A stretch of 50,015 bases of DNA from a virus, in the IMG/VR virus record IMGVR_UViG_3300044822_000273, positions 1-50,015 of that record; one strand, given 5' to 3'. Below are positions 1 through 50,015 of this stretch, piece by piece. The position numbers were made by a program, and so were the translations under genes. How positions within the stretch are numbered: position 1 is the stretch's first letter; every line of letters begins with the position of its first letter. Under the pieces are notes generated by a model. It was given only the letters and a program-made list of their open reading frames with translations, did not search any database and was not told where the DNA came from.

Positions 1-522
1 CTAGTTCCCACCCGTCAGCACCGGCAGGCGTCGCTTGCCGCTGGGGCCCACGGCAAACGTCAACAGGCGAGGCAGATCGGGCAGCGTGGAGAGTTTTGCG
101 AGCGCCCTGGCCTCGATGAGCCGGACGGCCTCATGCGACAGGTTCAGCGCGGCGGCGGTCTCTTCGATCGTCGCCGAACCCTGGTCGGCAAGGTCGAGCG
201 AGCAGGACTCTCGCAGCTGAGTCGGCGTCAGATCGGGGAAATTGAACGTCAAGCCCCCGTCCTTGGTCACCTCGCTGTACAAGTGGTGTCGGCACGACAC
301 GAAGGGGCATGGGCGCTGCGCACCGCACTCGCCGCGGGTGCGTGGTCGTTCGGACGGGCTATCGACTGGCGGCGATGGCAGGACGCGCAGTCCGAACCGC
401 GCCAAAGCAGTACGCGAGGTCTGCGAGAGCATCAGCGTCCGCTTGCCGACGATGCGCTTGCGGCGCCGCGATCTTCGTGGGGGAACATCGGACCAAGGCG
501 GAAGCGCGACGGCTGCGGTCAT
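1..522 (-). CDS. Sigma-70 region-4-like DNA-binding protein
   Basis: A 173-residue protein with a basic N-terminus ([11 protein letters not shown]) and a central Cys-rich segment [13 protein letters not shown]. It is followed by [20 protein letters not shown] and a helix-turn-helix stretch [20 protein letters not shown] that resembles the -35-binding region 4.2 of sigma factors. I recall proteins with a CPxVSCxxHLY...LNFPDL...ESCALDVADRG arrangement from myxobacteria, where they are annotated as sigma-like regulators. It lacks regions 2 and 3, so it is unlikely to be a full sigma factor and may modify host RNA polymerase or act as a repressor or activator. The ATG at 522 abuts the IS605-type left end at 523. 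The function is inferred from the motif only. Confidence 0.6.
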
Positions 523-676
523 CGGATCTCAGCGGGGAAACCCCGTCCTTTAGGGCGGGGAGGAACCGCTCCCCTCGGTGTTGGTGGATTCCAGCAGTGC
601 GACAAGAAGCAGGAAAGTGGAGGAGTCCTCAAAAGCTCAACCACAAAGCTCCGCCCTTTAGGACGGGGTTGTTTAC
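523..676 (+). mobile_element. MITE-like IS605-derived element
   Basis: A 154-base unit with the same kind of ends as the larger element next to it but no transposase gene. Its left end starts CGGATCTCAGCGGGGAAA with a palindrome at 541-560. Its right end at 645-676 carries a second palindrome and finishes in GTTTAC. The interior (about 565-640) shows no coding signal. The unit sits directly upstream of the 1-522 gene, and its right end touches the left end of the next element with no spacer. Non-autonomous palindrome-ended derivatives are known for the IS200/IS605 family; placing this unit there is inference from the shared ends. Confidence 0.6.
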
Positions 677-705
677 CGGATCTCCGGCGCGGAAACCCCC
701 GTCCT

Positions 706-1150
706 TCAGGGCGGGGAGGAAGCGCCGTCTCCGCGTTGCGCCTCCACATAGCGTTTGACAACTTCGAGCGGAGCACCTCCGCAGGACACCGCGCAGTAGC
801 TTGGACTCCAAAAGTGATGACCCCAGAGCCTCGAGATCACCTCGGGGAAGTTGTGCTTGCGCAGTCGATGCGCCGACGCTCCCTTGAGGTGGTTGACCAG
901 TGTGGAGAGCGCGACCTTCGGCGGGAAGCCGACGAGCAAGTGAGCGTGGTCGTGCTCCCACCCCACCTCTCGTAGCTCGCAGCTGAACTGCGCGCACGTG
1001 GCCTCCCACGAGCCCTTGAGCACCTCGAAGACCCGTTCGGTGATAGCCTTGCGCCGGTACTTGGTGCCGGTACTTGGTGACGAAGACCAAGTGAACCGTC
1101 AACGCGTACACCACGTGCCTTCCCGTCCGAAAGTCGCTTGCGTGAGGCAT
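706..1150 (-). pseudogene. tnpA: IS200/IS605 TnpA transposase, frameshifted
   Basis: The N-terminal part from the ATG at 1150 reads HASDFRTGRHVVYALTVHLV and then FVTKYR, the usual TnpA beta strand. The frame then breaks, and the remainder continues in another frame from about 1053 to 706. The downstream part holds the HUH motif (DHAHLLVGFPP) and the tyrosine helix (LEVVKRYVEAQ). The break coincides with a perfect 13-base tandem duplication (1054-1066 and 1067-1079). Removing one copy restores a continuous protein of about 143 residues, normal for this family. HUH and Tyr residues are intact, so the lesion looks recent. Confidence 0.85.
1054..1079. repeat. 13-base tandem duplication in tnpA
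   Basis: Two adjacent identical copies of CCGGTACTTGGTG (1054-1066 and 1067-1079). Thirteen bases are not a multiple of three, so the second copy shifts the tnpA reading frame just after the conserved VTKYR segment. This looks like replication slippage. Confidence 0.95.
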
Positions 1151-1287
1151 GAGACCAAGTATGCTTTGCCAGGTGAGGACGAGCGCTCCGCTTTCTCTGG
1201 AACATCGCGCTCGAACAGCGGAAGCTCGGACTTGCTCGACCGCGAGACGAACGCCGATACCCATCGGCCTTCGACCAGATCAACGAG

Positions 1288-2298
1288 TTGACCGAGCTTC
1301 GAGCTGCACTGCCGTGGCTGGCCGACGTACCCCGCAATGTCTGCTCGCAGCTCTTGGTCGAGCTGGACCGAGCTTGGCAACGCTGCTTCGCCAAGCTGGC
1401 CCGCGCCCCTCGGTGGAAGCGACGCGGACGAGACGCTCTCGGCTTCTGCGAGCCGCACCCGAAGGTCTGGCGCGTCCACGGTACAGACATCCGCTTCCCC
1501 AAGCTCGGAACGCTCCGCACCGTGATGCACCGCCCGCTCGAGGGGAAGCCGAAGACATGCACCCTGAAGCGAGACGGAGACCAGTGGTTTGTCAGCATCG
1601 TTTGCGAGCTTGACGTTGCTGACCCCACCCCGCGCATGGGCCCTGTTGTCGCGATCGATCGCGGGATCGCCAACTTCGGCGCGACATCGGACGGCAACAT
1701 GATCGCCAACCCACGCCACCTCGAACGAGCGCTGAAGCGCCTCGCTCGCGCACAGAGAACCGTCAGCCGACGAAAGAAAGGATCGAAGAACAGAGAGAAG
1801 GCCAAGATTCGCGTCGCCCGCATCCACCGAAAGGTGAAGCGGCAACGTGATCACTTCCTGCACGTCCAGTCTGCACGACTCGCCAAGAGCCACGGCGTCG
1901 TTGTGCTGGAACGGCTGAACGTAGCAGGGATGAAACGCAGCAACCTCGGACGCAGTATTTCGTCGGCGAGCTGGTCTCGCTTCGCCGAGTTGCTGCGATA
2001 CAAGCTGGCGTGGTCCGGGGGCTCGCTCGTCGAGGTAGGCGCCGCATACAGCTCGCAGACGTGCAGCGAGTGCGGCGCCGTGGACGCGAAGTCCCGTCGC
2101 TCGCAGTCGTCGTTCGCCTGTACTTCGTGTGGGCTCTTGGACCATGCGGACCTCAATGCTGCAAAGGTTTTGCTCGCTCGTGCGAATCGCTCGAGCGCTA
2201 TGCCTGTGGACGGGAGCGCCTGTAAGGGGCCCGGACGAAGCAGGAAACGGGTTGCGCTACGTGTTCCACGTCGCTCTCCTGAAAGCTCCGCCCTTTAG
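1288..2298 (+). CDS. tnpB: TnpB RNA-guided nuclease, N-terminally truncated
   Basis: TnpB, the IS605-family RNA-guided endonuclease ancestral to Cas12. From the TTG at 1288 the 336 residues contain the split RuvC site: Asp in AIDRGIANF (about 124), Glu in VVVLERLNVAG (about 208) and Asp in HADLNAA (about 288). A CxxC...CxxC zinc ribbon (Cys 259, 262, 278, 281) lies between the last two. The open frame continues upstream to 1177, and the residues there (RFLWNIALEQRK) fit the family N-terminus, but the first 25 or so codons, with the usual FRLYP segment, are missing and a stop (1174-1176) blocks them. The catalytic core looks intact; the 5' loss may prevent full activity. The C-terminal codons run into the right-end hairpin. 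Confidence 0.85.
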   Translation: MTELRAALPWLADVPRNVCSQLLVELDRAWQRCFAKLARAPRWKRRGRDALGFCEPHPKVWRVHGTDIRFPKLGTLRTVMHRPLEGKPKTCTLKRDGDQWFVSIVCELDVADPTPRMGPVVAIDRGIANFGATSDGNMIANPRHLERALKRLARAQRTVSRRKKGSKNREKAKIRVARIHRKVKRQRDHFLHVQSARLAKSHGVVVLERLNVAGMKRSNLGRSISSASWSRFAELLRYKLAWSGGSLVEVGAAYSSQTCSECGAVDAKSRRSQSSFACTSCGLLDHADLNAAKVLLARANRSSAMPVDGSACKGPGRSRKRVALRVPRRSPESSAL

Positions 2299-2313
2299 GG
2301 CGGGGTTGATTAC
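2281..2313. repeat. IS605-type right-end hairpin (copy abutting cas operon)
   Basis: The palindrome CCGCCCTTTAGGGCGG, preceded by GAAAGCT and followed by GGTTGATTAC. It closes the element at 2313. The start codon of the Cas6-like gene follows 2 bases later at 2316, so this end lies where the operon's 5' leader would be. In characterised TnpB systems the guide RNA scaffold covers this end and the guide is the flanking DNA. Confidence 0.8.
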
Positions 2314-2315
2314 CG

Positions 2316-3176
2316 ATGGCGAGTGCGAGTCCCAGGCAGGTGTACGAGCGCGAGAGGGCGCGCCTGCCATCGCGCATCCTCGCGGCGCGGGCGCGGAATC
2401 GAGCGTGGGCAGAGGAGCACCGCTCCTGCCAGGAGCGCAACCACTGGCTAGCGGGGGCTGCCCCTTACTCGGATCATCTGCCCGGCGGCATCACCACCAT
2501 CCAGTTCGAGCCTCGTCCGCGATGGCCGATGCACCTGCGCAACGCCCGTGGACTGCATGGTGCGATCACGATGCTGCGTGACCGTCCGCACGGGCGCTGG
2601 CCGGCATGGTCGCTCTTTCCGTGCGCCGACGGCTGGGCCATCTACTGGTCCGAGAACGCCGACGCCGAGCGCTTTGCAAATGCCCATCTCAACGGCGCGC
2701 TCTGGGATGCGCCGACGCTCTTTCGGTTCGGAGACCTGTTTCGTATGCGCGCGCCGACCGACCGCAAGCGCGGCCGCCGCTTCGTGCGGATCGACGCGAT
2801 CACGCCCATCGTGACGCGGAGCGTGGGCGGTACGGCGGTCTGCACGTGTCCGACGGAAGACACGATCCGGGGCGCGTTGACGGGCGAACTGCTCTACCGG
2901 CTCAGCCCCATGCATCGAGGGGATGCCCCAGGGCAGGACGCTTGGACGCAGTGGACCAAGCCCCGCGTGATGCTCCGTATGGTCGAGCGAGTCACCGAAC
3001 CTGCGCACACGGACTGTGGTGGCAAGCTGGGTCGCGTGTCGGGCTGGCAGGGGTCGGTCACGCTCGAGACCAATGCGACGGCGCGCTGGCTTCTTCAGGC
3101 GTGCGAACGCGGGATCGGCCTCGGCGGTCGCACGGCGTTCGGCTTCGGGCGCATTCGGGTGACGTCGTGCGAATGA
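2316..3176 (+). CDS. Cas6-like RAMP protein of type IV module
   Basis: A 286-residue protein whose last 21 residues (266-286) contain GIGLGGRTAFGFGRIRV, a glycine-rich loop of the kind that ends Cas6 and related RAMP proteins. The middle stretch RGLHGAITMLRDRP also looks RAMP-like. It overlaps Csf1 by an ATGA, so it belongs to the same operon. The expected role would be CRISPR RNA processing or binding, as Csf5/Cas6 does in type IV-A. Type IV-B loci normally lack a cas6, which makes this gene unusual. No clear catalytic His is identifiable by eye. The start lies against the IS end with only a GGGG at about 10 bases as possible ribosome-binding site, so the N-terminus may have been altered by the insertion. 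It could instead be an unrelated RAMP subunit. Confidence 0.55.
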   Translation: MASASPRQVYERERARLPSRILAARARNRAWAEEHRSCQERNHWLAGAAPYSDHLPGGITTIQFEPRPRWPMHLRNARGLHGAITMLRDRPHGRWPAWSLFPCADGWAIYWSENADAERFANAHLNGALWDAPTLFRFGDLFRMRAPTDRKRGRRFVRIDAITPIVTRSVGGTAVCTCPTEDTIRGALTGELLYRLSPMHRGDAPGQDAWTQWTKPRVMLRMVERVTEPAHTDCGGKLGRVSGWQGSVTLETNATARWLLQACERGIGLGGRTAFGFGRIRVTSCE

Positions 3177-3946
3177 CGCCGACGTACCGCCTGCATACGC
3201 TGGCGGGCTCGCCGCGCGTGGCCGACTGCGCCGTTCAGCCGTCCTTTCGCTGCTGGGTGTGCGCTGGCCTCGCGTGTCGAGGGATGCTCCAGACGCGTTG
3301 GCAGGGCGCCTCGTTCACAGGTCAGAACCGCGTGCGCTGTCCCGAATCGACGTTCGTGTGTGAGGCGTGCGTGTGGGCGATGGCCGGCAAGCCGCCCGAC
3401 ACGCTGAGGATGTACTCCCACTTCGTCGATGGCCGTGGTTGGCGGAAGTGGAACAAGGGCGACAAGGCCGCGATGCGCGACTGGCTCCGTGCACCCAAGC
3501 GCGGCGAGTGGTTTGCGGCGATCGCGGACAGCGGGCAGAAGCATGTGCTTCCGTGGGCGCCGATCAACAGCGAGGCCGCGACAGCCCCGCGCGTCCACTT
3601 CGAGGACCGGATCGTGACGCTGTCCTCCGACTGGTCGCTGCTCGACGAGCTCGCCGAGCTGCTCACGCTCGGCGCGACGAAAGAGGAGATCGGACGCGGC
3701 GAGTATGGCCCGCGCGCGTGGCTGCTCTGCGGTGAGGGACTACGGGCGTTCGAAGCGCGTTGGGCCTACGAGCGTGGAGGCGGACGGTTTGACCTGATGG
3801 TGTGGCTCGCGCAACGCGACGAGACGCGCGTCCAAGCGCGCATGGAGGACGAACGGCATGCTCGACGACAAGCAAAAGGAGCGGCTGCGAAACAAGACGG
3901 TCGAGGTGATTCTCGTCGTGCGCGCCGCGTACCTGCGCACGCCTAA
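3173..3946 (+). CDS. csf1: Csf1, type IV CRISPR large subunit
   Basis: A 257-residue protein with an N-terminal zinc-finger pattern: Cys27-x2-Cys30 (CWVC) and Cys63-x2-Cys66 (CEAC), with extra Cys at 35 and 56. This pattern and length fit Csf1, the type IV large-subunit (Cas8-like) protein that holds the complex together at the crRNA 5' side. The ATG at 3173 overlaps the Cas6-like stop (ATGA). Downstream it overlaps the small-subunit gene by 89 bases. The C-terminal 40 residues are basic (RHARRQAKGAAAKQDGR). The call rests on the Cys pattern plus its position before Csf2 and Csf3. Confidence 0.78.
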   Translation: MTPTYRLHTLAGSPRVADCAVQPSFRCWVCAGLACRGMLQTRWQGASFTGQNRVRCPESTFVCEACVWAMAGKPPDTLRMYSHFVDGRGWRKWNKGDKAAMRDWLRAPKRGEWFAAIADSGQKHVLPWAPINSEAATAPRVHFEDRIVTLSSDWSLLDELAELLTLGATKEEIGRGEYGPRAWLLCGEGLRAFEARWAYERGGGRFDLMVWLAQRDETRVQARMEDERHARRQAKGAAAKQDGRGDSRRARRVPAHA

Positions 3947-4238
3947 CGCGAACGTGCTCAAGCACTGGGACCAACTGCAGTCCCGGATCCGCGCGGCCGC
4001 GCGCACGACGTCGTCACCTGAAGAGTGGGTCACGTGCCTGTCCCGAACGTTGCAGTTGAGCGCCCCAAACGTGGAATGCTCGTCTGCCACGTGCGCCCTG
4101 GCGGACGACGTGCACGAGCTCGGCGCGGCATCGGAGTGGCTCCAGCTCGTCGAAGACGAGTACGGCTACCTGCTCGCTCTTACGCGGTCGGTGGCGGAGA
4201 AGCGCAAGACAGATCGGCAGGAGGACGCCCATGTTTGA
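3858..4238 (+). CDS. cas11: Cas11-like small subunit
   Basis: A 126-residue, mostly helical protein (for example KERLRNKTVEVILVVRAAYL and LQLVEDEYGYLLALTRSVAE) between csf1 and csf2. That is the position of the small helical subunit Cas11 in type IV-B operons, where several copies line the crRNA backbone. It starts within the csf1 reading frame (89-base overlap) and overlaps csf2 by 8 bases. There is no diagnostic motif, so the call is from size, composition and context. Confidence 0.62.
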   Translation: MLDDKQKERLRNKTVEVILVVRAAYLRTPNANVLKHWDQLQSRIRAAARTTSSPEEWVTCLSRTLQLSAPNVECSSATCALADDVHELGAASEWLQLVEDEYGYLLALTRSVAEKRKTDRQEDAHV

Positions 4239-5214
4239 AGTGATCGCCTACGAGATCCTGGTCGAAGCCGTGACGCCCATCGCCCACGCGAGCGAATCGC
4301 TGGGCAATCACTCGATCGTCATGCGTCGCAAGACCCGATTGCCGGGCGGCGGTTGGGCAAACGTGCCGATCATCACGGGCGATACGATGCGCCACGGACT
4401 GCGCGAGGCGGCGGCGTACGCCTTTCTCGACGCAGCGGGCATGCTCGACAAGGCCGACCTCAGCGAAGCCGCGCTGCGCCTGCTCTTCACGGGGGGCATG
4501 GTGACCGGGCGTGGCGACGCCGCGAACATCAAGATGGACGACTACCGCGACATGGTGGACCTCGTGCCGCCGCTCGCCCTGCTCGGCGGGTGCGCCAGCA
4601 ATCGTGTCGTGCCCGGTCGCCTCGTGAGCGAGGACGCCGTCCTTGTCTGCGAGGAAGCCAAGGCCCTCGTGCCTGCGTGGACCGTGGAGCGCGCCGGCGT
4701 CCTGTCCGGTGCCAGGGCGCACCTGGAGATCGCGCAGCGCGTACGGATGGATGCGACGCTGGATCCCGGCAAGCGCAAGCTGCTCGCGACGGGCGCGACC
4801 GCGAAGCTGGAGGCGAAGACGCGGCGAAGCGAAGCGGCTGCCGAAGCCGACGACGCCATCGCGCGCGAGGAAAGCAAGAGCACGATGCTCCCGCGAACGT
4901 TCGAGGCGGTCGCTTCCGGATCGCTCTTCTCGTGGCGCGTGCAGGCCACGTGCATGAGCGAGCTCGACCGCGACACCTTCCACGCGATGATCGGCGCGTT
5001 TCTCTCGAACGCCCGTGTCGGCGGAAAGCGCGGCGTCGGATGCGGCTTGCTTCGCGCCGTCGCCGCGAACGCCATCACGGTGCACCGTCCTGCGGAAGCC
5101 ATGCGCCCGGTGGATCCGTCGGCGCTGGGGCCTCGTGTCGGCGAGGTGTTCCGCACGCACGTCCGGCAGCGCGCCGACAGGGCCCGCGCGTTTCTGGCCG
5201 AGGTCAACGCGTGA
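4231..5214 (+). CDS. csf2: Csf2, type IV Cas7 backbone protein
   Basis: A 327-residue Cas7-family protein that would polymerise along the guide RNA. Visible RAMP features are VPIITGDTMRHGLREAAAY near residues 45-65, matching the Cas7 PG(N/D)SLRGxLR-type segment, and a late glycine-rich loop GGKRGVGCGLLRAVA near 270-285. The intervening LVPPLALLGGCASNRVVPGR is typical of Csf2. A charged stretch (KRKLLATGATAKLEAKTRR) could form the thumb. It starts inside the cas11 end and overlaps csf3 by GTGA, so the subunits are translationally coupled. This is the strongest single identification in the module. Confidence 0.85.
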   Translation: MFEVIAYEILVEAVTPIAHASESLGNHSIVMRRKTRLPGGGWANVPIITGDTMRHGLREAAAYAFLDAAGMLDKADLSEAALRLLFTGGMVTGRGDAANIKMDDYRDMVDLVPPLALLGGCASNRVVPGRLVSEDAVLVCEEAKALVPAWTVERAGVLSGARAHLEIAQRVRMDATLDPGKRKLLATGATAKLEAKTRRSEAAAEADDAIAREESKSTMLPRTFEAVASGSLFSWRVQATCMSELDRDTFHAMIGAFLSNARVGGKRGVGCGLLRAVAANAITVHRPAEAMRPVDPSALGPRVGEVFRTHVRQRADRARAFLAEVNA

Positions 5215-5879
5215 TCGGATCGCCGACGGACCGTGTCGATCCGATGCGGGTGCGCGCCATCGTCCGTGCGGCCGTGACCGGACCGCCGCCGATCGACTCG
5301 CTCCTTGCGTCGGTCGAGGCGCAGCGCGCAGGGCTCGTCGCGGGGTTCGGACCGCTGCAGCCGGTCGAGATCCCGATCGCGCGTGAATCGGCCGGTCGCT
5401 TCCATCTCTGCTCGGCGGCGCTAGCCGAGTACGACGCGCACGAACTGCGATGGGTGAACCGCAAGTTCCCGCTCGCGGAAGCGCAGATCATGGCCGGCCC
5501 GCGCCTGAAGCGCGTGAACATCTCGGCGGGCGCGTGCAAAAGCTACCGCCTCCCGCACGAGGCGGCGTGGCCGAAGGACGACACGATCACGTGGTTCGCG
5601 GCGGGCGATCGCGATCGCGTGCGAGAACTGCTCGGCTACGTCACGCACCTGGGTAGGCGCAGGGCCGTGGGCCGCGGGGCCGTGCGCGAATGGATCGTCG
5701 AGCCGTGGGAGACGTGGGAGGGCTTCCCGGTCGTGCTCGATGGCAAGCCGCTGCGGCCGCTGCCCCTCGATTGGCCCGGGCTCGTGGAGCCGGCCGAGGG
5801 ATACGGTACGCTCACGTTCCCGTATTGGGACCACGTCCGAGAGGATCGTTGCGCGATGCCCGATCGTGCTGCTGGCTAG
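5211..5879 (+). CDS. csf3: Csf3, type IV Cas5-like subunit
   Basis: A 222-residue Cas5-like protein that would cap the 5' handle of a guide RNA. Recognisable family features are the start MRVRAIVRAAVTGPPPIDSL (residues 12-31), which resembles the Csf3 first strand and 'hLDslL' segment, and RLKRVNISAGACKSYRLP, the Csf3 signature around a Lys-Ser-Tyr-Arg. A GRRRAVGRGAVREW loop follows. I used the GTG at 5211 because it overlaps the csf2 stop as GTGA; an in-frame ATG at 5244 fits the domain start better and may be the true start. It overlaps cysH by 14 bases. Confidence 0.8.
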   Translation: MIGSPTDRVDPMRVRAIVRAAVTGPPPIDSLLASVEAQRAGLVAGFGPLQPVEIPIARESAGRFHLCSAALAEYDAHELRWVNRKFPLAEAQIMAGPRLKRVNISAGACKSYRLPHEAAWPKDDTITWFAAGDRDRVRELLGYVTHLGRRRAVGRGAVREWIVEPWETWEGFPVVLDGKPLRPLPLDWPGLVEPAEGYGTLTFPYWDHVREDRCAMPDRAAG

Positions 5880-6621
5880 CCCACGATACACCGCCGAGGA
5901 CGCGGCGCGGTGGGCTGCGCTCGAGCGCCAGGACGCGGTCTACGCAGGTACGGCCCGATTTGCGCGCCACGTGGCGCGGGCTGAGCGGTGGCTATCCGGC
6001 TTTGTGCGTGAGCGCGAAGCGCGGTGTTACGCGGGGGTCAGCTGGGGAAAGGATTCGACGGTCATCGCGGACATGGTGTGCCGGTTAGCCCCAACGGTAT
6101 CGCTCGTATGGGTGCGCGTTGAGCCGATCGCCAACCCCGATTGCGTGCTTGTGCGCGACGCGTTCTTCGCGATCCATTCGTCCGCCAGGTACGAGGAGAT
6201 CGTGGTTCGGTGCGAACGTGATCCGCAAGGGCTTCGCGTGACGGAGACGTTGGGAGATCTTCCGCACGCGTTCCGGGTGACAGGAACGCTCGAGCGTGGA
6301 TTTGCGGAGGCAGCGCATCGCTTCGGGTCGCGGCACATCTCGGGCGTGCGAGCTGAGGAGAGCGGCGCGCGCCGCAGGCGTATGGAAGCTTTCGGCGCGG
6401 CTACGGACTCGACGTGCGCGCCGATTGGATGGTGGCGCGCAGAGGATGTCTGGGCGTACCTCTATGCGCGTCACCTGCCGGTGCACCCTGCCTATGCCTG
6501 TATGGGTGTCGCGTGGTCACGCGATCGGATCCGCGTCGCTTCGATGGGAGGTCGCCGCGGGCGCGGGCATGGCCGGCAGGAATGGGAGCGGAGGTACTAT
6601 CCAGAGGCGCGAAGGCTGTGA
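5866..6621 (+). CDS. cysH: CysH-like PP-loop enzyme of type IV-B module
   Basis: A 251-residue member of the PAPS reductase/ATP pyrophosphatase fold. The PP-loop GVSWGKDSTVIADM is at about 57-70, a SGxRAEES-like GVRAEESGARRRR follows, and PIGWWRAEDVWAYLYARHLP matches the C-terminal CysH segment. The catalytic Cys motif of true assimilatory sulphate reductases (ECGxH near the C-terminus) is absent. CysH homologues accompany type IV-B CRISPR loci in the literature, with unknown function; nucleotide or RNA modification has been proposed. The GTG at 5866 is the only plausible start and overlaps csf3. It is the last recognisable gene of the operon. Confidence 0.85.
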   Translation: MLLASPRYTAEDAARWAALERQDAVYAGTARFARHVARAERWLSGFVREREARCYAGVSWGKDSTVIADMVCRLAPTVSLVWVRVEPIANPDCVLVRDAFFAIHSSARYEEIVVRCERDPQGLRVTETLGDLPHAFRVTGTLERGFAEAAHRFGSRHISGVRAEESGARRRRMEAFGAATDSTCAPIGWWRAEDVWAYLYARHLPVHPAYACMGVAWSRDRIRVASMGGRRGRGHGRQEWERRYYPEARRL

Positions 6622-6714
6622 GCGGCTCGTCGCGACCTGCTCACCGAGGTCGACCGGTGCGAGTCGCGGACGCGGCTGCTGAAGCGCTACCTGGACCAGC
6701 TGGGAGAGGACTGA
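6622..6714 (+). other. Coding-like stretch just after cysH stop
   Basis: The 30 codons after the cysH TGA, in the same frame, read as a helical charged peptide (RRDLLTEVDRCESRTRLLKR then YLDQLGED) before a second TGA. There is no ATG, GTG or TTG in the frame. It may be a C-terminal part of cysH lost through a premature stop, a remnant of a small helical gene, or chance. Between 6715 and 6895 I see no further gene. Confidence 0.3.
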
Positions 6715-6895
6715 GCCGGGCGACGGCGGCAAAGGACGCGGCGAAGTAGTTCGGGGAGGTCCAACGTGCGGGGTGGCGCCCCTGGGCGATGGGTGAGTCG
6801 CGCGACCGCGCTCACGCCACCGCTTCCTCTTCTGCATTGGGCGGCAAAAGCGGCAATCGTCGCTTGGTGCCGCCACGATGGCGACAGCAATGGGG

Positions 6896-7249
6896 CTACT
6901 GATACTGGATGCGCAGGCCCCTCCGGTGATCGATCTGGGCGCGTTCGAAGCGCCTCTGGCTTTCCTGGTCGTGTTCCCGTTCCGCCTCCTCCATCTGCTC
7001 GAGGGGGACGCCGCGTAGGTCCACTACCCGATTGCCCGTCCAGCGATCGCGGATGCTGGCGAGCAGTCGCTCGCGACGGATTTCGCCGAGTTCGTCGTCA
7101 TGCACCGGACTGCCGTCCGAGAGGCCGTTGGCCATCGCGGGCAACTCGGTGCCGCACGCTGCGCACGATTGGGGGGCGGACCGCATGACGCCGATCGTCT
7201 TCACCTCGCGCCGTCGAGCGCACAAATGGCACACCAGCGTCCAGGTCAC
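6896..7249 (-). CDS. Zinc-ribbon phage protein, unknown function
   Basis: A 117-residue protein from a GTG at 7249 that overlaps the stop of the upstream gene (GTGA). Two CxxC pairs, CHLC at about 7-10 and CAAC at about 31-34, predict a zinc ribbon. The rest is a charged helix (LEQMEEAEREHDQESQRRFE) likely to form a coiled coil. Such proteins are common near phage morphogenesis genes, but I cannot assign a role. Confidence 0.6.
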   Translation of the reverse strand: MTWTLVCHLCARRREVKTIGVMRSAPQSCAACGTELPAMANGLSDGSPVHDDELGEIRRERLLASIRDRWTGNRVVDLRGVPLEQMEEAEREHDQESQRRFERAQIDHRRGLRIQYQ

Positions 7250-7389
7250 GTGCTGTCCTTTGGTGGAATCGACCAGGTGCACTCGTAGCGGTTGCGACCG
7301 CTCAACGGGACGCGCGCCGGCCCCGGGCGTTCGCGGTAGTTGATCGAGCGAAGCCCCTTGAACTCGATACCGTTGATCGTAATGCGCAC
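7246..7389 (-). CDS. Short protein resembling the tail tube N-terminus
   Basis: A 47-residue protein from a GTG at 7389 (AGGTGG lies 6 bases upstream). ITINGIEFKGLRSINYRERP closely parallels the tail-tube protein at 28524-29075 (KVAGQIFSGFKSINYSRVRS), and the following GRNRYECTWSI parallels RGTNAYKADVEF there. It could be a truncated tube paralogue or a small virion protein sharing that beta-hairpin. A longer start at 7485 adds an Arg-rich leader that looks non-coding. It overlaps the zinc-ribbon gene by 4 bases. Confidence 0.5.
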   Translation of the reverse strand: MRITINGIEFKGLRSINYRERPGPARVPLSGRNRYECTWSIPPKDST

Positions 7390-7481
7390 GGCACGCCACC
7401 TGGCGGCAAGGACAACAATTTGGCGAATGACTGCGCGCCGGCGGCGCCGCAATCGCGTGCCGATACACCGAGCACGGTACG

Positions 7482-7634
7482 TCACGCGTCCCCCGTCGGC
7501 ACGTACCAGGCGGGCAGGCCCTCGGCGTCGACGAACCAGGCAACCGATCCGCCGCCGATCACGACGACGTGCAGGTCCGGTAGGCCTGGCCCGCGCACGA
7601 TGCCGCTATCGGGATCAAGCTGCACCCAGGTCAC
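7482..7634 (-). CDS. Small hypothetical phage protein
   Basis: A 50-residue protein (GTG at 7634, 4-base GTGA overlap with the transglycosylase stop). It is mostly beta-type, with LHVVVIGGGSVAWFVDAEGL. No family is recognised. Its place between the muramidase and the tube-like gene suggests a tail or lysis accessory role, which is a guess. Confidence 0.5.
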   Translation of the reverse strand: MTWVQLDPDSGIVRGPGLPDLHVVVIGGGSVAWFVDAEGLPAWYVPTGDA

Positions 7635-8263
7635 GCGGGTTGGCTCGCGACGGCGTCGGTCAGCCTTGCGGACAGGTCGCTCCACCGCGGACCTACGCAT
7701 GCGCGCACGACCGACGCGCCGAGGTCTCCGACGGTGATGTAGCCCTTGTGGTCATGATCGAGCCCAGGGTTCCAGTGGTAGAACTCCGCGCGACGAGGCG
7801 ACGCCGGTCGCGGATCGACGAGAACGAACGACGGATCGCCGCCGTGCGCGATGTCGGCGGGCAAGAAGTTCACGAGGTAGACGGCGTCCTGCGAGACGAG
7901 CTGGCCCTTGTGCGGAGCGAAGTGGCGCTCGACGATCGGCAACTGCGTCTCGACCGATGCGGCGAGGTAGGCCGGAACGCCTTGCGTCCAGCCGCACGCC
8001 TGCAGATTGCTCGGGTTGCCCTGGCAGAGCAGTTGGTTCAGGCCGACGGCCACCGGGTTGCCGGCGGGCGAGCGGCAGCACGCCGACGTCTTGCAGCCCG
8101 ACTCCGAGTACATGACGCCGAGCAGCCACGCCGGATTCGTGTCGAGCCGCGAGGCCATCGCTACCAGCGCGGCGAAGGCCGCATCGCTCCAATCGGTGGT
8201 GACAACTCCCCTACCTGCCGCAAGCGGCGAGGTAGGGGCTTCTCGGATCTTCGAGCTGGACAT
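7631..8263 (-). CDS. Lytic transglycosylase-like enzyme, 5' end replaced by IS
   Basis: A 210-residue peptidoglycan-degrading protein. MASRLDTNPAWLLGVMYSES holds the likely catalytic Glu (YSESG), followed by VAVGLNQL, as in SLT/lysozyme-like folds. A C-terminal EF-hand-like NPGLDHDHKGYITVGDL is common in phage transglycosylases. The first 20 or so codons of this frame come from the end of the inserted IS200/IS605 element (8203-8856). The original start is probably the ATG at 8902, now cut off. It may still be expressed from the ATG at 8263, as the domain itself is intact. The role could be lysis or tail-associated cell-wall penetration. Confidence 0.7.
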   Translation of the reverse strand: MSSSKIREAPTSPLAAGRGVVTTDWSDAAFAALVAMASRLDTNPAWLLGVMYSESGCKTSACCRSPAGNPVAVGLNQLLCQGNPSNLQACGWTQGVPAYLAASVETQLPIVERHFAPHKGQLVSQDAVYLVNFLPADIAHGGDPSFVLVDPRPASPRRAEFYHWNPGLDHDHKGYITVGDLGASVVRACVGPRWSDLSARLTDAVASQPA

Positions 8264-8350
8264 TCAGCCCTCCCCGAAGGCGCTGCCCGCGCCTTTGCAC
8301 ATTGACGGCAGCGTTGATGTCGCGATACCGGTAGACGCGGACCATGGCCG
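8211..8350 (-). pseudogene. tnpB: tnpB C-terminal remnant
   Basis: The minus-strand frame ending at the TAG at 8211 contains YRYRDINAAVNVQRRGQRL, matching the DRDxNAAxNI segment that holds the last RuvC aspartate of TnpB. The zinc ribbon and all upstream domains are missing. As in the other element, the stop codon lies inside the terminal hairpin. Confidence 0.7.
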
Positions 8351-8365
8351 TACTATGCTTGGTTC

Positions 8366-8782
8366 GTGGCCCATACGCAAGCTCTCCACCGCAACGCAAA
8401 CGCCGTTTACCGACTCGTCTACCACTTGGTTCTCGTTACCAAGTACCGCAAGAATGTGCTCACCGGAGCCATGCTCGACCGGGCCTCGACCATCCTCGGC
8501 ACTCTCTGCGAAGCGTGGGAGGGGTGCCTGCTCGAATGCTCCGGAGAGGTCGACCACATCCATGCCCTCATCGACCTGCCGCCGAAGGTGCGGCCGACGG
8601 ACATCATCAACAACCTCAAGACCGTTACGAGCCGCCGGCTGCGCGCCGAGTTCCCCGTTCTTCGCTCGGCCTACCGAGGCAAGCCTGTCCTCTGGTCGCC
8701 GAGCTACTGCATCATCTCGGCGGGAGGTGCGCCTATCGAGATCCTCAGGCAGTACGTGGAGAACCAGAAGAGACCGGACTAA
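8366..8782 (+). CDS. tnpA: IS200/IS605 TnpA transposase
   Basis: A 138-residue Y1 HUH single-strand transposase, full length for the family. It has YHLVLVTKYRKNVL at about 19-32, the HUH motif DHIHALIDLPPK at about 63-74, SPSYCIISAGGAPIEI and the nucleophile helix ILRQYVENQ with Tyr at about 131. The start is a GTG at 8366; the tnpB remnant is divergent on the other side. All catalytic residues are present, so this copy could act on matching ends elsewhere in the window, for example at 48900-48951. Confidence 0.9.
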   Translation: MAHTQALHRNANAVYRLVYHLVLVTKYRKNVLTGAMLDRASTILGTLCEAWEGCLLECSGEVDHIHALIDLPPKVRPTDIINNLKTVTSRRLRAEFPVLRSAYRGKPVLWSPSYCIISAGGAPIEILRQYVENQKRPD

Positions 8783-8804
8783 GGCCGCCCCCGCTCGCTC
8801 CACC

Positions 8805-8856
8805 CGAGTGGACCCCCGCCTGCGGAGCGAGGCGGGGGCTTGCCGTTTTGCGGTCA
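8805..8856. repeat. IS200/IS605 end, copy 1 of 52-base repeat
   Basis: A 52-base sequence with the hairpin CCCCCGCC...GGCGGGGG and tail TTGCCGTTTTGCGGTCA. It is repeated exactly in inverse orientation at 48900-48951. In this copy it forms the tnpA-side end of the element. Confidence 0.9.
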
Positions 8857-8902
8857 TGCCCTGGGTGAGGGTCAGCGGCGGGTAGAGCAGGTTCCACGTC
8901 AT
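8857..8902 (-). pseudogene. Severed 5' end of the transglycosylase gene
   Basis: The ATG at 8902 overlaps the stop of the 8899-9129 gene as ATGA, the junction used throughout this genome. It reads MTWNLLYPPLTLTQG before running into the transposon end. On the far side of the element the transglycosylase frame resumes with VVTTDWSDAAFAAL. I infer that the two pieces were one gene. Confidence 0.6.
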
Positions 8903-9129
8903 TCGGTCCTCCGGGCGAGCAGCATGCGGGCGCGATCCGAGGCGCGTGCCACGAGCGCGAGTTCGTCGACGATCCGATCGTCCTTGGCGCTCGTTGGCAG
9001 CGCGCGGGCAACCGCCGTGACCGCGTCGAGTGCCGTGACGATCCCTCCGCCCTCGGCCACGAGCTCGGAAGGGTCAAGTTCGATCACGGGCGGCAGGCAG
9101 GGCAGCGTGTCGTCGGACAACGGGTTCAC
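8899..9129 (-). CDS. Small hypothetical phage protein
   Basis: A 76-residue acidic, helical protein from a GTG at 9129 (GTGA overlap with the gene before it). The C-terminal half (DRIVDELALVARASDRARML) looks like a helical hairpin. No family is recognised. Confidence 0.55.
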   Translation of the reverse strand: MNPLSDDTLPCLPPVIELDPSELVAEGGGIVTALDAVTAVARALPTSAKDDRIVDELALVARASDRARMLLARRTE

Positions 9130-9365
9130 TTTCCCGCGGGTCGCTTGTCGAGCCCCTTCTCGACGAGAAGCGCCTGCAGATCGTCCATGTGCAGGCAGTC
9201 CACGAGACAGGCGCCGGCGCTCGCGATTGGAGCAACGTTCCCGTTGCAGTAATCGTTTCCGGCCACCGCGTCGTACAGAACCCCGACACCGACGATCCTG
9301 CCGTCGTGTCCGATCTGAATGACCTTGTCGCCGTTCTTCGCTTCGCGTCCGTTTCGGTAGTGCAT
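9126..9365 (-). CDS. Small conserved-looking phage protein
   Basis: A 79-residue protein starting MHYRNGREAKNGDKVIQI, an SH3-like strand pattern, then CLHMDDLQALLVEKGLD. Proteins beginning (Y)xNGxxVxxGDxV are frequent small phage proteins of unknown role. A GAAAGGAAC-type ribosome-binding site precedes the ATG. Confidence 0.55.
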   Translation of the reverse strand: MHYRNGREAKNGDKVIQIGHDGRIVGVGVLYDAVAGNDYCNGNVAPIASAGACLVDCLHMDDLQALLVEKGLDKRPAGK

Positions 9366-9399
9366 TGGTGTTCTCGGTTCCTTTCGTGATTGCCGCGGG

Positions 9400-9507
9400 C
9401 TATCGCCGCGGCTCGTGGTAGCGAGGCGTGAGGCCGTGGCGCCAGGCGTGGGCCAGATCCACGGCGACGGCGAGCGGCCAGAGAAGCAGCCGGGCGATCC
9501 GTCTCAC
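9400..9507 (-). CDS. Small membrane peptide
   Basis: A 35-codon gene: a GTG at 9507 overlapping the previous stop as GTGA. It encodes MRRIARLLLWPLAVAVDLAH, one short hydrophobic segment behind positive residues, and a basic tail. The coupling to its neighbour supports translation; function unknown. Confidence 0.45.
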   Translation of the reverse strand: MRRIARLLLWPLAVAVDLAHAWRHGLTPRYHEPRR

Positions 9508-9737
9508 CTGGCCGCCTCCGGCTCGAGGTGAAGCGCCGTCCTTCCCTCTCGCGCGCGAGGCGGCCGACCGGGACCGCGCTTCTTGCCGTAGCCACCGTTC
9601 ACAACCACGAGCGGCGCGTGCAGCCGCCCATCCTCGCCCCGCCAGAACCGGCGATCGGGCACGCGCGATGTCCAGTGGGGCGCGGTGCCCGCGAGGGTCG
9701 ACGGGACGATCGGGTCGTCTGGATTGTGCGCCGTCAC
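9504..9737 (-). CDS. Small protein with AT-hook-like motif
   Basis: A 77-residue protein from a GTG at 9737 (GTGA overlap with the epimerase stop). The segment KKRGPGRPPRAREGR contains GRPPR, resembling an AT-hook for minor-groove DNA binding. The N-terminal half has PHWTSRVPDRRFWRGEDG. Function unknown. Confidence 0.5.
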   Translation of the reverse strand: MTAHNPDDPIVPSTLAGTAPHWTSRVPDRRFWRGEDGRLHAPLVVVNGGYGKKRGPGRPPRAREGRTALHLEPEAAR

Positions 9738-10723
9738 GCCGCCTCCCGCGGGCCGCCGGCCTTGGCGACCTGGCCGCCGATCCATTCGTACGTACGCCGC
9801 AGCCCTTCGTGCAGCGAGATCTTCGGCTCCCACCCGAGCGCGCGCATCCGGGCATGGCTGAAGTTGCGCCCCTGCACGCCCACGGGCTTGGTCGGGTCGT
9901 AGGCGATCGAGAGCTTCTTGCCCGAGATCCGGATCATGTCCTCGGCGAGCTCGCGCACGGTCACGATCTCCTCGGTGCCGATGTTCGTCGGCCGGGCCTC
10001 GTCCGACTCGGTCAACGCCCGGATTCCGTCGACCAGATCGTCGACGTAGATGAACGACCGCGTCGCCGATCCGTCGCCCCACACCTCGACCGATCCGCCT
10101 TCGGGTGCCTCGGCCACCTTGCGGGCCAGCGCGGCGGGCGCCTTCTCGCGACCGCCCGTCCACGATCCGTGCGGACCGAAACAGTTCTCGAAGCGTGCGA
10201 TCCGCACCCGCATCGCCGGGTGCCGGCGTGCGAACGCCTGCGCCACGCGCTCCGAGTAGAGCTTCTCCCATCCGTATTCGTTGTCGGGGCCGGCCGGGTA
10301 GGCATCCGCTTCGGTGAGCGACGGAGCTCCTGGCCCGAGCGGCGAGACGTCGCGGTAGACGCACACGCTCGACGAAAAGAGGTAGCGCTTGACGCCCGCG
10401 CTCGCCGCGGCAGACGAGCAATTCATGTTGATCCGCGCGTTGTTCGTCAGGCACTCGATCTCGCTCGACGAGATGAAGCCCATGCCGCCCATGTCGGCGG
10501 CGAGCTGGTAGACGGCGTCGTACGGATGCTCGAGCACGCGTGCAGCCTCCCTAGGCTCCCGCAGATCGCAGTCACCGAACGACACGTCCGCGCCCGATTG
10601 CCACCAGTCCTGCACCCGGCGCAGATCGGCACCGACCACGAAGAAACCCTCGCGCTTCAGCCGCTTGACGAGGTGGCCGCCGATGAAGCCGCCGGCGCCG
10701 AGAACGAGTGCGGTCTTGCTCAT
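9734..10723 (-). CDS. GDP-mannose 3,5-epimerase-like NAD-dependent epimerase
   Basis: A 329-residue short-chain (extended SDR) nucleotide-sugar enzyme. The Rossmann GAGGFIGG is at 9-16 and the catalytic YGWEK (YxxxK) near 150. AADMGGMGFI is a segment I recall from GDP-mannose 3,5-epimerases, which make GDP-L-galactose and GDP-L-gulose. The ATG at 10723 has a GAGAGGA ribosome-binding site lying beside the IS-like hairpin 10735-10767. It probably supplies sugar donor for the fucosyltransferase-like enzymes 12316-13769 in the same operon. Another SDR specificity cannot be excluded. Confidence 0.72.
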   Translation of the reverse strand: MSKTALVLGAGGFIGGHLVKRLKREGFFVVGADLRRVQDWWQSGADVSFGDCDLREPREAARVLEHPYDAVYQLAADMGGMGFISSSEIECLTNNARINMNCSSAAASAGVKRYLFSSSVCVYRDVSPLGPGAPSLTEADAYPAGPDNEYGWEKLYSERVAQAFARRHPAMRVRIARFENCFGPHGSWTGGREKAPAALARKVAEAPEGGSVEVWGDGSATRSFIYVDDLVDGIRALTESDEARPTNIGTEEIVTVRELAEDMIRISGKKLSIAYDPTKPVGVQGRNFSHARMRALGWEPKISLHEGLRRTYEWIGGQVAKAGGPREAA

Positions 10724-10734
10724 GTCGTCCTCTC

Positions 10735-10767
10735 GAAAGCTCCGCCCTTTAGGGCGGGGTTGATTAC
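10735..10767. repeat. Dispersed IS605-type right-end palindrome
   Basis: GAAAGCTCCGCCCTTTAGGG continuing to CGGGGTTGATTAC, identical to the tnpB-side end at 2281-2313. Its final TTAC is the complement of the G-TAA stop of the 10764-11555 gene. It lies between two minus-strand genes and could act as a terminator or mRNA processing hairpin. Confidence 0.85.
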
Positions 10768-11555
10768 CGCTTCTTCTCCGAAGGCAGCGGCACATTGCGA
10801 AACCGCGACCCCGTGCCGGGATTGTTGTCCTTGCCGCCAGGCACGCAGCGGCCGACGTGGACCTGGACGAAGTACTGCCGCTCGCCCGCCGCGGGATGCG
10901 ACGCCTCGGGCTGCAGCGGGTAGCCGTACTTGTGGACGAGGTTCGTCAGGATGGCTTGGTCGGTCCGGTGCTCGACGAAGCTCGCATCCGTCGGCGCGTA
11001 CCGCGTGCCTCTGCCGGGCAAGCGCGTGTTGGCGTACGGGTTGAGCAGGTACGCCTGCCACTCAAGGACAAGCTGTTCCGCCCTGTAGTCGCCCTTCTTG
11101 ATGAAGAGGAACCGCGCGCATCCGGCCTCGGCCTCGCGGTACCTCGGTTCGTCCTGGCCCATCACGGCGAAGCAGTCGCCGGTGCACCATCGCTGGTGTC
11201 CGCCGTGGCCGATGACGTTGAAGAAAACCGCGCCCTCACGATCCGCCTGCTCGTAGAGCGGCGCGAGCGGCCGTATGGGGTAGGTATCGCCATCCACGTA
11301 AGCGACGATGTCCCCGGGCGCGGCGTGGTCGAGCGTGTCGCGGAGCAGGAGGGCTTTCCATGCGTGCCAGCCGAATCCGATCATGCCCGGCAGGTCGAAC
11401 AGCCAGCGGTTCACCTCGTAGAACGGGTGTGCCTTGATCCAGACGTCGTCGTAGATCCGCAGTTCGTCGACGCCGAACCGCGGCGCGTCGGCGATGGTGC
11501 GCTCGACGATGCCCTCGTAATCTGCGCCGCCCAGGAGGCACATCCAGCGCTTCAA
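10764..11555 (-). CDS. GT-A type glycosyltransferase
   Basis: About 263 residues. The TTG at 11555 overlaps the methyltransferase stop as TTGA (an ATG at 11543 is the alternative). IVAYVDGDTYPIRPLAPL holds the DxD metal/sugar-nucleotide site, preceded by helices around an aromatic HAWKALLL segment. The later HRTDQAILTNLVHKYG matches the 'DQ' acceptor region of GT-A enzymes. It probably transfers a sugar within the phage glycosylation cassette; donor and acceptor are unknown. Confidence 0.65.
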   Translation of the reverse strand: MKRWMCLLGGADYEGIVERTIADAPRFGVDELRIYDDVWIKAHPFYEVNRWLFDLPGMIGFGWHAWKALLLRDTLDHAAPGDIVAYVDGDTYPIRPLAPLYEQADREGAVFFNVIGHGGHQRWCTGDCFAVMGQDEPRYREAEAGCARFLFIKKGDYRAEQLVLEWQAYLLNPYANTRLPGRGTRYAPTDASFVEHRTDQAILTNLVHKYGYPLQPEASHPAAGERQYFVQVHVGRCVPGGKDNNPGTGSRFRNVPLPSEKKR

Positions 11556-12319
11556 GGCAGCGCCTCTACCGCGAAGAGGTAGCCCCATCGCGCGTCGATG
11601 AGGATCGACCGGTACCGAACGGGCGACAGCAAGCGAGCCGCGAGGTGCCAGACATCGAGCGAACTTGCTCGGATGTCCTCGATCACGATCCACCCGCGCG
11701 GTGCGAGCTTCGTTAGTCCCCACGCCAGCGTGGCGAGGTTCGTGTGTGTGCAGTGCAGGCCGTCGTCGATCAGCAGATCCAGCGGCGGAACGTCGATCGT
11801 CTCGAAGGTCGCCGGACTCGTTTGGTCGACGTAGAACGTCTTGATGCGGTCTTCTTCGAAGAGGATCCGACGGTCAATGTCGGCGCCGAAGACCTGGGCG
11901 CGTGGAAGAAACGACCGCCACGCTCGCAGCGAAGCGCCGACCTTCGCATCCGACCCCATGGCGCCGACCACGTCCGTGTTGTTCGAGCCGAGACCGACCT
12001 CGAATACGTGAAGCGGCTCGTCGCAGCGAGGGCCGAGGATGTGAGCGTAGAGCCGATGGTAGTCGTGGTTGGTCGACTTGTCGCTACCGCAAGCCGCAAG
12101 GACCTCGCCTAGCAGACCGGAGGCCGGATGGTCGAAGTCGGCGATGCTCTGGACGGGCGTGGCGCGCTCGGTCCGGACGGCGCACGCCACGTCGAGCAGC
12201 CGCGGGATGGTGTCTCGCGCTGCGTCCAACGTGAGCGTCGCCATCGTCTCGTCGGGGTGCACGCCCGAGTTCGTGATGAAGGCCTGCAGTTCGCGATCGA
12301 TCCGGGCATACGAGATCAC
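11552..12319 (-). CDS. Class I SAM-dependent methyltransferase
   Basis: A 255-residue protein from a GTG at 12319 (GTGA overlap). HVFEVGLGSNNTDVVGAMGS is the SAM-binding glycine motif, ADIDRRILFEED the acidic loop after beta 2, and DLLIDDGLHCTHTNL the motif seen in sugar O-methyltransferases and cephalosporin-hydroxylase-like proteins. Lying among glycosyltransferases, it likely methylates a sugar on the modified glycan. The substrate is inferred. Confidence 0.7.
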   Translation of the reverse strand: MISYARIDRELQAFITNSGVHPDETMATLTLDAARDTIPRLLDVACAVRTERATPVQSIADFDHPASGLLGEVLAACGSDKSTNHDYHRLYAHILGPRCDEPLHVFEVGLGSNNTDVVGAMGSDAKVGASLRAWRSFLPRAQVFGADIDRRILFEEDRIKTFYVDQTSPATFETIDVPPLDLLIDDGLHCTHTNLATLAWGLTKLAPRGWIVIEDIRASSLDVWHLAARLLSPVRYRSILIDARWGYLFAVEALP

Positions 12320-13113
12320 GCGGCCTCCTTCGCCAGCGTCTCGGCCGCCCGGTCGGGCCGGTTGCGGTACCACTCGCCGTCGGCGCTCGGCATGTGCTCG
12401 CGGAGCACGAAGCCTCCCGGCGGTTCGCCTTTCCAGCGGATCATGCGGATCGCCTCGGTGAACGAAGACATCCAGCTGCCCTGGAAGGCCGCACCGGCGG
12501 CGCACGTGAACATGTCGACGGCGGCGTCAAACAGCGTCCCCGGTCGGACCTCGTAGCCGCTGACGGCCTCGGGGATGCGCTGCGTGTGCAGCGTGCCGGG
12601 CGCGAGACGCTGCCGGAAGAACTCGATCGTCGCGGCGCTGTCGGTGGCGAGGTACAGCGCGTACGGCCGCTCGGCGTAGCGCCTGCCCCACCACGCAAGC
12701 AACTCTTCGTCGGAGGTGAAGTGTCCGAACGTCGGCGCGTGGTTCACGTGATCGCAGCGCCGTGCGTGGATCGCCACGTACGGCCCGCCGATCTGTGCTT
12801 GCAACTCGGCGACGCGGGCGAGCACGCGCGCCTTCGGTCGGATCTCGGCGTAGCCCTTCTCCCATCCCGCCGGCGCGCCATCGGCCACCTGCGTCCACGC
12901 GACGATGTCCGCGCCGCCGACCTCGTGACCGTGGCCTTCGCCCGCGTAGGTGAACGTCACGCCGTCGAGCGGCTGAAACACGTCGAGAAACGCCCCGTGG
13001 CTGACGGCGTCCGAGTTCGCCCAGAGCACCTCAAGCGGACCGTGCTTGGCGCGATACGACAGGATCTGGCGCAGGCGGTTGCCGAGGCCGCCGATCGGCG
13101 CGAGCTTCAGCAT
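12316..13113 (-). CDS. Fucosyltransferase-like glycosyltransferase (paralogue A)
   Basis: A 265-residue protein from the ATG at 13113. It has an N-terminal GGLGNRLRQILSYR loop, the donor-binding YVAIHARRCDHVNH, which resembles the HxRRxDY motif of GDP-fucose-using GT11-type enzymes, and a C-terminal AAGAAFQGSWMSSFTEAI segment. It overlaps its paralogue 13107-13769 by 7 bases. Predicted to transfer a 6-deoxyhexose or L-sugar from a GDP donor. Confidence 0.62.
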   Translation of the reverse strand: MLKLAPIGGLGNRLRQILSYRAKHGPLEVLWANSDAVSHGAFLDVFQPLDGVTFTYAGEGHGHEVGGADIVAWTQVADGAPAGWEKGYAEIRPKARVLARVAELQAQIGGPYVAIHARRCDHVNHAPTFGHFTSDEELLAWWGRRYAERPYALYLATDSAATIEFFRQRLAPGTLHTQRIPEAVSGYEVRPGTLFDAAVDMFTCAAGAAFQGSWMSSFTEAIRMIRWKGEPPGGFVLREHMPSADGEWYRNRPDRAAETLAKEAA

Positions 13114-13769
13114 CCCCGGACCGCCCTCAGCCGATCGATCGTCTCGCTGAACGACGAGCCGCGCGTGCCGAGAAACGCGGACGCGGACGCGCACACGAAG
13201 AGATCGGCCGCGGCGTCGGCAATGCTCCCGTGCCGGCGCGTGTCGCCGACGGCCTGCACCCTGCCGCCACCCAGCGGCACGAGCACGCGCCCGCGGCCCT
13301 GGAGGGCCGCCAACAATTCGATCTGCGTCTCGCCGTTGTCCGTGGCGACGTGAACGTCGCCTTGCTGTTCGAGCGCCCACACGACAAAAGCCGACTCTGG
13401 TTCGAGTCGGCCGTGGTGCCCCGCCTCGTGCGGGACGTAGTCGGTGCGCCGGACGTGGATCGCGCTGTAGGGCCAGCCAAGCGCGTCGCGGTGCAGCTCG
13501 ATTTCCTTGGCCACGACCGGCACCGGTCGAAGCAGTCGGTGCTCGCGGATCCAGGTGGCGGGCGCGGCGACGTGCACGGCCCAGTCGCGCACCGTCTCGC
13601 CGCTCTCCACGAAGGACAGGCCGTCGATCGGCTCGAAGGCCTCGAGGAAATGCCCGAAGGCGACGGGCTGATCGCAGTGCCAGACAACGCGGATGTCGCC
13701 GTGGACCGCGAGATACGACAGGATGGCCTGTAGCCGGTTGGCCAGGCCGCCGATGGCGTTCAGGATCAC
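13107..13769 (-). CDS. Fucosyltransferase-like glycosyltransferase (paralogue B)
   Basis: About 220 residues from a GTG at 13769 (the open frame extends to 13799). Shares with its neighbour the N-terminal GGLANRLQAILSYLAVHG, the motif SAIHVRRTDYVPHEAGHH and the C-terminal SASAFLGTRGSSFSETIDRL. The RRTDY here is the better match to the GDP-fucose-binding HxRRxDY. The two genes are a tandem duplication that has diverged well, which suggests different acceptors. Confidence 0.65.
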   Translation of the reverse strand: MILNAIGGLANRLQAILSYLAVHGDIRVVWHCDQPVAFGHFLEAFEPIDGLSFVESGETVRDWAVHVAAPATWIREHRLLRPVPVVAKEIELHRDALGWPYSAIHVRRTDYVPHEAGHHGRLEPESAFVVWALEQQGDVHVATDNGETQIELLAALQGRGRVLVPLGGGRVQAVGDTRRHGSIADAAADLFVCASASAFLGTRGSSFSETIDRLRAVRGC

Positions 13770-13811
13770 GCCGCCGACGCTAGGCCGCCTGCACCGCACG
13801 TCCCCAGTTCG

Positions 13812-14153
13812 CTATGGCGTGACGGTGGCGCAGCCCACCCGGGAGTAGTCGTCGGCCACTGCGCTGGAGATGGCGCCCAGGGTTGCCCCCGTGACGCCGA
13901 GAAGCGCCCCGGTGCCGCCCAGCGCCAGCTTATCGGCCGTGCTGGTGACGTCCCCTGCGAGTCCGCCGACCCCCGCCGACGCGGCGAACGACGACGCCAG
14001 CGCAGTGAAGACGTTGTGCTTTGCCCGCAACCGCTCGCACGCGGCGTACTTCGCGGGATCGGGCGCGGCCGCACGCAGTCCCGAGGCCGACGGAGCGCGC
14101 AGGCAGCCAGCGCAGAGCGCCGCCGTGACGACGGAGAGCACGATCGTTTTCAC
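13812..14153 (-). CDS. Putative small lipoprotein
   Basis: A 113-residue protein from a GTG at 14153 (GTGA overlap). Signal peptide MKTIVLSVVTAALCAGC with lipobox LCAGC, so the mature protein would be anchored by a lipidated Cys. A Gly/Ala-rich helical part follows (GGTGALLGVTGATLGAIS) that may insert in or cross a membrane. It may belong to a lysis set (spanin-like) or alter the host envelope. Confidence 0.55.
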   Translation of the reverse strand: MKTIVLSVVTAALCAGCLRAPSASGLRAAAPDPAKYAACERLRAKHNVFTALASSFAASAGVGGLAGDVTSTADKLALGGTGALLGVTGATLGAISSAVADDYSRVGCATVTP

Positions 14154-14422
14154 GCGCCCCTGTCGGTCGGTACGTCGCGCATCTCTTCGAGCGCGATCAG
14201 GAGAAAGCCGTACGCGCGCGCCGCGCACGCCGAGGCGTGGCTCGGATCCTCGAAGCGACCGCTCTTGCCCGGCCCCTCGCCGGCCTGGGGCGGAAGGACC
14301 TCCCCGCAGTCCACGAGCTCGGCCACGGCGAGACGTACCAGATCGTCGGGCGCCGCGATCCCCCGGCGGAACCGCTCAAGCGCGCCGACGTAGGCCGAGC
14401 CGGTCTTGCACGCTAGGGGCAT
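14150..14422 (-). CDS. Small hypothetical phage protein
   Basis: A 90-residue protein from the ATG at 14422, overlapping the upstream gene by 10 bases and the lipoprotein gene by 4. It is helical, with DDLVRLAVAELVDCGEVLPP and RAYGFLLIALEEMRDV. No signal peptide, no known family. Confidence 0.5.
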   Translation of the reverse strand: MPLACKTGSAYVGALERFRRGIAAPDDLVRLAVAELVDCGEVLPPQAGEGPGKSGRFEDPSHASACAARAYGFLLIALEEMRDVPTDRGA

Positions 14423-14739
14423 GCGCCCTGGGCCCCTGCGCAGTCGTTGACGGCCGCGGCACTGCCCGCGTCGAGGATGCAGTCGACGTCGACCGGCGTA
14501 TCGCCGCGGGCCAGGAGCCTCTGGAAGCCCAGCGTGCACGTGGCCATCGTCGAGCAGCCGAGCTGCGTGACGACGTGGGTGCAGAGGGTGGCAACCGATG
14601 CGGCGTTGCGCGCGGCGTCTGTCGTCGTGATCGTGATGGGCGGATCGTTCGGCAGGGCGGAGCCGCACTGGCAGAAGAGCAGGCCGGCGAGGCTGAGCGC
14701 GAAGCCGCCGAGGAGAGAGAGGCCGATCGCTCGGATCAC
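14413..14739 (-). CDS. Putative exported Cys-rich small protein
   Basis: A 108-residue protein with an N-terminal hydrophobic helix MIRAIGLSLLGGFALSLAGL and LLFCQCGS as a possible lipobox, then a Cys-rich exported part (Cys at intervals suggesting disulphides, ending DCAGAQGACP). The ATG at 14739 overlaps the peptidase stop as ATGA. Confidence 0.5.
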   Translation of the reverse strand: MIRAIGLSLLGGFALSLAGLLFCQCGSALPNDPPITITTTDAARNAASVATLCTHVVTQLGCSTMATCTLGFQRLLARGDTPVDVDCILDAGSAAAVNDCAGAQGACP

Positions 14740-15614
14740 GAGGGCGCCTTGGCAAGTTCAGCGTTGATGAGGCGGAACGACGAGCCGCGCGCCCCGTAGG
14801 CCATGACGAACTGCTCGGAGACCCAGACGCAGCCGGGCACGTGGCAGAGCGGGCTCCAGGTGGTTGCCCAGTGGTTGAGGCAAAGGAAGATCAACGAGCC
14901 GTCTGCCGCGGGCGCAACGTCGATGACGCTGATCTCGTGGTTGGTCGGGTTGTTCGTGGTGGGGGCGCCGAGAACATCAGCGCCCGTCGCGTTCTGGAAC
15001 GCGGGGTCGTCGGCGTCGATGTCGAAGGCAACGCCGCGCCCGAGCCTGCCGTCCGGCAGCGGCTGGAGTGCTTGGGCGACGGCGGTGACGAGCGCTTGGC
15101 CCGTCTCCGCGATCCCTGCGTAGACGCCGTTGACGAGCGGAATCCTGGGCGCGCTGTCGGCTGCCTGAACGAAACTCTCGGCCTGCCCGAACGTGCTGAC
15201 GTCGTAGGGCCACTCGCTCTCCAGCGACGGGCCCTCGGCGTAGAGTGCCATGACCGCGATCGACGGCTCAAGGCCGTCGTCCGTGATCGTCGTCGTGTCG
15301 GGCACGCCGTTGATCTTCTGCGTCATGCGCAGCGACCGCGTGTAGCCCGCCATCGGCGACAGGATCATCGGCGTGCCTTGGCCGGCGAGCGATAGGCCGA
15401 GCAGATCCCGCCAGATCGTGAAGGCCACGCATGAGCCCAGCGAGCCCTGGTTTCCGACGCCGCCGATCGCAGGCAGCAGCGTGTAGTTCTGCGTCGCGGG
15501 CAGGCTCGCTTTGGGCCGAGGCACGCCCAGGCCGGGCAGCTGGTGGTGCGGGACCATACCCGCCGCCAGCGCCCGCCCCGTCGCATCCGGCTTGAAGCCG
15601 CGGCCGAGATTCAC
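14736..15614 (-). CDS. Papain-family (C1-like) cysteine peptidase
   Basis: A 292-residue protein from a GTG at 15614 overlapping the previous stop (GTGA). The catalytic triad region of C1A peptidases is visible: GNQGSLGSCVAFT with Cys62 (papain QGxCGSCWAF), a late NHEISVIDV with the His, and LNHWATTWS with the Asn (papain NSWGxxWG). There is no obvious signal peptide. Papain-like enzymes are unusual phage endolysins; it could cut peptide cross-bridges, process virion proteins or attack host surface proteins. Its position beside a membrane protein gene fits a lysis or delivery role. Confidence 0.72.
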   Translation of the reverse strand: MNLGRGFKPDATGRALAAGMVPHHQLPGLGVPRPKASLPATQNYTLLPAIGGVGNQGSLGSCVAFTIWRDLLGLSLAGQGTPMILSPMAGYTRSLRMTQKINGVPDTTTITDDGLEPSIAVMALYAEGPSLESEWPYDVSTFGQAESFVQAADSAPRIPLVNGVYAGIAETGQALVTAVAQALQPLPDGRLGRGVAFDIDADDPAFQNATGADVLGAPTTNNPTNHEISVIDVAPAADGSLIFLCLNHWATTWSPLCHVPGCVWVSEQFVMAYGARGSSFRLINAELAKAPS

Positions 15615-16270
15615 GAGTGCGTGCGCGCCCGAATGGCCTTCGCTTCGGCCCGCGCCGCCGCGCGATCGACGAGCTTGACGGTGCCCGACGACGGATCGGA
15701 GACAGCGAGCACAGATCCGGCATCGACCGACCCGGCGTCGCCCGCGGCCGAGAAGGCGTCGACGATCGTGACGATGTCGCCCGTCAGCCCCTGCGGGATG
15801 TTCGCCGCGCACGCCGTCTGCACGGCGGTCGCCACGACCAGCGCCGGGCCGCTCGGCAGAAGGCCGTCGGCGAGTTGGTCGAGGACGCACACGTAGCCTT
15901 CGACCGTCAGCGCCGTCTGCACCGTGTTCGGCGCGACGGGGCCGCCGGGGCAGCCGGCGACGGACGGCACGACGAGTGCGAGCAAGACGCCGATGGTCGC
16001 CGTCAGGACGAGCGAGCGCACCGAGGCGAAGCCGGCCTGTCCGCCGGTGGACGACGTCGTTGCCGCGGACTTGGCGCTCGCCTGCTTCACGAGCGCGGCG
16101 AGCCCTACGACGACGACGATCGCCTTCTGGACCGGGGCCACGAACGCGGGATCGACCGTCCCGACGAGCGCCAGGATTTCCTTGGCGTACGCCGCGGCGA
16201 AGATGCCCAGGACGAGCACGAAGTGGATAGGGTCGACCTTCGCCAGGAAGGCTTTGAGCTTGTCGAACAT
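15611..16270 (-). CDS. Membrane protein, holin-like candidate
   Basis: A 219-residue protein with three hydrophobic segments: HFVLVLGIFAAAYAKEIL, QKAIVVVVGLAALVKQ and LVLTATIGVLLALVVPSVAG. The last is followed by a Cys and an exported Ala-rich domain. The small N-terminal part (MFDKLKAFLAKVDP) is amphipathic. Its position just before the peptidase fits a holin or pinholin with an extra domain, but the size is large for a holin. Confidence 0.5.
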   Translation of the reverse strand: MFDKLKAFLAKVDPIHFVLVLGIFAAAYAKEILALVGTVDPAFVAPVQKAIVVVVGLAALVKQASAKSAATTSSTGGQAGFASVRSLVLTATIGVLLALVVPSVAGCPGGPVAPNTVQTALTVEGYVCVLDQLADGLLPSGPALVVATAVQTACAANIPQGLTGDIVTIVDAFSAAGDAGSVDAGSVLAVSDPSSGTVKLVDRAAARAEAKAIRARTHS

Positions 16271-16341
16271 GATGGAGGACTCCGTGCCCGCGTGGGGTGC
16301 AGGTGGTTGCGTACTGCGAGGCGGCGCGACCCGCGCGCCGT

Positions 16342-16815
16342 TCAGTGGGGGCTGGGAAGGTCGGGGTGGCCGAAGAGTCCCAGAACGAAGGCCAGGACGG
16401 TGACGAGCAGGGCGATCGCGCCCATGACGAGCTTGACGTTTCGGACGCGGTCGTCGGCGATTTGCCGCGCTTCGTGGCGATCCTTGTCCGCCTTGGCTTC
16501 CGCACGGGCCCGGTCGCGCTCGGCCCTGGCCTCGAGATCGTCGCGCGCCTGCTTCTCGCCGGCGAGCCGCGCTTCGGCGATGGCCCGCGCCTGGCGGTCC
16601 GCCGCGCTTTGCTGGCGCACGTCCTCGAGCTGCTCTTGCAGATCGCGCGTCTTGGCCGCGTTCTCGGCGAGGAGTTCGAGCACGTCCTGCTGTGGGAACG
16701 ACCCGGTCGCCGTCGGGCGCAGCGAGAGCGCCTTGCTCATCTCGGTGACGCTGTAGACGCCCGCGGCCGGGGTCAGGCGCTTGGGTGGCATCGGGGGAGG
16801 CGGAGGAGGCGTCAC
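16342..16815 (-). CDS. Coiled-coil protein with C-terminal TM helix
   Basis: A 157-residue protein from a GTG at 16815. A Pro-rich start (MTPPPPPPMPPKRL) leads to a long charged coiled coil (LEDVRQQSAADRQARAIAEA onward). A C-terminal membrane helix VMGAIALLVTVLAFVLGLFG follows. Tail-anchored with the coil probably cytoplasmic. A spanin- or tail-associated role is possible; no family recognised. Confidence 0.5.
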   Translation of the reverse strand: MTPPPPPPMPPKRLTPAAGVYSVTEMSKALSLRPTATGSFPQQDVLELLAENAAKTRDLQEQLEDVRQQSAADRQARAIAEARLAGEKQARDDLEARAERDRARAEAKADKDRHEARQIADDRVRNVKLVMGAIALLVTVLAFVLGLFGHPDLPSPH

Positions 16816-17228
16816 GGCATCATCAGCTTGCGCAGGGCGAGGTGGAGGATCACGGCGAAGCCGCCGCCCAACGCCGCACCGAGCAGCACGAACGCGGCGA
16901 ACGTGAGCCGACCGATCGGGGTCAGGCGCTGGTTCAAGACGATCACGTGCGCCGAGATGGTGCGGACCGCGTTGTCGATGCTCGCCGTGGTGTTCGCCAT
17001 GGCGGCGAGCGACGCGTGAAGCTTGCCGTACCCGATCACGAGGTCGTCGATCTTCTCGGACCGCGCCGACAGCACCTCGAGCTTGACGATCGCCGTTGTG
17101 CAGAGCGCCTGCACGACTTCGAGCGACGCCGGCTCTTCGGACCGCGTGAGGGCCAGCTCCGGTTTGGCTGCCTCGACGGCTTCGACGGCCGTAGCGTGGC
17201 GGCTGCCGTTGCCGTTGGATTCGCTCAC
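16812..17228 (-). CDS. Small membrane protein
   Basis: A 138-residue protein from a GTG at 17228 (GTGA overlap). The soluble N-terminal helical part (KIDDLVIGYGKLHASLAAMA) precedes one C-terminal hydrophobic helix, LTFAAFVLLGAALGGGFAVI. It shares tail-anchored design with its downstream neighbour and may act with it. Confidence 0.5.
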   Translation of the reverse strand: MSESNGNGSRHATAVEAVEAAKPELALTRSEEPASLEVVQALCTTAIVKLEVLSARSEKIDDLVIGYGKLHASLAAMANTTASIDNAVRTISAHVIVLNQRLTPIGRLTFAAFVLLGAALGGGFAVILHLALRKLMMP

Positions 17229-17788
17229 GGGCTCACGTCCTGTAGTGCGCGCTCGTCTTCGTCCGTTGGAGCCAGCGCCTGGTCTGGCACTTCGCGGCGC
17301 ATGACCGAGTGGCCCGCGTCGACATCATGCAGGCCGAGCGCGTGACCGATCTCGTGGAGCGGGACCGATTCCCAGCCTCCGCGGGCGAGCGCGTCGACGT
17401 CGAGTTCGATCCGATCAGGCGGGACGAAGCAGCCGAGCGCGTGCGAGCAGGCGCCTTCGAGATGGCGGCGGGCCAGGATGCGGATCGTGCGGGGCGAGGC
17501 GCCTTGCGCGAAGGCGTCCGCCGGCGAGCGCGCGCGCAGGTGCAGCGTCGGCACGGCGCGGTTCCACTCCTGGACTGCGCCGAGGATCGCGCTGCGCTCG
17601 GCGGGGGCGAAGGACGCGTCGACGACGATCTCGAGGCCGTCGGGGACGCGCTTGGAGGCGAAGAGGCACGCGGAGTCCTGCGTCGGATCGCAGCCCTGCG
17701 GCATCGCGTGGGGGACGACGGGGTCGATGCGATCCAGGGTCGCCTGGGAGCAGGCGGCGAGGAGGAGGGGGAGGGCGGCGCGGATCAT
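17225..17788 (-). CDS. Matrixin-like metalloprotease lipoprotein
   Basis: A 187-residue protein. A short signal MIRAALPLLLAACS with lipobox LAAC predicts a lipid-anchored exported protein. The metzincin zinc site HEIGHALGLHDVDAGHSVM near 145-163 has all three His and the Glu, followed by a Met (HSVM) at the Met-turn position, as in matrixins. The upstream EIVVDASFAP and AVQEWNRAVPTLHLRAR fit the matrixin beta-sheet and helix A. A lipidated matrixin encoded by a phage is unusual; it may act on host envelope proteins or superinfecting phage. It could also be a moron expressed in the lysogen. Confidence 0.72.
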   Translation of the reverse strand: MIRAALPLLLAACSQATLDRIDPVVPHAMPQGCDPTQDSACLFASKRVPDGLEIVVDASFAPAERSAILGAVQEWNRAVPTLHLRARSPADAFAQGASPRTIRILARRHLEGACSHALGCFVPPDRIELDVDALARGGWESVPLHEIGHALGLHDVDAGHSVMRREVPDQALAPTDEDERALQDVSP

Positions 17789-17795
17789 GAGGTTC

Positions 17796-18611
17796 TTATG
17801 AAGCGTTGATGCCGTAACGCGTTGCCGCCCACGCGAAGAGCTGCATGCGCTGCGTCGACGTGGGTAGGGTGGAGTAGATCACGAGCTTGGCGATCTTCCG
17901 GTTGTTGCCCGTGACCGTGTTCAGGCTGTAGCGGTTTCCGACCGTGAGCCCGGTAAGGGTCGTCGTGCCGATCGACCCTACCTGCGTCGTGGCGGTCTGC
18001 GAGTTGTTAATGTAGAGCGTCCCGGAGCCCGAAAAGATCGCAAAGAAGACGGCGGGGGTGTTGATCGTGGAGCTACCCTGGGTAGCCGAGCCGCCGGCGA
18101 AGAGACTCCACGTGTTGTTGCCCTCACCACCGGCCGTCATCGCCATGCGGTTGGTCGAGACGGTACCGTCAAAAGGGAAGTCCGCCGTGACGTTGCCAAA
18201 CGTGCCGTCGACCTCGCCCACGACGAAGAACCCGCACGGCTGCGACACGGACAGCGATGAGATGACAAGCCCCTGGTTCTGCCCCGCGAACAGGACGCTA
18301 TTGTGGCCGCCGTAGCTGGAGTCCGCGGCGACGAGTGACGGGAAGTTGGAGCCGATGCTCGCCGTCTGGCCGCTGCCGCTGAGCACGTCTCTCCAGGAAG
18401 ACACCGACGTGGTGCCGGTGACCCCGTAGTCGGCGTCGAGGTCGAGCAGCACGCCGGGCAGCTGCTCCGGGCGGAAGGGACTTCCGTAGTCCCCCCCAAT
18501 CCCCATTCCCACCCCCATGCCCATCCCAACCCCCATGCACTGCGCAGGAGTCGGGCGCAGGACACGCCGCTTCGGCCGCGCGATGCCGCGCTCGGGACAA
18601 ACGATATGCAT
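17796..18611 (-). CDS. Fibre-like protein with LamG/concanavalin-type fold
   Basis: A 271-residue protein from the ATG at 18611. The N-terminus carries a short MG-repeat (MGVGMGMGVGMGIGG). The rest is a beta-rich domain with LPGVLLDLDADYGVTGTTSV and GLTVGNRYSLNTVTGNNRKI, ending in LFAWAATRYG, the pattern of LamG-like domains in phage fibres that bind glycans. Related in layout to 18665-19684. Likely a host-recognition or accessory virion protein. Confidence 0.5.
   Translation of the reverse strand: MHIVCPERGIARPKRRVLRPTPAQCMGVGMGMGVGMGIGGDYGSPFRPEQLPGVLLDLDADYGVTGTTSVSSWRDVLSGSGQTASIGSNFPSLVAADSSYGGHNSVLFAGQNQGLVISSLSVSQPCGFFVVGEVDGTFGNVTADFPFDGTVSTNRMAMTAGGEGNNTWSLFAGGSATQGSSTINTPAVFFAIFSGSGTLYINNSQTATTQVGSIGTTTLTGLTVGNRYSLNTVTGNNRKIAKLVIYSTLPTSTQRMQLFAWAATRYGINAS
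18491..18536 (-). repeat. G-run tract encoding the MG repeat
   Basis: On the minus strand, at least six runs of three or more G separated by 1-3 bases (for example GGGGGTTGGGATGGG). It codes for MGVGMGMGVGMGIG in the fibre-like protein, and the sequence could form a G-quadruplex. Confidence 0.6.
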
Positions 18612-18664
18612 GGGTGCTCCTCGGCCCACACACGGGCCGGACTCAGCGCCGCGCGCGAGTCGAA

Positions 18665-19684
18665 TCAGACGGTGATCGAGTACTTCGCCCCGAGGTAGCC
18701 GATGATGCCGCCGTACTGCGACGTATTGACGACCCACGGTTGCGTGTAGCACAGGACATCGCCGTACAAGCCCGCGACGCCCGGGGCGCCTCCGCCCGTG
18801 TTGCGCCCGCCGACGACGATCACGTTGTTACCGCCCGTCCCCGATCCGGGCGTCGGGAAAGACGACGTGGCCGCGGTCCCGCCGTTCTCCGCTACGAACC
18901 CGGTTCCGGTCGATCCCGCCGACGCAAATCCGCCTGCGATGATCGACGGCGCGAGCACCGGCGTGCCCGACTCCGCCGTGCCGTACGGGAGCGTGGGCTG
19001 GTCGCAGATGTACTTCCACGCGTTGGGGTTGCCCGAGTTGTTGTTGAGGCACAGACACCAACTCCACGGGTAGTAGTTGTCGTAGAGGCCGGAGTACGAC
19101 GTCGACACGTTCGACGGGTACACGACGACGAACACGGCATTGTTCGCGAACGTCGACGAAACGGGGTTGACGGCGGTCTGGCAGTAGCTTGTCGTCGACC
19201 CGAAGAATTTGACCGCCGCGGCGCCGTTGATCGTGTAGCCCGTATTGGGCGGGACCGATCCGACGTTCGTGCAAGGGTGGGAACTGCCCGAGGAGTCGGG
19301 CCAAGAGGTCATGCTCGACCCCGAGGTCACGACCGTGCTTGGCGTCAGCCACTGGTACAGTCCCGCGTAGAAGGTCGGAGCCGGGAACGACGACTGGCCA
19401 TCCGGGCCCAGCATCCACGAGCCCAGTCCCGCGGGGGGCGGCGCCATGCACTGCCACACCTCGTCGATCCGCATGTCCATCGCGAGCAGGCGCCGCAGGT
19501 TGTCTCGCCCCCGCGCGCCGCGCGTGCGGTAGGCCAAGCGGCTCGGCATGAGGTTCCAACCGAGCATGTTGTTCGGCGACTCGCGCGCGATGAGCTCGAG
19601 GCGCGGATCGAAGAACCGGCCCCGGCTGTCACATGCGCCGCGGCGCGCGAAGGCGTGCGTGCTCGTGCGTGCGAGCTCGATCAT
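18665..19684 (-). CDS. Fibre-like protein, glycan-binding candidate
   Basis: A 339-residue protein. A basic N-terminal region with FDPRLELIARESPNNMLGWN is followed by a beta-rich Ser/Thr/Gly domain, including FYAGLYQWLTPSTVVTSGSS and VVVGGRNTGGGAPGVAGLYG. The C-terminal QYGGIIGYLGAKYSITV is typical of jelly-roll/LamG fibres. The start ATG at 19684 has a GGAGG ribosome-binding site lying beside the IS-like palindrome 19693-19725. Probably a tail fibre or adhesin. Confidence 0.5.
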   Translation of the reverse strand: MIELARTSTHAFARRGACDSRGRFFDPRLELIARESPNNMLGWNLMPSRLAYRTRGARGRDNLRRLLAMDMRIDEVWQCMAPPPAGLGSWMLGPDGQSSFPAPTFYAGLYQWLTPSTVVTSGSSMTSWPDSSGSSHPCTNVGSVPPNTGYTINGAAAVKFFGSTTSYCQTAVNPVSSTFANNAVFVVVYPSNVSTSYSGLYDNYYPWSWCLCLNNNSGNPNAWKYICDQPTLPYGTAESGTPVLAPSIIAGGFASAGSTGTGFVAENGGTAATSSFPTPGSGTGGNNVIVVGGRNTGGGAPGVAGLYGDVLCYTQPWVVNTSQYGGIIGYLGAKYSITV

Positions 19685-19692
19685 GTGCCTCC

Positions 19693-19725
19693 GAAAGCTC
19701 CGTCCTTTAGGGCGGGGTTGATTAC
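19693..19725. repeat. Dispersed IS605-type right-end palindrome
   Basis: GAAAGCTCCGTCCTTTAGGG continuing to CGGGGTTGATTAC. Differs from the 2281 and 10735 copies by one base. Its TTAC is the complement of the G-TAA stop of the 19722-20246 gene. Confidence 0.85.
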
Positions 19726-20246
19726 TGCAGGTACCGGTACTGCACGAGCGCCGAGACGTTGTAGTGGTTCAGGTTGTCGGTCGTGACTTGGACAATCACC
19801 GCCGACGTCCCGCTGTTCAGGACGAGCGCGGCGCCCCAGTTGCTGGGCGGGGAGCCCGAGTTCGTACCCGACGTGAAGGGCTGGATCTGCGCACTACCCT
19901 CCGAGACGTAGCTGCCGGACCCGGCGTAGACCCAGGACCACGTCATTTTGTAGCCGGCGGAGATCGTCCCCGACACGGCCCACACGTCGACCTCGCAGTC
20001 GACGCGTAGCTTGCCCGAGGTGATCGGCGCGCCGCTCTGCCCTGGAAGCAAGAGCTGCGGCAGGATCCCCTGCGGCGCGATCGTCACGCTCGAGTAGGCC
20101 GCGCTCGTGGTCTGGCCGGTCCACTGCTGGTTGCCGGTGATGACGATGTTGCACGGCGAGGCCGAGGTGGGCGTCCACGTCGAGGTCCCCGAGATCGAGG
20201 GACTCTGCAGTGGGTATTGCTGGCCGAAAAGGCCGTCTAGCCACAT
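19722..20246 (-). CDS. Virion/fibre-associated beta-rich protein
   Basis: A 174-residue protein beginning MWLDGLFGQQYPL with a beta-rich body (LRVDCEVDVWAVSGTISAGY, VIVQVTTDNLNHYNVSALVQ). Its small size and the Ser/Gly/Thr composition resemble accessory fibre or baseplate-tip proteins. No specific family recognised. Confidence 0.45.
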   Translation of the reverse strand: MWLDGLFGQQYPLQSPSISGTSTWTPTSASPCNIVITGNQQWTGQTTSAAYSSVTIAPQGILPQLLLPGQSGAPITSGKLRVDCEVDVWAVSGTISAGYKMTWSWVYAGSGSYVSEGSAQIQPFTSGTNSGSPPSNWGAALVLNSGTSAVIVQVTTDNLNHYNVSALVQYRYLQ

Positions 20247-20290
20247 GTGTCCCTACCTCCGCGCACGAAAGATCGTGCGATCGTCTGTCG

Positions 20291-21169
20291 CTACGTGTTG
20301 GCGCGGTAGTGCGTGCCGATGGCGAGCGCGCCGCCGTACAGCGCGATGGTCTGTCCGCCCGAACCGATGAACGGAGCGAACTGCAGGTCGATGGCGAACG
20401 TCGACGTCCCCGATACGTTGGCAGCGAAGCCGGCCAACGAGAATCCCGTCGTGGGGATCGGGTTGGCGAAGCTCTGGCTCGAGCCGCTCATCAGCGAGGA
20501 GCCCGAGGGCGTGCGGAGAAAGAGCGCCGCTTGCCCCCCGAACACGGTGGTCGTGTTGCTGAAAGACGCGATGGTGCCGGTCACGCGCACCTCGAGCAGG
20601 TCCCCGTACGCCCAGCATGGCGCCGGCGACACGCTCCCGAGATTGAGCAGGTCGCTGGCGAGCGTCAGGGTGTTGAGTCCGACGTTCGTGACGGACGACC
20701 ACGCCGCCGCCGTGGACGGAAACGGGTCAGTGTAGGTGCGGCTATACAGCCGGTAGATCCGTTGCTGGCCCGTGCGTTCGTAGAGCCATGGCATGTAGTT
20801 GTTCAGCCCGGCCGTGCCGACCCCGATGTTGGCCGAGTTGAGATTGTCGAGAAGGTCGCTGATGATCTGGATCTGCGGCGTGATCGCCAGATCCGTGGCG
20901 TAGCCTTGCGCCGAGGCCTGGGCCGACATCGTGGCGGCCGTGGTTCCGTTCAGCGCGAAGGCCGTTCCGCTCTTGGCGGTGACGGTGTACAGGCCGTCGG
21001 CGTGCAGTGTGCCCTCGAGCCGCACGGTATCGCCCGTTGCCACGCTGCTCGTGAGCGAGGTGGTCACCACGCACGGCGTCGCGCTCGTGATGCTCGCGAC
21101 GGCCCAGCGCTGACCGTTTCCGCTTTGCGACGCTACCTGCGTCGCGTTGGCGTTGATGTTCTGCGGCAT
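20291..21169 (-). CDS. Putative tail fibre or baseplate-distal protein
   Basis: A 292-residue protein. The true start is the ATG at 21169, overlapping the upstream stop as TGATG. Beta-rich, with TPCVVTTSLTSSVATGDTVR and LEGTLHADGLYTVTAKSGTA, an Ig-like or SH3-like strand set, then FAPFIGSGGQTIALYGGALA. The position after a tail protein I-like gene is where fibres sit in Mu-type phages. A long in-frame extension upstream is a shadow of other tail genes. Confidence 0.5.
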   Translation of the reverse strand: MPQNINANATQVASQSGNGQRWAVASITSATPCVVTTSLTSSVATGDTVRLEGTLHADGLYTVTAKSGTAFALNGTTAATMSAQASAQGYATDLAITPQIQIISDLLDNLNSANIGVGTAGLNNYMPWLYERTGQQRIYRLYSRTYTDPFPSTAAAWSSVTNVGLNTLTLASDLLNLGSVSPAPCWAYGDLLEVRVTGTIASFSNTTTVFGGQAALFLRTPSGSSLMSGSSQSFANPIPTTGFSLAGFAANVSGTSTFAIDLQFAPFIGSGGQTIALYGGALAIGTHYRANT

Positions 21170-22113
21170 CAGGTGACTCCAGGCATGTACGCGGCGGTGT
21201 TGGTCCGCGCGGTCACGTAGGTCGACACGCCCGAGTACGTGCCGCCGTAGTAGTAGGTGCCGGCATAGGTCCCGCTCAGATACGTGCCCGACGCGGTCGA
21301 GGCCTTCTCGGTGCGCCCGTAGTGCCCATCGGGCAGCTTCGAGGTGCCCGAGGTCGGTTGGAACCATGTCGTGTCGAAGCTGATGATCACGAACGGCACC
21401 CACGCCCCGGCGCCTTTTAGCTGGGTCACGAGCGACACAATCGCCTGCGCTTGCGCCTGCGTCCCGCTCCACCCGCACGACGACGGGCACTGGCCCGAGA
21501 CAAGCCCGGCTGCGCCGGATACCGGTGCGCGCGACCAGAGGCCGGGCGCGCAAAGGATCACCCAGGTGCGCCACCACGCGATGCTCGTCCCCACGGCCGT
21601 CGTACCCTGGTACGGAGCGGACAGCGCGTCCCAGTCCCACACCTTCGGGTTGTTCGGCTGCGTGTGCGTGGGCGGGGTCGAGACGCTCGCCCCTGCGGCG
21701 AAGACGTCCCACGAGTCCGAGTCGGTGACGCACGCGGCGTAGACGCTGTTCGGGTACAGGCTCGAGACGAGCGCGGACAGGACCGACCACGCGTTGCCAG
21801 CCAGCTGCCACGACGATGGCGCGCCTTGCAGTCGGAGCGCGTAGATGTTGTTTGGCTCGCTCACTCCCTGCGGAATCTGCCAGTCCACGCCGAGCAGCGG
21901 CAGCGCGCTCGGATCGCCGAAGGGCGGCAGGTGTGCCAGCATGCCCTCGTCGATCTTCTCGATGAGGCCGTCCTGGCCGAGGCCAAAGCAGTACAGGAGC
22001 CGCTCGCCGACGCCGCCCGGCGGTCCGCCTGCGGTCGCCCCTTGCAGCCACGGGGGCGCGATCGCGACGATGAGGTCGCGGATTCCCGCCTTGGCCGGAG
22101 ACGGAAGAGCCAC
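21169..22113 (-). CDS. Tail protein I-like (gp48-like) or fibre-attachment protein
   Basis: A 314-residue protein from a GTG at 22113. The N-terminal region AGIRDLIVAIAPPWLQGATA and WQIPQGVSEPNNIYALRLQG fit the baseplate-edge proteins that follow gp47/J, and the order in Mu predicts gp48 here. The C-terminal repeats (SGTYLSGTYAGTYYYGGTYS) are Gly/Tyr rich. The central part is not recognised. Confidence 0.45.
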   Translation of the reverse strand: MALPSPAKAGIRDLIVAIAPPWLQGATAGGPPGGVGERLLYCFGLGQDGLIEKIDEGMLAHLPPFGDPSALPLLGVDWQIPQGVSEPNNIYALRLQGAPSSWQLAGNAWSVLSALVSSLYPNSVYAACVTDSDSWDVFAAGASVSTPPTHTQPNNPKVWDWDALSAPYQGTTAVGTSIAWWRTWVILCAPGLWSRAPVSGAAGLVSGQCPSSCGWSGTQAQAQAIVSLVTQLKGAGAWVPFVIISFDTTWFQPTSGTSKLPDGHYGRTEKASTASGTYLSGTYAGTYYYGGTYSGVSTYVTARTNTAAYMPGVT

Positions 22114-23352
22114 TCAGTTCACCGTGATCGCGAGCGCGGAGATCGACGGCACGTAGCCGCCGCCCGACGGGATGATGACGGCGACGCCCGAGTCGTCGAG
22201 CGTGCCACCCGGGGGGGGCGTGAGCGTGATGTTCATCGCTTGCAGGTACGGCGCGGCCTCGAAGCACGCGCCGATGATCCCCGAACTGGGCAGGACGTTG
22301 CGCGTGGCCACGATGCCGGCGACCGAGACGTTCGGCTCGCTCACGCCGTTGAGCGGAAGGCCAGCGACGTAGTTCGTGATGGCCACCTGACAGGTCGCGG
22401 CGACGGTCGAGAGGTACTGCGACGAGCAAAAGACCGTGACCGCGATCCCGACGCCGTAGGACGCGGCTCCGAAGATCTGGGCGGTGACCGCGTTCGGAAC
22501 GCAGTAGGCGAAGATGACCGCCTGAATCGCGGCGACGTCCGCAGTCGAAGGCGTGCCGCCCGCGTTCGCGATGAAGACCTGCACGAGGCCCGTGCTCGTG
22601 TTGATCTGCGTGTAGCACTTCGTGATCGGCCCGCCCTGCAACGTTGCGCTGAACGGCGACTGAGTCGCGCTCTGGGCCACGAACTGGTACGCGCTCGAGG
22701 GGCCGTTCGGCGACAGCATGCCTAGCTTGAGCAGGCACCGATTGAGGTAGTTCGCGTTGCTTTCGGCGTTGCTCCCCACGAGCGAGACGGTGTTCGTGAC
22801 CGAGATGCCCGGCAGCGCGTTGACGAGCGCGTTGATGCCGGCGGGCGGCGAGCTCGAGGCAGGACCGGCGATGTCCGCTTGGAAGATCGCGGTAGTTGTC
22901 GTGTTGGGCGCGATCGTGAGCGCGCTCGTGTTCGAGTACGTGGCGCCCGTGAGTGAGTTGGCCACGTGGAACGTCAGCGGAGCGTACGGGCCCTGCGAGG
23001 CCGCGTTCGTCGACGTGAAGAGCACCGGGCCGCTGGCGTACGTCGGCGGCAGGCGGGTGACGGCCCTGCTTTGGCCCCAAAAATCCAACCACCCGTAGCC
23101 AGCGCCCGGGTTGACGCTCGGATCGATCGTGATCTGCGCGGCGGTCGACCCGAACCCGCCCTGGTTCATGGTCGTGACGACCTGATCGCCCGCCTGCAGC
23201 GCGTTGGCTACGATGGCGATGATGCTCCGCGCGACCCCGCCGCTTTGCCAAGCCGTCGCCTGGATTCCGACCACCGAGCCCATCGCGAGCAGCTGCGCGT
23301 TCCACGCGCTCACGCTCGCGGGCGTCATCAGGTCGGAGACGGACAGGGTCAC
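22114..23352 (-). CDS. Baseplate J-like protein (gp47-like)
   Basis: A 412-residue protein. The start LMTPASVSAWNAQLLAMGSV is followed by the helical SIIAIVANALQAGDQVVTTM; ALPGISVTNTVSLVGSNAE and NYLNRCLLKLG contain the N-x-G-GxD/E-x-E-x(n)-R segment of the J family. Glu and Arg residues in SNAESNANYLNRC fit the E-x6-R pattern. J-like proteins form the wedge of the contractile baseplate. It sits directly before the gp48-like gene, as in Mu. Confidence 0.72.
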   Translation of the reverse strand: MTLSVSDLMTPASVSAWNAQLLAMGSVVGIQATAWQSGGVARSIIAIVANALQAGDQVVTTMNQGGFGSTAAQITIDPSVNPGAGYGWLDFWGQSRAVTRLPPTYASGPVLFTSTNAASQGPYAPLTFHVANSLTGATYSNTSALTIAPNTTTTAIFQADIAGPASSSPPAGINALVNALPGISVTNTVSLVGSNAESNANYLNRCLLKLGMLSPNGPSSAYQFVAQSATQSPFSATLQGGPITKCYTQINTSTGLVQVFIANAGGTPSTADVAAIQAVIFAYCVPNAVTAQIFGAASYGVGIAVTVFCSSQYLSTVAATCQVAITNYVAGLPLNGVSEPNVSVAGIVATRNVLPSSGIIGACFEAAPYLQAMNITLTPPPGGTLDDSGVAVIIPSGGGYVPSISALAITVN

Positions 23353-24158
23353 GTGGGGGTTGCCTTCAGGATCGCGATGGTCAGTTCATTGATCGCTAGG
23401 GTCAGCTTGAAAGGCCCAGAGGCGCCGACGACCACGCTCGACGTCAGAAGCGAACCCGCAAGAAACGTCGCCGTCGTCTGGCTCGACAAGACGCGCTCGT
23501 CCTTCAAAAACTCCGCGTCGATCTGCGGGCCGATCTGCGCGATTTGCGCGGGCGTCATGTCGTCCTTGAGCAGACCGGGCACGTCGAAGCCGTAGTTGGG
23601 ATCGTCGATGAGCCCGCCGCGCGGCGTCGAGATGCGGCGCACGAGAGCCTGAGCCAGCACGGTGTAGCCGCTGACCTCGATGGCCATCGGATCGAGATCC
23701 GTGACGCACGACAGGTCGTAGCCGTAGCCGCTCGGTGTCGGGAGCGGCACCGCCTGCCCGCTCGCCTGCGTGTTGTAGTCGAGCGTCGCGAGCGCCACGG
23801 CCATCGCGATGCGCTTCTCGGCGTAGCCGTATTGCGCCAGCGTGTAGCCCGTCAGGCCCGCCGCCGAATAGAGCGCACCCTTGGCGGCGAAGACGGCTGC
23901 GGCGATGGTCGTACCCACGCCCGTGGGCGGGTTGTACGAGCGGACGCCCTGCTGGTACGCGAGCGCCGTCGTTGCGTTGCCGGGGCTCGGTACGGCTAGG
24001 CTCGTCGGCAGGCCGAGCAGGACCATCGTGCACTGAAATGGCCCCGACGGATCCGTGGACCCGTTCGTGATGGTGACGTCCGGACCGAAATCGTAGCCTG
24101 CGGAGATCGACGAGTACTTCACGGTCGATCCGACAAAGACGCTGGCGGGCTGGGTCAT
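23349..24158 (-). CDS. Baseplate wedge protein, gp46/gp25-like C-terminus
   Basis: A 269-residue protein. The C-terminal half YGYDLSCVTDLDPMAIEVSG ... ALVRRISTPRGGLIDDPNYG resembles the gp25/W lysozyme-like wedge proteins (RLxTxxGxLxDDPxYG). The first 120 residues are an added beta domain not found in small gp25 proteins. The ATG at 24158 directly follows the 46-base IS-like unit, leaving only GCTGAGATCCG upstream as a translation-initiation region. It overlaps the J-like gene by 4 bases. Confidence 0.68.
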   Translation of the reverse strand: MTQPASVFVGSTVKYSSISAGYDFGPDVTITNGSTDPSGPFQCTMVLLGLPTSLAVPSPGNATTALAYQQGVRSYNPPTGVGTTIAAAVFAAKGALYSAAGLTGYTLAQYGYAEKRIAMAVALATLDYNTQASGQAVPLPTPSGYGYDLSCVTDLDPMAIEVSGYTVLAQALVRRISTPRGGLIDDPNYGFDVPGLLKDDMTPAQIAQIGPQIDAEFLKDERVLSSQTTATFLAGSLLTSSVVVGASGPFKLTLAINELTIAILKATPT

Positions 24159-24204
24159 CGGATCTCAGCGGGGAAACCCCGTCCTTTAGGGCGGGGCTGT
24201 TTAC
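24159..24204. repeat. 46-base fused left/right IS605-type end
   Basis: The first 37 or so bases (CGGATCTCAGCGGGGAAACC onward) match the left end at 523, and the last part (GGGGCTGTTTAC) matches the right ends. It is bounded by CAT of the 23349-24158 gene and by TTAC, the complement of the ACG-TAA stop of the spike gene, so the unit fills the whole gap between two genes. Confidence 0.85.
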
Positions 24205-24815
24205 GTGGCTTGCGTCGTGAGCGTGGTGACTCCGGCGGGCGGAGGTGCCGCTACGCCGGTCGTCAGCGCGGTGTTCACGGTGGTCATCGCGGTCGTAAAC
24301 GCGTTCTGCTGCGAAGGACTCAGCGACGAGTAGCCATTGGTCATGCCCTGGATCGCCGTGCTGATGGCACCGATGGCTGCATTCACGGCGGCGAGCGCGA
24401 TGACGAGGCCGGGGGCGGAAGCGACGGCGAAGGGAAGCGCGCCGATGGCGGTTACCGGCGACGTCTTACCGATCGTCAATGGACCGGTCGCGTCGATGGT
24501 GGCCGCGATTCCAATCGACCCAATCCCGACGACGCACGGCCGCTGGCGGTCGCCGTTGATGAACGCGACGAGGCACGCGCCGGCGGGCGGCGGCGTCACG
24601 CTCTCCCCGAGCAGGCCAGGCTGCAGCGGCAGGTTCGTGATCGGCGGAAGGCCGATCGAGGTGTCCGTCGGCGTCGCGTTGATCGTCGCGCCCGACGTGC
24701 CGACGATGGAGTAGCCGTACAGGCCGAAGAGGCGATCCTGCGTCTCCTGCCGAATGAGCGCGCGCAGGGCGGCCAGCAGCCGGTCGGAGACGGAGGGAAG
24801 CGGAGGAAGGCTCAC
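24201..24815 (-). CDS. Baseplate spike-like protein (gp45/gpV-like)
   Basis: A 204-residue protein with ALRALIRQETQDRLFGLYGY at the start and an OB-fold-type central part (PLQPGLLGESVTPPPAGACL then NGDRQRPCVVGIGS), as in gpV/gp45 proteins, which often carry 'GDRQRPVVVG'. Then TIDATGPLTIGKTS, a beta-helix-like repeat, and a C-terminal Ala-rich segment. Predicted central spike that punctures the outer membrane. The order hub-spike-wedge-J supports the call. Confidence 0.65.
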   Translation of the reverse strand: MSLPPLPSVSDRLLAALRALIRQETQDRLFGLYGYSIVGTSGATINATPTDTSIGLPPITNLPLQPGLLGESVTPPPAGACLVAFINGDRQRPCVVGIGSIGIAATIDATGPLTIGKTSPVTAIGALPFAVASAPGLVIALAAVNAAIGAISTAIQGMTNGYSSLSPSQQNAFTTAMTTVNTALTTGVAAPPPAGVTTLTTQAT

Positions 24816-25471
24816 GTGGCGATCAAGATCTCGGTGCGGCCGATACCGGCGTTCGTCAGGGTGTGCGTCACGCTGCTGATCGGTGTCGGCGCGGTCGTGG
24901 GGCTCGAGAAGATCGCGCCGGGCACCCAGTCCTGCGGCGACTCGGTCGCGACGACAACGCGACCGCTACCGGGTTCGTCGGAGATGACCTCGAAGGCGCT
25001 GCGAATGGTGGGCGTCGGCCGCGGCAAAAGCTGCGTCGTCCCCGTCATGTCCATCCACCAGATCGTCCCGGCCATGAGCCGAAGGGTTCGTGCTGCGGGC
25101 GCCTGATCGCGCACCCAGAACGCGCCGAGTGTGCCGCTCGCGCCCGAGACCTTCTCGCCGCATTCGATCGCCGCGTCACCCAAGACCATCGAGACTGGAA
25201 CGCCGCCGGGCAGGTTGTAGGCCTTGGACGGCAGCGACTTGCCCCATCCGCCGCCGCCGCCCACGATTCGCGCCGATGCGATACCGGCGAAGACGTCGGA
25301 TCGGTACGCGCTGCCCTGGAGCGTCAGAGGGCCTAGCACGAGAGTCACGGGGCCTTTAATGGGCGCGCCCGTGTCGACGTCGATGTCGGCCGACCACGTC
25401 CCGTAGAAGGGGATGGTGATCGACCCCTTCATGATCGCCTCGCGGTTGCACGAGGCGAAGAAGCCGGCCAT
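24812..25471 (-). CDS. Baseplate hub-associated protein candidate
   Basis: A 219-residue beta-rich protein (KGSITIPFYGTWSADIDVDT, then GPLTLQGSAYRSDVFAGIAS). Located between the tape measure/initiator and the spike, where Mu has its hub protein gp44/P, though it is shorter than usual for a hub. Overlaps the spike start by 4 bases. An ATG at 25432 is an alternative start. Confidence 0.48.
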   Translation of the reverse strand: MAGFFASCNREAIMKGSITIPFYGTWSADIDVDTGAPIKGPVTLVLGPLTLQGSAYRSDVFAGIASARIVGGGGGWGKSLPSKAYNLPGGVPVSMVLGDAAIECGEKVSGASGTLGAFWVRDQAPAARTLRLMAGTIWWMDMTGTTQLLPRPTPTIRSAFEVISDEPGSGRVVVATESPQDWVPGAIFSSPTTAPTPISSVTHTLTNAGIGRTEILIAT

Positions 25472-26044
25472 CTAGGGCGCCTGCGCTTGCTGCAGAAGCG
25501 CAGCGATCTGCGCCTGCGACGCGTTGATGGCGCCTTGCACGGGGTTGCCGGGAATGGTGCCTTGCGCGGTCTGGCCTGCGGTCGTCATGCCCATCGTCGG
25601 AGTGGAGACAGCCGAGGCCTTCGGGGTCGGAAGGAACTCGATGAACGAGATGGTGCAGGAATAGAGCCCCTGGCCCTTGTGTACGATGTTGCCGATCTCC
25701 TCGGTCACGACTGAGTAGATGTCGATATCGGCGAGCGACGGATGGAAGATGTCGAGCGCCTGGGCCGTGGTCTTCGTCGGGTCGTACTTGAGGATCGTCC
25801 GGAACTGCTCAAAGGCGACGAAGTGGTCGAGCGTCCAAAGCTGGAACTCCACCGAGAATTTCGCGGCAGGCTTCCCCGCGTACGTGAGGACCGTTCCAAG
25901 CATTCCCTTCGCGTTCTTCTGGTCCCACGTGTTCTTGCGCTTCGCTTCGCCCACAATCGCCAGCCCGGGCGAGATCTGCCCGGCGATGACGACGACGTTC
26001 CACTGTGCGCCGTAGTTGAAGGGATCGACGAAGCCGCTCGCCAT
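25472..26044 (-). CDS. Tail protein near baseplate (gpN-like position)
   Basis: A 190-residue protein (GFVDPFNYGAQWNVVVIAGQ, then FQLWTLDHFVAFEQFRTILK), ending in a Gln/Ala-rich tail (NASQAQIAALLQQAQAP). It directly follows the tape measure, the usual place of tail-tip/tube-initiator proteins. No family match by eye. Confidence 0.5.
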   Translation of the reverse strand: MASGFVDPFNYGAQWNVVVIAGQISPGLAIVGEAKRKNTWDQKNAKGMLGTVLTYAGKPAAKFSVEFQLWTLDHFVAFEQFRTILKYDPTKTTAQALDIFHPSLADIDIYSVVTEEIGNIVHKGQGLYSCTISFIEFLPTPKASAVSTPTMGMTTAGQTAQGTIPGNPVQGAINASQAQIAALLQQAQAP

Positions 26045-26047
26045 CGT

Positions 26048-27841
26048 CTACGCCGCCTGGTTGGGGAGCAGACCGCCTTGCAACGCCACCCGCTCCAGCG
26101 CGGACGCAAACGCTTCTTCGGTGAGCTTCATGGCTTCCTCGGCACTGCCCGCGCTGCCGATGTGGATACCGCCCACGTCGATGTGCACCTGGCTCGAGTT
26201 GGAGATCGACTGCGAGCCGCCGCCGTCACCTGTCCCGCCAGCGCCGCTCATCGCAAGGCCCTTGCCCGCCGCGTAGACGTTGTCGTTGCTCGCCGACATG
26301 CCCATGGCGAACCCGGCGCCCGTCTGCTCGCCCATCTCCTGCATGACGAGGGACGGCGAGTGAATCCCGAGCGCGCTCTTGACGGAGTTCTTGGCCGAGT
26401 CCGCGAGGTTGGTGGCCGCGTCAATGACGCTCTTGCCGCCACCGACGATGCCGCCCGACAGGCCGTCGGAGAACGCCTTGCCGAGCTTCTCCGCCTTGCC
26501 GAACGCGTCGGCGAGCGTCTGCACCGCCGAGGCGAGCATGCCGACGAACTGCACCGCCCACACGAGTGGCTGAAGCAGGGCCTTGACCGTCGCGGCCATC
26601 ACGGTGATCGACGTGATCGCCGCGCCGCTCGTGCCCACGTGCCCGAACAGGTCCTCGATCGACCGGATCGCGGGCTTCATCTGGATGTACAACTCCAGGC
26701 CCACCTCGATGAGCTTGAGGAAGCCGAGCTGAATGTAGGGCAGGACCTTGGCGGCCACGCTGAAGAGATCGTCGAACAGCGTCGTCACGATCCACTTGAG
26801 CGCCTTACCGCTCGGCTGCGCCGAATCGAGCACGCTGCCCATCTCGCGCAGCGCCTTCAGGAACGGTTCGGGGTTCACGTCCTCGAACATGCGCGCGACG
26901 TTGTCGAGCATCTTCTGCTTGAGCGCCCCCGTCGTCAGGCCCATCTGCTCGAGCGGGCCCTTGCCCTTCTCGATGAGTGCCTCCTGCATCGCGTCGCCGA
27001 ACTTCTTGGCGTCCGCGGTGCCGGCCTTCAGTTGCGCGGCGAGCGTCTTGGTACTGACGCCCATTTTCTTGGCGACGTCGTCGACCCGAAGGCCCACGTC
27101 GTAGAGCGATCCAAGCGACTTGAGCGGGAGCTTTAGTCCCTTGCCCGTCTCGACGAAGGTGGCGACCTTTTTCTGGAGCTTCTCGAAGGCCTCGGCGCCT
27201 CCTCCTCCCGCTGCCGCCGTCAGCGCCTGGGCGCTCGCCATCGCCCGGAGCTTGTCGGGTATCGCCGCAGCGGACACGCCCATCGCTTGCAGCTTCAGCG
27301 CCCACTGCCCGAGTTCTTGCCGACCCTGGGGTAGCTCGCGCGACAGCTGGTCGACCACGCCGAACATGCGCCTGCCGCTGCCCTCGACCTCGCCCATTGC
27401 CTCGAACGTGGAGGTGAGCTGTGCCTTCCACTCGGAGGTCTCGATCGCGAACTCGGCGCCCTTGATCGTGAGGTCGACGAGCGCGGCGCCGACGGCGAGC
27501 GCGGCGCCGGCCAGGATGGTCAGGCCACCTGTGACGAGGCCGGTGGCAGCTTCAAGCGAGGCGGCTTGCTCCGCGGCGGCGGTCGCGGAAGCGGTCTCGC
27601 TGTCGAGCGCGGGCTTGACCTTCCGGAGCGCGCCGTCCATCGCGTTCCATTGCCCGTGCAGCTTCTTGAGCTTGTCCGTGTCGCCGAGCGCCGACGCCTT
27701 GACCGCGGCCTTCTCGAGGCCCGTCATGGCGGACTGCAGGACCTTCGCTTGCTGCGCGGCCATGCTCATCGAGCCGGCGGCCTTCTTCGCTGGAGCCGAC
27801 ACCTTGTCGGCGAGACCGAGGACGAACTGCATGGCGCCCAC
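26048..27841 (-). CDS. Tape measure protein
   Basis: A 597-residue protein. N-terminal helices (MQFVLGLADKVSAPAKKAAG, then SMAAQQAKVLQSAMTGLEKA) are followed by hydrophobic membrane-like segments (LVTGGLTILAGAALAVGAAL) and long Ala/Leu/Lys helices, all typical of tail tape measure proteins. It follows the frameshifted chaperone gene, the classic order. Near the C-terminus HSPSLVMQEMGEQTGAGFAM matches a motif widely found at the end of tape measures. Length predicts a short tail, about 90 nm by the usual rule of thumb. Confidence 0.85.
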   Translation of the reverse strand: MGAMQFVLGLADKVSAPAKKAAGSMSMAAQQAKVLQSAMTGLEKAAVKASALGDTDKLKKLHGQWNAMDGALRKVKPALDSETASATAAAEQAASLEAATGLVTGGLTILAGAALAVGAALVDLTIKGAEFAIETSEWKAQLTSTFEAMGEVEGSGRRMFGVVDQLSRELPQGRQELGQWALKLQAMGVSAAAIPDKLRAMASAQALTAAAGGGGAEAFEKLQKKVATFVETGKGLKLPLKSLGSLYDVGLRVDDVAKKMGVSTKTLAAQLKAGTADAKKFGDAMQEALIEKGKGPLEQMGLTTGALKQKMLDNVARMFEDVNPEPFLKALREMGSVLDSAQPSGKALKWIVTTLFDDLFSVAAKVLPYIQLGFLKLIEVGLELYIQMKPAIRSIEDLFGHVGTSGAAITSITVMAATVKALLQPLVWAVQFVGMLASAVQTLADAFGKAEKLGKAFSDGLSGGIVGGGKSVIDAATNLADSAKNSVKSALGIHSPSLVMQEMGEQTGAGFAMGMSASNDNVYAAGKGLAMSGAGGTGDGGGSQSISNSSQVHIDVGGIHIGSAGSAEEAMKLTEEAFASALERVALQGGLLPNQAA

Positions 27842-27845
27842 GGTA

Positions 27846-28013
27846 CTACTTGCCTCTCAGCTTCCGCAGCCCGCGCAGGAACAACTCGGCGCAGAGCGTG
27901 CCCGCGGCGTCCGCCGACAGGTCGTCGTCGCCACGGAGCCAGCCACGCAGGCCGTCCGACAGGGCTTCAAGGTCGAGCGTCTGCTCCTCACGCAGCGACC
28001 TCAGGATTTTCCC
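27846..28013 (-). CDS. Tail chaperone -1 frameshift extension
   Basis: After slipping on GGGAAAA (plus-strand 28007-28013) the ribosome reads ILRSLREEQTLDLEALSDGL and continues to the TAG at 27846, adding about 54 residues ending LRKLRGK. This gives a long form (gpGT-like) of about 180 residues. The acidic/helical extension is typical of the T part that binds the tape measure. There is no start codon of its own with a good ribosome-binding site. Confidence 0.75.
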   Translation of the reverse strand, partial: GKILRSLREEQTLDLEALSDGLRGWLRGDDDLSADAAGTLCAELFLRGLRKLRGK

Positions 28014-28390
28014 GATTCGTCCGTCGCCATCCCGGCCAGCTCGGCCAGCTTGTCGCCGATGGCCTCCGCGATGCCCGGGAAGTCCTCGAGCAGCGCGTCG
28101 AGGTCCTTGGGCGAGGCGAACACGACGCACTTCCTCGCGAGCGTCTCCTGCGCGTCGGGCTTCTGGACGGGGTTGTTCGCCTGCGAACGAAACAGCTTGT
28201 ACTCAGAGCGCTTGGGCGCGCGAAACACCGCCTGCCAATAGCCGCCAGCGCCCACGACGTGAGCGATGCGGCCTTGGTTCTGCGCCTCGAGCTCGTCGAG
28301 CTTCTCCGGAGGGAGAGCGGCTTCGAGCGCGGCGAAGCGCGCTTTGCGCGCTTCTTCCTTCTTGGCGAGCTGGGCTTGCGAATACGACAT
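28001..28390 (-). CDS. Tail assembly chaperone, short form
   Basis: A 129-residue protein from the ATG at 28390. The first half is an alpha-helical charged region (QLAKKEEARKARFAALEAAL), and it ends GMATDESGKS before TGA at 28001. Sits between tube and tape measure, as gpG/gp41 proteins do. The codons TCG-GGA-AAA just before the stop hold a GGGAAAA slippery heptamer in the right phase for a -1 shift. In the tube-to-tape-measure chaperones the short and long forms are made in a fixed ratio. Confidence 0.75.
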   Translation of the reverse strand: MSYSQAQLAKKEEARKARFAALEAALPPEKLDELEAQNQGRIAHVVGAGGYWQAVFRAPKRSEYKLFRSQANNPVQKPDAQETLARKCVVFASPKDLDALLEDFPGIAEAIGDKLAELAGMATDESGKS

Positions 28391-28523
28391 GGGTAGGCAA
28401 CCTCGTGGGAGGAAGGGCGCTACGCCTGTCGGCAAGCGTTCCTTGAGGGCCCTCTCGTCAGCGGGCCGGGAACTTATGGGGTGGGTGCTAGGCTTGGGCG
28501 GTGCCGGTCGGAGCCACGGCCGA

Positions 28524-29075
28524 TCAGGTCTGCGGCTGAACGAGCGGGGTCGCGTTGTCCGAGATCCCACCGTACAGGATGGCGATTGGGTTCAATTCGA
28601 CCTTGCGCACCGTCGGGTCATCGCCCACGGAGTTGCTCGCTTCGGTGCTGTCGAAGGTGCAACCGATCAACTGGTCGGTGATCGTGTCGAAGCCGTTCTC
28701 GCTGTACGTCACCAGGATCTGGAAGGCTTGGTCCCCGTAGCCAGCGCCGCCCGCGTTGATGGTCAGCGCACCCGCGATCGACACGACGCCAGGGATCGAC
28801 AGAGCGCCCGAGAGCTGGATGCCCTGGCCACCGAGCATCGACATGAAGGCGTTGAACTCGGCGAGGTAGAACTCGACGTCGGCCTTGTACGCGTTGGTTC
28901 CTCGCGTCTTGCCGATCGGGTCCGGGTTGTTCGACATCACGTACGAGCGCGAACGGACTCGCGAGTAGTTGATCGACTTGAAGCCCGAGAAGATCTGGCC
29001 GGCGACCTTCAGTTCGATCGACGCGAAGCTGTGTCGGGCCCCTGAAATGGTCGGGTAGGTCGGCAGAGTGGCCAC
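28524..29075 (-). CDS. Tail tube protein
   Basis: A 183-residue protein (ELKVAGQIFSGFKSINYSRV, then FYLAEFNAFMSMLGGQGIQL, ITINAGGAGYGDQAFQILVT), beta-rich and of tube size. It sits between the sheath (upstream, past an HNH gene) and the chaperone, which is the Mu gpM position. A short protein at 7246-7389 repeats its first strands. Confidence 0.72.
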   Translation of the reverse strand: MATLPTYPTISGARHSFASIELKVAGQIFSGFKSINYSRVRSRSYVMSNNPDPIGKTRGTNAYKADVEFYLAEFNAFMSMLGGQGIQLSGALSIPGVVSIAGALTINAGGAGYGDQAFQILVTYSENGFDTITDQLIGCTFDSTEASNSVGDDPTVRKVELNPIAILYGGISDNATPLVQPQT

Positions 29076-29157
29076 GGCGCGGCTCTCTCGCCGCGCGTGG
29101 TGCGCAGCGTGCGGAGTGCGGCGCGCGCGTCGCCTGTCAGCGAGCGAGCGTCAGAGG

Positions 29158-29177
29158 GCCGCGGCGGTCGCCGCGGC
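29158..29177. terminator. Strong hairpin between tube and HNH genes
   Basis: A perfect 9+2+9 palindrome (GCCGCGGCG GT CGCCGCGGC) downstream of the HNH stop. It has no U-tract, so it would work as a processing or rho-type site rather than a classic intrinsic terminator. Confidence 0.4.
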
Positions 29178-29184
29178 GAGACTG

Positions 29185-29688
29185 CTACTTCTTGAACGTT
29201 GAGGCCCAGCGCTTGCCGAGCACGATGTAGCTCACGTGCTGGCGACTGAGGCCGTACTCCTTCGCCAGCCGAATCTGCTTCTCGCCGCGCAGCACGCGCA
29301 AGCGAATATCGCGCACGATCTCTTCTGTCAGGACGGCACGCGGGTGCGCCTCCCCCGCTGAATCTCGGCCGCGCCCCTTACGATCGCGGTCACGGTTGTT
29401 GTCCGTGTAGTCCCCGAGAAAGTGATGGCGGACTTCGCAGCAATCCCTCACATCGCAGCGATGACAGACAAGTAGTCCAGATGGGATCGGACCCTTGCTC
29501 AGGATCCACGCGACTCGATGTACGTAGAGCAGCTTCTTCCGAAAGGTGACGACGCCATAGCCGATGGCTACGTGGCCGGCCGTCCACCGCCGGCAGCCCT
29601 GATGATCGGGAGCTCCGACGCGAGGCCAGAACCGCCTGTCAGCGTCGAAACCGGAGAGTTCGTACTTCGCCTCGTTGATGGTAGCCAT
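29185..29688 (-). CDS. HNH homing endonuclease
   Basis: A 167-residue protein. YVHRVAWILSKGPIP, then GLLVCHRCDVRDCCEVRHHF carries the zinc-binding CxxC/CC with the HNH catalytic His region, and DYTDNNRDRDRKGRGR fits the N of HNH (GxxxDN). The C-terminal LRGEKQIRLAKEYGLSRQHV plus SYIVLGKRW is a resolvase-like helix-turn-helix for site recognition. It is a free-standing gene inserted between sheath and tube genes, and is somewhat less GC-rich than its neighbours. Such genes spread by cutting intron- or gene-less alleles. Confidence 0.82.
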   Translation of the reverse strand: MATINEAKYELSGFDADRRFWPRVGAPDHQGCRRWTAGHVAIGYGVVTFRKKLLYVHRVAWILSKGPIPSGLLVCHRCDVRDCCEVRHHFLGDYTDNNRDRDRKGRGRDSAGEAHPRAVLTEEIVRDIRLRVLRGEKQIRLAKEYGLSRQHVSYIVLGKRWASTFKK

Positions 29689-29725
29689 GACGCATCCATA
29701 TACGTCATGGCGTCAGGAAACAAGA

Positions 29726-31222
29726 CTATCCTGCAGTCGGCGAGGCAAGCTGTATCGAAATATCCTCTTCCAACACGTAGCTCTTCGCCGTGATGTTCAC
29801 GGTCATCTGCACGATGCTTGTGGACGCGACGTTCCACGTCGGGTTGACGACGACGCTCGCGGCGACGATCTCGCCCGTCCCGACCATCTGGACCTGCAGG
29901 TCCGCGCCGATCTGCGCCTGGATGGCCTGTGCGTCGTTCGTGTAGATTGTCCCGTTCGGGTTGGTCCGAACGTCGTCGTCGATGTAGTCCTCGCCGCCCT
30001 GATGGACGATCGAGCACGCGATGTCCATGACGTTGCCGAGCGGCAACAGCGTGAACTGCGAGCCGGACGGGCTCATCAGGTTCGGGTTCTTGATAAAGAC
30101 GCCCTGCTTGCCGATGCGCGTGACGCTCGTGCAGAAGCGCGCGGCATCGAGGCCGGGGTTGATGCGCTCGTCGTGGTAGATGAACCCATCGAGCGGATCG
30201 GCCGACGCGTTGATGGCGATCTGCGGAAGCGAGCCGTCGCGCACGCGCCCGGCGTGGCGTTGCGGCGGGATCGTGACCTGTCGCGCGGCGAGAGACCACG
30301 CGAGGGACCGTCGGTAGGCGGGGGCGCCCAGCACCGGGTTGACGATTCCCGTCGGCATGTTCCAGTAGGCCGCGTTGGCGCAGATGCGGCGGGCGGATAC
30401 CGAGGCGTAGTCGTTGGAGATCGACGACATCCACGACTGCTCAGCCTCGCCAGTGCCGTTGTAGGCCGTCGGGGCGCCGGCATCCCGCGCGGAGACGATG
30501 AGCCGACCGAAGAGGTAGCCGGTGGCCAGCGTGTCCATGTACGTCTCGAGCGTCGAGGCGGTCGCGCCGCCGCACGGGCCGACGAGGTGCATCGACCCGA
30601 CCTGGGCGATCGCGTACTGCGATTGCTGATAGGCCTGCAGCGCGGCCTGGACGCCCGCGGTGTTCCAGACGGGCGCCGCCGAGTAGAACTTGACGTAGTC
30701 GCCCGCGGCAAACGTGCTCGAGTTCGAGAAGTTGAGCGTGAGGCCCGTGTTCGGGATCGCGTAGGCCGTGGCGGTGCCGAGCGTGATCGTCGCCGAGAAG
30801 TTGCGGCCGGCGTCGGCGCTGATCTGGATCTGGACCTGGTTGGCCAGCGCCGAGTACGTACCGATGACGCCCGTCTGCACGGACTTCACCACCCAGTAGC
30901 TGTCGTCGTACGGCACGCCCGAGACCGTGATCGTCGTCGTCGAGCTCGTGTACGTCTGCACGACGCCCGAGACGGTGCCGGCGGTGACGGTCGGGACTTT
31001 GACGGCGAGCACGATGCCGCCGGCGAGGCACGTGAGCGACGCGGCTTCGACGAGCGGGCCGTAGCCGAGGTTTTGCGTCAGCGTCGCGGGCGACGTCGTC
31101 GCGATGATCTGGCTTGCGGTTCCCGACGAGCAGCAGCCCATGACGAGCTGCACCTTGTTCTGCGGGACGACAACGGACGCGCCGCTGTCGATGATGGAGA
31201 TCTGCACCTCGCCCGTAGGCAT
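29726..31222 (-). CDS. Tail sheath protein
   Basis: A 498-residue protein, close to the Mu sheath gpL (about 495). N-terminal VQISIIDSGASVVVPQNKVQ, a long variable middle (AAGDYVKFYSAAPVWNTAGV), and a C-terminal FCTSVTRIGKQGVFIKNPNL ... VVVNPTWNVASTSIVQMTVN that forms the conserved sheath core. It is followed in the transcript by the HNH and tube genes. It makes the contractile outer layer of the tail. Confidence 0.7.
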   Translation of the reverse strand: MPTGEVQISIIDSGASVVVPQNKVQLVMGCCSSGTASQIIATTSPATLTQNLGYGPLVEAASLTCLAGGIVLAVKVPTVTAGTVSGVVQTYTSSTTTITVSGVPYDDSYWVVKSVQTGVIGTYSALANQVQIQISADAGRNFSATITLGTATAYAIPNTGLTLNFSNSSTFAAGDYVKFYSAAPVWNTAGVQAALQAYQQSQYAIAQVGSMHLVGPCGGATASTLETYMDTLATGYLFGRLIVSARDAGAPTAYNGTGEAEQSWMSSISNDYASVSARRICANAAYWNMPTGIVNPVLGAPAYRRSLAWSLAARQVTIPPQRHAGRVRDGSLPQIAINASADPLDGFIYHDERINPGLDAARFCTSVTRIGKQGVFIKNPNLMSPSGSQFTLLPLGNVMDIACSIVHQGGEDYIDDDVRTNPNGTIYTNDAQAIQAQIGADLQVQMVGTGEIVAASVVVNPTWNVASTSIVQMTVNITAKSYVLEEDISIQLASPTAG

Positions 31223-31293
31223 TCCTGTGCTCCTCGCTCGCGCCGGTCAGCGCGGGACGTTGGGGTTGCGAGCGGCGAGGCCGCGTCAGCGAG

Positions 31294-32166
31294 TCAGGGC
31301 GAGACGGAGATCGCGTCGCCGGAGTACGTCGACGCGTTGAGCGTCAGGGTGTTGGCCGATACGGTGCCGGTCGGCACGTACGGCAGGAGCACGTCGAGCA
31401 CGGGCGTCATGATCGAGACGGTGAAGCGGTACCAAGAGCCGAACTTGACGAGCTGCGTGCTGTTCGGAAGCTGATCGACCCACTGGCCCGGCCCGAACTT
31501 GCAGATCCCTGCGCAGAGATCGTGAACGCTCGTGACTACCTGCTGGTAGAGCGCCTGCGTGAAGTTGAAGTCGCCGCCCGTGTTCGGATCGGGGTTGGGC
31601 TGGCCGTTCGTGTATTGGACGCCCCAGCAGTTGACCTCGAAGACGATTTCGTCGGTGGCAACCGAGCGCCACTGGAAAATCGTTCTCCAATCGCTGGGCG
31701 GTTCGGGGACGGCCGAGGCCTGAGCGCCCGAGCCGCCGCCGCCGCTGATGCTGACGGAGATCGGCGTCTGGTAGCCCGATCCCGTCACACTCATGGTGAC
31801 GGACGTGACGACGCCCGCCAGCGTGTTGACGTTGGCGATCGCGACGGCGCCCGTTCCCGAACCGTAGGCGCCCGACAGCGTGACGGTGGGGGCCGACGTG
31901 TAGCCCGCGCCGTAGCTGGAGAGTTCGACCCGGCGCACGCCGAAGCCGGCGCTGGACGAGCTGATCGCGGATCGGCTGGCGGGATCCTTCGGCCCAAACA
32001 CCGAGCCCTTCGGGACGAAGACGATCCGAGGCGCCGACGTGTTCTCGGCGACGTGGACGCGACCGAGCACGATCTGCCCGTCGATGAGTGGCGGATAGCC
32101 CGCGGCGGCGAGCTTGGCGACCACGTCGTTGCTGATGGCCGTGACGAGCTGAGGGATCCCGGGCAC
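31294..32166 (-). CDS. gp37-like tail or neck protein
   Basis: A 290-residue protein from a GTG at 32166. The N-terminal QLVTAISNDVVAKLAAAGYP then LIDGQIVLGRVHVAENTSAP fits DUF1834/gp37-like proteins seen before the sheath in Mu. The central segment (YGAGYTSAPTVTLSGAYGSG) contains a 'GAGYTSAPTVT' repeat-like motif common in beta domains of phage structural proteins. It is longer than Mu gp37. Confidence 0.5.
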   Translation of the reverse strand: MPGIPQLVTAISNDVVAKLAAAGYPPLIDGQIVLGRVHVAENTSAPRIVFVPKGSVFGPKDPASRSAISSSSAGFGVRRVELSSYGAGYTSAPTVTLSGAYGSGTGAVAIANVNTLAGVVTSVTMSVTGSGYQTPISVSISGGGGSGAQASAVPEPPSDWRTIFQWRSVATDEIVFEVNCWGVQYTNGQPNPDPNTGGDFNFTQALYQQVVTSVHDLCAGICKFGPGQWVDQLPNSTQLVKFGSWYRFTVSIMTPVLDVLLPYVPTGTVSANTLTLNASTYSGDAISVSP

Positions 32167-32169
32167 CGG

Positions 32170-32691
32170 CTACCCCACGGCCTTGCGCAGGATGTCCTCG
32201 AGGGGATTGGCCGCCTCCTCGAGGGCCGCCTCCCACGAGGGCGGGATGGCGGCGTCGGATTCGTCGGGCCAAATCTTCCTGGGCGGGATCTGGTAGGACT
32301 TGCCGGAAGCGTAGCGACCGCGTGGATCGCGACTCTGGCGCTTCCCGGTGCCGTGCTGATGGTAGGCGGCGGGCAGGTCCATCTCGATGACGATGTTCTG
32401 CGACTTCGAGAAGCGTCCGCCGCTGTCGCGCGCCTGCTCCCCGTGGACATCCAGTGTGGCGCGCATGTCGCCCGAGTCCGTGAGCGGGGGTGGGCCGTGC
32501 ACGCGCAGCGTCGCCTCGGACAGTGGCGCCCAAGGCGTGCCGTAGGGATCGTGTCCGCCGTTGAACTCGTCCTGGATCAGCCCGTAGATCTTCTCGGCGG
32601 CGGTCTTCGCTACCTTGGGCATCGACTCGTCGATGTGATCGAGGTTGGAGATCAGCCGCGCGAGTTTGGCGAAGTCGCCGTCCATCGGCAT
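32170..32691 (-). CDS. Virion morphogenesis protein (gpG-like)
   Basis: A 173-residue protein. GDFAKLARLISNLDHIDESM then IQDEFNGGHDPYGTPWAPLS matches the phage virion morphogenesis family (Mu gpG), whose hallmark is an xxFxxGxxPxGxPWxPL stretch. Helps tail completion or head-tail joining. The start is uncertain between two nearby ATGs (32691 and 32685). Confidence 0.75.
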   Translation of the reverse strand: MPMDGDFAKLARLISNLDHIDESMPKVAKTAAEKIYGLIQDEFNGGHDPYGTPWAPLSEATLRVHGPPPLTDSGDMRATLDVHGEQARDSGGRFSKSQNIVIEMDLPAAYHQHGTGKRQSRDPRGRYASGKSYQIPPRKIWPDESDAAIPPSWEAALEEAANPLEDILRKAVG

Positions 32692-32719
32692 GGCTGCCTC
32701 TGCGTGTCGCGTCGGGTGG

Positions 32720-33157
32720 TCACCATCCGCGGTTGGTTCCCGTGCATCCGTTGGCCAGGTTCACGACGCTGAACGACGTGACCCCGGGTTGCGCGGCCCC
32801 GGGCGCGCCGATCTGAGCGAGAGTCACGTTCGGGTGCGCTTGCTGGCGCTGCACGTCGCCCAGGTACCGAAGCGCGTCGTCGTAGCGCTGGCGGAAGTTG
32901 TCGTCCCCGCCCGCCGTCGGCTGGTAGCCGCGCACGAGCATCAGCTCGTAGGAGGCGATCGCTGCGACGGCGAGCGTGATGGTCGTGTCCCATGCGAGCA
33001 GGGGCACAGCGTTCGATCCCCAGCGCGCGCGGAAGCACGCGTCGGCGCGGTCGCTGGCGTTCTGCAGCGCCGCGCCGATCTGCGCGGTCGTGAGAGTGCC
33101 GAGCGCTGCGGAAGGCAGACCGACCGTCAGCAGATCGGCCGGCTGGGCGTACGGCAT
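32720..33157 (-). CDS. gp36-like head-tail connector (DUF1320)
   Basis: A 145-residue protein beginning MPYAQPADLLTVGLPSAAL, which fits the Y-x(3-4)-DL start of DUF1320 proteins, with DRADACFRARWGSNAVPLLA and AIASYELMLVRGYQPTAGGD as the later helix pattern. These act at the head-tail joint. Preceded directly by the capsid gene (6 bases). Confidence 0.72.
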   Translation of the reverse strand: MPYAQPADLLTVGLPSAALGTLTTAQIGAALQNASDRADACFRARWGSNAVPLLAWDTTITLAVAAIASYELMLVRGYQPTAGGDDNFRQRYDDALRYLGDVQRQQAHPNVTLAQIGAPGAAQPGVTSFSVVNLANGCTGTNRGW

Positions 33158-33163
33158 GCGACT

Positions 33164-34213
33164 CTAGGCGCTCGAACGCCGGAGCAGTTGCGGGAAGGAG
33201 TACGTGGGACTCGCTCTCATCGTGCTGCCGTACAGGAGCGTGTGCGTGTCGAACACGACCGGATCGTCCAGGCGCGTGCGGGGCACGAAGTTGGCCGCTT
33301 GGTTGAGCAGCCAGATGAGCGGCTTGACCGCCTTCTTGAAGTCGCCGAGGTACCAGCAGAAGTCAAACGTGGTGTTGCCGACCGTCCCGGGACCGCCGAG
33401 ATCGGGGATCATCAGCTCTTCGGCCCAGCCCTTGAGCATGTTGGTCGACGCACCCACCATCGGCCCGTTGGCGACCGCGGGCTGTCCCGCCGTCTGGTTG
33501 TTGCCCGCGCCCATCACGCCCACGACGGGAGCGCCGAGGAACTGCGCCTGCAAGAGCGTGTCGGCCGTCTGCTTGAGCATCGGGCCGTTGAGGACGTGCG
33601 ACGGCACGACGCCCCACGCCTCGCCCATCGCGGTCTTCTGGCGGACCATGTCCTGGTACGCCGTCGAGAAGCCCAGGTTGGTGAGCTGTCCACCGATCGT
33701 CGTTCCGTTGACCACGACGCCGCCGCCCGTGAGGTCGTTGGCGTAGGTGCCCTTCGAGGCGTCCCAGTAATCGACCGGGTGCGCCGTGTTGAAGAAGGTC
33801 AGGCCGTCGTAGCAGATCTGACGCGCGAGCGTCTGGCTGCCCTGGTTTTGCAGAAGATCGCGGAGCTGAAAGTCCGGCGTCTTCTTCATCGACGTCGCCA
33901 TCATCGAGACGATGGGGTTGTAGATGCCGTGCAGATCGTCCTGCACTTTGAAGAGGTCGACCGCTTCGGTGAGTTCCCAGTTCTGGATCTGCACCGTGTA
34001 GTTGACCGGCGCGGGCGTGTGCACCACACGCGGACCGATCCACTCGCGCGACTTGTCGATCATGTCGAGCCACGCCGACTGCCAGAACTCGGTAGGCGCC
34101 GGGTAGGTGTCGGCGACCTCTTTGTTCCAGACCGGAGTGGTGTCGAGCGCGGTCCAGAACCGCGTCTCGAAGGCGGTGAACAGCGTGTTGATGTTGGCGG
34201 GTAGCAGTTGCAT
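33164..34213 (-). CDS. Major capsid protein (Mu gpT-like)
   Basis: A 349-residue protein. N-terminal LPANINTLFTAFETRFWTAL, then WLDMIDKSREWIGPRVVHTP and FKVQDDLHGIYNPIVSMMAT fit the gpT family (Mu-like prophage major head subunit, HK97 fold). ICYDGLTFFNTAHPVDYWDA is a highly conserved gpT segment (DGxxFFxxxHP). Later LPQLL-like end with RTRLDDPVVFDTHTLLYGS. High confidence by motif and position. Confidence 0.85.
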   Translation of the reverse strand: MQLLPANINTLFTAFETRFWTALDTTPVWNKEVADTYPAPTEFWQSAWLDMIDKSREWIGPRVVHTPAPVNYTVQIQNWELTEAVDLFKVQDDLHGIYNPIVSMMATSMKKTPDFQLRDLLQNQGSQTLARQICYDGLTFFNTAHPVDYWDASKGTYANDLTGGGVVVNGTTIGGQLTNLGFSTAYQDMVRQKTAMGEAWGVVPSHVLNGPMLKQTADTLLQAQFLGAPVVGVMGAGNNQTAGQPAVANGPMVGASTNMLKGWAEELMIPDLGGPGTVGNTTFDFCWYLGDFKKAVKPLIWLLNQAANFVPRTRLDDPVVFDTHTLLYGSTMRASPTYSFPQLLRRSSA

Positions 34214-34225
34214 TTGCGTCGGGCC

Positions 34226-35386
34226 TCAGTTGTTCACGACGGTGATGTTGAGGGTCGATCCGTCGGAAGCCGACGTACTGGTCATCCCCGCCGCCACGGC
34301 TTTGATCGTGACGTTCACCGCGCCGAGCTGGCCGACGGTGTTCGCGGTGTAGACGTAGTTGACGGTGCCTGCGCTGGTGGACGCGGTGACGAGCTCGGGG
34401 ATGATGTTGCTCGAGGTGCGTGAGCGCACCGGCACGCTCGTCAGCGTCGCGATCCCGGAGGTCAACGTGACCTGCACGGTGACCTCGTCCGGAAAGAACG
34501 CCGGGTCGGTCGTGTCGACCGTCGAGCCTTTGGCGCAGTAGGCCGTGAAGGTCGTGCCGCCCCAGATGCTGCCCTCGCCACCGATCTTGATCGCGACGCC
34601 CGGCGTGATGGCCGCGCCCGTCGGCCACCAGTCGGGCCGCTGCGCCGTCCACTTCGCGACGGAGCTGCCCGTCGCCGTGAGCACGTACGGGCCGGCATCG
34701 GAAGCCGCCTGGATGTTCGTCGCGCCCTCCATCAGGTGGAAGGTGTCGCCGACCGCGAGCGCCACGCCGTCGGCCGCCGCGAAGGCGGAGTTTGTCGCGG
34801 CCGTGAGCACGCCCGTCGTGCTGCCGCCGTAGGTCGTCGTGACGGCCGTGACGACGGCGCGCGCGCGCAAGGCCCCGGTGCCTGCCGTGATCGCCTCGGT
34901 GGAGGCGGCGTACGGGTTCGTCATGCCGATGAGCACCGGCACCTGGGTCGCGTCGACGTTCGGCAAGCCCGCGATGCCGAGGCCCGGGGGCATGATGATG
35001 CCGGCGATCGGACGCGTGCCGCCGTTGTCGCTGAGCGACACGGTGTTGTCGTCCTGGATGTAGCAGTACTGCCCGATGTTGGCGGCACTGATGCTGCCGT
35101 CCGTGCAGTTCAGCATGAAGCAGCCGGTGCGGATCGTGACGTTGAGTGCGCCCGCGGTGCCGTAGCCGGCGGCCACGGTATTGATGACCTGCTTGTCGCA
35201 GAGGCCGAGCGCGCGCAGGGCGGTCGACGCCGATCCGTTGATCGCCCAGCCGTTGGCGTCGACGCACACGATCGTGCCGCCGTAGATGGTCGCCCCGGCT
35301 TCCGCGCCGAGTCCAAGCAGCGGCGGAATGGGGTAGTTGGGTCCGCCGAGTTGGTTCGGCTTGATGTCCTTGGTCGCGGCGGTCAT
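34226..35386 (-). CDS. Capsid decoration-type protein
   Basis: A 386-residue protein (PLLGLGAEAGATIYGGTIVC, ALRALGLCDKQVINTVAAGY, RTGCFMLNCTDGSISAANIG). The G-x-GxTIY/xxGTxV segment resembles decoration proteins encoded between scaffold and capsid. Its C-terminal third (SGIATLTSVPVRSRTSSNI and VGQLGAVNVTIKAVAAG) is Ig-like, a usual surface-exposed add-on. The role is inferred from position. Confidence 0.55.
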   Translation of the reverse strand: MTAATKDIKPNQLGGPNYPIPPLLGLGAEAGATIYGGTIVCVDANGWAINGSASTALRALGLCDKQVINTVAAGYGTAGALNVTIRTGCFMLNCTDGSISAANIGQYCYIQDDNTVSLSDNGGTRPIAGIIMPPGLGIAGLPNVDATQVPVLIGMTNPYAASTEAITAGTGALRARAVVTAVTTTYGGSTTGVLTAATNSAFAAADGVALAVGDTFHLMEGATNIQAASDAGPYVLTATGSSVAKWTAQRPDWWPTGAAITPGVAIKIGGEGSIWGGTTFTAYCAKGSTVDTTDPAFFPDEVTVQVTLTSGIATLTSVPVRSRTSSNIIPELVTASTSAGTVNYVYTANTVGQLGAVNVTIKAVAAGMTSTSASDGSTLNITVVNN

Positions 35387-35389
35387 GGC

Positions 35390-36457
35390 CTAGTTCCTCC
35401 CGGTCCAGTTGGAAGCCGCGCCGCTCGTACGAGCGGCGGCGTGCTTGTTCATGTCGGCCACGAAGTCCTCGAGGCTCTTGCCGAGTCCCTGCGCCGCGAT
35501 CTCCGCCGTCTTGCGCTGCTCGGCGCTCATCGTCTCGAGGCTGAACGACGGCTGGGCAGGCCGATTCGCCGCCCGCTCCGCGTTCTGCTCGGCGCTCTTG
35601 CCCTGGCTCGGGCCGTCCTTGGTGGTGCGCGCGATCTTCGGAAGCGCGGCCACCATGGCGCGCATCGCCTTGGGGCTGTTCTTCACGCTGGCGGGCAGCG
35701 CGGCGAACATCTCCGTCGTGAGCTTGCCGGCGCGCCTGGCCTCCGTCGCGATCGCGTTGCAACGATCTCGGCGGCGCGAGGCCTTGAGCTTGCCGACTTC
35801 CTTGAGCGCGGTCTCGCCTGCGGCCGCCTTGCCGACGAGGCCCTCGAGCGCGCCGAGCTGCGCCTTGAAGCCCCTCTTGCCCGTGGCGCTCGCGCACGCC
35901 GAGCGAAGCTGCTTGTAGCGCGAGAGCGCCTTGGGCTTGGCGAAGGCTTGCAGGTCCTTGAGGTGCGCCTTGGCCGCGGCGAGCGCCTTGGGGCTCTTGC
36001 CGCCCACGAGCGCCGTGACGCGCGACTTGGCGAAGGCGAGGGCCTTGGCGCGAGCTTCCTCGCAGCGCTCCTCTTCCTCCTCCTCTTCGTCGTCGTCATC
36101 CTCGTCCTTGTCGCCATCGGGATCGTCGTCGTCCGACTCTTCCTCCTCCTCCTCTTCTTCCTCTTCCTCTTCGTCCTCCATCGGTTCCTTGGGCTCGTCG
36201 TCTTCCTCTTCTTCCGAGGCCGACTCCTCCTCCTCTTCTTCTTCCTCTTCCTCCTCGTCGTCCTTGCCTTCGACTTTGACGGAGACGGTGGATTTGGAGG
36301 CGAGCTTGGTACCGGCTCGGGCCTTGGCCCGATCGAGCTCGAGGGATGCCGACTCGAAGGCCGCGAGGGCCTTGGTGCGGGCGTTGGCGTTCATGGCTGC
36401 GTTGACGGCCGCAAAGGCGTCATCTCGCGCCTTCTGGGCTTGCAGGAGAGTCAGCAT
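35390..36457 (-). CDS. Acidic scaffold-like protein
   Basis: A 355-residue protein from the ATG at 36457 (GAGGA ribosome-binding site). Helical N-terminus LLQAQKARDDAFAAVNAAMN, then a long acidic stretch of nearly pure Glu/Asp at about 75-130 (runs such as EEEEEEEEEEESASEEE), then basic Lys/Ala/Leu helices. Location between protease and decoration/capsid is the scaffold position. The acidic low-complexity region may bind the basic capsid interior. The sequence on the opposite strand gives a Ser-rich false frame. Confidence 0.6.
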   Translation of the reverse strand: MLTLLQAQKARDDAFAAVNAAMNANARTKALAAFESASLELDRAKARAGTKLASKSTVSVKVEGKDDEEEEEEEEEEESASEEEEDDEPKEPMEDEEEEEEEEEEEESDDDDPDGDKDEDDDDEEEEEEERCEEARAKALAFAKSRVTALVGGKSPKALAAAKAHLKDLQAFAKPKALSRYKQLRSACASATGKRGFKAQLGALEGLVGKAAAGETALKEVGKLKASRRRDRCNAIATEARRAGKLTTEMFAALPASVKNSPKAMRAMVAALPKIARTTKDGPSQGKSAEQNAERAANRPAQPSFSLETMSAEQRKTAEIAAQGLGKSLEDFVADMNKHAAARTSGAASNWTGRN

Positions 36458-36568
36458 GGGCTGTCGTCCTCGGTGGGGGTTGTGGGGAACGGATCCGTGC
36501 GTCGACCCCACCGGGGGCCGCGCTTCGTCTTGGTTGGGCGCCGGGGCGGTGGGTGGCGCGGGCGGTCG

Positions 36569-37513
36569 CTAAGCGACGGCGAAGGCCGAGGCTGCTGCCT
36601 CGTTCGCGGCGATGGTGCTGGCAATGAGCCGCAAGAGGCCGGGCATCGATGCGACGCCGTCGGCGATCCCGGCTTCGACGGCTTTGCCGCCGAGGAACAC
36701 GCCGGCCTCGAGCGAGGCGACGGCGTCGGGCGAGGTGCCGCGCGCGTCGGCGACGACGCCCCAGAAGATGCGAGCCATGTCCATCACGCGATCGCGGATG
36801 CGTCCGCGCACGCCATCGTCGATGACGCGATCGGCGTGGTTGTCGGCTTTGTACTCGCCGCTCGTAACAAGCTCGATGTTGAGCCCGAGCTTGGCGTTCT
36901 GCTCGGTGCGGTCGAAGATGGTGGCGATGACGCCGATGCTGCCGACCATCGCCGTGTCCGGTAGCCAGATCTCGTCCGCGGCGCAGCCGAGCTCATAGGC
37001 CGCCGAGCACATCATCTCGTTGGCGTACGAGTAGAGCGGGATGCCGTATTGGCTACGGAGTGCTCGCAGGTGCCGGTGGGCCGCCGTCGCACCCGCCGCC
37101 TCGCCGCCGGGGGAATCCCACGACATGATGACGGCCTTGGCGGGCACGGGCTTGATGGGCTCGTAGTCGGCATCCCAGCGGTGCTGGCGCTCGTGCGCCT
37201 CGACGACGTCGGTGCCGATCATCGCCGACTCGACCCGGCTGCAGATGTCTTCGTAGGAGTCCCAGAGCCATCCGTGGTGGTGCTCCATCGGCCCGCTGAT
37301 CGTGACGATCGCGACGCCGTCGTCAGTGCGGACGTTGGGCTTGGGGCCCATGAAGATCCAATCGAAGTCGATCGCCTCGGGCCGGATCGCCAGCAGCTCG
37401 CCCTCGGCCGAGGCTGCGCGAAACTTGCGAGGTGATGCGAGGATTCGCATCTTCTCGCGCTCGCGCTCGCGCTCGGCACGGGTCGGCCTGGGCTCCGTGC
37501 TGGGCTTCGTCAT
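36569..37513 (-). CDS. S49-family head maturation protease
   Basis: A 314-residue protein with a typical S49/SppA-ClpP-like layout: VAIVTISGPMEHHHGWLWDS, AVIMSWDSPGGEAAGATAAH, YANEMMCSAAYELGCAADEI with the nucleophile Ser in CSAAY, then PDTAMVGSIGVIATIFDRTE and the catalytic Lys region (ELVTSGEYKADNHADR). Phage S49 enzymes cleave the scaffold and mature the head. Directly upstream of the scaffold-like gene, as expected. Confidence 0.85.
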   Translation of the reverse strand: MTKPSTEPRPTRAEREREREKMRILASPRKFRAASAEGELLAIRPEAIDFDWIFMGPKPNVRTDDGVAIVTISGPMEHHHGWLWDSYEDICSRVESAMIGTDVVEAHERQHRWDADYEPIKPVPAKAVIMSWDSPGGEAAGATAAHRHLRALRSQYGIPLYSYANEMMCSAAYELGCAADEIWLPDTAMVGSIGVIATIFDRTEQNAKLGLNIELVTSGEYKADNHADRVIDDGVRGRIRDRVMDMARIFWGVVADARGTSPDAVASLEAGVFLGGKAVEAGIADGVASMPGLLRLIASTIAANEAAASAFAVA

Positions 37514-37635
37514 GCGCTCCTCAGGTGCCGCCTGCGCGAGGCGCGCGGCACGAACGTGGATGCCTCTGTCGCGTGACTTCGTACGCTCGGCGGGCTTTGG
37601 TGCGCCCGAGGCGGAGAGGCGCGAGGCGGCGCCTG

Positions 37636-37821
37636 TTAGGTATGGGTGCGTGCGGCGCTCCGCACGATGCGGGCGAACGGCCGCACAGCGCCTGGCCAGT
37701 CCGGCACGACGATCGCCTCGGCGGGCGGCGTCAGCGGGTGACGCGCTTCGTCGAAGATGCGGCGCACGGCTCGGGCGACGTCGCGCCGGCTCTCGATGCC
37801 ATAGACTCGGGCTGCGCTCAC
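37636..37821 (-). CDS. Small hypothetical phage protein
   Basis: A 61-residue protein from a GTG at 37821 overlapping the methyltransferase stop (GTGA). Helical start (IESRRDVARAVRRIFDEARH) and basic C-terminus (FARIVRSAARTHT). No family recognised. Confidence 0.45.
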   Translation of the reverse strand: MSAARVYGIESRRDVARAVRRIFDEARHPLTPPAEAIVVPDWPGAVRPFARIVRSAARTHT

Positions 37822-38492
37822 TCGATGGGTCGCAGGACGTGGAAGTTGTACACGCTCGACTTTGCCTTCCCCGTCGCCGGGTCCGTGAAGACGTACTGCG
37901 AGTGCTGGGCGCGGCTCATCGCAATCTGCGCCCGTAGCGCGCTCGTGGCCGCAAGGGCGACCTCCCAACCCTGGGCGTGGAACTTCTCCAGCCAGTACTC
38001 GTAGGGCTGCAGGTTGATGTGATCGGTGCCACCCTGCCCCGGAGGCGCAGCGGAGAACACGATCCAGTCGGTGGCCCGGGCCGCCATGACACGCACGAGC
38101 GTGTCGGCCTGCGACTCGGGCAAGTGTTCGGCGACTTCGACGGACACGACGACGTCGTGAAGCTTCTCCCAGTCGGCGTGGGTCGGTGCATCCTCGATGC
38201 GCAGGCACTGCAGGAAGTGCCGGATCTCCGCGGGGGCGGCGTCGATGGCCGCCCTCGATCCGTCGAAGCCCTCGGCCTCGTGGCCCCGCTCGATGAACTG
38301 CGCGACGAGGCCGCCAGCGCCGCAGCCTACATCGAGGTACGACTGCCGCTCGTTCGACCCAACGACGCTCAGGATGCAGTCGCCAAGGCGCCGGTACGCG
38401 TCCTGCGCTTCGGGGTGCGTGTTGTCCGCGTAAAACGCGGCCGTGTAGATGTCGTCGAGCGGGCGGCGATCGGTCGTGGTCGGTTGGGTCAT
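37818..38492 (-). CDS. SAM-dependent methyltransferase (class I)
   Basis: A 224-residue protein from the ATG at 38492. RQSYLDVGCGAGGLVAQFIE is the SAM motif I (DVGCGxG), FDGSRAAIDAAPAEI the motif II acidic region and DVVVSVEVAEHLPESQADTL the post-III segment typical of Methyltransf_11/UbiE-like enzymes. It is a moron-like insertion between portal and protease genes. Target (glycan, small molecule or protein) unknown. Confidence 0.8.
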   Translation of the reverse strand: MTQPTTTDRRPLDDIYTAAFYADNTHPEAQDAYRRLGDCILSVVGSNERQSYLDVGCGAGGLVAQFIERGHEAEGFDGSRAAIDAAPAEIRHFLQCLRIEDAPTHADWEKLHDVVVSVEVAEHLPESQADTLVRVMAARATDWIVFSAAPPGQGGTDHINLQPYEYWLEKFHAQGWEVALAATSALRAQIAMSRAQHSQYVFTDPATGKAKSSVYNFHVLRPIE

Positions 38493-38539
38493 GGATCTTC
38501 GTGACGGTACGTCGGGGCGGCGGGTATTCCCCAGTTCGG

Positions 38540-40096
38540 TCAGGCCGCCTGTGCGGTGAGCCAACGTCGCAACCCCGCCTTGGCGAGCTTCTTGTCGACC
38601 TTGGCCGCAGCGACGAGCGCCAGCGCGTGCTGGGTGCCGTCCATGAGCTTCTTCTTCGAGGGTTTGTCCGCCGACGGACGCAGATCGTCCTCGGACGAAG
38701 AGACCTTGCCCGTCGACTGCGCGAGGCGCGCTTCGACCTGCACCGGGTCAACGTCGTGCAGGCTCATGCCGCGGATGCCGAAGGCGCGCGCGAAGCGCTC
38801 GACCTCGTCGAGCGCGAAGCCGGCTTGGCGAAGCTCGTTCAGCGCCGTCGCGAACGCCTGGAAGGTCCGAGCCTTCTGCTCGAGGTCTTCTTGCGGCCGC
38901 ACGTCCCACGTCACCCTGGGGGCGTAGCGCGCGTCGCCGAAGTTGAGCGCCGCGAAGGGCCGCAGCACCTGCGTGTACAGCGTCCGTGCGAGCGCGCGGG
39001 CGTCGGCCTCCAGGATCACTTGCCGCACGTCGGCGTGCACGCGCGCGGCGGCGAGGGATCCTTCCTTGACCTCGCTCGTGAGGTTCTGGCCGAGCAAGGC
39101 GAGCGTGATCTCGTCGTTGCACTGCCGAATGAGCTCGAGGAACGCCTGCCAAGCGCGGTCCTTGGGCTCGAGGTAGCGCAGGTCGTACTTGCCGTACTTG
39201 GTCGTGTCGACCGAGCCGGGCAGCTGCAGGACGCTCTCTTGCCCGAGCTGCGACAGCGCGCCCTGGTACGAACTGATGTCGTCCGGATCGGCGCCGAAAG
39301 GCGTGTCTGCCATGAGGATCGGAAAACCGTGCCGCTCGCAATATCTGGCGCAGTCGCGCAGAGAGTAGTTGCGGGCGAGCCACCATTGCGCGACGGCTCG
39401 GAGCGCCCCTCGCATCCAACCACGGTACTGCCCGTAGGGCGCGTGCAGCACCCAGTGCCCGTCGCCAGGCGACACGATGTAGCTGCCGTCCATCGTCACG
39501 ACGACGTGGGCGAACCGTGTCCAGTGGTACCAGGAGTACCGCGCGTTGAAGCTCTTGAGGTACGGCTTCCAGACCTTCTTGGCCGTGTCCCAGAGGATCT
39601 GCGAGTAGCTGAAGCCGAGCGAGTGCGCGGTCTCGAGGAGATCGAGGAGCGCCGGCTCGGCGTGCATCTGCGGCCAGTGGTTCGCCCACGACCGCATGCA
39701 CTTCTTCGCCGTCTCGTCGTCGCGAAGCTTCTTGGGGATCTGAAACTGGACGGGCCGACCGAGGAGGCCTCCGGATCGCTGCCGCATCGCGCTCTGCACG
39801 CGCGAGTCGGCGGCGACGGCGTCTTGCAGTTGCGCCGGACGGTCGAAGTTGCCGACGACGAGATCGGTCAGCGCGGCGCGGACATCGGAGACCTGCCAGC
39901 CGACCTGAACGATCGCGTTGGGGATCTCGCGCGTGTAGATCCGCGCGCGATCGCGCAGGCGTCCCTTGTCCTGCGTCGGATCGCGGCCGATGCCGCCGCC
40001 GGCGCCCTCTTCGTCGCTTGGCCGAAGGTCACGGCCGAACGAGTCGACGAGCCCGGACGTTCCTGCGGTGGGGACCCCGAGCGGGAAGTTCGCCAT
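38540..40096 (-). CDS. Portal protein (DUF935, Mu gp29-like)
   Basis: A 518-residue protein close to Mu gp29 (512). N-terminal LRDRARIYTREIPNAIVQVG, then LQDAVAADSRVQSAMRQRSG and VQFQIPKKLRDDETAKKCMR are characteristic of the DUF935 family. ALLGQNLTSEVKEGSLAAAR is near the signature 'LGQ-T-T' that these share, and QILWDTAKKVWKPYLKSFNA the central crown region. Forms the dodecameric DNA channel. The C-terminus (KAGLRRWLTAQAA) is basic. Confidence 0.82.
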   Translation of the reverse strand: MANFPLGVPTAGTSGLVDSFGRDLRPSDEEGAGGGIGRDPTQDKGRLRDRARIYTREIPNAIVQVGWQVSDVRAALTDLVVGNFDRPAQLQDAVAADSRVQSAMRQRSGGLLGRPVQFQIPKKLRDDETAKKCMRSWANHWPQMHAEPALLDLLETAHSLGFSYSQILWDTAKKVWKPYLKSFNARYSWYHWTRFAHVVVTMDGSYIVSPGDGHWVLHAPYGQYRGWMRGALRAVAQWWLARNYSLRDCARYCERHGFPILMADTPFGADPDDISSYQGALSQLGQESVLQLPGSVDTTKYGKYDLRYLEPKDRAWQAFLELIRQCNDEITLALLGQNLTSEVKEGSLAAARVHADVRQVILEADARALARTLYTQVLRPFAALNFGDARYAPRVTWDVRPQEDLEQKARTFQAFATALNELRQAGFALDEVERFARAFGIRGMSLHDVDPVQVEARLAQSTGKVSSSEDDLRPSADKPSKKKLMDGTQHALALVAAAKVDKKLAKAGLRRWLTAQAA

Positions 40097-40112
40097 GCAT
40101 CAGCGAGGCAGG

Positions 40113-40538
40113 TTATTCGGCGTTCGTGAACACCGCGTCTTGCGCGGCGCGGCCGATGACCTTGCGGGTGCCGTTCTTGACGATCTTGCCCGTCTTCGGG
40201 TCGCGCTCGTCGGGCACAGCGTCGCGGGCGGAGATGCCAGGCAGGTGGCCGTACGCGTAGTAGATGTGCACCTCCCCCGCCGTCTCCAGCCGCGCCGGAT
40301 CGCCGTGCGCGTCGATGAGATCGTCCTCGCTCTCCCACGCACGGTGCCGGCACGCGAGGTGGCTGCAATGCCACGTGAGGCCCTGTGCGTCCTGGTGGCG
40401 ATCGAGCCGCTTGCTCGTCATGATCGTGAGGTCGCCCGACGCTCGGTAGTGGGGGACGTCGACCTCCGCCTTGTACGGGAAGAGACCGAGGCGCTTGGAG
40501 CGGGCTTGGACGTTGCTGGAGCCACTCAAGAACGACAT
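40113..40538 (-). CDS. Hypothetical phage protein near portal
   Basis: A 141-residue protein (MSFLSGSSNVQARSKRLGLF ... HLACRHRAWESEDDLIDAHG). Contains WHCSHLACRHRAWES, a Cys/His cluster that could bind zinc. Seventeen bases upstream of the portal gene. Function unknown. Confidence 0.5.
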   Translation of the reverse strand: MSFLSGSSNVQARSKRLGLFPYKAEVDVPHYRASGDLTIMTSKRLDRHQDAQGLTWHCSHLACRHRAWESEDDLIDAHGDPARLETAGEVHIYYAYGHLPGISARDAVPDERDPKTGKIVKNGTRKVIGRAAQDAVFTNAE

Positions 40539-40563
40539 GCAGGGGAGCCTTTCCGCGCTGGAG

Positions 40564-40983
40564 TCAGAGGAGGAACACGCCGCTGCACGTCGTCGACGAC
40601 GCGATGGCGCAGGAGATCGAGAACGGGTAGACGACCCCGGCGAGCAGGTTAGCGAACGGGATCGACCCGGCGCCGGTGAGGGTGTTGGCGCCCGCCGTCT
40701 CGGCGAGAATGCACTGGAGCGTGCCGGCCGCGGAGCAGTAGAACCCGCGCGAGGCCTTGGGCAGCTGCTGGACCGTACCGCTCAGCGTGTTCGCGAACGA
40801 CATGACCGTCGCGTCCTTGGCGGACTCGGTCGAGGGACGCAGGCGTCCACGGCGATCGAAGGCGGCATCGAGTGCGCCAATGGGAGCGGCGCTGTTCGGC
40901 TGGTCGTTCGGAAGCGGCGGTTGCGCCGTCGACGTGTTGGGGCCTTCCCCGGAGTAGACGCCGGAGATCCGGGCGATGGTCAC
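40564..40983 (-). CDS. Small structural-like protein
   Basis: A 139-residue Ala/Ser/Thr-rich beta protein (ITIARISG... then GSIPFANLLAGVVYPFSISC). Follows the zinc-ribbon genes of the terminase-to-portal interval and overlaps one by 4 bases. No family recognised. Confidence 0.45.
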   Translation of the reverse strand: MTIARISGVYSGEGPNTSTAQPPLPNDQPNSAAPIGALDAAFDRRGRLRPSTESAKDATVMSFANTLSGTVQQLPKASRGFYCSAAGTLQCILAETAGANTLTGAGSIPFANLLAGVVYPFSISCAIASSTTCSGVFLL

Positions 40984-41303
40984 GGCGAGGCCTCGCTCGT
41001 GACGCCCGGAACCTGGAGGTCAACGGTGCCGCTCGTGGGTGCGGGAGCGGCGCTGCGTTCGAACATCGATCGCGGCAAAAACTCCGGCTGGCCCGAGCTG
41101 AGGACGTGCATCACGCTCGTCGGCTCGACGCGGAAGCCCAGGCACCTGCCGCACTGGCAGGCCACGGTGCGGCAGCCGAGCGCCTGCATGATGAGCGAAG
41201 GCATGCCCGTCGCGCGCACGAAGGTCGCGACGGTTTGCTGCAGCGCCTGCATGGCCGCTTCTTGCGCGGCGCGTGCGGCGTCGCCGAAGCTCGAGAGATT
41301 CAC
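40980..41303 (-). CDS. Hypothetical zinc-ribbon-like protein
   Basis: A 107-residue protein from a GTG at 41303 (GTGA overlap). Helical start FGDAARAAQEAAMQALQQTV, then GCRTVACQCGRCLGFRVEPT with CxCxxC pattern. No family recognised. Confidence 0.5.
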   Translation of the reverse strand: MNLSSFGDAARAAQEAAMQALQQTVATFVRATGMPSLIMQALGCRTVACQCGRCLGFRVEPTSVMHVLSSGQPEFLPRSMFERSAAPAPTSGTVDLQVPGVTSEASP

Positions 41304-41476
41304 GCGTCGCCTCCGTGGGCGTTGATGCGGTTGACCGCTTCGGCGAAGGCCTCGGCCTCGGCGAACGTCAGCGAGACCTTGCCGCCGCACGCCTCGCAGA
41401 GGAACGCGGGGCCGACGACGCCGCACGGATGCGGGCGGGGCGTTTGGCGGGGCAGGCAGACGTGGGTGAGGATCAT
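41300..41476 (-). CDS. 58-residue zinc-ribbon protein
   Basis: ATG at 41476 overlapping the upstream stop (ATGA), stop overlapping the next GTG. Encodes MILTHVCLPRQTPRPHPCGV, then AFLCEACGGKVSLTF with four spaced Cys (CxCG...CxxC) predicting zinc binding, and a helical end. The 4-base overlaps on both sides are the main support. Confidence 0.6.
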   Translation of the reverse strand: MILTHVCLPRQTPRPHPCGVVGPAFLCEACGGKVSLTFAEAEAFAEAVNRINAHGGDA

Positions 41477-41838
41477 CGCAGGGTCTCAAAATCGCAAATC
41501 GACATGGGATCCGTGTCGCGAATCTTGTCCGACTCGTCGATGACGGTGATTTTGCCGACGGGGCGATCCATGCGGCCGTAGAAGACGAAGCCGTGGATCC
41601 TCCGGGTGCCGCGGGCGCTTCCCGACAAGGAGCCGGTCATGCGCGCTGAGCTCGCGAAGTCGAAGTGATACGTCGCCTGGTCCAGGCCGAGCGCGCGACA
41701 GAGCGTCGCGTGCTCGATGTCCTTCACCGCGACGTGCACCGTGCGCCCCTGCATCATCGTCCCCGGTGCGCCGTCGAAGCGCAGCGGGATGAGTCCGGAG
41801 AACGACTGCGACGTGCGAACGTGATCGGGAAGTCTCAG
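41473..41838 (-). CDS. Hypothetical phage protein, possible CTG start
   Basis: A beta-rich protein (RTSQSFSGLIPLRFDGAPGT, TVHVAVKDIEHATLCRALGL, RIHGFVFYGRMDRPVGKITV). In-frame coding-like sequence extends upstream of the ATG at 41757. The frame's best fit is a CTG at 41838 that overlaps the previous stop as CTGA, the same geometry as the ATGA/GTGA junctions elsewhere. Length 121 with that start. Confidence 0.5.
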   Translation of the reverse strand: MRLPDHVRTSQSFSGLIPLRFDGAPGTMMQGRTVHVAVKDIEHATLCRALGLDQATYHFDFASSARMTGSLSGSARGTRRIHGFVFYGRMDRPVGKITVIDESDKIRDTDPMSICDFETLR

Positions 41839-42011
41839 GAGTACATCCGAAACAGCGGGAAGTCGCGCCGTGGGTAGAGCAATTCGGCCAGGCTCGCGCG
41901 GTCGGCGTCGGCGCAAGGCGGCCGGCCGGGGATGCTGGCGCAGCCGGAGTTGGTGACGACAAACCACACGCCGTTGCGCATCTGGTGGTTGCCGCAGGTG
42001 CAGACCGTCAT
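41835..42011 (-). CDS. Small Cys-rich phage protein
   Basis: A 58-residue protein from the ATG at 42011 (ATGA overlap with the previous stop). CTCGNHQMRNGVWFVVTNSG and GCASIPGRPPCADADR have four Cys likely to bind zinc. Function unknown. Confidence 0.5.
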   Translation of the reverse strand: MTVCTCGNHQMRNGVWFVVTNSGCASIPGRPPCADADRASLAELLYPRRDFPLFRMYS

Positions 42012-42556
42012 GGGCGACGCGGCCTCATGACGACGCAGCGCCGCAGTGGCGTCGGCTCGGGCGAGCCGTTGGCGTAGCGGGTGCGGCCGCAGGTCGTGCA
42101 GTGGCCATCGCCGAGGACCACACCCGCAGCGAGCGGCACGTAGTCGGGACGCTGGCAGGTAGGACAGCGAGCGGTCTTGGCCGGCGCGACCGGGGCGGTG
42201 CGCATCACAGGGGCCGGTCTCCGATGCGTCAGCGCCTCGGCCTCGGCGTCGCGCCCATGGTAGCGGGCGCGCACGATCTGGCTCTCGAGGTCGTTTCGGC
42301 CGGCAGGCTCGCGCTCGACCTGGGCGCCGAGTTCGCGGCGCAAGAAGGTGACGATCGCGGTTACGATGGCGTCCTCGCATCCCTCGCCAGTGCTCGACAC
42401 GCTGCGCGCGCGGCCGCGGAACGTGAACGTCGCCCGGCTAACGGGACCGTCCGCGGTGAGCGTGTGGCGGATCGTCAGGTCGGGCAGGTGCTCCCGCGCG
42501 TAGGCGAGTTGCACCGGACGTGCGACGCGCCACAGCGCCGGGGCTAGAGGTTCCAT
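42008..42556 (-). CDS. Zinc-ribbon phage protein
   Basis: A 182-residue protein from the ATG at 42556, overlapping the terminase 3' end by 13 bases. Helical N-terminus (LRRELGAQVEREPAGRNDLE), then a two-CxxC zinc ribbon (CPTCQRPDYV ... CTTCGRTRYA) near the C-terminus. No function assigned. Confidence 0.5.
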   Translation of the reverse strand: MEPLAPALWRVARPVQLAYAREHLPDLTIRHTLTADGPVSRATFTFRGRARSVSSTGEGCEDAIVTAIVTFLRRELGAQVEREPAGRNDLESQIVRARYHGRDAEAEALTHRRPAPVMRTAPVAPAKTARCPTCQRPDYVPLAAGVVLGDGHCTTCGRTRYANGSPEPTPLRRCVVMRPRRP

Positions 42557-43989
42557 TGCGTGAAGGGGCCTTTGCCTCGGGGCGGTGTGGGGGAGCCGGG
42601 AGGGGCGGGGTCGAAGGCGGAGGGGAAGGCGCGAGGCGGTTCGGCGCCGGCGCCGGCGGAAAGCAGGTCGTAGGCGGCGGCGCTCGCGTCGACCTGGTCG
42701 TCGTGCGGGTCGTCGGCCCCCGTGAAGGAGGCCATCTCGCTCACGTACGAGTTGAGCCACGGCGACTCGTGCGGGACAAACACGCGGCCGCTGTTCCACG
42801 CCGCGGCGAGAGGCTGGGCCCTGACGAACTTGTCGGCCCGCGCCAACTGGCCGGTGGCGGGAAGACCCGACTCGTTGGCGAGCAGGTCGATCGCGCCGAG
42901 CTCGGTCGTCGACCCGTACATCATCATGCGGGCGCCCGGGTAGCGCGCCTTGAGTTGCTTCAGCTCGGCCGCGAACCGCGGCGCCTCGCACTGCATCCGT
43001 CGCACGTCGAGCACGAAGTAACGCCCGTCTGACTCGGCGAGCACAACGGCGCAGGAGTAGTCCGCGCGCGTCTTGACCGTGTAGGCCATGTCGAAGCCGA
43101 TCCCGATGCGGTACGTGTCGGGGGCGTGATCGTAGAAGTGGACGTCATGGAAGACGGCGCCACCAGGTGGGCGCGGGCGGCCCTGGTAGAGGGACAGCCA
43201 GTCGTAGCCGTTCTCGCCGCCCTGCAGCGCGCGCTGGCGGTGCAGAAAGTCGAGGGGGCGGCGTGCAGGCCAGAGGGCGTCGCCGACCGATCGCCCGAGG
43301 CCTTCGCGGTCTGCGATGGCAGGAAGGTTGACGACTTCGAAGGCGATGCCTAGTTCGCGCAGGCGCTCGGCGTAGCGCCCTCCGGACAGGCGACCGATGA
43401 GGTCGTCTTCGTGCCAGCGGGTGTGGACCACGAAGACGGAAGCGGACGGGTGCAGGCGGGTAAACGCCGTGGAGGTGCACCAGTCGAAGACGTTGTCGCG
43501 CATGACGAGGCTCTCGGCCTCTGCGCGGTTCTTGTGCGGGTCGTCGATGACGAGGCGCTGGACCCCGTGGCCGGTGAGCGGGCCGCCGATGCCCGTTGCG
43601 ATCATTCCCCCACCGGCAACTGTTCGCCATTCGTGCGCGCTGGCGCTGTCGTCGCGCAATGCGATCCCGGACTTCAGGACGTACCCGCGTCCGATCTTGC
43701 TCTTGGACTCGGCGAAGCGCGCGGCGTACGAGGCGTACGCGAACGTGATGTGCGGGTCGCGCAGAAGCGTCCAGGCGACGCCGTGCATGATCGTCTCGGT
43801 CTTGCCGTGCTGCGGGGGGACAGAGACGAGCGCGAACACCGGATCGTGCATCGCCCGCTCGAACAGGCGGGTGATGGGCGCGAGATGCTCGGGTCGCTCC
43901 CAACTCGGGGAGACGCGCGGAACGAAATCGAGGAGCGGGAGGCTAGCGATCGTGCGCCGGCGGCGCTCCAACTCGGAGCGCGCCTGCAA
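42544..43989 (-). CDS. Large terminase subunit
   Basis: The motor ATPase and nuclease of DNA packaging. Walker A FALVSVPPQHGKTETIMHGV, Walker B LVIDDPHKN, and the coupling motif VFVVHTRWHEDDL identify the ATPase. The nuclease has YRIGIGFDMAYTVKTRADYS (Asp) and a late DPHDDQVDASAAAYDLL (Asp). I used the TTG at 43989 because the ATG at 44064 would overlap the small terminase by 121 bases; the domain begins at RSELERRRRTIAS either way. The longer product would be 506 residues. Similar in layout to Mu gp28-type terminases. Confidence 0.9.
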   Translation of the reverse strand: MQARSELERRRRTIASLPLLDFVPRVSPSWERPEHLAPITRLFERAMHDPVFALVSVPPQHGKTETIMHGVAWTLLRDPHITFAYASYAARFAESKSKIGRGYVLKSGIALRDDSASAHEWRTVAGGGMIATGIGGPLTGHGVQRLVIDDPHKNRAEAESLVMRDNVFDWCTSTAFTRLHPSASVFVVHTRWHEDDLIGRLSGGRYAERLRELGIAFEVVNLPAIADREGLGRSVGDALWPARRPLDFLHRQRALQGGENGYDWLSLYQGRPRPPGGAVFHDVHFYDHAPDTYRIGIGFDMAYTVKTRADYSCAVVLAESDGRYFVLDVRRMQCEAPRFAAELKQLKARYPGARMMMYGSTTELGAIDLLANESGLPATGQLARADKFVRAQPLAAAWNSGRVFVPHESPWLNSYVSEMASFTGADDPHDDQVDASAAAYDLLSAGAGAEPPRAFPSAFDPAPPGSPTPPRGKGPFTQWNL

Positions 43990-44476
43990 GGATAGACGTG
44001 TCGCCCGAGGCGAGTTGGCGAAGTTGGTCGTCCGAGAGCGAGGAGACATCAATCGATGGGGCATCGGCGCTATCGTCGAGGCCCGACGACTTGAGCTTGC
44101 GATCGAGGACGCTCAGTTCGAGTCGCTTCAGGTCGACCCAGCCCGCTTCGATCTGCGCCGCTTCGTCATCGGGCCAGCGGGTTTCAAGGGCGCGCGCCTT
44201 GCGGTGCACCTGCAGTCGCAGCCGCTCGAGCCGGTCGATGTCCGACAGAACCGTCTTGCCGAGCTTCTCCCGGACGACGGCTTGCGTGAGCGACTTGCGC
44301 TCGGCCCGCAGGCGCTCGAGCAGACGCGAGACCGAACGGTAGCTGGTCTCGACGCCATGCGCGGCCTTGAGCCAGTCGGCGATCTCGTAGCAGGTACTGC
44401 CGGAGACGGCGCGCTCGAGGACCGCGGGCTCGAGGATCTCTGGGATCGACGACGACCGCGCTGGGCCGCCGCTCAT
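43943..44476 (-). CDS. Small terminase subunit-like DNA-binding protein
   Basis: A 177-residue protein just before the large terminase. STCYEIADWLKAAHGVETSY with RSVSRLLERLRAERK is a helix-turn-helix with a coiled region, as in DUF3486/gp27-type small terminases. C-terminal acidic region (DVSSLSDDQLRQLASGDTSI). Recognises packaging-initiation DNA and feeds the large subunit. Confidence 0.68.
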   Translation of the reverse strand: MSGGPARSSSIPEILEPAVLERAVSGSTCYEIADWLKAAHGVETSYRSVSRLLERLRAERKSLTQAVVREKLGKTVLSDIDRLERLRLQVHRKARALETRWPDDEAAQIEAGWVDLKRLELSVLDRKLKSSGLDDSADAPSIDVSSLSDDQLRQLASGDTSILAGALRVGAPPAHDR

Positions 44477-44673
44477 CGAACGCGTCCCCGCGACAGGTCC
44501 TGGCCGGTGTAGTACTTGCGGCGGATCTCGATGGGGACCGAGGCGTGACCGAGCTTGACGGCCAGGTGCATGAGCGAGTCGGCGCCCCAGATGCGCTCGA
44601 CGTCCTCGATCGTTTCGACCATCACGTGGGGCTCGGCGCAGCGCGCGGGACACGTGCACGGCGTGTCGCGCAT
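44473..44673 (-). CDS. Small hypothetical protein
   Basis: About 66 residues from an ATG at 44673 (AGAGGAA ribosome-binding site 9 bases upstream); a GTG at 44691 is also possible. Contains CTCPARC and MVETIEDVERIWGADSLMHL. Overlaps the small terminase by 4 bases, so it is the first gene of the packaging operon. Confidence 0.5.
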   Translation of the reverse strand: MRDTPCTCPARCAEPHVMVETIEDVERIWGADSLMHLAVKLGHASVPIEIRRKYYTGQDLSRGRVR

Positions 44674-44688
44674 CGCTGTGGTTCCTCT

Positions 44689-44719
44689 CACGCCCTATAG
44701 GGGGGGGTAGCGGTGGGCC
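44689..44719. repeat. Palindrome with C/G runs, copy 1
   Basis: CACGCCCTATAGGGGGGGGT followed by AGCGGTGGGCC. A related sequence lies at 47806-47835; both sit at a gene start with the plus-strand CAC being a GTG codon of the minus-strand gene. Function unknown; possibly a promoter-associated or IS-derived element. Confidence 0.5.
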
Positions 44720-44804
44720 ACCGGTGTGCCTCGGAGCGTCCGATCGCGACCTACGTGTATGGAATTGCGCGTGAAACCGGCCGGTCGATTTTCTCGGCGG
44801 GTGG

Positions 44805-45782
44805 TCACGTGGAGGCCTCGCGCCGGGCTAGATCGACGTCGTGGTCAACCATCATCGCGACCAGATCCTGGAAGCTCACGGTCGGCCGCCATCCGAAATC
44901 GTGCGCGGCCTTGCTCGCGTCGCCCTGTAGGTAGTTCACTTCGGCGGGCCGAAGCATCGAGTCGTCGAAGTCGACGAACCTCGCGCTGTCGAGCCCCACG
45001 CGCGCGAAGGCGAGGTCGACAAACTCACGCACCGAGTACGCCTCGCCCGTCGCGATCACGTAGTCGTCCGGTACGTCGAGCTGCAGCATTCGCCACATCG
45101 CTTCGACGTAGTCGCCGGCAAAGCCCCAGTCGCGCATGGACTTGAGGTTGCCGAGCCGAAGCCGCTCCTGCGTGCCGGCAACGATGCGGCCCACGGCGCG
45201 GGTGATCTTGCGGCTGACGAACTGCTCGCCGCGCCGCGGGCTCTCGTGGTTGAACAAGATCCCGTTGACCGCGCGCAGGCCGTATGCCTCGCGGTATAGC
45301 CGGGTCGCGTCGAAGGCGTAGCTCTTCGCTGCGGCGTAGGGCGATCGCGGGTGAAACGGCGTACGCTCGCTGAGCGGCTCCGATCGCAGCCCCCCAAACA
45401 GCTCGGACGACGAGGCCTGGTAGAAGCCCACGTCCGGCCCGCACACGATCCGCGTTGCCTCGAGCAGGCGCGCGGTCCCGACGCCCGTGACGTCCGCGGT
45501 GTGCTCCGGCTCGTCGAACGACTGCCGCACGTCGCTCTGCGCCGCCAGGTTGTAGACCTCGGCGGGCTGAACGGCGCGCACGGCGGCGAGAATCGAGGAC
45601 GTGTCCGTCATGTCGCCACGGTGCAGGTGCGCGCGCCCCAGCAGGTGGCCGATGCGCGACGTATTCTCGGACGACGTGCGCCGGACGAGCCCGTGCACCT
45701 CGTAGCCTTTCGCGAGCAGAAGCTCGGCGAGGTAGCTGCCGTCCTGGCCCGTGATGCCGGTGATGAGGGCGCGTTTGATCAC
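44805..45782 (-). CDS. gmd: GDP-mannose 4,6-dehydratase
   Basis: A 325-residue extended SDR enzyme from a GTG at 45782 (GTGA overlap). Residues [20 protein letters not shown] form the GDP-mannose dehydratase signature with the GxxGxxG NADP loop, ASSSELFGG and [17 protein letters not shown] the catalytic Ser and YxxxK, and [20 protein letters not shown] the substrate-binding loop. Converts GDP-mannose to GDP-4-keto-6-deoxymannose, precursor of GDP-L-fucose, GDP-D-rhamnose and others. No GDP-fucose synthase is visible, so the product's final form may rely on the host or on the epimerase at 9734-10723. Confidence 0.93.
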
Positions 45783-46168
45783 GTCGTGCTCGCGCGCTCG
45801 GTCACCGTGGGCGTGGTCTCGACGACGCGGTAGGTCACGGGGTTCGGCGCGCCGCTGCACACGTTGTGCAGCACGAGGTGCAAAGACTTGGTGCGGGTGG
45901 GGGCGAGGGTGAAGGCATACAGGATGGTCCGCAGGCATCCGCACCCAGGGACCGGGGCCGGGCGCTCTCCGCGCTGCCACGCCGCGAGCTGGACCTCATC
46001 GAGCAGGTGGGCATCGATCGGCTTGGCGGACGACACGGCCAGCGTGAATAAGCGCGACGTCGATCGGGCGCCGCGCGGGAGGGCGTCCGGTTCGACGTCG
46101 AGCGCAGTCGCCTCGTATCCGTGCGGCGCGAGCGTAACTTCGCTCGGACCCAGGGCGTAACCGGTCAT
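45779..46168 (-). CDS. Hypothetical protein next to gmd
   Basis: A 129-residue beta-rich protein from the ATG at 46168 ([34 protein letters not shown] type ending). The stop overlaps the gmd GTG. No family recognised; its place suggests an accessory or structural role in the sugar cassette. Confidence 0.45.
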
Positions 46169-46230
46169 TGCTTCGTCTCCTCGTCGAGAAGCAGCGCACG
46201 CGCTCATGCGCCCGTCGCTTGTGCCCCATC

Positions 46231-47808
46231 CTACCCCGCCCCGTCCGGTGGCGCCGCACCATTGCCGCGGCGTTCGGCCCGCTCCCGAACTCGCCGTGCC
46301 CGCCGGCTCTCGCGCAGGACGGGCATGATCGGCGGCGGGGGCGTGTTGGCCGATAGGACCCTCGTGGGCGGCTGGTAGGTCCCCTGCGCCTTCTGCTGGC
46401 GCAAATGCTCTAGGACCTGCGCCAGCCCCTCGGTGTGCCCCGCGTGCTCGACGAGGATGTCGACGGCGAGCTCGCACTTGTACCCGAGCGCCTTGGCCCG
46501 CTCGACGAAGGCGAAGTCTTCGCCGACGTACTCGGGGTTGCCGTCCATGATCACGTGGTAGCCATGGAAGATGTTCGCGTACGGCGCGCGGGGCGCGTCG
46601 CCCACGGGGGCGCTGTAAAGCAACTCGGGGTGCGCGGCGACCATGCGCTCGAGGACCTGGCGCTTGACCAGCATCGCCGCGCAGCCCGCAGCCCCGACCT
46701 CGGCCAGGCGCAAGCCGTTCTTGGCCGTCGCGATCGGCAGCTTCAGCAGGTCTGGGTCGAGCGGGCGGAAGGCCCAGACGCCTTTCTTCGTGAGGACCGG
46801 TGCCGCCAGGATGTCGCGGTCGGCCAGGACCATCGCCATGATGTTTGCCGGCTCGATCGCGATGTCGGCGTCGAGCATGAGCAGGTGCGTGCCGACGGAT
46901 TTCGCCAGGAATTGCCCTACCACCTCGGAGCGTGCGAGCTCGACGACCGCGATCCCGTTGACGCACCCGAACTGCACGTTGATGCCGAACTTCGCGGCCT
47001 CGCCGAGCAGCCCCAGGATCGTCAAGACCGTGCGGACAGAGATATCCCGGTACGCCGGGATGCCGATGTCGATCTGCGTGCCGGGCGGCACCGCGGCGGC
47101 GCGCTGTCCCGCGATCGGCCCCGCCTTGGCTAGCCCCGGACCGGGAGCAGGCTCGGCGGGAAAGCCCGCCGACGGGTAGCCCAGCGTCGATCCCCAGTGC
47201 TGCTTGGCGTAGATCTTGTGATCGCCCAGCGCCTCGACGCCCGAGAAGTGCCGCGGAATAAACGTGCGCGCCGGATAGACGTGCAGCGTCTCGTCGGCCA
47301 TCTCCGTGAGCAGCTTCGGGCCGACCGACTCCCACGCCATGCCGACGAGTGGGCGATCGTGGACGGCCTGCACGATCTTGTGCATCAGCGGACTGCCTGG
47401 GATCGCGCCGACGTAGCCCGCGGCGATCAGGCCGGGTCGACACGTCTCGTTCTCCCAGCACGCGAAGTTGTCGTGCTCGAGGAACGAGTCGTCGAGCGGC
47501 GCCACGCACTCGCTGTCGGCGTCGACGAGGATCCCGCCGTACTTCAGCAGGATCTCCCAGCGCATGATGTCGGCCTTGCCGTTCCACTCGCGCATCTGCT
47601 CGATGCGCTCGCGGTTGTGCCAGTCGACGCGCGCCAGGTCCTCGTTCGTCCAGAGGCGATAGCCCCAGCCCTCGGGGAGCTTGTCGCGCCACGTGGCCAT
47701 CCACGCGGCGGGAGGCGGGAGCGGGCCGATCCAGATTTGGTGGATCAGACGCGGGATGCGCGGGCGGGGCGGAGGGACGTACGGGGCGCCGTCGGCTTGG
47801 TTCGTCAC
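46231..47808 (-). CDS. Two-domain glycosyltransferase (DXD sugar-binding + GT-A)
   Basis: A 525-residue protein from a GTG at 47808. N-terminal domain: PRLIHQIWIGPLPPPAAWMA and ADIMRWEILLKYGGILVDAD with the DxD of the Gly_transf_sug (Och1-like) family. C-terminal domain from about 230: IDIGIPAYRDISVRTVLTIL, then LLMLDADIAIEPANIMAMVL (second acidic metal site), AAPVLTKKGVWAFRPLD and ECH-like VGEDFAFVERAKALG. The fusion predicts two transfers on one polypeptide or a combined sugar-transfer unit. Downstream of gmd's neighbour genes. Confidence 0.75.
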   Translation of the reverse strand: MTNQADGAPYVPPPRPRIPRLIHQIWIGPLPPPAAWMATWRDKLPEGWGYRLWTNEDLARVDWHNRERIEQMREWNGKADIMRWEILLKYGGILVDADSECVAPLDDSFLEHDNFACWENETCRPGLIAAGYVGAIPGSPLMHKIVQAVHDRPLVGMAWESVGPKLLTEMADETLHVYPARTFIPRHFSGVEALGDHKIYAKQHWGSTLGYPSAGFPAEPAPGPGLAKAGPIAGQRAAAVPPGTQIDIGIPAYRDISVRTVLTILGLLGEAAKFGINVQFGCVNGIAVVELARSEVVGQFLAKSVGTHLLMLDADIAIEPANIMAMVLADRDILAAPVLTKKGVWAFRPLDPDLLKLPIATAKNGLRLAEVGAAGCAAMLVKRQVLERMVAAHPELLYSAPVGDAPRAPYANIFHGYHVIMDGNPEYVGEDFAFVERAKALGYKCELAVDILVEHAGHTEGLAQVLEHLRQQKAQGTYQPPTRVLSANTPPPPIMPVLRESRRARRVRERAERRGNGAAPPDGAG

Positions 47809-47835
47809 GCCCCCTTAGGGGGGGGGGCGGTGGGC
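47806..47835. repeat. Palindrome with C/G runs, copy 2
   Basis: CACGCCCCCTTAGGGGGGGG continuing GGCGGTGGGC, related to 44689-44719. It overlaps the start codon (GTG) of the two-domain glycosyltransferase. Confidence 0.5.
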
Positions 47836-47849
47836 GTGGAGTGGGCTAG

Positions 47850-47885
47850 GTAAACAACCCCGCCCTTTAGGGCGGGGTTGTTTAC
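47850..47885. repeat. Perfect 36-base palindrome of IS605-type right ends
   Basis: Sixteen-base arms (GTAAACAACCCCGCCC and its exact complement) around TTTA. Each arm reproduces the tnpB-side end sequence. The right arm's TTAC is the complement of the GCG-TAA stop of the GT2 gene. Confidence 0.9.
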
Positions 47886-48757
47886 GCCGCCTTTCCGATC
47901 CCCGCCACCTCGCAGAGCATCTTGAGCCCCACGTTCTCGGGGAACCACGCGCTCCGCTGCGCAAGGAGCGCCTTGGCTTCGGGCGGCAGCGAGGCGACCG
48001 CGAGTGCCGCTCGCATGGTGCTGCCTGCCTCGTGCGCCCTCCGGGGGTGCAGGAGCCTCAGGATCTCCCGCATCGCCCCAGGAAACTCTGGCCGCCCCGA
48101 CGACTGCCCCTCGTGCACCCGGTAGCGAAGCAGACGCTCAGGCACGTGACGCACTGTCGGATGCTTGTCCGCGCACCGGATCCAGAAGTCCCAGTCCTCG
48201 TGGCTCGCCGCCGGATCGTAGCCACCTACCGCGTCGTAGAGCTTGCGCGTGTACAGCGACGCGTACGTGAATGGGTTCGACAGGTGCACCGTCTCGGGGT
48301 CGTAGGGCGGCAGATCCCAGTGGCCGTCGCGCGCGCCGAACTCCTGCATCTGCGTCGAGACGATGCCCAATTCGGCGTCGCCCATCTTCGCGACGGTCAG
48401 TTCGAGGAAGTCGTCCTCGAGCACGTCGTCGGCGTCCAGGGGGAGGATCAGATCTTCGGGCGTCGCGGCCCGGTGGTTTCCGTTCGACGCGATGAGGTAG
48501 CCGAAACCGGCTTCCTCCCACCAGGGCTCGCCTCGCGAGATACGATTGCGCGCGTCCGCAAGGCCTCTTGGCTCGGTGCGGATGGCGACCATCGGCACGT
48601 GCGGCGCGCATCCATCGGCGACGCACGCGCTCTCGTCATCCGAGCAGTTCACCCACAGCCGCCAGTACGGGTAGGTCTGCCGCCTCACGCTCGCCAGCGC
48701 GTCGGGGAGGTACCGCGCCTGGCGGTAGCAGGGAACGATCACGTCGACGACTCTCAC
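47882..48757 (-). CDS. GT2-family glycosyltransferase
   Basis: A 291-residue protein from a GTG at 48757 (GTGA overlap). VVDVIVPCYRQARYLPDALA is the GT2 nucleotide-binding start, EDLILPLDADDVLEDDFLEL the DxD, and LYDAVGGYDPAASHEDWDFW the acceptor loop with the ED motif of GT2 enzymes. Inverting GT-A fold transferase that builds a glycan, possibly with the gmd product. Confidence 0.82.
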   Translation of the reverse strand: MRVVDVIVPCYRQARYLPDALASVRRQTYPYWRLWVNCSDDESACVADGCAPHVPMVAIRTEPRGLADARNRISRGEPWWEEAGFGYLIASNGNHRAATPEDLILPLDADDVLEDDFLELTVAKMGDAELGIVSTQMQEFGARDGHWDLPPYDPETVHLSNPFTYASLYTRKLYDAVGGYDPAASHEDWDFWIRCADKHPTVRHVPERLLRYRVHEGQSSGRPEFPGAMREILRLLHPRRAHEAGSTMRAALAVASLPPEAKALLAQRSAWFPENVGLKMLCEVAGIGKAA

Positions 48758-49026
48758 TCGTCCCCCGCGTCCAGGTCGACGCCGCCTCGTAGCCGCCCCA
48801 GAGGTCCGCCAGCGCTGCTCGTCACTACGCGCACCGGGGCCGGTTCGCCGATGTCGACCGCCATCGCCGCAAGGCCCGCGAGCTCCGCGCGCAACGCCGT
48901 GACCGCAAAACGGCAAGCCCCCGCCTCGCTCCGCAGGCGGGGGTCCACTCGCCCTGCAGCGTCTGCGGCGACTCGACGCGCCGCACGAAGGCTTTCAGCC
49001 TCAGGGTTTCTTCGTTTCTTCGTCAT
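48754..49026 (-). CDS. Small protein containing an IS-end-derived segment
   Basis: A 90-residue protein from the ATG at 49026. RRNPEAESLRAARRVAADAA, then RVDPRLRSEAGACRFAV, which is encoded by the 52-base IS200/IS605 end repeat (48900-48951), then a C-terminal SSAGGPLGRLRGGVDLDAG overlapping the 35-base repeat. Thus more than a third of the gene is repeat-derived. The stop overlaps the GT2 GTG. It may be a rearranged open frame rather than a functional gene. Confidence 0.4.
   Translation of the reverse strand: MTKKRRNPEAESLRAARRVAADAAGRVDPRLRSEAGACRFAVTALRAELAGLAAMAVDIGEPAPVRVVTSSAGGPLGRLRGGVDLDAGDE
48779..48813. repeat. 35-base direct repeat, copy 1
   Basis: ACGCCGCCTCGTAGCCGCCC continuing CAGAGGTCCGCCAGC, repeated with one mismatch at 49865-49899, but read in a different frame (SAGGPLGRLRGG here, LAYLWGGYEAA there). 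Confidence 0.85.
48900..48951. repeat. Solo IS200/IS605 end (copy 2, inverted)
   Basis: Exact 52-base inverse copy of 8805-8856 with its GC-rich hairpin, here within the 48754-49026 open frame and with no transposase gene attached. Confidence 0.9.
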
Positions 49027-49032
49027 CGAGTA

Positions 49033-49299
49033 TCACGCCGCCCTCGATTCCAGCTTCTCCAGCCGCTTTCGCAACATCTTCAACTCCCGCCAGATCGTGT
49101 GCACGCTTCGCTGAAACCGCGTCTCCCCCACCGGCTCGTCGGGCGCGTCGATCACCAACGTGAGCCGCCCTCGGCCGTCAACCTCGATATGCTCGGGGAA
49201 GTCCTCTTGGAGCTTGCGCAGATCGCGCGCCCCCATGTTTTTGGTCTTGCCGAGCAGCTTCGCGAGCTCGGCCCCGGTCAGGCGCACGCGGCGGCTCAT
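49033..49299 (-). CDS. Small helical phage protein
   Basis: An 88-residue protein from the ATG at 49299 (ATGA overlap). MSRRVRLTGAELAKLLGKTK contains a helix-turn-helix-like start, NMGARDLRKLQEDFPEHIEV the second part, and the C-terminus SVHTIWRELKMLRKRLEKLE a coiled coil. Could be a small DNA-binding/regulatory protein. Confidence 0.5.
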   Translation of the reverse strand: MSRRVRLTGAELAKLLGKTKNMGARDLRKLQEDFPEHIEVDGRGRLTLVIDAPDEPVGETRFQRSVHTIWRELKMLRKRLEKLESRAA

Positions 49300-50015
49300 C
49301 GCTGCTCCCACCGCTTGGCGAGGTACGCGCTGCACGCCGCGGCAAGCTTTATTTCGTACGCCTTAGACGCGCGGCCCACGGGCTTGCTCCCCAAGCCGTA
49401 CTCGCCCCGCAAGATCTGCCGCTGCTCGCTCGTCAGAAACGCGAGCGCTCGCACGACCGCGGGCGACGGCGGTCGCGGCAGGTGCGGCACGAAGTCGTAC
49501 GCCGCCGGCACGTCCTTGCACTTCCACCCGCCGCGCCCCAGTCGCTCGAGCTCTTCGTCATCGCGCTGCCAGCGATCGGGCTGCGCCAGCGACGGCCCCC
49601 GTGGCAGCTTCGTGTGCGACAGCGCCACCCAGCCAGGCACCGCTTCATCCCGCGTCAGGTTGCCGATCCGTAGGAGATCGTGGATCGCGTCCTCCGCTTC
49701 GCGCAGCGTGACCTCACCCTCAGCCGCCATCATTGCCGCCAGCCGATCGCGCTCGGCGTGCCCGGCCAGGCCCTCCACCGCCCGCAAGACCACGCGCCGG
49801 GCGTCCCTGGGCGCGCTGCGCATCAACTTCGCCTCGATCGCCCCGTGCAGACTCCTGACCCCCAACGCCGCCTCGTAGCCGCCCCAGAGGTACGCCAGCT
49901 CCGCCCGCTCTTCGGGCGACAGCCGATCGCTGGTCACCCGCCTCACCCCCGTCCGGGACTCCTCGCCCCGGCGCCCCTCGAAAGAGGCCGTCTTCTGCCC
50001 AAACTTCGGCGCCAT
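49296..50015 (-). CDS. Hypothetical phage protein with N-terminal basic region
   Basis: A 239-residue protein whose ATG lies at the last base of the window. The N-terminal TSDRLSPEERAELAYLWGGY, a helical middle (RRVVLRAVEGLAGHAERDRL) and a C-terminal LTSEQRQILRGEYGLGSKPV look like sigma-factor/HTH-type helices. Contains the second copy of the 35-base repeat (49865-49899). No family recognised. Confidence 0.45.
   Translation of the reverse strand: MAPKFGQKTASFEGRRGEESRTGVRRVTSDRLSPEERAELAYLWGGYEAALGVRSLHGAIEAKLMRSAPRDARRVVLRAVEGLAGHAERDRLAAMMAAEGEVTLREAEDAIHDLLRIGNLTRDEAVPGWVALSHTKLPRGPSLAQPDRWQRDDEELERLGRGGWKCKDVPAAYDFVPHLPRPPSPAVVRALAFLTSEQRQILRGEYGLGSKPVGRASKAYEIKLAAACSAYLAKRWEQR
49865..49899. 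repeat. 35-base direct repeat, copy 2
   Basis: See copy 1 at 48779-48813; in this copy the reading frame is that of the 49296-50015 gene (AYLWGGYEAAL). Confidence 0.85.

Follow-up and report, generated by a model that had tools for sequence, protein, structure and literature searches.

A type IV-B-like CRISPR-Cas operon with a predicted Cas6 in the genome of a contractile phage with a Mu-like head protein

The linkage of type IV-B CRISPR-Cas operons in phages to Cas6, which releases guide RNAs from CRISPR transcripts, bears on the question of which RNA these complexes naturally use. The reported lack of both Cas6 and a CRISPR array had been one of the arguments that they act as non-specific RNA sponges; type IV-B systems have been described as lacking a crRNA-processing enzyme (PMC8175902, PMC7937560), although Cas6 may already have been mentioned for type IV-B loci in earlier work. 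PADLOC profile names like Cas6_5_IV give a hint that further type IV loci include a Cas6.

The locus considered here lies in a window of 50,015 bp, the whole stretch of DNA that was analysed and a complete IMG/VR entry. Genes for the large terminase, portal, sheath, tape measure, baseplate wedge and a Mu-like gpT head protein are carried on its minus strand, and a preliminary description of the sequence had rightly portrayed it as a Mu-like contractile phage with an operon on the opposite strand. Six plus-strand genes overlap successively by 4, 89, 8, 4 and 14 bases between positions 2316 and 6621 (Table 1), within the range of 4 to 89 bases reported before; the last value applies to a cysH gene starting at the GTG codon at 5866, a start inferred from an alignment.

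Table 1. Features of the phage operon and of the adjoining insertion element
Feature	Coordinates	Strand	Details
IS200/IS605-type element: TnpB gene (1288-2298), right-end hairpin	1288..2309	+	abuts operon; NCBIfam guided_TnpB E=4e-74
Cas6-like RAMP endoribonuclease (Cas6L), predicted	2316..3176	+	286 aa; C-terminal glycine-rich loop GGRTAFGFGRIRV; helix-1 His81 as catalytic candidate
Csf1, type IV Cas8-like large subunit	3173..3946	+	257 aa; two CxxC pairs; PADLOC Csf1_0_IV E=2.1e-21
Cas11-like small subunit	3858..4238	+	126 aa; PADLOC Cas11_1_IV E=1.4e-9
Csf2, Cas7-like backbone	4231..5214	+	327 aa; PADLOC E=8.3e-41
Csf3, Cas5-like	5211..5879	+	222 aa; GTG start; PADLOC Csf3_0_IV E=2.5e-32
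CysH-like PP-loop enzyme	5866..6621	+	251 aa; motif SWGKDST; PF01507 E=1.8e-7

That the csf genes, together with a CysH-like one, make up a type IV-B-like operon is borne out by profile searches, which gave PADLOC E-values from 1e-9 to 8e-41 for the four Csf/Cas11 proteins, and by the positions and strand of the reading frames. The two CxxC pairs noticed in Csf1 are CWVC and CEAC; against TIGR03114 this protein reaches an E-value of 7e-7, under that profile's cut-off. The nearest solved structure of a Csf2 is that of a type IV-B system (PDB 7jhy; E=4e-8). The CysH-like protein, searched from position 5857, lies above the gathering score of the Pfam family PAPS_reduct and is 51% identical to the CysH of another viral type IV-B operon; csf-linked CysH proteins also occur in relatives. 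The enzyme lacks the ECG(L/I)H motif that sulfonucleotide reductases carry at the C-terminus. The operon possesses the core genes csf1, csf2 and csf3, the Cas11-like small subunit and the CysH-like ancillary gene of type IV-B systems, and, as had been observed before, neither a CRISPR array, nor Cas1 (the adaptation gene searched for), nor a DinG-type helicase was found in the window.

The interval of the preliminary description correctly began at position 2316, but it left the first gene of the operon unnamed and missed its unusual part, a gene whose modelled fold identifies it as a Cas6. At the level of sequence the match of this protein, Cas6L, is weak (PADLOC Cas6, E=0.0024; Pfam, 16.8 bits against a 25-bit cut-off), and the window copy stays below the Pfam and NCBIfam cut-offs, while homologs score better with PADLOC (2.9e-9 and 3.6e-8). 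A tblastn search of phage and plasmid records with Cas6L gave no match. A sequence-profile search of the PDB yielded chance matches only; the relation to Cas6 becomes visible at the level of the fold. The AlphaFold (AF2) model (pLDDT 83.6) contains a complete Cas6 core with the tandem ferredoxin-like RAMP fold, and its top matches in the PDB are Cas6 structures (Foldseek E about 1e-8; VIA Z 17.6 for the Cas6 of S. thermophilus, over 212 residues with an rmsd of 4.0, and 15.9 for the type IV Cas6 6njy). His81, a candidate catalytic residue situated in helix 77-88 of the model, is invariant in all full-length Cas6L homologs down to 25% identity; the key glycines of the C-terminal glycine-rich loop GIGLGGRTAFGFGRI are likewise invariant. 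With dN/dS values of 0.13-0.27, cas6L is under purifying selection; the high dN/dS of cysH was disregarded because the reading frames compared ran too far and covered part of csf3 in a different frame.

Modules of this kind are found in about 45 further IMG/VR viral contigs and in Skermania phage SPI1, and type IV-B systems of archaeal viruses, the Fuxiviridae, have already been published (PMC10848311). The earlier view that phage carriage of type IV-B is unusual is contradicted by these occurrences. The association of the genes goes far beyond chance, since dozens of contigs that otherwise have mostly unrelated genes share the set. The viral relatives were recovered with CysH and Csf2-clade alignments; Csf2, Cas6L or TerL, each used as a single-protein query against viral contigs, brought up none. 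In a Csf2 tree that included type IV-B-type plasmid operons and no type IV-A and IV-C references, Cas6L accompanies 16 of the 24 distinct Csf2 proteins of one clade (support 100/100) and occupies three different positions in the operons. About a third of the same clade is devoid of a recognisable Cas6; hence, Cas6 is not essential. In a second phage lineage of type IV-B there is a Cas6e-like gene, as a rule immediately upstream of csf1, whose product keeps a histidine equivalent to the helix-1 histidine of Cas6L; this gene is present in all six Corynebacterium genomes found with the csf2 of the second lineage, and prophages of this kind occur in several Corynebacterium species. Neither type of cas6 gene was detected in the 11 plasmid type IV-B operons. 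The occurrence of two distinct Cas6 lineages on phage type IV-B operons suggests that their complexes use specifically processed RNA.

Among cellular genomes with the module, a Sorangium (Myxococcota) MAG contig is the nearest, in agreement with the likely myxobacterial origin proposed before, but only one of 379 Myxococcota genomes contains it, and the link of the phage to such a host is putative.

Type IV-A systems consist of Csf1 to Csf3, Csf5/Cas6, DinG and an array; the window shares with them the combination of Csf subunits with a Cas6, but it has Cas11 and CysH and neither DinG nor an array. The type IV-B operon on the megaplasmid of Mycobacterium sp. JS623 (PDB 7jhy; PMC7937560) has the same csf1, cas11, csf2, csf3 order and a CysH-like gene and is equally without array, Cas1 and DinG, whereas the window operon is found on a phage and includes a Cas6. 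The Fuxiviridae, viruses of Bathyarchaeia, likewise carry type IV-B in a viral genome together with a CysH-like gene, and an adaptation module is missing there too; their locus includes a two-repeat mini-array, and its description does not mention a Cas6 (PMC10848311), whereas the window combines a Cas6 with the absence of an array. Skermania phage SPI1, an isolated phage, possesses csf1-cas11-csf2-csf3-cysH (Orf40-44 of KR011061, annotated as hypothetical); Cas6 was not detected there, and its Csf2 is only 25% identical to that of the window. The lack of a crRNA-processing enzyme is a usual trait of type IV-B (PMC8175902) from which the window operon departs; we therefore regard it, in view of the Cas6 fold, the conserved histidine and the recurrent linkage, as a variant and not as a typical member.

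The pairing of Cas6 with array-less type IV-B modules in many phages may mean that guides are made from RNA supplied by others. We give roughly even chances to the reading that the window encodes a phage-borne type IV-B variant whose own Cas6 prepares guides from RNA provided in trans. Cas6L would then act on a hairpin within an RNA that stems from no array of the phage and that is most likely provided in trans, as host pre-crRNA or as some other transcript; on the cleaved product, Csf1, Cas11, Csf2 and Csf3 would assemble into a Csm-like filament, and the CysH-like enzyme might serve as effector or modifier once the ribonucleoprotein (RNP) meets its target. The gain for the phage could lie in counter-defence or in competing with other mobile elements. 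A bolder form of this proposal, which we advance tentatively, is that in several phage lineages array-less type IV-B modules re-process host pre-crRNA with their own Cas6 and load it into a Csf-CysH effector, so that host memory is turned on competitors or silenced. The members of the Csf2 clade without Cas6 speak against guides supplied in trans, as does the finding that the characterised type IV-B complex was assembled on heterogeneous RNA in which crRNAs were not enriched (PMC7937560). Two observations on Cas1 given below, its absence from the Sorangium MAG and its non-significant co-occurrence with type IV-B in Corynebacterium, count against this reading too. The hairpin cut by Cas6L, once found, would reveal the guide source.

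Among 21 phage records, which may be fragments of genomes with an array elsewhere, the only CRISPR array is that of contig L038, a member of the clade, where it lies beside a Cas12-like gene. Its repeat was found in no other viral contig, and five of its spacers matched none of the other sequences compared. Other repeats in the 21 contigs proved to be tandem coding repeats and one tandem tRNA-like repeat, not CRISPR arrays. A parallel to L038 and a precedent for type IV-B beside an array-associated type V effector is provided by an Actinomyces conjugative plasmid, in which type IV-B adjoins an inactivated type V-B3 system and a mini-array (PMC12669027, Extended Data Fig. 7); the window, in contrast, has no Cas12-type effector with an array but only the TnpB borne by the insertion element.

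Array-less carriage by phages would also fit an anti-CRISPR role, in which Cas6L cuts or competes for host pre-crRNA and the resulting fragments are captured by the Csf filament as by a sponge, so that type I/III immunity of the host is disarmed with no RNA-guided targeting; type IV-B RNPs bind RNA non-specifically, and for plasmids a function as a sponge has been put forward (PMC7937560, PMC8175902). We consider this unlikely: it leaves the conserved CysH-like enzyme and Csf1 unexplained, Cas1 is missing from the Sorangium MAG that carries the module, and the co-occurrence with host CRISPR in Corynebacterium (Cas1 in five of six type IV-B genomes, compared with 130 of 242 overall) is not significant.

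Rather less credit is due to a fixed guide, that is, a non-repetitive hairpin RNA encoded by the phage and processed by Cas6L, a one-guide system that repeat finders would miss. The two-repeat mini-array of the archaeal virus locus (PMC10848311) is a point in its favour, and so is the intergenic stretch 6760-6890, just past cysH, which folds better than all but one of 200 shuffled sequences; this signal (z -2.57) is weak and comes from one of three stretches folded. Outside csf2, no 18-mer is common to at least three of the 11 Cas6L-bearing phage records, no Rfam match was obtained, and a conserved block upstream of csf1 in L051-L055, considered as a candidate RNA, looks protein-coding.

That the module is decaying in the window phage, its cas6L start and promoter cut off by the IS200/IS605-type element, appears very unlikely to us. 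The right-end hairpin of the element occupies positions 2284-2308, its end lies 7 bases ahead of the cas6L ATG, and an N-terminal Cys motif present in several Cas6L homologs stops where the window copy begins; the element has probably removed an N-terminal zinc finger and the native promoter, a truncation that we infer from this comparison. One homolog (L011) is frameshifted. All six reading frames are nevertheless open and coupled, the modelled Cas6 core is intact, and the homologs of L039 and L051-L057 are without the zinc finger as well. Cas6 proteins stay bound in many class 1 complexes, several of which appear among the structural matches of the model, but that Cas6L is a catalytically inert, structural subunit capping the 3' end of the RNA is highly improbable given its helix-1 histidine and the counterpart of this residue in the Cas6e-like lineage.

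The first gene of the plus-strand operon encodes a Cas6; the preliminary description had included this gene in its interval for the type IV-B module, but left it unnamed. By sequence profile, the Cas6-like protein of the window (Cas6L) is a weak match (PADLOC Cas6 E = 0.0024; Pfam 16.8 bits, cut-off 25); homologs of other phages score higher (2.9e-9 in L046 and 3.6e-8 in L036, two related loci), and the Pfam Cas6 profile picks up 10 of 15 homologs, with E values up to 0.1. An AlphaFold model built from 15 homologs (mean pLDDT 83.6) finds Cas6 structures as its best PDB matches (Foldseek E ~1e-8), and through this model Cas6L aligns with the Cas6 of S. thermophilus (VIA Z 17.6, 212 residues, rmsd 4.0) and with the type IV Cas6 6njy (Z 15.9). 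The candidate catalytic residue H81 in the first helix is kept in all full-length homologs, down to 25% identity, as are a second histidine (H92) and the C-terminal glycine-rich loop, and the dN/dS values of 0.13-0.27 (six pairs) show that synonymous changes prevail. Fold, kept residues and low dN/dS together point to Cas6L as most likely an active endoribonuclease.

The remainder of the operon is as previously proposed in the window, which covers the 50,015-bp IMG/VR virus record in full: neighbouring ORFs, six in all, share 4 to 89 bases, and PADLOC profiles recover Csf1 (E = 2e-21), Csf2 (8e-41) and Csf3 (2.5e-32), and identify the small subunit as a type IV Cas11 (1.4e-9). Csf2 also matches the solved type IV-B Csf2 7jhy at 4e-8. 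With its PP-loop (SWGKDST) intact, the CysH-like product of the last gene scores above the threshold of Pfam PAPS_reduct. On the minus strand lie genuine virion genes (terminase, portal, sheath, tape measure, baseplate wedge, Mu-like gpT), and the window indeed holds no CRISPR array, Cas1 or DinG-type helicase; an Rfam search of it gave no match.

Type IV-B systems in phages and archaeal viruses have already been reported (PMC10848311, PMC11656645), the former also citing prophages and lytic phages. A Cas6 in such an operon is a departure from the published descriptions, in which IV-B, or the IV-B operon studied, has no crRNA-processing enzyme (PMC8175902, PMC7937560); the 2025 classification depicts IV-B without arrays (PMC12669027). 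No published report of Cas6 in IV-B was found in the literature searched, which excludes two primary surveys.

Besides 25 viral contigs, a scan with the CysH alignment found a Sorangium MAG and Corynebacterium phocae; one with the close Csf2 clade found 26 viral loci, some of them on contigs already in the first set. In the Csf2 tree, the window falls into a clade of 24 distinct operons (23 viral contigs, one Sorangium MAG; support 100/100), 16 of which carry Cas6L and one a Cas6e-like gene. The position of cas6L within the operon is shuffled, which argues for repeated selection of the Cas6-IV-B pair; since few genes outside the module are common to the window and the clade phages, the module moves between phages. 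Cas6e-like genes occur in a separate, further branch of viral and prophage operons, most commonly coupled directly upstream of csf1 (that of L013 matches Cas6e at 5e-19), and in 6/6 Corynebacterium genomes found with that csf2 lineage. The phage Cas6e-like profile matches the chromosomal Cas6e of C. phocae at 5e-11; hence, host and prophage Cas6e reside in one cell. Profiles of Cas6L and of the Cas6e-like proteins detected neither gene in any of 11 plasmid IV-B operons, which may hold other, unrecognised Cas6 families.

Positions of features in the window and in other sequences with related IV-B loci (L-numbers)
Sequence	Position	Feature
Window	706-2309	IS200/IS605-type element; TnpB intact, TnpA split between two frames
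Window	1053-1079	13-bp tandem duplication in this TnpA
Window	2316-6621 (+)	type IV-B operon
Window	2316-3176 (+)	cas6L
Window	6760-6890	hairpin-rich intergenic segment 3' of cysH
Window	8366-8782 (+)	second IS200-like TnpA ORF amid minus-strand phage genes
Window	9734-10795, 44805-45980, 46231-47808, 47882-48916 (all -)	sugar-nucleotide dehydratase/epimerase (GDP-mannose 4,6-dehydratase type) and glycosyltransferase genes
Window, L035, L036, L039, L049, L056, L057, L059		cas6L upstream of csf1
L009, L011, L046		cas6L between csf3 and cysH
L051-L055		cas6L after cysH
L010, L013, L019, L024, L025, L028		Cas6e-like gene directly upstream of csf1
L018, L021		Cas6e-like gene beside csf3
L002 (Skermania phage SPI1, KR011061; isolated phage)	5846-9479	Orf40-44, annotated hypothetical: csf1, cas11, csf2, csf3, cysH
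L008	2815-5040	DNA cytosine methyltransferase ORF, apparently with intein, ~0.5 kb upstream of phage IV-B operon
L011	7046-8004	Cas6L homolog split by a frameshift or sequencing error into two overlapping frames
L038 (IMGVR_UViG_3300036045_000023)	12577-15020	in a phage with IV-B of the same clade: Cas12u1/Cas12f-like gene, then CRISPR array
L040	12666-13733	second, DndC-like PP-loop gene ~2-4 kb downstream of IV-B operon
L041, L044, L045, L050 (related phages)		second CysH-family gene, likewise DndC-like and ~2-4 kb downstream
L121 (C. phocae)	753-1415	chromosomal Cas6e adjoining Cas1

Among 21 phage records searched for arrays, most over their full length, only L038, which is without Cas6L, has one (6-7 repeats of ~36 nt). 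It probably belongs to the Cas12u1/Cas12f-like effector, because it directly follows that gene; its repeat is absent from all other viral contigs, and five of its spacers have no match in the other fetched sequences. Outside csf2, no short sequence is common to at least three Cas6L-bearing records. With neither an array nor such a sequence, the guide source lies in trans or is a non-repetitive RNA.

The best reading is that Cas6L would trim RNA supplied in trans, that the Csf proteins would assemble on the trimmed RNA, in the manner of the cryo-EM structure of IV-B (PMC7937560), and that the CysH-like enzyme may act at the target, a step taken from proposals in PMC8175902. A single hidden guide RNA is a rival for which the segment 3' of cysH may speak: in 199 of 200 shuffles the fold was less stable (z -2.57). 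This fold may also be a terminator, a small RNA or chance. Alternatively, the complex might act as a sponge and so disarm host crRNAs. A structural, inert Cas6 is a further rival, with which the helix-1 histidine kept in every full-length copy sits poorly. Cas1 occurs in 5/6 Corynebacterium IV-B genomes versus 130/242 overall, a co-occurrence that favours none of these readings over the others.

The IS200/IS605-type element extends to within 7 bases of the start of cas6L. Because the N-terminal Cys motif of several homologs stops where the window copy begins, the element probably removed this motif together with the native promoter; other homologs likewise lack the motif. Were TnpB active, the sequence immediately beyond the right end of the element, where cas6L starts, would supply its guide. 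The sugar-nucleotide and glycosyltransferase genes flank the virion block at both ends, which suggests that the phage modifies glycans.
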